DNA of 21,430 bases from a virus, in IMG/VR virus record IMGVR_UViG_3300038461_000015, positions 1 to 21,430 of that record, one strand, 5' to 3'. Shown in pieces: positions 1 through 21,430 of this stretch. A program made the translations under genes and the position numbers. Position 1 is the first letter of the stretch. Each line of letters opens with the position of its first letter. A model generated the notes under the pieces. That model saw only the letters and a list, made by a program, of their open reading frames with translations, searched no databases and was not told the origin of the DNA.

Positions 1-588
1 GTTGGCCACGTAGGCGTAGGCGCCGCTGGGCGTGACCGCTACGCCGAAGGGGCCGGTCCCGACGGTTACGGTGGCGACGACGGTGTTGTCACTGGTTCGG
101 ATGACCGAGACGTTGTCGGAGCCGTGGTTGGCCACGTAGGCGTAGGCGCCGCTGGGCGTGACCGCTACGCCGATGGGGCTGGTCCCGACGGTTACGGTGG
201 CGACGACGGTGTTGTCACTGGTTCGGATGACCGAGACGTTGTTGGAGCCGTAGTTGGGCACGTAGGCGTAGGCGCCGCTGGGCGTGACCGCTACGCCGTA
301 GGGGCTGGTCCCGACGGTTACGGTGGCGACGACGGTGTTGTCACTGGTTCGGATGACCGAGACGTTGTTGGAGCCGAGGTTGGCCACGTAGGCGTAGGCG
401 CCGCTGGGCGTGACCGCTACGCCGAAGGGGCCGGTCCCGACGGTTACGGTGGCGACGACGGTGTTGTCACTGGTTCGGATGACCGAGACGTTGTCGGAGC
501 CGTGGTTGGCCACGTAGGCGTAGGCGCCGCTGGGCGTGACCGCTACGCCGCGGGGGTTGGTCCCGACGGTCACGGTGGCGCACCCGAC
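1..588 (-). repeat. 126-bp tandem repeats encoding 42-aa YVTN propeller blades
   Basis: Units begin at 1, 127, 253, 379 and 505, a strict 126-bp period (42 codons, in frame with the fibre gene). The array continues beyond the left edge. Units 1-126 and 379-504 are identical by eye over all 126 bases. The others differ at only a few positions, chiefly around the codon following GTxP and at the linker beside VAN. The rightmost unit is partial and is the N-terminal edge of the array. Such DNA-level identity is greater than protein function requires and points to recent duplication or gene conversion. Confidence 0.95.
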
Positions 589-1170
589 ACCGAACCAAAA
601 GGGGGTCCGCGCCAGGAACGCTCGCCCGTAGGCCGTCGTCGAGAGCGCCGCGATGGCCGTGAGGTCGGAGTCGAGCGGCTGAGCGCTCGGAGCGGACGCT
701 CGGACGCCGCGATCGTCCGTGATATTTTCTGCCGTGATCGTGGATGCGAGAGCCGCGACGGCCACTGTCGCCAGGCTGATCTCCCAGACTCCCGCGGCAA
801 CCTGCGTCAGCGCGGGGACGGCAGGAGAGACGGCAGGGGTGCCAGGGAGGACCGCAAGCAAGCTCGTGCGGTTGGCGAGGTCCCTGCGGACAACGATCCG
901 GTCGATGCGCGCATGTGAGGCGTCGGCAGCCGCGAGCGCGAGCGTCTCCTGGCCGGTGTAGACCTCCAGCATGTAGCCCTGAGCGAACGCCGCCCCGGTG
1001 TTCACCCGGACCGACATGGCAGCCGGAGACGAGGGGGAGACGGCAAGCTCGTTTGCGAACCCCGAGACGACGCCGTCGCTCATCATGTGGCTGAGCACCT
1101 GAGCCCAGGCGTCCGAGGTGTATATGCGGTCGCCGCCGACTGAGTCGTAGAACCTGCTGCGCTGCGTCAT
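1..1170 (-). CDS. Tail fibre / receptor-binding protein with YVTN beta-propeller repeats (C-terminus beyond window)
   Basis: The frame is open from ATG 1170 to the left edge, so 390 codons are visible and the C-terminus is missing. AAAGGTG precedes the ATG and the previous gene stops at 1181. Residues 1-190 look like a phage baseplate or fibre attachment domain: RFYDSVGGDRIYTSDAWAQ near the start, then a stretch ending ITAENITDDR, then PLDSDLTAIAALSTTAYGR, a segment common before the distal part of tail fibres. From about residue 195 the protein becomes 42-residue repeats of the type NxVSVIRTSDNTVVATV, VGTxPxGVAVTP, SGAYAYVAN. This matches the YVTN/40-residue beta-propeller family. Its place last in the tail operon, after Dit and the Gp37-like protein, suggests a host-binding or adhesive distal tail protein. 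The repeat family is confident; the binding role is inferred. The target could be a glycan or a surface protein. Confidence 0.85.
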   Translation of the reverse strand, partial: MTQRSRFYDSVGGDRIYTSDAWAQVLSHMMSDGVVSGFANELAVSPSSPAAMSVRVNTGAAFAQGYMLEVYTGQETLALAAADASHARIDRIVVRRDLANRTSLLAVLPGTPAVSPAVPALTQVAAGVWEISLATVAVAALASTITAENITDDRGVRASAPSAQPLDSDLTAIAALSTTAYGRAFLARTPFWFGVGCATVTVGTNPRGVAVTPSGAYAYVANHGSDNVSVIRTSDNTVVATVTVGTGPFGVAVTPSGAYAYVANLGSNNVSVIRTSDNTVVATVTVGTSPYGVAVTPSGAYAYVPNYGSNNVSVIRTSDNTVVATVTVGTSPIGVAVTPSGAYAYVANHGSDNVSVIRTSDNTVVATVTVGTGPFGVAVTPSGAYAYVAN

Positions 1171-1180
1171 GAGATCACCT

Positions 1181-2275
1181 TTACGCTAGTTCGCTCGTGC
1201 TGATAAGCCCCGCGGGCGAGGTCGGGAACGGCCGCCCCAGAATGGCGACCACTTCGGGCACCACGGAGGACCGGACCGTCTCATCAACTTCTACGATCCG
1301 GGCGGGATAGGACAAGCCGCGTTCCTTGTTGCGGACGGTCACGATGTCTCCGAGGAACCAATCGACCCCGTACCGGAACGATCCATACGCCGAGACGTTG
1401 GCCTCTAGGCTGAACTGGCCGGCGTTGGCCGCGAGCACATCGTCGCCGCGACGCCCGAGCAAGGTCGTATCTCCCACGGTCACGTCTCGGGCGTCGACGA
1501 ATGCCTCGCGTCGATCGAACCCGGTTGGCTCTACGGCGGGGCGCGTGACGATGTCTCGGGCGGCGCCCAAACCCTGACCGGCTACCAGAGCGAGGCTGAT
1601 CGAGCCCGAGAGGTTCGTCAGTTCCGTCCAGGACGCGAGGGTCTCGAATGAGAAGTCGAAAAACACGCTCGCAGACCGATCGGTCCCCGCAATGACGTCG
1701 AACGTGAATCCGCTGGGGAGTCCAAGGGTCGTCGCGAGCGTGGTCTTCCATCCCAGCGCCCCGGCCTGGCCGATCTCCGCCAGGAGGTCGACGAGGTTCT
1801 GGTACCGGGCGTCCTTGGAGATGACGGCTCCGCGTGCGATGTCTGCCGCACAAGCGAGCCCGGGAACGATCCGGAGTGCAGCGGCGGCGGGTCCCATGTT
1901 GTCCCCGACGTAGTGCTTCATGGCCGTCTCGGAGGCGACCGAGGTCTGCGAGTCGTAAGCCATGCCGGCGGTGGGGAGACAGAGGCGCGGGAGCCCTTCG
2001 ATCGAGCTTCCGTTGGCGGTCATCGTGTAGTTCGCGGCTGAGCCCGACTGATCGATCTCCAGCGTGTCCACCAGGAAGATCAACTGATCGCCGCCAGAGG
2101 GGTCGGGCACGAACAGAAGCCGGCCGGCCTCTAGGTTGGGAGCCTGGCGCCAGTTGGCGACCAGCTCGATCGTATCGACGCCCCAGAACCGGCGCGTCAA
2201 GGTGAGCCGGGTCGAGGCTTCTCCCACCAGCCCCAGGGTCGCGAGGGTGTCTCGGTCGAGGATGTAGGCTCTCAT
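1181..2275 (-). CDS. Siphovirus ReqiPepy6 Gp37-like tail protein
   Basis: The protein has 364 residues. ATG 2275 overlaps the Dit stop codon by four bases (ATGA), which fixes the start; a much longer reading of this frame upstream is a shadow of Dit. The N-terminus MRAYILDRDTLATLGLVGE followed by TRLTLTRRFWGVDTIELVANW is typical of the ReqiPepy6 Gp37-like family, found after Dit in siphoviruses of Gram-positive hosts. Later segments (FLVDTLEIDQSG, a Cys-poor middle, then FLGDIVTVRNKERGLSYPARIVEVDETV near the C-terminus) fit a baseplate hub or tail-associated (Tal-like) fold. It probably forms the tail tip between Dit and the fibre. No lytic domain is visible. Family assignment rests on recalled features, not on a search. 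Confidence 0.8.
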   Translation of the reverse strand: MRAYILDRDTLATLGLVGEASTRLTLTRRFWGVDTIELVANWRQAPNLEAGRLLFVPDPSGGDQLIFLVDTLEIDQSGSAANYTMTANGSSIEGLPRLCLPTAGMAYDSQTSVASETAMKHYVGDNMGPAAAALRIVPGLACAADIARGAVISKDARYQNLVDLLAEIGQAGALGWKTTLATTLGLPSGFTFDVIAGTDRSASVFFDFSFETLASWTELTNLSGSISLALVAGQGLGAARDIVTRPAVEPTGFDRREAFVDARDVTVGDTTLLGRRGDDVLAANAGQFSLEANVSAYGSFRYGVDWFLGDIVTVRNKERGLSYPARIVEVDETVRSSVVPEVVAILGRPFPTSPAGLISTSELA

Positions 2276-3153
2276 ATCCCGCTGTACCTCTGGCGCCAGT
2301 AGAGCGCGGCGTAGCCCGAGACGTTCAGCCCGGCGCCGAAGCTGATCCAGTTGGAACCAGGAACGAGGCTCCAGAAGTCCGCATTGGAAAGGTCGAGCGC
2401 AGACATGAGGTCGGTCCGGGTAGCACCCGAAACCAGAGTGACCGACTTGGCGCCGAAGCTCGTATCGATCTCGACGTAGTCGCCTGCCGCGAGCGCGGTC
2501 AGGATCTTGACGATCTGGCCCGTCGTCAGGTTGGACATGTAGACGTTCGTGGCCTCGCCGTACATCCGAATCAGCACCGGAGCATCCACGTCGCCGAGAT
2601 TGACGATTTCCTGACTGACGGCACCGCCCTGCATCGCCACGGGGAACAGGAGCGGCCAGCTCCACCCGCCGGAAGAGTAGAAGTAGAGCCCGACGTCCGC
2701 GATCTCGCGCCAGCACGGGTAGGGCGCATAGAACTCCACATCGGTCGTGATGATGCCTACGGATTCCGGAGACGGAAGGTTGACGGAGAGGGGCTGACAC
2801 TCGATCTCGAGCGGCGCATGGCCTGGCAGGGTGACGCGCAGAATGCCTAGCGCCTGTGTCTCGCCGGATCGGACAGGCTGTCGAACGAGGGCACGGGCGA
2901 ACGCTGCGCGCGCCGTCCAGAAAGCATCCGCGTCAGCGGCCTGGAGCAAACCCGTGACGGTGACCACGCGCGCGGGGGTATCCGTGTCGAGCAGGGTCTG
3001 GCCCGACTGTCCCGGGGTCTTGGTAGTCAGCGGGGAGACGGTGATCGGGCCGACCCCGTCGAGGGCCATCAACGTGATCGGATCGCCTGGGGTGGTGGTC
3101 CAGACCAAGGATGTCCCGCCGTCGGCCGGGAAGAACTCTATGATGTAGCTCAT
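2272..3153 (-). CDS. Distal tail protein (Dit-like, Sipho_tail family)
   Basis: The protein has 293 residues from ATG 3153, one base after the tape-measure TAG (TAGgATG). It starts MSYIIEFFPADGGTS. An early region has PITLMALDGVGPITVSPLT and TPGQSGQTLLDTDTPARVVTVTG, then AFWTARAAFARALVRQP, the usual layout of the N-terminal ring-forming half of siphovirus distal tail proteins. IITTDVEFYAPYPCWRE marks the transition to a galectin-like C-terminal half. Dit forms a hexameric hub at the tail tip linking the tube to the Gp37-like protein encoded next. Position directly after the tape measure supports the call. Nothing suggests carbohydrate-binding inserts. Confidence 0.85.
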   Translation of the reverse strand: MSYIIEFFPADGGTSLVWTTTPGDPITLMALDGVGPITVSPLTTKTPGQSGQTLLDTDTPARVVTVTGLLQAADADAFWTARAAFARALVRQPVRSGETQALGILRVTLPGHAPLEIECQPLSVNLPSPESVGIITTDVEFYAPYPCWREIADVGLYFYSSGGWSWPLLFPVAMQGGAVSQEIVNLGDVDAPVLIRMYGEATNVYMSNLTTGQIVKILTALAAGDYVEIDTSFGAKSVTLVSGATRTDLMSALDLSNADFWSLVPGSNWISFGAGLNVSGYAALYWRQRYSGI

Positions 3154-3154
3154 C

Positions 3155-5953
3155 CTAGAACCCCAGAGCTCGGCGACGCTGCGCCCGGATGATCTGGCGC
3201 TCGACATCATCGTGAGTGACGCCATTGACGATCATCTGACCGATCAGGGGGCCGCTAGGGCTCGCGCCGGCCGAACCGCCAGCCGGACTACCGCCCGCCA
3301 TGAGTTGGGCATGCGACTCAACCGCCGCGCCCTGTGGCAGGTAGACTCGCTCCCGACCCGCCTCGCCGACGTCATAGAAGCCGGCCTCCTGAACGTAGGG
3401 CGTGCCGGCGGCGAGAGCGGTAATCGTCTTGTGAGTGCCGGTGAAGGTGACCGGGATAGGGGTAGAGAACTCAGATGCTACCCACGCTCGCAGGGCCTTG
3501 CCCGCGGCGAGAGCGGCTGTCTTGGAGTCCCCGGAGGTAAACCCTGCGATCAGGTTGGACGCGGCTGTTTGCCCCACAGCAGCAGCGGGCTTCTCAACGC
3601 CGCCAGTGCTGAAGAGGAGATCCTTGATGGTTTGGGCGGCCTTGGTGGCAGCGGCTTGAGATGCTGCAGACATAAAGCCAGCAGAGATGTTCCCTGCGGC
3701 CGTCTGGCCCATAGTTGAGGCGGTCTCGGCGGCGGGGGTAGCGTTGCCCGAGATCAGCGCCTCGATGGCCTCGGCCGCTGCCTTGATCTCCGGGTTCTTC
3801 GATTTCAGCCCGGCAGCCAATTCGGCCATTGCCGCTTTGCCGAGCGGCTGGCCGCCCACCACCAACTGGTTCAGGCGCTCCATCGCGTCCGACTGCAGCT
3901 TGTCGGCCTCTGCCACCAGGACGGGGTCACCCGAGGCCAGCGCGTCGGCGAGCTTCTTGCTCGTGAGCGCGCCGATGATGTCCGCCTCTTCCATCATGGG
4001 CGTGCGGATGTTCTTTAGGCCGGTCACGATGTTGTCCCACTCGTTCGACAGAAGGTCGCGGTTTGCCTGGATGCCGGTGGCGATCGCGGAGGGGATGCCG
4101 GTGGCGATCAGTTCGGCGTCAGTCGCTGCCTTCTGGGTGGCCGCGGGGATGTAGGACGCCAGGTCAGAGGCGGCGGCGCTTACGTCCAGCCCTCTCGCGC
4201 GGAGCGTATCGATGATGTACTGCGGGATGCCCGCGGTGATCAGCGCTGTCTGTGCGGCGGTTTGTGCCATGACCTTTGGGATGGGCGCGAGGATCAGCTC
4301 CATGCCGGCTTCGACGTCCGTGGCAATAGCCCCGGAGTTGGAAGTGATTCCGTCAAACATGGTGCCGGCCTCGGCTTTGACCCCGGGCGCGGCCTCTTTG
4401 AGCGCCGCGATGATGTCCGGAGAGATGCCGTCGGCCTCCAACTTGGTCAGGATGCTCGCCTGTTGGGCAGAGTCGGAGATACCCGCGAACGCCTTGACTG
4501 CCGCGTCCCGGATGTCCGGGTCGGCCGAGCGCAGGTTCGTCTCGAATGTGGACAGGATGCTCTTGACCGAGTCCGTCGCCCACGTCGTTCCGAAGGGGTT
4601 GAGCCCCGCCTTCTCAATGGCAGCAGCCGCCAAGACAACGCCACCCACGATCAGAGCCGGGATGGCAACGGCCGCCGCCACGCCGAGCACGGTGCCGAGT
4701 GTAGTGCCGGCTGCCTCCATAGCAGGGGTACCGCCCGCGATAGCTGCGCCAGCCACCGCCGGGCCACCTGCAACAATTGCCTCCGTCTCCCCTGCGACGA
4801 CGGCTGCGCCTGTGGCGGCGCCTTCGGCCGTGCCTGCGACGATCCACGTCGGCAGTGTGAGCCCGAGTTGCTTGGCGATGATGGGGATGAGGGCCCCGCC
4901 GAGCGAGCCCAAGGAGCCCGCCATCTTCGGGCCGAGTTGCGAGGCAACCAGGAGGAGCGGACCGAACGACTGCCCAAACTCTGCGAGGGTGCCGCCGGCC
5001 TGATGCATCAGCAACGTGAAGCGGGAGCCCCAGGAGTCTTCGATCGCCTGAGCCGCTTTGTCCGTGGCATCGGTCGTGTCTGACGAGGACGTGGCGAAGT
5101 CATCCAAGCTCGTGATGCCCGGCTTGAGTGCGTCCGCCATCTGCGACCCGAGCCGCGTCCCAAACACCTTACCGGCCGCCTGCGCGCGCTCTAGCGGGTC
5201 CTGGATCGAGGAGATTTGCACGATGAGGTCGTTGAGCGTCTGGCCGGGCTTGAGGTTCTTGACGGCAGTCTGGAGGCCCAGCGCTGCCTTGCCCGCGTCG
5301 ATGCCGGCCGAGGCGAACAGGTTGAGCAGGTCAACGCCGTCTTTCTCCGACATGCCCATCGCCTGCATCGCCGGGGCAATCTTCTGGAGCGCCGACTGCA
5401 TGTCGCCGATGACGGTGCCGAACTTCTTCTGGCTGGCCACGAGCTGGTCCATGATCGTGCCGGCGTCGTTGGCTGTCAGGTTCCACGCGTCGGTATCCAT
5501 CTTGAGGTTGTGGACAGCATCGGCAGACTGTCCGGTGGCCTCTTCGTACTTCGCGAACTTCGCGGTGAGGTTGTCTGCCGCCTGGCCTTGCAGCCCGAAG
5601 CCGCTGATGACGCCTGCCAGCGATTGCTCGACCGCATCCATCGACAGGAGACTGGTCTTGTAGATCTGGTCGATGGCGTTGCCCTGCTCCTGGAGGGCGG
5701 AGCCGGAGAGGCCCGTATCGGCGGCCAGCTTTTGGGTCGCCTCGTCAAGCGCCGCAGCCTGCTGACTCGCGATACCGAACGTCGCACCCAGCGCAGCGAG
5801 GCCCGCTGTCTTGAGGGCCTTGTTCAGGTTGTCAGACAGCGTCTCGCCGACGTTCTTGCCGGACTTACTGGCGAGCGCGGTGGCTTGCGCCTCGAAGCCC
5901 GTGCCGTCGAGCGTCAGGTGAATCGCGGTGAAAATGTCGGCGAGCGCGCTCGT
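3155..5953 (-). CDS. Tail tape measure protein, apparent ACG start
   Basis: The protein has about 932 residues. It sets tail length and helps DNA exit. The first ATG in frame is at 5641, but the frame stays open and clearly coding further upstream: ADIFTAIHLTLDGTGFEAQA, then GLAALGATFGIASQQAAALD and GNAIDQIYKTSLLS, which are characteristic tape-measure N-terminal sequences. No ATG, GTG or TTG occurs in this frame between the upstream stop (6053-6055) and 5641. AAGGGAG lies six bases before an ACG at 5953, two bases after the chaperone TAG, exactly where an ATG would be expected. Residues about 310-440 contain Ala/Gly-rich hydrophobic stretches, including TVLGVAAAVAIPALIVGGVV, likely membrane-spanning. 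The C-terminal end carries Ala-rich helical repeats. Identity is sure; the start codon is inferred. Confidence 0.85.
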   Translation of the reverse strand, partial: TSALADIFTAIHLTLDGTGFEAQATALASKSGKNVGETLSDNLNKALKTAGLAALGATFGIASQQAAALDEATQKLAADTGLSGSALQEQGNAIDQIYKTSLLSMDAVEQSLAGVISGFGLQGQAADNLTAKFAKYEEATGQSADAVHNLKMDTDAWNLTANDAGTIMDQLVASQKKFGTVIGDMQSALQKIAPAMQAMGMSEKDGVDLLNLFASAGIDAGKAALGLQTAVKNLKPGQTLNDLIVQISSIQDPLERAQAAGKVFGTRLGSQMADALKPGITSLDDFATSSSDTTDATDKAAQAIEDSWGSRFTLLMHQAGGTLAEFGQSFGPLLLVASQLGPKMAGSLGSLGGALIPIIAKQLGLTLPTWIVAGTAEGAATGAAVVAGETEAIVAGGPAVAGAAIAGGTPAMEAAGTTLGTVLGVAAAVAIPALIVGGVVLAAAAIEKAGLNPFGTTWATDSVKSILSTFETNLRSADPDIRDAAVKAFAGISDSAQQASILTKLEADGISPDIIAALKEAAPGVKAEAGTMFDGITSNSGAIATDVEAGMELILAPIPKVMAQTAAQTALITAGIPQYIIDTLRARGLDVSAAASDLASYIPAATQKAATDAELIATGIPSAIATGIQANRDLLSNEWDNIVTGLKNIRTPMMEEADIIGALTSKKLADALASGDPVLVAEADKLQSDAMERLNQLVVGGQPLGKAAMAELAAGLKSKNPEIKAAAEAIEALISGNATPAAETASTMGQTAAGNISAGFMSAASQAAATKAAQTIKDLLFSTGGVEKPAAAVGQTAASNLIAGFTSGDSKTAALAAGKALRAWVASEFSTPIPVTFTGTHKTITALAAGTPYVQEAGFYDVGEAGRERVYLPQGAAVESHAQLMAGGSPAGGSAGASPSGPLIGQMIVNGVTHDDVERQIIRAQRRRALGF

Positions 5954-5955
5954 GG

Positions 5956-6695
5956 CTAGCTCCCTTCTGCCTTGCGGGTGCGCATGTTCCGGGGGTAGCG
6001 CGCGGCCAAAGCGGCTACCTGTGCGCGGCCCTTGGCCAGATCCCGGACCGGCTCAACTGGAGCCGGCAGATACCACGGCCGCGGGTACGTGGGCATCTCC
6101 GTGTAACGTCTCGGCGGCTGAACCGCCAGGATGTACAGCGGGGCGACGGCCTCACGGACCCCATCGCGGACGGCCACGAGCATCTCGGTCATGCGGTCGC
6201 GTTGCTCCTTGGCGAGCCGCTCTTGGGCTTTCGAGTGGAAGAGGTGGACCTGGCGCTCGGTAAGTGATCCTTCAAGATCGTCGGGGAGGACGTGCCAGGT
6301 GTGGATGGCCCACTCTGCGAACTTGCCTGGGCTGATTGCATGGCCGCGCGGACCATCATCAGACCCACTGCCATCGGGCTCGACGCTAAAGGGAAGGCCA
6401 CCTTGACCAGCCCGTTGTAGATGGCGTCTATCTCGGTTTCCGTGGCGTCGTCGAGGTCACCGAGAACGTGGGTCGCGTCATAGGCGAGGATGAGTTCGCG
6501 CTCGGCGTCGAGCATCGCATCCATGCCGTCAACCGTGTCCAGCGACACAGACGCGAGGCGCGCGAAGGTCGGCTGCAGCGTGGCCTTCCATGCCCGGTTC
6601 TGCGTCCACTTCAGTTCCGGCACGAGCCGGGTTTCGCCGTTGACTTTGAGGGGCAGGAGGCCGGAGACGATGCCGGCCTCCTCTTCAGGAGTCAT
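5956..6695 (-). CDS. Tail assembly chaperone G-T fusion via -1 frameshift
   Basis: The predicted fusion has 246 residues: 103 codons of the G frame from ATG 6695 to TTA at 6389-6387, then 143 codons in the -1 frame to TAG at 5958. The downstream frame has coherent sequence long before its first ATG at 6192: GKFAEWAIHTWHVLPDDL, then ERQVHLFHSKAQERLAKEQR, then PLYILAVQPPRRYTEMPTYP. The T half therefore needs frame entry from G. This is the classic siphovirus arrangement between tail tube and tape measure, as with lambda G and GT. The chaperone binds tape measure and recruits tube subunits during tail assembly. An independent start at ATG 6192, overlapping the G stop as ATGA, could also give a 78-residue T-only product. 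Confidence 0.75.
6189..6695 (-). CDS. Tail assembly chaperone G
   Basis: The unshifted product has 168 residues. ATG 6695 follows the tail tube TAA by three bases, suggesting coupled translation. MTPEEEAGIVSGLLPLKVNG, then LVPELKWTQNRAWKATLQPT, then ILAYDATHVLGDLDDATETE resembles chaperone N-terminal halves of actinobacterial siphoviruses. After about residue 103 the reading turns into Ser/Thr/Pro-rich low-information sequence (QSGPSTPGTSSPT, SARSTSSTRKPKS), as expected when the T frame is the one under selection there. The short form ends at the TGA at 6191-6189. Most product in such systems is the short form, with a few percent frameshifting; that ratio cannot be seen here. Confidence 0.8.
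   Translation of the reverse strand: MTPEEEAGIVSGLLPLKVNGETRLVPELKWTQNRAWKATLQPTFARLASVSLDTVDGMDAMLDAERELILAYDATHVLGDLDDATETEIDAIYNGLVKVAFPLASSPMAVGLMMVRAAMQSAQASSQSGPSTPGTSSPTILKDHLPSARSTSSTRKPKSGSPRSNATA
6387..6393 (-). other. Slippery heptamer CCCTTTA for -1 ribosomal frameshift
   Basis: Read on the minus strand, the G-frame codons TTC CCT TTA contain C CCT TTA, which fits X XXY YYZ exactly. After a one-base slip back, the codons are CCC TTT, and the reading joins the T frame continuously. The site lies where G-frame coding character fades and T-frame character begins. A downstream pseudoknot was not worked out by hand. Confidence 0.75.
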
Positions 6696-6698
6696 GGG

Positions 6699-7457
6699 TT
6701 ACGGGGTCAACCGTTCCCAGGACCACGGCGCAAGCGTCGGGTCGGCCGCCAGGACGTGGCCGGTGAACGTCACCGAAGTACCGGCGGGCGATGCCTCCCC
6801 GAACGAGACATCGAACGTGCCATCGCTCAGGGAGTTGAAGATCGTGACCACTGCGGGCTCGCCGTCCGGGCCAACGGCCTGGAAAACGAAGTCCTTGTAT
6901 GACGCGACCGGGATCATCCCGACGCGCTGCTGGAGGATGGTGGTACCCGCGTCGTCGACCATGACCACGGCATCGCCGGCGTCGTGGGCTCGGATCAGGG
7001 GCGTGGTGAGGTTGAGCGTGAGCCCGGAGACGTAGGTACCGACCTTGACGATCTCAGTCTCCAGCGCATCCCCGACCTTGAGGTACTTGCCGGTGGCGAC
7101 GTTGGTAGCCGCCGTCACGACGATAGCCGTGGCCCCCAGGGCCACGTCGGCCGAGAGGGTCGTTGCGAGGCCGGATGGGCTCGTGGTGGCAGCCGTGCCG
7201 ACTACCGGGGTGATGTTGTGCAGGATCATCTGCAAGACCGCGAGCGACAGTTCGTTGAGCGTCACGGTGGCCGATGCCACGCTCTCGTTGAGGCGGGACA
7301 GGCCGGCGACGTCGGCCGCTGCGCCCATAGGCCGATAGCCGACCACGGTCTCCTTGATGGTGACCTTGGCGGGCTGATCGCTCGGGCCCAACGGCGTGCC
7401 GCCGAACGACTGAGCTGTGGGCGGTCCGAAGATGTAGCTTGTACTGTCTATGGTCAC
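6699..7457 (-). CDS. Major tail (tube) protein with inserted domain
   Basis: The protein has 252 residues from GTG 7457, preceded by AGGAG eight bases upstream. Its position before the chaperones and tape measure, and the start MTIDSTSYIFGPPTAQSF with KVTIKETVVGYRPMG, support a tail tube protein. Its short core regions include NESVASATVTLNELSLAVLQ and, near the end, ASYKDFVFQAVG and GTFDVSFGEASPAGTSVTF. Residues about 97-172 look like a separate beta-rich insertion (GKYLKVGDALETEIVKVGTY, then SGLTLNLTTPLIRAHDAGD). Nearly the same insertion appears in the head-closure protein at 10383-10979. Extra domains in tube proteins usually project from the tail surface. The upstream intergenic region was extended by the HNH insertion. 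Confidence 0.8.
   Translation of the reverse strand: MTIDSTSYIFGPPTAQSFGGTPLGPSDQPAKVTIKETVVGYRPMGAAADVAGLSRLNESVASATVTLNELSLAVLQMILHNITPVVGTAATTSPSGLATTLSADVALGATAIVVTAATNVATGKYLKVGDALETEIVKVGTYVSGLTLNLTTPLIRAHDAGDAVVMVDDAGTTILQQRVGMIPVASYKDFVFQAVGPDGEPAVVTIFNSLSDGTFDVSFGEASPAGTSVTFTGHVLAADPTLAPWSWERLTP
6942..7151 (-). repeat. Shared virion domain, copy A (in the tail tube protein)
   Basis: This encodes residues 103-172 of the tail tube protein. It aligns without gaps to residues 36-105 of the head-closure protein, with about 42 identical residues of 70 by hand count. Blocks in common are VATGxYL, GDxxETEI, TYVSGLT, TPL, HDxGD and VDxAGT. The ETE...TYVSGLT...TPL...HDxGD pattern is of a kind found as beta-rich inserts in many phage virion proteins. 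Confidence 0.8.
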
Positions 7458-7529
7458 GGTACGTTCTCCTGTCGTGCTATGGGTGGGGCAAACGGACGGG
7501 CGGATCTACCCAAAGGCCGCCCTCCCTCT

Positions 7530-7625
7530 GGTGTACAATGTCTGTGTCGGCTGGTCTGGAGCCGTTTTCTCATGCCCCGCCCGAGGCCAGACCCCGGAGG
7601 CGGGGCGCTTCATTGGGTGGCCGGA
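7530..7625 (+). promoter_or_regulatory. Leader of HNH gene 1 with TACAAT box and hairpin
   Basis: The sequence from GGTGTACAAT (7530-7539) to the HNH start closely matches the leader at 8951-9046. TACAAT at 7534-7539 resembles a -10 hexamer; no good -35 is seen. GCCCCGC at 7574-7580 can pair with GCGGGGC at 7600-7606 (7 bp, 19-base loop). The ATG at 7572 opens the same frame as the HNH gene and is also conserved in the other copy, so part of this leader may be translated. The rest of the gap, 7458-7529, holds the tail tube ribosome site and nothing else recognisable. Confidence 0.5.
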
Positions 7626-8240
7626 ATGGCGAGAGACCCCGCAAAGGCGCGAGCCGCCACGGCGAAGTGGGCCGCCAGCCATCGCGAAGAGATACGGGTG
7701 TACGGCCAGGCCTACCGAGCGTCGCATCGTAAGGAAGCGAGGGCCTACGCACTCACCCGTCGAGCAGCCCACATTGACGAGATTCGGGCGGCCGACCGCG
7801 CCTACGCCGCCGAGCGCCGACCGATGCATCGTGAGGAAGCGAGGGCCTATGCCCGAGCCTATCGGATGGCGCACCCCGAGAAGTCGCAGGCTGACAATCG
7901 AGCCTACGCCAACGCTCATCGCGAAGAGATAACGGCGTACCAGGCGGCCTACCGAGCGTCGCACCGCGACGCGGCCCGTGAGCATTACCGGAAGGCCAAA
8001 GCCATCCGCCGGGGGGCCGCCCTGTGCGACCATCCGGGCTGTCTGACCATCGGCCCTGACGCTCTCGCCTGGCAGACCAACCCGCATGTCTGCCACCTGT
8101 GCGGTACGCCCGTCTGGCGTGGTGTGAACCTCCACATGGATCACGTCGTGCCGATCTCTCGGGGAGGTCTGCACTGCGCCGACAACCTGAGGCCGGCATG
8201 CGGTCCGTGCAACGTGCGGAAGGGCGCCCGGGTGGCGTGA
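7626..8240 (+). CDS. HNH homing endonuclease 1, plus strand, with helical repeats
   Basis: The protein has 204 residues from ATG 7626 (MARDPAKARAATAKW), chosen by alignment with the second copy; ATG 7572 would add 18 residues. Residues 15-125 are degenerate repeats of about 14-16 residues (AxHREExxAYxxAYRAS), charged and helical, as in many free-standing phage HNH proteins, probably for DNA contact. The C-terminal nuclease has C156/C159 (CHLCGTP), DH at 172-173 in HMDHVVPISRGG, N187, and C192-C195 with N196. This is an HNH zinc-supported metal-finger nuclease. It is opposite in strand to all virion genes, lies between an intact 84-aa gene and the intact tail tube gene, and ends 10 bases before the former. 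It is most likely a homing endonuclease nicking or cutting the insertion site in related phages. Confidence 0.85.
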   Translation: MARDPAKARAATAKWAASHREEIRVYGQAYRASHRKEARAYALTRRAAHIDEIRAADRAYAAERRPMHREEARAYARAYRMAHPEKSQADNRAYANAHREEITAYQAAYRASHRDAAREHYRKAKAIRRGAALCDHPGCLTIGPDALAWQTNPHVCHLCGTPVWRGVNLHMDHVVPISRGGLHCADNLRPACGPCNVRKGARVA

Positions 8241-8250
8241 CACTGGCTGG

Positions 8251-8505
8251 TTACTCCTGCTCTGCTGTGACCGGCTCAGCCGGGACTTCGATGGGTTCCG
8301 GCACGATCGCCGGCTTGACTTCCGGCACCGCCGGCTTGTGCCGCCTTACGGGCGGTGTGGCGAGCGCGGTGGCTTGCGCCTCGAGTTCGCGGAAGTGCGC
8401 CAGGGCAGCCTCTCCGGCTTGCCGCTCCGCTTCTAGCGCCGCGTCTCGCGCCTGCTGACGTTCGGCGCGGCCGTTCCAGAGAGCTACATTTCCCTTGTAC
8501 GTCAT
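8251..8505 (-). CDS. Small protein of unknown function between tail terminator and tail tube
   Basis: The protein has 84 residues from ATG 8505, with GGAG five bases upstream. The N-terminus MTYKGNVALWNGRAERQQAR leads into a Glu/Ala/Arg-rich likely coiled helix (ALEAERQAGEAALAHFRELEAQ). The last third is Pro/Val/Glu-rich and probably disordered (PAVPEVKPAIVPEPIEVPAE). I do not recognise a family. Its position in the neck/tail block and its small size suggest a minor virion or assembly protein. The plus-strand HNH gene ends ten bases from its stop codon without disrupting it. Confidence 0.7.
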   Translation of the reverse strand: MTYKGNVALWNGRAERQQARDAALEAERQAGEAALAHFRELEAQATALATPPVRRHKPAVPEVKPAIVPEPIEVPAEPVTAEQE

Positions 8506-8513
8506 GGCGGCTC

Positions 8514-8939
8514 CTATATGGCTGCGAGGGTTGTGGGAAACCTGACTACCAGCGCCCAAAGCGGCTGACCGGTGCCTGTTGGGGGATAGGGGTCGTGGTC
8601 GATCCCAGATGAGACGACTTGGCTGTGCCAGATTCCCAACCCGGACGCGGCCTTGCGGGCGCCGACGTTGCGGAAGACCGCCTCGCCCAACATCCCGAAA
8701 GCCTCCGCGTCGACGTAGTTCGTGCCGTAGAACCGGACGTAGAGCGTCACGTCGCGGATTGGCATGTGCGGGATAGGTGGGCCATCGCCCCAGGCCACGA
8801 CCACGAACCGTTGGAAGGGGGTCTTGGAGTCGCCCGCTGCCGGCTCGTGTGCCCGGATCCTGTTGCCGCATGTCGAGCCCACGGCGGCCAGTAGCTCGGC
8901 GATGGCGGCGGCGATTGGGGAGAGCGCTTCGGCGGTCAT
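8514..8939 (-). CDS. Tail terminator / tail completion protein
   Basis: The protein has 141 residues from ATG 8939. The helical N-terminus MTAEALSPIAAAIAELLAAV is followed by a beta-rich part (FQRFVVVAWGDGP, RDVTLYVRFYGT, YVDAEAFGMLGEAVFRNVG, ALVVRFPTTLAAI). This alpha-then-beta pattern, with length near 130-140 and position between the gp10-like protein and the tail tube, is that of lambda gpU-type or DUF3168-type tail terminators, which cap the tube and dock it to the head. HNH gene 2's leader begins just 11 bases upstream of its start codon, leaving only a GGGGG-type weak ribosome site. The role is inferred from context and general pattern. Confidence 0.65.
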   Translation of the reverse strand: MTAEALSPIAAAIAELLAAVGSTCGNRIRAHEPAAGDSKTPFQRFVVVAWGDGPPIPHMPIRDVTLYVRFYGTNYVDAEAFGMLGEAVFRNVGARKAASGLGIWHSQVVSSGIDHDPYPPTGTGQPLWALVVRFPTTLAAI

Positions 8940-8950
8940 GGCTGCCCCCA

Positions 8951-9046
8951 GGTGTACAATGTGCGGGACGGCAGGCTTGGTGCCGGTTTTCTATGCCCCG
9001 TCTTCGGCCAAGCCCCGGAGGCGGGGCACTCCATATCGGAGAGGCT
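8951..9046 (+). promoter_or_regulatory. Leader of HNH gene 2 with TACAAT box and hairpin
   Basis: This matches the leader at 7530-7625. GGTGTACAATGT begins at 8951, TACAAT is at 8955-8960, a TTTTCT tract precedes ATG 8993, and GCCCCG (8995-9000) can pair with CGGGGC (9022-9027). GGAG at 9038-9041 sits five bases before GTG 9047, a usable ribosome site. The hairpin lies between the possible promoter and this site and could control access to it. Confidence 0.5.
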
Positions 9047-9868
9047 GTGAGAGACCCCGCAGAGCAGAAGGCGCGCAGCGCGGCTTACTATGCTGCCCAT
9101 CGCGACGCGATCAAGGCTCGGGCGGCCGCCTACCGCTTGACCCACTTGGAGCAAGAGCGGGCGCACCATGCCGCCCACTACGCGGCGCACCGAGACGAGG
9201 ACAATGCTCGGCGCAAGGCTCATTACGCGGCGCATCGCGAGGAGGCCAAGGTAAGCGGCGCGGCGCACTACAGAGCCCACCGCGAAGAGATAGCGGCTTG
9301 GAGCGTGGGCTACTATGCGGCGAATCGTGAGAGGATCATCGCCCGAGGCCGGGCATACAGACACGCCCAAACTGCGGCCCGGCGGGAAGCTCGCGGCGAG
9401 ATTATCACCCTGACTCCGCGTGAACGGGGTGCGGCATACCGCCAAGCCCACAGGGCCGAGGTAATCGCGTATCGCGTCGCCTATCGTGCCGCCCACCGTG
9501 AGGAACTGCAGGCCTATGCCGCGGCCTACCATGAGCGGGAGCGGGAGCGAGCCCGGGCTAACCATGCCGCGTGGGAAGCGGCCAACCCGGACAGGGTCCG
9601 CGAGCATAGGCGAAGGATGAAGGCCGTCCGGCGCGGCGCGCCGCTGTGCGACCACGCTTCGTGTCTGGCGCTCGGCGCGTCGGCCCTCGCCTGGCAAGTC
9701 AACCCGCATGTCTGCTACATCTGCGGAACGCCCGTGTTCATGGGCAAGGGCGGCAACCTTCATTTCGATCACGTCATCCCGATCTCGCGGGGCGGCGTCC
9801 ATTGCGCTGAAAACCTCCGGCCCGCTTGCGCGCCGTGCAACCAGCGCAAGGCCGCCAAGGTAGCCTGA
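9047..9868 (+). CDS. HNH homing endonuclease 2, plus strand, with helical repeats
   Basis: The protein has 273 residues from GTG 9047 (VRDPAEQKARSAAYYAAHR), supported by GGAG upstream; ATG 8993 would add 18 residues. It is a paralogue of the gene at 7626-8240, with more N-terminal repeat units of the type YYAAHREExxA (residues about 10-195). The nuclease end has C223/C226 (CYICGTP), DH at 241-242 in HFDHVIPISRGG, N256, C261/C264 and N265. Most of the last 70 residues match the first copy. It lies between an intact gp10-like gene (stop 9877) and an intact tail terminator gene. Joining the flanks without the element would leave roughly 20 bases between those two genes, consistent with clean insertion. 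Confidence 0.85.
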   Translation: MRDPAEQKARSAAYYAAHRDAIKARAAAYRLTHLEQERAHHAAHYAAHRDEDNARRKAHYAAHREEAKVSGAAHYRAHREEIAAWSVGYYAANRERIIARGRAYRHAQTAARREARGEIITLTPRERGAAYRQAHRAEVIAYRVAYRAAHREELQAYAAAYHERERERARANHAAWEAANPDRVREHRRRMKAVRRGAPLCDHASCLALGASALAWQVNPHVCYICGTPVFMGKGGNLHFDHVIPISRGGVHCAENLRPACAPCNQRKAAKVA

Positions 9869-9876
9869 CGCGGGCA

Positions 9877-10383
9877 TCATTTCGGCACCGCGGCGATACG
9901 CCTAGAGATCGATGGCAAGATGCACTTGCTCGCATCCTGGATGTGTCGGTTGAAGCTTGGTAGGAGCGTCGGGCGCGCCACTTCATGGATCGTGCCGAGT
10001 TCGGCGAAGTGCGCGATCGGGGAGTCGACCATGACGAACCCGACCACCTGATCGGCCGGAGTCGCGGCACCCTTCGGCTTGTTCCCGGCTGCCGTGCGCT
10101 CGCCTGTTCCGGCGACCAACTTCCCCGCCGCGTACACGGCAACCCGGCCCATGTCAGCCATCATCGGCACGCCGCGCTCCGCGGCCGTCTCCGGGTCGCG
10201 TGGGGCGTTGGCGGCGTAGTCGTCGCGGACCTGTTCGAGCATCTCTTCTACGCCGTCAACCACCCCGGCGTACAGCGCATCGACGGCGGCGCGGTTGTAG
10301 GCGATGGTCACCTCTCTGCGCGTGACCGTGCGGAACGTGGTTCCGGGTGCCTTGACGACTTCGCCGAATGCGGAAGTGGCCAT
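9877..10383 (-). CDS. HK97 gp10-like neck / head-tail joining protein
   Basis: The protein has 168 residues from ATG 10383, which overlaps the head-closure TGA by one base (TGATG); GTG 10386 is an alternative. It has a helical central stretch (AYNRAAVDALYAGVVDGVEE, then VRDDYAANAPRDPETAAERG) and a later VVGFVMVDSPIAHFAELGTI followed by HEVARPTLLPSFNRH. The block ending ...HFxExGTxxxxARPxLxPAxxR is a hallmark of the HK97-gp10 family of tail-component or head-tail joining proteins. It acts at the neck between head closure and tail terminator, matching its gene order. The function is a structural inference. Confidence 0.75.
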   Translation of the reverse strand: MATSAFGEVVKAPGTTFRTVTRREVTIAYNRAAVDALYAGVVDGVEEMLEQVRDDYAANAPRDPETAAERGVPMMADMGRVAVYAAGKLVAGTGERTAAGNKPKGAATPADQVVGFVMVDSPIAHFAELGTIHEVARPTLLPSFNRHIQDASKCILPSISRRIAAVPK

Positions 10384-10979
10384 CACGCCACCTCCGTTAC
10401 GCCGAGGACAAGATGGTGCCCCGCGCCGGCCGCGTCAGGCATCGAGTTGATGTCGTACCGCTTGCCGCCGCACTCGATCCAGCAGTCCGTGGTGAGCCCG
10501 GCCAGCGGCCACATGTCCACGGCCAGCGTCGAAATGACCGCGCCACCCTGGTTGAACAGCTGAACCTCATTGGCCCTCAGCGGCCGGATACGACCATCTA
10601 CCCCACCTGCCGGAGTGATCGTTACGGGAGCGGTAATCGGTTGATACATCCCGTCCAGCACCGCCGTCCCCGCGCCGTCCACTTCGCGCACCTGATCCCC
10701 TGAGTCGTGGGGCAGCATGAGCGGCGTGACGAGCGGCACGGTGAGCCCGGAGACATAGGTGGCGATCTGTGCGATCTCTGTCTCGCCAACGTCTCCGAAC
10801 CGTAGGTAGCGGCCCGTGGCGACGTGTGTGGCGGCCGCCACGGCGACGGAGAGCGCACCCGGCGCAGTATCCGCGGTGAGCAGGGTATTCGCGCCGCCTA
10901 CCGTCTCGGCATCGCTGGAGAGGACGGGCGCCAGCCGCTTGATGACGAGGGTGGCGTTTAGGAGGCTGCTGAAACTCAT
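10383..10979 (-). CDS. Head closure (stopper) protein with inserted domain
   Basis: The protein has 198 residues from ATG 10979, overlapping the adaptor stop by four bases. Its short N-terminal part (MSFSSLLNATLVIKRLAP) and C-terminal part (QLFNQGGAVISTLAVDMWPL, DCWIECGGKRYDINSMPDA, HHLVLGVTEVA) form a small beta-rich core like SPP1 gp16-type stoppers, which plug the portal after packaging. Residues about 28-106 are an inserted domain nearly the same as one in the tail tube protein. The core alone would be about 120 residues, the usual stopper size, supporting the idea that this domain was added. The position third after capsid genes fits. Stopper identity is inferred from order and size. Confidence 0.65.
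   Translation of the reverse strand: MSFSSLLNATLVIKRLAPVLSSDAETVGGANTLLTADTAPGALSVAVAAATHVATGRYLRFGDVGETEIAQIATYVSGLTVPLVTPLMLPHDSGDQVREVDGAGTAVLDGMYQPITAPVTITPAGGVDGRIRPLRANEVQLFNQGGAVISTLAVDMWPLAGLTTDCWIECGGKRYDINSMPDAAGAGHHLVLGVTEVA
10665..10874 (-). repeat. Shared virion domain, copy B (in the head-closure protein)
   Basis: This encodes residues 36-105, aligned without gaps to the tail tube copy at 6942-7151. The nucleotide sequence is also visibly related, for example around the codons for TYVSGLT, so the two domains share recent ancestry. Confidence 0.8.
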
Positions 10980-11626
10980 GTGGTCGCCCCGATCCGGTCA
11001 TCCTCAGACGAGGTGCGGATGCGCATGGTGCCCTTCGGCAGGTGCGTCATAAGCGAGCGGATCAGCACCTTGCGCGGGTCGATTTCTCCAGGCCCCGGCC
11101 GGAGGTGCTTGGCGTAGCTGTAGTCGCCGATATGCTCGGCCTGGTAGCCCGATTCGGTCATGGTCATCCGGCAGAGTTCGATCACGACGCGGACCACTTC
11201 GAGAGAGTCGTTCGGCGTGTAGGTGACCTCGACCAGCGGGCCATTCCAGCCTCCGGATGCCCGTTCCACGAGCGTCCCCTGACGCAACAGGCGGATATCA
11301 CCCGCCGAGATGGTCACGCCGTTGTCTACAACTGTCACGGCGTCCGTGGGGCGCAACAGGCCGAGTGGTCCCATGCGGTCGGACATCATCCAGAACGCCG
11401 CATAACCGGAGCGGTCCGGCTGCATCGCCACGGTGTCGATATAGAGCCCCATCTGGGCTGGGTCGCCGATGTAGTACGCCTGCGTCCGGGAACCGGAGAG
11501 GTCGGTGATCTGCCGCGCGAGCATCGCCTCCTCGCGATTGATCACATCCTGAATGTCCGCGTCGGCCATCGGTTGCGCGGGTGATACCAGCGCCTTGACC
11601 TGTGCGAGGGTCGTCAGACTCGTCAT
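10976..11626 (-). CDS. Head-tail adaptor / connector protein
   Basis: The protein has 216 residues. ATG 11626 overlaps the glycosyltransferase stop (ATGA), and its own stop overlaps the next start in the same way. Longer upstream readings are shadows of the glycosyltransferase. The beginning, MTSLTTLAQVKALVSPAQPM and ADADIQDVINREEAMLARQI, is the helical opening typical of HK97 gp6 / SPP1 gp15-type adaptors. A beta-rich centre follows (GPLGLLRPTDAVTVVDNGVT, DIRLLRQGTLVERASGGWNG), then VRVVIELCRMTMTESGYQAE and GEIDPRKVLIRSL. It likely forms the ring below the portal. Function is inferred from pattern and gene order. Confidence 0.7.
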   Translation of the reverse strand: MTSLTTLAQVKALVSPAQPMADADIQDVINREEAMLARQITDLSGSRTQAYYIGDPAQMGLYIDTVAMQPDRSGYAAFWMMSDRMGPLGLLRPTDAVTVVDNGVTISAGDIRLLRQGTLVERASGGWNGPLVEVTYTPNDSLEVVRVVIELCRMTMTESGYQAEHIGDYSYAKHLRPGPGEIDPRKVLIRSLMTHLPKGTMRIRTSSEDDRIGATT

Positions 11627-12348
11627 CGGGGCCACTCCCATTCGATCTTGTCTCGGACCACGATCCCGTGGGCGCCGTCGTTGTCTCCGAGCGGTCCCCA
11701 TGTCTTCAGGAGTGCATGGCCCGCGAGCATCCCCTCGACCTTGGCGATACGGAAGCCGGCGGTCTGTAGGCGCTCGCCGAACTCGACATCCTCGCCGCCG
11801 TACTTCCACGCTTCCTTGACGACTTCCTTGCGCGTCATAACGTCGCCGAAGTGCCAGGTGACGGTCTGCTGATCGGTGACAAACCAGGGCTGAGTCAGCG
11901 TCTCGAAAACCCTTCGGTGGATCAACGTGCAGCCGAACGGCGCCCACTCGATGATGCCTTTGTTCGGCCGCGGCATACACGGCCAGCAGCCAGGAGATAC
12001 AGCCCCACCGTCGCCGCTGTCCGCGCGCTTGGGGACGATCCAGCCCTTCGGGTAGCCGACGGGGTAGTCGACCGCGGCCACGTCAGCGTTGAGTGCGAGG
12101 GACGCCGTGAGGGCGTCAGCGGGCGGCACGGTGTCCTCTTCGACGAACCAGAGGTACTCGGCGCCGGTTGCCATGCCCAACTCCGTCACGCGCTCGTGAC
12201 AATCGGGAATGGGCAAGTCGTGGGTAAACCGCCAGCCACGGCACTCGTGGCCGGCGGCTACCGCTTGGTCGACGTTGGCCATCACGGCCTCGGCGGTCCG
12301 GCTATGCACCAGACCGCGCGAGGGCGTCAGGACCACGAAAGAGGACAC
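11623..12348 (-). CDS. GT-A (family 2-like) glycosyltransferase
   Basis: The protein has 241 residues from GTG 12348; no clear ribosome site precedes it, but the 26-codon ORF ends three bases upstream, so translation may be coupled. MSSFVVLTPSRG is a typical GT-A opening strand. FVEEDTVPP (residues 68-76) occupies the position of the nucleotide-sugar/metal-binding DxD motif. WAPFGCTLIHRRVFE (135-149) matches the acceptor-side loop common in such enzymes. GGEDVEFGERLQTAGF (184-199) resembles the ED...L..R...G catalytic-base motif, followed by H211. It probably transfers a sugar from a nucleotide sugar. The substrate is unknown; capsid or tail protein, or host surface polymer, are possible. Its place between capsid and adaptor genes is unusual but the gene is fully integrated in the operon. 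Confidence 0.75.
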   Translation of the reverse strand: MSSFVVLTPSRGLVHSRTAEAVMANVDQAVAAGHECRGWRFTHDLPIPDCHERVTELGMATGAEYLWFVEEDTVPPADALTASLALNADVAAVDYPVGYPKGWIVPKRADSGDGGAVSPGCWPCMPRPNKGIIEWAPFGCTLIHRRVFETLTQPWFVTDQQTVTWHFGDVMTRKEVVKEAWKYGGEDVEFGERLQTAGFRIAKVEGMLAGHALLKTWGPLGDNDGAHGIVVRDKIEWEWPR

Positions 12349-12351
12349 GAA

Positions 12352-12432
12352 CTACTCGTGGGGATCGTTGATGCCGGGAGGCGTGCTTGAGGGCAGGTCC
12401 CCGGCGCCCTTGGACTGTGGCTTGTGAGCCAT
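12352..12432 (-). CDS. Very small ORF (26 aa) between capsid and glycosyltransferase
   Basis: This short reading from ATG 12432 to TAG 12354-12352 has the best ribosome site in the interval (AAGGAG, eight bases upstream). The peptide starts MAHKPQSKGAGDLP and is rich in Pro, Gly and Ser, with no hydrophobic core, so it would be unstructured. Without it, the glycosyltransferase would lack a ribosome site. It may be a genuine micro-protein or only a translational lead-in for the next gene. No family is recognised. Confidence 0.5.
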   Translation of the reverse strand: MAHKPQSKGAGDLPSSTPPGINDPHE

Positions 12433-12479
12433 TGAAGGTACTCCTTGCGCTCGTCTGTTGCGCTCGTGTGCTTGTGGGC

Positions 12480-13412
12480 TTAGGACTTGACCAGCACGAC
12501 GTGGTTGGTTCGGAGCGCCTTGACACCATAGAGAATGTCAAAGCCTGCCCGGACCGCGCGGTCGACCATGCTGTAGTAGATCTGGAAGCGCAGGCTGATG
12601 CCGCTCTCCGGATCTTGCACCTGCGCCTCGCGCACGCCCGAACTCGCAAGAGCAGGCATGAACGGACGTGAGGCGAATATGAAGCCGTTGCGGGCGAGAG
12701 CCAGGTTGTTTGTCGAGGTTAGGACCGACGTGGAACTGGTCGGGGTGAGCTGGCTGACGTAGAGGTCGAAGCCGTAGAGCGAGCCCATGCTGCCCTCTGC
12801 GACCGCGCCAGGCTTGGCGAACGCGAAGTAACTTTGGAGGGTCGTGTCACTGAGAAGCGCGATCTCGTCCTTCGTGCTCAAGACGAGCGAGCGGCCGACC
12901 TGCGGGACCTTGGCGTCGTTCATGGCCTTCCGAGCCGCGCGGATCGTTGCGGCCGTGATGTCCACGCCATAAGTCCCGACGGTCGTGATGCCGTTCGTGT
13001 TCCAGAGCGCGAACAGGTCAGCTTCCAGGCCCTCCACGAGGGCGATGACCGATCCCTCGATGTATCGGTCGATGAGGTCCGGGGCACCCTGCGCCGTCTG
13101 GGCTCGGGCGACATCCTCGACAAGCCAGTCAACGTAGGCGTGCTGATCGAGCACGACGGGGACCGTCGCCCCGCCCACCGGCAACTGGAGCGTCGTGGGG
13201 GTGTCGGCCGTCTTCTTGTTGGCCGTGAACGTCCCGGGGTACGGGATGTTGAGAGTCTTTCCCCGCCAGCCAGCCTCGAAGTCCGTGTCACGGGCGACGA
13301 GCTTGCTCAGGGTGATATTGGCCCGCAGGATGTCGAGCGCGCGCTGCGCCCAGATCTGCGGAATGAACCCCGCGGTATCCGCGGTGCTAGTGAGAATGGC
13401 CCCTGTCGGCAT
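12480..13412 (-). CDS. Major capsid protein
   Basis: The protein has 310 residues from ATG 13412, with AGGAG seven bases upstream, one of the strongest ribosome sites in the window, fitting high expression. The opening TADTAGFIPQIWAQRALDIL, then GKTLNIPYPGTFTANKKTAD, and DWLVEDVARAQT with DLIDRYIEGSVIALVEGLEA match the N-arm and long-helix arrangement of HK97-fold coat proteins of the P22 gp5-like kind. VGRSLVLSTKDEIALLSD and later MVDRAVRAGFDILYGVKALR are typical late segments. It lies directly after the scaffold gene. No separate protease gene and no N-terminal delta domain are apparent, consistent with a separate scaffold. The fold class is inferred. Confidence 0.85.
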   Translation of the reverse strand: MPTGAILTSTADTAGFIPQIWAQRALDILRANITLSKLVARDTDFEAGWRGKTLNIPYPGTFTANKKTADTPTTLQLPVGGATVPVVLDQHAYVDWLVEDVARAQTAQGAPDLIDRYIEGSVIALVEGLEADLFALWNTNGITTVGTYGVDITAATIRAARKAMNDAKVPQVGRSLVLSTKDEIALLSDTTLQSYFAFAKPGAVAEGSMGSLYGFDLYVSQLTPTSSTSVLTSTNNLALARNGFIFASRPFMPALASSGVREAQVQDPESGISLRFQIYYSMVDRAVRAGFDILYGVKALRTNHVVLVKS

Positions 13413-13427
13413 TTAGATCTCCTTGGA

Positions 13428-14066
13428 TCACTTGGGGTTGTCATCCACGACCCGGCCGTCGCGCAGGGCCTGCATGATCGCGGCTTGATTAGCCACGTAG
13501 AACGCGCGGTCGTTGAGCTGGGATGCCCGGAATGTCGGGGCGCTGCCGAGTGCGGTAGGGCTTCCGGCATCCCAAGAGCCGGGGCGCTTGCCGCCGAACA
13601 ACTCGGAGTAAGCGGTCTTAGCCTTGCTCACTTCCTCATTGAGACCGGCCACGTTTCCGTCCTCATCGACCGCCAAACTGGCGAATGCGGGGGCGTTGGC
13701 GAGGAGGTCGGACTTTGTGCATCCGGCGGCCGCGAGTGCCGCCTTCACTTCGGCCCTGCGGACCTTCGCGTCGGCTTTCACCATCGCTTCGGACGCGCCC
13801 TCTGCCTTGGCCTTGGCGACTGCCTGCTCCTGCTCCGACTTGCCGGCGAGTTCGAGAGCGGCCAACCTGTCGGTCAGCTTCTTGAGTTCGCGTTCAGCAG
13901 TCTTGCGAGCGTCGCGCTCTTGCTGGAGGGCTTGCTTTCCGCCTTCGCCAAGCGCTTCGGCGGTCCCCGTCGCGGGTTCCGTCTCCGGCGCGGCCGGTGG
14001 AGTCTGGACAGGCATCGCACCTGTCGCGGCGGGGATCGCCCCCGCGGGAGTGGTCGTTTCACCCAT
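13428..14066 (-). CDS. Scaffolding protein
   Basis: The protein has 212 residues from ATG 14066 (MGETTTPAG), with AAGGA upstream; the extension to 14093 lacks a ribosome site. A Pro/Ala/Thr-rich disordered N-terminus (residues 1-40) leads to a highly charged coiled coil (ALQQERDARKTAERELKKLT through residue 110). A C-terminal part follows with GCTKSDLLANAPAFASLAVD and YSELFGGKRPGSWDAG. This layout, and position just before the major capsid gene, is that of phage scaffold proteins, which template procapsid assembly and then leave. The GTKSDLL-like and FGGxRPG segments occur in the scaffold family of actinobacterial and Firmicute phages. Confidence 0.85.
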   Translation of the reverse strand: MGETTTPAGAIPAATGAMPVQTPPAAPETEPATGTAEALGEGGKQALQQERDARKTAERELKKLTDRLAALELAGKSEQEQAVAKAKAEGASEAMVKADAKVRRAEVKAALAAAGCTKSDLLANAPAFASLAVDEDGNVAGLNEEVSKAKTAYSELFGGKRPGSWDAGSPTALGSAPTFRASQLNDRAFYVANQAAIMQALRDGRVVDDNPK

Positions 14067-14112
14067 GGTAATTCGCGTCCTTTCGGGATGCAAGGGTCTT
14101 TTGGCGATACAT

Positions 14113-14364
14113 CTAAGCCAGTTCTAGCTCTCTCGCCGAGATTTTCTCGGTCAACTCGGCGACCGTGCCGGAGCCCTTTAGCCCGAGTTCCTTCGCGCGC
14201 TTGACCAACTCGGCGCGGGCGGCCAGGCCGGCGGCCGGTGCCTTAGGTGCCTTTTCCTGTTTTCCAGGAGCCAGGCCTAGACTCTTGGCTAGTTCGGCGT
14301 CTTCCTCGTATGTCTCGCCCAATCCGTCGTCCATGACCATCGCGCCGATCTTCCATTTCGCCAT
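14113..14364 (-). CDS. Small protein with SAP/HeH-like C-terminal segment
   Basis: The protein has 83 residues from ATG 14364, eight bases after the methyltransferase stop. A conserved-looking start (MAKWKIGAMVMDDGLGETYE) is followed by a Lys/Ala/Pro-rich linker (PGKQEKAPKAPAAG). The C-terminal helix-turn-helix-like stretch (RAELVKRAKELGLKGSGTVA, ELTEKI) matches the LxxxAxxLGLxxxGxxxELxxRI pattern of SAP and HeH/LEM domains, which often bind nucleic acid. Small proteins with such domains are common next to scaffold and capsid genes. A role in DNA handling or capsid assembly is possible, but none can be shown. Confidence 0.65.
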   Translation of the reverse strand: MAKWKIGAMVMDDGLGETYEEDAELAKSLGLAPGKQEKAPKAPAAGLAARAELVKRAKELGLKGSGTVAELTEKISARELELA

Positions 14365-14372
14365 TTCGGTGC

Positions 14373-14837
14373 CTACTCTTTCTTGTGCGCTTCTGCCCTG
14401 AGCGTCTCCTGTTCGTAATCCCAGGTGGTTTCGACTGTGGTCACGAACCCGGCTGCTTCGATGGCCGCCCGGAAGGTCGCCAGACTCCAGCCGGTCTTGT
14501 GGAACTCGCCCTCGTGAGCCTGATTGCCGAAGATGATCTGTTGCGCCCATGTCTCGCCGGGATGGTCGAGCCAGTAGCGGCACGCATAGTCCAGATTCGG
14601 AACCTGGATCACGGCTGTGCCGCCGGGACGGAGGACGCGGAACCATTCGGCCAGCGTCGGCGCGACTTGCGCGAGCGGCACGTGCTCCAGAGCGTGGCTT
14701 GACCAGATCTCGTCAACCGAACCGTCAGCGAGCGGCAGCGCCCACATCTCAGCCCGAATGTCGGCCCCGGTGAAGGCGTCCACCGTCTTGAAGTCCGAAG
14801 CGTGCCGGATCGGGCCGGCGCCTATGTCGAGTTTCAC
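14373..14837 (-). CDS. SAM-dependent methyltransferase (class I)
   Basis: The protein has 154 residues from GTG 14837, overlapping the portal stop by four bases (GTGA). LDIGAGP (residues 3-9) is motif I for S-adenosylmethionine binding and begins almost at the N-terminus, so this is a minimal enzyme. Motif II-like LADGSVDEIWSSHALEHVP (36-54) and motif III-like EWFRVLRPGGTAVIQVPN (64-81) follow. WAQQIIFGNQAHEGEFHKTG and TFRAAIEAAGF near the end are as in methyltransferases grouped with sugar and polysaccharide genes. It lacks a DPPY or ENV motif, so DNA methylation is unlikely. Substrate is unknown. A glycosyltransferase six genes downstream in the same operon makes sugar or protein modification plausible. 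Confidence 0.8.
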   Translation of the reverse strand: MKLDIGAGPIRHASDFKTVDAFTGADIRAEMWALPLADGSVDEIWSSHALEHVPLAQVAPTLAEWFRVLRPGGTAVIQVPNLDYACRYWLDHPGETWAQQIIFGNQAHEGEFHKTGWSLATFRAAIEAAGFVTTVETTWDYEQETLRAEAHKKE

Positions 14838-16351
14838 TTCGGCGGGGCGTCCGGGGCGCCTGTCGCGGCCATCATCGGCAGCCCGTTGTGGCCGCCTCCA
14901 GCGGCCGGCGGCATGGCGTCCATCGCCATCGGATCGGGGTTAGCCGTCGTCACGAGTATCGGAGGCGGGGGAGGCTCGGCAGCCTTCGCCGCTGCGATAA
15001 TCTGCTTCGCCCGTTCGATCTGCTGCGGTGTCAGGCCCGCCATCTCCCACAACATCTCGTCCGGCACGTTGAGCGATCCGAGCTTGACCAACGAGTCCAC
15101 ATGGGCGGCCTCGTTGCGGCTCTCCGGGTCGCGCCAGATCGTCTCGGAGTCCATGATCTTGCCGCGGGGGTCGCCCCTGACGAGGAAGCCGAGGCGGATG
15201 ACCTCTTCCCAGCCCTCGCCGAGGAACCGCTGCTTGCGCTCGGCCTTGCGCGTCAGACCTGTCTCGGAGGCAGCCAGCGATTCGCCGGACGGAAAACTGC
15301 CCTGGCCGCCCATGAAGTAGTGCGCCGGTGTGCGGGTTTCGGACGCGATGTGCATGACGACGAGTTCAATCGCCTGCCGATAGTTGGCGAGGTCCGTGAC
15401 ATCGAACTCGCCGAACTTCGCGTCCGGGTTTTCCTCCATCCACATCTCGCCCGGACCCGACTTGTAGGGCTCGATGTCCTGGCCCGTGTCGGGGTCTTTC
15501 TCGATCTCCATTCCGATGGCGTACCGCTGTCGGAAGGCCGCATACTCGGACGCCACGAGCATGTCGAGGAAGAGTTTGTTCAGCGCGTTCTGCTTCGGGA
15601 TCACGTCCCGGATCTCCGAGACGCCTGGCCCACGGAGGCGCGGGCGGTTGACCAGCGGCACGACCGGCACCACGCCGAGCGGGTTGGGCAGCGGCCACGT
15701 CTCGCCGGGGACTTCGCGGGGGATCAGCCCATACCGGCCGACCGTGCGTATTGCGGTAGTTCCCCCCTTGGGCGGCTTCGTGCGCCATTTCTCGATGGAA
15801 TCCGGGAGATAGAGCGTGAAGCAGACAGACCCATCGTCCTCACCCCAGCGCTTGAGTGCGGCCAGTCGGTCGCCGCTGCATCGATCGAGTCCGACCGCCA
15901 TTTCGAGCGCGTCCTGGACGGTGAACTCGGCCTTTGTGCCGTCCTCTTCGTCGGGCGAGACGAGGACCGAGCATTGGCCCTTGACGAGCGCCTCTGTGTG
16001 GGCGATCTGGGACCACGCATCCATGCCGTTTTCCTGCCACATTCGCCAGGCATCGTCGTCGGCCTCGAGGTCCGCGCCCATGCGGAACCCTTCTACGTCG
16101 AGCCGTTCCTCGACGGCATCCACCACGAGGCCGCAGAAGTTGTCCGAGAACCCCGCGAACAGGTTGCCGAAGGCCGCGCGGTACTTCGCGCCCGCGTACA
16201 GCATCGGGTGTTTGCCCTGGTAGTAATCGTCAAACCGCTGCATCGGAAACGCCCGGTCGTCCAGCTCGCGCGAGAGACGGTTCATCCACCATTCGGGCGA
16301 ATAGACCGTGGCAGAGGTGGAGATAATCGGGGCGCCCGTCATGTCAATCAT
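14834..16351 (-). CDS. Portal protein (SPP1 gp6-like)
   Basis: The protein has 505 residues from ATG 16351, with AGGAG seven bases upstream. The opening WWMNRLSRELDDRAFPMQRF, then DYYQGKHPMLYAGAKYRAAF and NFCGLVVDAVEERLDVEGFR, is the standard start of SPP1 gp6-like portals. VVPLVNRPRLRGPGVSEIRD with PKQNALNKLFLDMLVASEYA marks the stem and crown region, and RTPAHYFMGGQGSFPSGESL is another portal signature. The C-terminal 60 residues are Pro/Ala/Met-rich and disordered. It forms the dodecameric DNA channel at one vertex and docks terminase, encoded just before it. Confidence 0.9.
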   Translation of the reverse strand: MIDMTGAPIISTSATVYSPEWWMNRLSRELDDRAFPMQRFDDYYQGKHPMLYAGAKYRAAFGNLFAGFSDNFCGLVVDAVEERLDVEGFRMGADLEADDDAWRMWQENGMDAWSQIAHTEALVKGQCSVLVSPDEEDGTKAEFTVQDALEMAVGLDRCSGDRLAALKRWGEDDGSVCFTLYLPDSIEKWRTKPPKGGTTAIRTVGRYGLIPREVPGETWPLPNPLGVVPVVPLVNRPRLRGPGVSEIRDVIPKQNALNKLFLDMLVASEYAAFRQRYAIGMEIEKDPDTGQDIEPYKSGPGEMWMEENPDAKFGEFDVTDLANYRQAIELVVMHIASETRTPAHYFMGGQGSFPSGESLAASETGLTRKAERKQRFLGEGWEEVIRLGFLVRGDPRGKIMDSETIWRDPESRNEAAHVDSLVKLGSLNVPDEMLWEMAGLTPQQIERAKQIIAAAKAAEPPPPPILVTTANPDPMAMDAMPPAAGGGHNGLPMMAATGAPDAPPK

Positions 16352-16362
16352 CGATCGTCTCC

Positions 16363-17811
16363 TCAGAAGCTCGCGTGTCGGTAGATTTTCTTGATGGTCG
16401 GTGGCTCAGAGGCGAGCCAAACTGCCCGGATCGCCGCGAGCGCGGCAGTAATCGGTCGGTCGTCATTACCGCGGACGGCTTGGAAACTGCCGGACTCGTC
16501 ATGCTCCTTGCGGGCCGTCCAGACAAGGTCGTTCGTGACGGCTGCGCAATCCGTCCACTTCACCTTCCCGGCCTCGACTGCCGTCACGAACCGCGAAGAG
16601 GCGTTGGCGTACTGCTGTCCGGCGATCGCTTCCGACTTCGGGAAGAACTTGGCGAGCACGGCGTCGGTGAGGGGGTCGAAGCCGACATCGACCACGCCGT
16701 ACTGTGTCGCGGCGATGCGTAGGTCTGCCCCTAGCTTGTCCGTATCGATCGGGTTGCCCGGAACATCGAAGAGGAGTCGGAGGCCGGTCGTTCCATCCGC
16801 CCGGGGCCAGGCAATCGCGGCACTGGCCCGCTGGCCGCGCGGGTCGAGCGCGATCCCCATGAACGCCTTGGTCGGGATCTCCACTTCCGTCTCGCCGAGC
16901 TTCCATGCAGCGTCACTGACCAGGCGCTCACGTATCGAGACGACCCACCGGCAGAGGTGCTCCACCTCGAAGATTGAGAGCGTCCCGGCAAGCTTGTTCG
17001 AGAGGTACTCGGATTCGAGGTTGCCGAAGACCGAACCCATACCCTCGGGCTCGTGTCCCATCGCGGGGTTCGCTTCGGCCCACCCTTTGACATCATCTGC
17101 GGGGAGTGAAGGGGTCGCCGACCATTCGAGATACGCGAGTCCGGGGTCTTTGTCGGCCCTATCGCGGAGCGCGTTCAGGACTGCGCTCTGCTCGTCACCC
17201 GCGTTCGAGAGGTAGAGGATCTGCGGATCAGTGGAAGCAATCGTCGTGGGTTTTGCGGCGGCGATGAAGTCCCACGAGTCGAACTCGCGCAGTTCATCAA
17301 TGATGACGAGGTCGCGGGACGGCCCACGAGCGCCGCCTCGGGTCGGGGCGACGATGCTGTAGACGCCGCCGTTCGAGAGCCGGATTTCCTCCTGGCCGTT
17401 GGCGTAGCGAGGCTTGGTCTGGCGGTCGTTGCGCAGCGGAAACAGGACGTTGTCCTGCTCCCACATGATGTCCGCCACGCGGTAGAAGATGTCCCGGGGC
17501 AGCGATCGATCCTGCGCCGTGTGCATGATCCGCTTGCCCTCGCGGAGACGCTTGACGATCAGCGGAACAAGGATTTCGGTCTTGCCGTTCTGCCGGGCAA
17601 CGACGATCGCGACCTCGCGGAAGAGATGCCGGCCGTCCCGCCCCGTGGCTTCGAGGTAGCGCGCTGCGGACACCTGCCAGGACATGAGCGAGATGCCGAC
17701 GCCGACCGCGGTCTCGCGGAACGCGGCGAGGTCGGACTTCGCGGGGGTCGGGGGTGAGACACGCGGCTTGGCCCGGCCCTTTGGTGATACGACTATCGGC
17801 ATGGCGAGCAT
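16363..17811 (-). CDS. Terminase large subunit
   Basis: The protein has 482 residues from ATG 17811, overlapping the HNH gene TGA by one base; GTG 17814 or ATG 17802 are alternatives. It is the ATPase and nuclease that packages DNA. VVARQNGKTE (about 70-79) is the variant Walker A motif of phage terminases, LVIIDELRE (168-176) is Walker B with the catalytic Glu, and ILYLSNAG (198-205) is the coupling motif. The nuclease half starts at FMGIALDPRG with metal-binding Asp, continues through VVDVGFDPLTDAVLAKFF, and ends NDDRPITAALAAIRAVWLA. No small terminase is recognised nearby; the upstream HNH protein occupies the usual neighbouring slot. Confidence 0.9.
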   Translation of the reverse strand: MLAMPIVVSPKGRAKPRVSPPTPAKSDLAAFRETAVGVGISLMSWQVSAARYLEATGRDGRHLFREVAIVVARQNGKTEILVPLIVKRLREGKRIMHTAQDRSLPRDIFYRVADIMWEQDNVLFPLRNDRQTKPRYANGQEEIRLSNGGVYSIVAPTRGGARGPSRDLVIIDELREFDSWDFIAAAKPTTIASTDPQILYLSNAGDEQSAVLNALRDRADKDPGLAYLEWSATPSLPADDVKGWAEANPAMGHEPEGMGSVFGNLESEYLSNKLAGTLSIFEVEHLCRWVVSIRERLVSDAAWKLGETEVEIPTKAFMGIALDPRGQRASAAIAWPRADGTTGLRLLFDVPGNPIDTDKLGADLRIAATQYGVVDVGFDPLTDAVLAKFFPKSEAIAGQQYANASSRFVTAVEAGKVKWTDCAAVTNDLVWTARKEHDESGSFQAVRGNDDRPITAALAAIRAVWLASEPPTIKKIYRHASF

Positions 17812-18146
17812 CACTCGGCCTTGCTGTAGCTGCGGGTGACAACTGACGAGTCGATCGGCGGCCCCATGCGGACCGGAGCCAAACCGCCGCCCTGAACCTG
17901 CCGCGCGGCCAGGACTTCCGCGTCGGTCATCAGCGAGCCGCCCTTGATGAGGTTGCAGGGACGGCAGAGCACACGCATGTTCTTCGTGTCGAAGACGGCG
18001 CCGCCGTAGTGCCGCGGGACGATATGGTCAACATGCAGCGGCCGGTCGGTCGAGCCACAGATCTGGCACTGGTTGCGGTCGCGTCGGCGGACGAACTGGG
18101 CGAGCCTCTGATAGCTCCGCGTGCCCAGAGGCTTAGCGGCGACCAT
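17811..18146 (-). CDS. HNH endonuclease adjacent to terminase
   Basis: The protein has 111 residues from ATG 18146, with GGGAG six bases upstream; extensions to 18167 or 18296 lack a ribosome site. The compact HNH fold has C27/C30 (CQICGS), HVDHIVPRHYGG with D40-H41, N56, C61/C64 (CRPCN) and N65. HNH proteins directly before terminase and portal are widespread in phages of the HK97 type and are needed for terminase-linked DNA cleavage in packaging in several of them. It is thus likely a packaging partner rather than a homing enzyme, unlike the two plus-strand HNH genes. The C-terminal 40 residues are probably flexible. Confidence 0.85.
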   Translation of the reverse strand: MVAAKPLGTRSYQRLAQFVRRRDRNQCQICGSTDRPLHVDHIVPRHYGGAVFDTKNMRVLCRPCNLIKGGSLMTDAEVLAARQVQGGGLAPVRMGPPIDSSVVTRSYSKAE

Positions 18147-18420
18147 TAGGGGCTCCCGGTGGTGCATAGAGTGGAGTGCATAAACGCGCCGCCGACCTGA
18201 TACCGAGTGGATAGCAGGGCGTGGAAGCTCGGGGGAGAGAGAAAACGGAAGGCCCGGTTTCCGTTTGTGAGGCGTGCGGCCCTGTGGTGCCCCCACCGCC
18301 CCCTATCCATTAGGCAGTTAGGCGTGTATACCCTCTGTTTGTAAGGTTGTGCCACGTTGGCTATCGTAATCCACTCTATGCACTTAGGTTCAGCGTAGCG
18401 GATAGCCACTGCATAGACGC
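18147..18420. other. Intergenic region before the packaging operon
   Basis: This is the longest stretch without a convincing gene and is visibly lower in GC than its flanks, especially 18301-18420. On the minus strand TATACA (18326-18331) resembles a -10 box, with GGCACA 17 bases upstream as a weak -35, so it may hold a promoter for the packaging and head genes. A minus-strand frame (GTG 18424 to TAA 18146) spans it, overlapping both neighbouring genes, but its codon composition does not look like the flanking genes. The 14-bp inverted repeat is listed separately. Confidence 0.45.
18162..18383. repeat. 14-bp perfect inverted repeat, arms about 200 bp apart
   Basis: GTGCATAGAGTGGA at 18162-18175 is the exact reverse complement of TCCACTCTATGCAC at 18370-18383. 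The core TGCATAGA recurs a third time at 18410-18417. The arms could be binding sites for a regulator, recognition sites of an adjacent HNH protein, or remnants of an insertion. Confidence 0.7.
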
Positions 18421-19278
18421 TCACCTGCGTTCAGCCTTGCTCTTACGCGCCCACCACGTCGGCAAGTCATCGCCCTTCTCGACGTTGCACATGCGATGTG
18501 CAGGCTGGAGGTTGTCAAGTCTGTCGCTCCCACCAACCGCAAGCGGCACGATGTGGTCGATCGTCAATGCGAGAGGATGCTGGACCCCTACGTCGCGACG
18601 GATAGGCAGACAGCAGATACCGCAGATGTAGCCGTCGCGCTCCAGAACCAGCGGACGTAGACGCAGTACCTTGTGCTTGCCGCGTCTTCGAACCCGCTCA
18701 CAACCCCTACCGCGATGCCATGCGTCGTAACAGTCGCGTGAACAGAACCGGGCATGCGGCTGGTAACTGTCGAACGTCGTCTGGCAATGCGGGCACGTCA
18801 GAGAACCGTGACCGAGACTTGCCTCTACGCCTGCATCATGGCGGCGAGCGCGTTCCTGCCCAGCGCAACTCTTGGAACAGAAGCGACTCTCCCCCGATCG
18901 CTTGCCCACGAACATGGCACCGCAGAACTCACAGGGCCTTGTCCGTTCGGCTACATCAGCCAACCCAGCAAGGACTTTGGCTGAATGGCGGGCTTCCCGG
19001 ATTGACTCTCTCGCTTCGCGTCGCAGTTCGACCGTCTCAGGCGAGGGTTTCGGGCGGCCATGCGATACGCCATGTGGGCGACACCTGAGTGAGCAACTAG
19101 CCTGCCCGTTATTGGTCGGGCTGAAGTCGGCTCCGCATTTGGCGCATGCCCGAGTCGGATAACGATGCCGATGCGAACTCCAGTTGCAACGCTCGCTGCA
19201 ATACTTCTGATTGGCGTTTGCCGTCACGAATGGGGCGCCGCAGACGAGGCAGGAACGAGCGACATGGAGCGCGGGCAT
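18421..19278 (-). CDS. HNH endonuclease with four N-terminal zinc knuckles
   Basis: The protein has 285 residues from ATG 19278, overlapping the preceding stop by one base (TGATG). Four Cys4 zinc motifs precede the nuclease: C10/C13/C27/C31, C45/C48/C62/C66, C116/C119/C134/C138 and C162/C165/C179/C183. The middle, residues 76-112, is a charged helix. The HNH domain has C219/C222 (YICGIC), DH at 241-242 in TIDHIVPLAVGGSD, N256, H261, C264 and N265. The zinc array probably recognises DNA sequence. It lies between the lysis-like block and the packaging block and is followed by an AT-richer intergenic region, suggesting a mobile homing gene. Being on the same strand and overlapped with its upstream neighbour, it is co-transcribed with them. 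Confidence 0.8.
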   Translation of the reverse strand: MPALHVARSCLVCGAPFVTANANQKYCSERCNWSSHRHRYPTRACAKCGADFSPTNNGQASCSLRCRPHGVSHGRPKPSPETVELRREARESIREARHSAKVLAGLADVAERTRPCEFCGAMFVGKRSGESRFCSKSCAGQERARRHDAGVEASLGHGSLTCPHCQTTFDSYQPHARFCSRDCYDAWHRGRGCERVRRRGKHKVLRLRPLVLERDGYICGICCLPIRRDVGVQHPLALTIDHIVPLAVGGSDRLDNLQPAHRMCNVEKGDDLPTWWARKSKAERR

Positions 19279-19520
19279 CAGTTCGCCCTCGCTGCCATGC
19301 GATGCCAACGGATCAGCCGGGCCACTTCCTTGGGCGGCAGCCCCTCGGTGTTGCCAGCCTCCAGGTCATCTGCACGGTCGCGGTGATACTCGGGCGAGTT
19401 GAGGTACTCAGACATGCGGAAGGCCGGGACGTCTCCCGGCTCTGTCCGCCTAGCCGCCCGATACGGCTCCGATCCAGTGGCCCCATCGGGACTCGGCCAC
19501 TGGTCGGCTCGTTCGCTCAT
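19278..19520 (-). CDS. Small hypothetical protein
   Basis: The protein has 80 residues. ATG 19520 overlaps the preceding stop (ATGA). It is hydrophilic, with acidic and basic residues alternating: MSERADQWPSPDGATG, then MSEYLNSPEYHRDRADDLEA and LPPKEVARLIRWHRMAAR. The second half may be two short helices. No signal peptide or membrane segment and no family recognised. The overlaps on both sides argue that it is a real gene. Confidence 0.6.
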   Translation of the reverse strand: MSERADQWPSPDGATGSEPYRAARRTEPGDVPAFRMSEYLNSPEYHRDRADDLEAGNTEGLPPKEVARLIRWHRMAARAN

Positions 19521-19768
19521 GTCAGGCGCCGTCGCTTGATGATCTGCCCGGCAGGGATGACGATTACGCCCGTGGCGTTGGCACCGTTGACGCTGCCCGC
19601 GAGCATGACGCCCCGCTTGTCATCCGCCAGGACGAAGCCGACCGACACACAGTTCGTCTTCAGATGGTGTCGGTTCTTGACCATGCGCTTGATTGGCGTC
19701 CAGCTGGACAACTCGACATAGGAGTCGAGCCACTCGACTTCGAGTCGCCACGCCTTGCGGTGACTCAC
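19517..19768 (-). CDS. Small conserved-looking hypothetical protein
   Basis: The protein has 83 residues from GTG 19768, chosen because GTGA overlaps the stop of the preceding gene. VSHRKAWRLEVEWLDSYVEL, then SWTPIKRMVKNRHHLKTNCV and SVGFVLADDKRGVMLAGSVN suggest a compact alpha/beta domain ending in IVIPAGQIIKRRRL. The WxxxxxxxxxR...V GFVLADDxxGVxLAxSxN pattern is of a kind I associate with small phage proteins of unknown role. No catalytic motif is visible. Confidence 0.7.
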   Translation of the reverse strand: MSHRKAWRLEVEWLDSYVELSSWTPIKRMVKNRHHLKTNCVSVGFVLADDKRGVMLAGSVNGANATGVIVIPAGQIIKRRRLT

Positions 19769-19950
19769 GACTGCGCCTCTGTCTCTACAGCCCACCATCG
19801 GCTGTGCGCGTAGCCATCTGTCGGAGAGTTGCCCACCATCGGCTGGATGGGCGCAGGGTTGACCGCCATTGAGGCAGCGGGCATTACTCGCTCCGCGAGG
19901 TGCGAGGTGGCCCGAAGGCTCTCGCCGTGCTGTGCGCGGGCGGTCAGCAT
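19765..19950 (-). CDS. Small hypothetical protein
   Basis: The protein has 61 residues from ATG 19950, four bases after the holin-like stop; it ends in a GTGA overlap with the next gene. It is Ala/Ser/Pro-rich (MLTARAQHGESLRATSHLAE, VNPAPIQPMVGNSP) with Trp-Trp near the end. Composition suggests little fixed structure. The tight spacing is the main evidence for coding. Confidence 0.5.
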   Translation of the reverse strand: MLTARAQHGESLRATSHLAERVMPAASMAVNPAPIQPMVGNSPTDGYAHSRWWAVETEAQS

Positions 19951-19954
19951 GTGG

Positions 19955-20287
19955 TTATGCCCTGACCCAGATCTCGGGGCGCCGGAGCCCGGCATGGCTC
20001 GCGGCGCGCTGCACTCGGGAGGCGGGCGCGTATCCGAACGTCCCGAGGAACCAGGTCACGATGCCCGGCAGGAGGTTGCTCTTGAAGACGGCGATGACGG
20101 TCGGGATGGCGACGACCGCGAAGGCGAGCGCCTGCGCTTGCAGATCCACCCAGCTCGTCGGCCAGCTGAAGCCGAAGGCAAATGCCAGGGCCAGGACGGC
20201 CGCAACGATCGAGCCGATGCCCGTACGGGCCCAGAGCGGCAACAGCAGCCAGGCGTTGTGGATCTTGGCGACGAGAGAGGCGAACAT
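19955..20287 (-). CDS. Holin-like membrane protein
   Basis: The protein has 110 residues from ATG 20287, with AGGAG five bases upstream. Longer upstream readings are out-of-frame shadows of the peptidase. Two clear membrane helices lie at about 23-42 (GIGSIVAAVLALAFAFGFSW) and 50-68 (QAQALAFAVVAIPTVIAVF), with a third, weaker one at 71-86. The C-terminus is basic. Small size, helices and position right after a lytic-type peptidase fit a holin, which would form pores in the inner membrane. Holins have little sequence conservation, so this rests on topology and context; a general membrane protein is the alternative. Confidence 0.65.
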   Translation of the reverse strand: MFASLVAKIHNAWLLLPLWARTGIGSIVAAVLALAFAFGFSWPTSWVDLQAQALAFAVVAIPTVIAVFKSNLLPGIVTWFLGTFGYAPASRVQRAASHAGLRRPEIWVRA

Positions 20288-20295
20288 CTTGTCTC

Positions 20296-21246
20296 CTAGC
20301 TGAGCGTGACTTTGGAAGTGAGGACCCAGTACCCCGCGTAGAAGCCGTCCATGATGCGGACGAACTCGCCGCGCGGCGGCTTGGTCCCGGAGTAGGGCGC
20401 GGTGACGGTCACGGCGGCATCGGCATGGCAGTGCGAGTCGCGCAGCCACAGATGGCTCTTGGTCTGCCCGGCCGCGTTGTATCCGGTCAGGGGGCCTCGA
20501 TGGACCGTCACGAGACGCGGAGCCGCGAAGGGCGTGATTGCGATGACGGGTCCAGCCGGGTCGGGCGCGTCGATGGTGACGAAGCATTCAAGACTGGCGT
20601 CGAGGTAGGCATATGGCAGCCAACAGGTGCCGGCGACGCCCCACTTCGGACCCCAGGAGTTCTGGATCAGCAGCGCGCCGGGAGTGCCGTTGGGAACGGT
20701 ATGGGCGTCGTCCCAGCCGATGATCGAGATGGCGTGCCCGCCGGCGACGGAGTCCGGGTACGGTAGGGTGCCGTCGCCGTGTGGCCGGAACCACGAGTTG
20801 CGCCAGTCGACGCCGAGCCATGCCCAGCCTCGGGCGTACACCGCCGTCTTGGCTTCGAAGACGGTCCGGCAGAGCGCGTAGCTGGCGATCTTGAGCCGCT
20901 CGCCCTTGCGGGCCGTCGAGGTGGCAAGCGCGCCGGTCTTGAGCAGCGCCGCGGCGGCGTTGCGGATCTCCGCGCCATTCGGCCCGCCACCCGCGAGGCG
21001 GAACAGGTCGCCCGCGTCGAATGCCACGAGCTCGTGCGCCTCGGGCTGTTCGGTGATCGTCCGCCCCAAAACGCCGGAGTAGGCGACACATTGCGGGGCC
21101 GTGCCCTGATTGAGCACCGGGGCCTTGACCGGGCAGCGATAGGCCGCCGGGAGCGGCACGGCGGCGAGATAGCGGCTGACCGGATGGTCCTGTGGGTCGG
21201 GGACGAACGGCAGCTTGCCGAGTGTGAGATTGGCCGGCATGGTCAT
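20296..21246 (-). CDS. Papain-like (C1 family) cysteine peptidase
   Basis: The protein has 316 residues from ATG 21246, which overlaps the upstream stop (ATGA); GGAG lies nine bases before. Catalytic residues are all present: Q47 (oxyanion) and C53 in NQGTAPQCVAYS with papain's exact six-residue spacing, H171 in GGHAISIIGWDD, and N196 in QNSWGPKWG. There is no signal peptide and little room for a propeptide, only 45 residues before Q47. The C-terminal 80 residues (APRLVTVHRGPLTGYNAAGQ, PRGEFVRIMDGFYAGYWVLT) form an extra domain, perhaps for binding. The gene directly precedes a holin-like gene, so it may serve in lysis or entry, by cleaving peptide cross-links or surface protein. Virion protein processing is an alternative. 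Confidence 0.8.
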   Translation of the reverse strand: MTMPANLTLGKLPFVPDPQDHPVSRYLAAVPLPAAYRCPVKAPVLNQGTAPQCVAYSGVLGRTITEQPEAHELVAFDAGDLFRLAGGGPNGAEIRNAAAALLKTGALATSTARKGERLKIASYALCRTVFEAKTAVYARGWAWLGVDWRNSWFRPHGDGTLPYPDSVAGGHAISIIGWDDAHTVPNGTPGALLIQNSWGPKWGVAGTCWLPYAYLDASLECFVTIDAPDPAGPVIAITPFAAPRLVTVHRGPLTGYNAAGQTKSHLWLRDSHCHADAAVTVTAPYSGTKPPRGEFVRIMDGFYAGYWVLTSKVTLS

Positions 21247-21428
21247 TCGGGGATGCTCCGTTTGGTGGCGCCGCATTGGCAGACGAGGTAGACGACGGGG
21301 TGGTAGAAGCCAAAGGGAGCGCCCGGATAGGTCACGGGCTCAGTGGCGACGTGGCCGATTACCCAGACGTGGGTATGCACCGGTTCGAGCGTCTGGTAGC
21401 CCGACGCATGGGTCTTGACGCGGCAGTC
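21243..21428 (-). CDS. Small CxC protein, N-terminus beyond window
   Basis: A minus-strand frame is open from the right edge to TGA 21245-21243, giving 61 visible residues. It overlaps the peptidase ATG by four bases (ATGA). The sequence looks coding: YQTLEPVHTHVWVIGHVATE, then VTYPGAPFGFYHPVVYLVCQCGATKRSIPE in pieces, with CxC near the end and a His-rich start, suggesting a small zinc-binding fold. Function is unknown. The competing minus-strand frames contain stops within this interval. Confidence 0.65.
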   Translation of the reverse strand, partial: DCRVKTHASGYQTLEPVHTHVWVIGHVATEPVTYPGAPFGFYHPVVYLVCQCGATKRSIPE

Positions 21429-21430
21429 TG

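Follow-up and report, generated by a model that had tools for sequence, protein, structure and literature searches.

A siphophage tail protein with near-identical YVTN blades and its putative role in receptor binding

Domain composition and genomic context

The window, i.e. the whole stretch of DNA analysed here, is an entire IMG/VR record of 21,430 bp that ends inside an array of tandem repeats. On the minus strand, an open reading frame of 390 codons starts with an ATG at position 1170 and shows no stop before base 1; with the record ending there, a leftward extension to a stop codon is precluded. The incomplete product of 390 aa (1..1170, minus strand), which runs off the contig end, is composed of an N-terminal tail domain, a linker and YVTN blades. 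The N-terminal domain (residues 1-155; 706..1170, minus strand) is of the phrog_1220 type, which is also found in tail proteins of Paenibacillus phages and in many phages of IMG/VR. It matches the phage virion families phrog_1220, phrog_5339, phrog_9534 and phrog_27282 with E values of 1e-36 to 1e-27, and a sequence search of the PDB with this domain gave no significant match. The linker (residues 156-198; 577..705, minus strand) includes PLDSDLTAIAALSTTAYGRAFLA and is predicted to be disordered (pLDDT 24-51). The 126-bp tandem array that codes for the YVTN blades (1..580, minus strand) holds 4.6 copies and starts with the outer D strand. Its repeat units 1 to 4 are located at 454..579, 328..453, 202..327 and 76..201, and unit 5 (1..75) is cut by the contig end, all on the minus strand.

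This array (126 bp, 4.6 copies, 95% match) was the only one reported by TRF in the window. An 18-bp piece of the repeat unit occurs four times, compared to 0.06 occurrences expected by chance. The repeats match the Pfam family Lactonase (PF10282) with 55.3 bits (cut-off 21.7), and their best solved relative is the YVTN surface-layer protein 1L0Q (E 1.4e-76). Repeats of about 42 residues with a YVTN-type blade profile are thus present, and the fusion of a tail attachment domain to 42-residue YVTN repeats, proposed in an earlier note on this DNA, is borne out by the phrog_1220 match of residues 1-155, by PF10282 and 1L0Q and by the 126-bp array. Searches for RNA families and tRNAs found none.

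The gene order on the minus strand is tape measure, Dit, Gp37-like and then the gene for the N-domain and YVTN blades. The neighbors are the tape measure protein (C-terminal part or whole, 3155..5641), the distal tail protein Dit (2272..3225) and the Gp37-like minor tail protein (Sipho_Gp37, phrog_538; 1181..2206), all encoded on the minus strand. In Paenibacillus larvae phages, the phrog_1220-type gene occupies the same position, following the tape measure and two tail genes, and in Methanoculleus viruses it comes after genes for a tail protein, annotated as such, and for two hypothetical ones. The gene had also been placed last in the tail operon, a position that the window does not show: the record stops at this gene, and the syntenic Paenibacillus phages continue to holin/amidase genes. 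As the terminase matches phages of Arthrobacter, Gordonia and other actinobacteria with only ~30% identity, an actinobacterial host for the window phage is a guess.

IMG/VR was searched with an alignment of the N-domain and the best 80 loci were kept. Their C-terminal parts vary: some have glycine/histidine-rich fibre segments, others a beta-helix-like module or collar-like ends, and in some nothing follows the N-domain. Among these 80 loci, blades are found on the N-domain only in L002 and L003, which share 100% identity over 20.5 kb and were counted as one phage; the description of the architecture as uncommon is supported. The phrog_1220-type proteins of Paenibacillus larvae and Methanoculleus phages share the N-domain but differ in their C-termini, which are collar-like, beta-helix-like or short fibre domains, with no blades in those examined. 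Two features of tail fibre or receptor-binding proteins are therefore present, namely a tail attachment domain (phrog_1220, 1e-36) within a tail module of the order TMP-Dit-Gp37 and, across the best 80 loci, a shared anchor with exchangeable C-terminal modules. A structural search of BFVD placed the window model close to Siphoviridae proteins with the annotation receptor-binding protein and to minor tail proteins from phages of Microbacterium and Streptomyces.

The relative L002/L003 encodes the same in-frame fusion of N-domain and YVTN blades. Its linker is shorter than that of the window by a 23-residue piece, and PLDSDLTAIAALSTTAYGRAFLA is absent from L002. All three records break within the blade array, so that 4.6 blades can be counted in the window and at least five in the relative, both arrays being cut by contig ends. 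An IMG/VR search for contigs with the far end of the array found none, and the exact repeat was found in no IMG/VR contigs other than the window and L002/L003. A bacterial source of the exact repeat DNA was also considered; nine single matches to an 18-mer only were obtained and taken as chance.

The records are probably short-read assemblies, and the order of the blades is possibly scrambled. The sequences of L002 and L003 differ in their last bases, and the assembler therefore had more than one way to continue. Propeller repeats of 126 bp are known to be assembled unreliably from short reads (PMC12222747). Together with the termination of the window contig inside the array, this end divergence would fit an assembly chimera, in which the end of a phage gene was wrongly joined to a bacterial YVTN array. 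Against such an artefact, which is considered extremely improbable, the in-frame fusion is also found in a second phage that is ~5% diverged and carries a linker indel, and a blade of the NNVSVIRTSDNT type is encoded by another phage, L111, as well.

Predicted structure and YVTN blades in other phages

In the AlphaFold2 monomer of the window protein, the blades are predicted from residue 201 as repeating four-stranded units with pLDDT 80-97. The N-domain is predicted with moderate confidence (pLDDT 70-86 over most of residues 41-155). A Foldseek comparison of the model with the PDB ranked 1L0Q at the top, with 50% identity and an rmsd of 1.0 Å over 189 columns, corresponding to ~4.6 blades. 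The four-stranded blades of the YVTN fold are thus present in the model. The earlier expectation of a propeller holds in part: the blades are confident and match 1L0Q, but a closed ring is not seen in the monomer because the gene is truncated. The archaeal surface-layer protein 1L0Q shares the 42-residue YVTN blades with the window protein but differs as a cellular surface protein with diverged blades, a PKD domain after the propeller and no phage tail. The array starts with a D strand, like rings that are closed by strand exchange. Judging from 1L0Q and from the phage protein L113 described below, the window propeller is most likely seven-bladed and closed by the N-terminal D strand.

The earlier note had suggested a search for other phage proteins of this composition. 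The same fusion was recovered in L002/L003, while elsewhere (L105, L108, L111 and L113) the blades are attached to other N-terminal parts. L113 is a tail-fibre-like protein with an unrelated N-terminal part and exactly seven C-terminal blades. Its model is a seven-bladed propeller, with blades mostly above pLDDT 90, that matches complete propellers. The segments AB and CD of L113 are identical at the DNA level over most blades, and the BC and D/DA regions are variable; this protein shows the blade design of the window independently. L105 carries 16 blades that are more diverged than those of the window, and L111 carries three blades of the NNVSVIRTSDNT type with 70% identity to the window, in both cases on an unrelated N-terminal part. 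Further phage cases of YVTN-type blades are L107/L108. The genes of L105, L111 and L107/L108 adjoin virion, portal, tape measure or tail-fibre genes. L113, L105 and L111 hence resemble the window in that their YVTN blades are encoded by tail-fibre or virion-module genes of phages, and differ from it in their unrelated N-terminal parts. Given the cases of L113, L105, L111 and L107/L108, virion-module proteins of phages have acquired YVTN blades on more than one occasion. The architecture, though rare, is recurrent and not unique among phages. The three blades of L111 (2052-2489) lie mid-chain in a protein of 528 aa; one chain thus has too few blades to form a ring by itself, and any ring would have to be shared by several chains.

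Labels such as YVTN, lactonase or COG3391 are already found on a few proteins of uncultured Caudovirales. Two groups of candidates were set aside. A 41% match in MT836048 was not taken as a phage case, as this is an unverified record with bacterial-looking ORFs; this entry of a phage collection (MT836048.1, L024) encodes a copper oxidase, a phosphorylase and a periplasmic YVTN protein. Similarly, L115-L117 are not recognisably phage and show three blades and a membrane-anchor-like tail.

Propellers are known in the receptor-binding or peripheral baseplate proteins of phages, namely in the five-bladed receptor-binding protein Gp45 of phi11, in PhiKZ gp131 and in P2 of PRD1 (PMC4901313). In PhiKZ gp131, the C-terminal propeller is seven-bladed (4GBF). 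These three proteins are unlike the window protein in that they have other anchors and no near-identical YVTN blades, with no internal repeat reported at the DNA level. In the literature collection that was searched, no paper combines YVTN with bacteriophage and tail fiber. A receptor-binding role of phage propellers is known in a few cases, and the interest of the locus lies in its pattern of diversification rather than in the bare fusion.

Blade variation and putative function

The blades were compared across nine full and two partial copies from the window and L002, i.e. from two phages, and are not independent of each other. Across the nine full blades, 32 of the 42 codons are identical at the DNA level. 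The blades vary at 14 nucleotide positions, of which 13 are nonsynonymous and one is synonymous, an excess that is not significant by site alone (Fisher p 0.11). On the model, the variable codons form two groups, one running from the end of strand D through the DA loop into the start of A and the other from the end of B through the BC loop into the start of C. Almost all blade variation is thus on one face of the predicted propeller. Variable codons make up 8/12 of the top loops and 0/10 of the bottom loops (p 0.002, with loop borders set after the data had been seen). The arrays show high internal conservation, with near-identical DNA repeats and few variable surface codons in the DA and BC loops.

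Within the arrays, pS and pN are 0.000 and 0.042 in the window and 0.019 and 0.061 in L002. Between the two phages, pS amounts to 0.243 in the N-domain and 0.136 in the Gp37-like gene; the divergence of further genes nearby is lower (0.063 in Dit). The blades of the window and L002, in contrast, show zero fixed synonymous differences. For the 34.7 synonymous blade sites, 4.7 to 8.4 differences are expected, and the probability of finding none is 0.009 to 0.0002; at the divergence of Dit, zero blade differences are unremarkable (P 0.11).

As a control, four YVTN proteins from bacterial plasmids were compared in the same way. Their identity is 0.45-0.55 in BC+DA and 0.62-0.79 in AB+CD, with pS values of 0.15-0.45. 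Since these bacterial proteins also vary more in BC+DA, the location of the variation is partly a general property of the YVTN fold. The phage arrays, with AB and CD 100% identical and synonymous variation near nil, are distinguished by the lack of silent change and the full conservation of the other face.

The bacterial comparison bears on a simpler explanation, by which a binding or adhesive propeller was recently amplified and underwent no special diversification, its blades being young and BC and DA being tolerant in any YVTN blade. The amplification of new propellers is an ongoing process in all lineages, including viruses (PMC9218822), and the lower BC+DA identity of the plasmid proteins points in the same direction. 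The near absence of silent change next to fully identical AB and CD segments, compared to the bacterial pS, argues against it, and zero fixed synonymous differences in the blades next to 24% in the N-domain need homogenisation or exchange and not youth alone. Recent amplification by itself is therefore regarded as possible, though doubtful.

Another source of variable codons would be a diversity-generating retroelement (DGR), with the blades as its variable repeats. Adenine is found at 12/14 variable positions, compared to 42% expected from the flanking divergence (p 0.001). However, no reverse transcriptase was found in the relative (34.6 kb) or in five further records, the phage genome being incomplete, and no copy of a template repeat was found outside the array in the available, incomplete records. 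Moreover, many adenines are constant across the blades, among them the silent adenines of GTA (codon 12) and CGA (codon 35), and a DGR is judged very unlikely. The finding that all codons at variable sites are of the form NNC was discarded as a sign of a DGR, as the same pattern results when codons that end in C change at their first two positions.

A known parallel to the blade variation is found in fungi. In the HNWD sensors, WD40 repeats of 126 bp are homogenised by recombination, and four hypervariable codons lie on the interaction surface (PMC12222747). HNWD proteins (het-d/het-e, Podospora) resemble the window protein in their near-identical 126-bp repeats, whose few hypervariable codons map to a single predicted interaction surface, and concerted evolution and assembly trouble are likewise described for them (PMC12222747). 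They differ from it as WD40 rather than YVTN proteins that act as intracellular fungal immune receptors and are known from population data, compared to two phages here. From these likenesses we infer an HNWD-like mode, in which blades would be duplicated and exchanged, also between phages, with selection keeping the loop differences.

A fibre-type N-domain joined to a YVTN propeller is supported by the profiles, the synteny, the independent relative and the confident model. The reading preferred here, a receptor-binding propeller on a siphophage tail fibre that is diversified by recombination of its blades, goes further and is given about an even chance; for the blade number, the recombination and the binding, we infer from the model and the comparisons above. 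According to the synteny, the N-domain would anchor the protein at the tip of the tail, next to Dit and the Gp37-like protein, and the flexible linker would present the YVTN beta-propeller, whose DA/BC-loop face is the likely binding surface. Via recombination, near-identical blades could undergo duplication, loss, changes of order and transfer between phages, and selection would preserve a uniform scaffold with differing loop residues. The receptor surface might thereby change without harm to the fold.

Rather than a binder, the propeller could be a lactonase- or depolymerase-type enzyme, or act as a passive spacer in the structure. Many phage fibres carry enzymes, and the matched Pfam family is named Lactonase. 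As the surface-layer protein 1L0Q, the top match, is no enzyme, and near-identical blades would leave no unique catalytic pocket, this alternative to receptor binding is considered improbable.

In its broadest form, the recombination reading would mean that some phages evolve receptor specificity by recombining near-identical blades that are hypervariable on one face, without a retroelement, and that arrays are traded between phages, as a viral counterpart of the HNWD system. This generalisation is put forward tentatively and with less than even confidence. If true, host recognition would be retuned by repeat shuffling without dedicated mutation machinery, in parallel to the arrays of fungal immune sensors. 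The failure to notice such genes would also be accounted for, as short-read assemblies break in the arrays.

Further observations in the window and a related record

Opposite the tail genes, two ORFs for HNH endonucleases are found on the plus strand (6984-8240 and 8777-9868). In each of them, a long and repetitive His/Ala/Arg-rich N-terminal part precedes the HNH motif. Two further HNH genes are located on the minus strand (17811-18296 and 18421-19308). The same strand encodes, among the head genes, a protein with a weak galactosyltransferase-type match (11623-12348) and a small methyltransferase-like protein (14373-14837) and, just past the terminase region, a papain-family (Peptidase_C1) cysteine protease (20296-21276).

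Positions 17838-21297 of the window are 99.2% identical to the relative (record G001), and the other long aligned blocks share ~82-96% identity. As the identity of this segment is above that of the other blocks, the window phage and G001 are, as far as the alignments indicate, mosaics with recent exchange. The G001 record is broken by repeats at both ends. At its other end, a second array (L020, 16633-17141) consists of 15 repeats of 33 bp that code for coiled-coil-like AESQKAYxAAL repeats.
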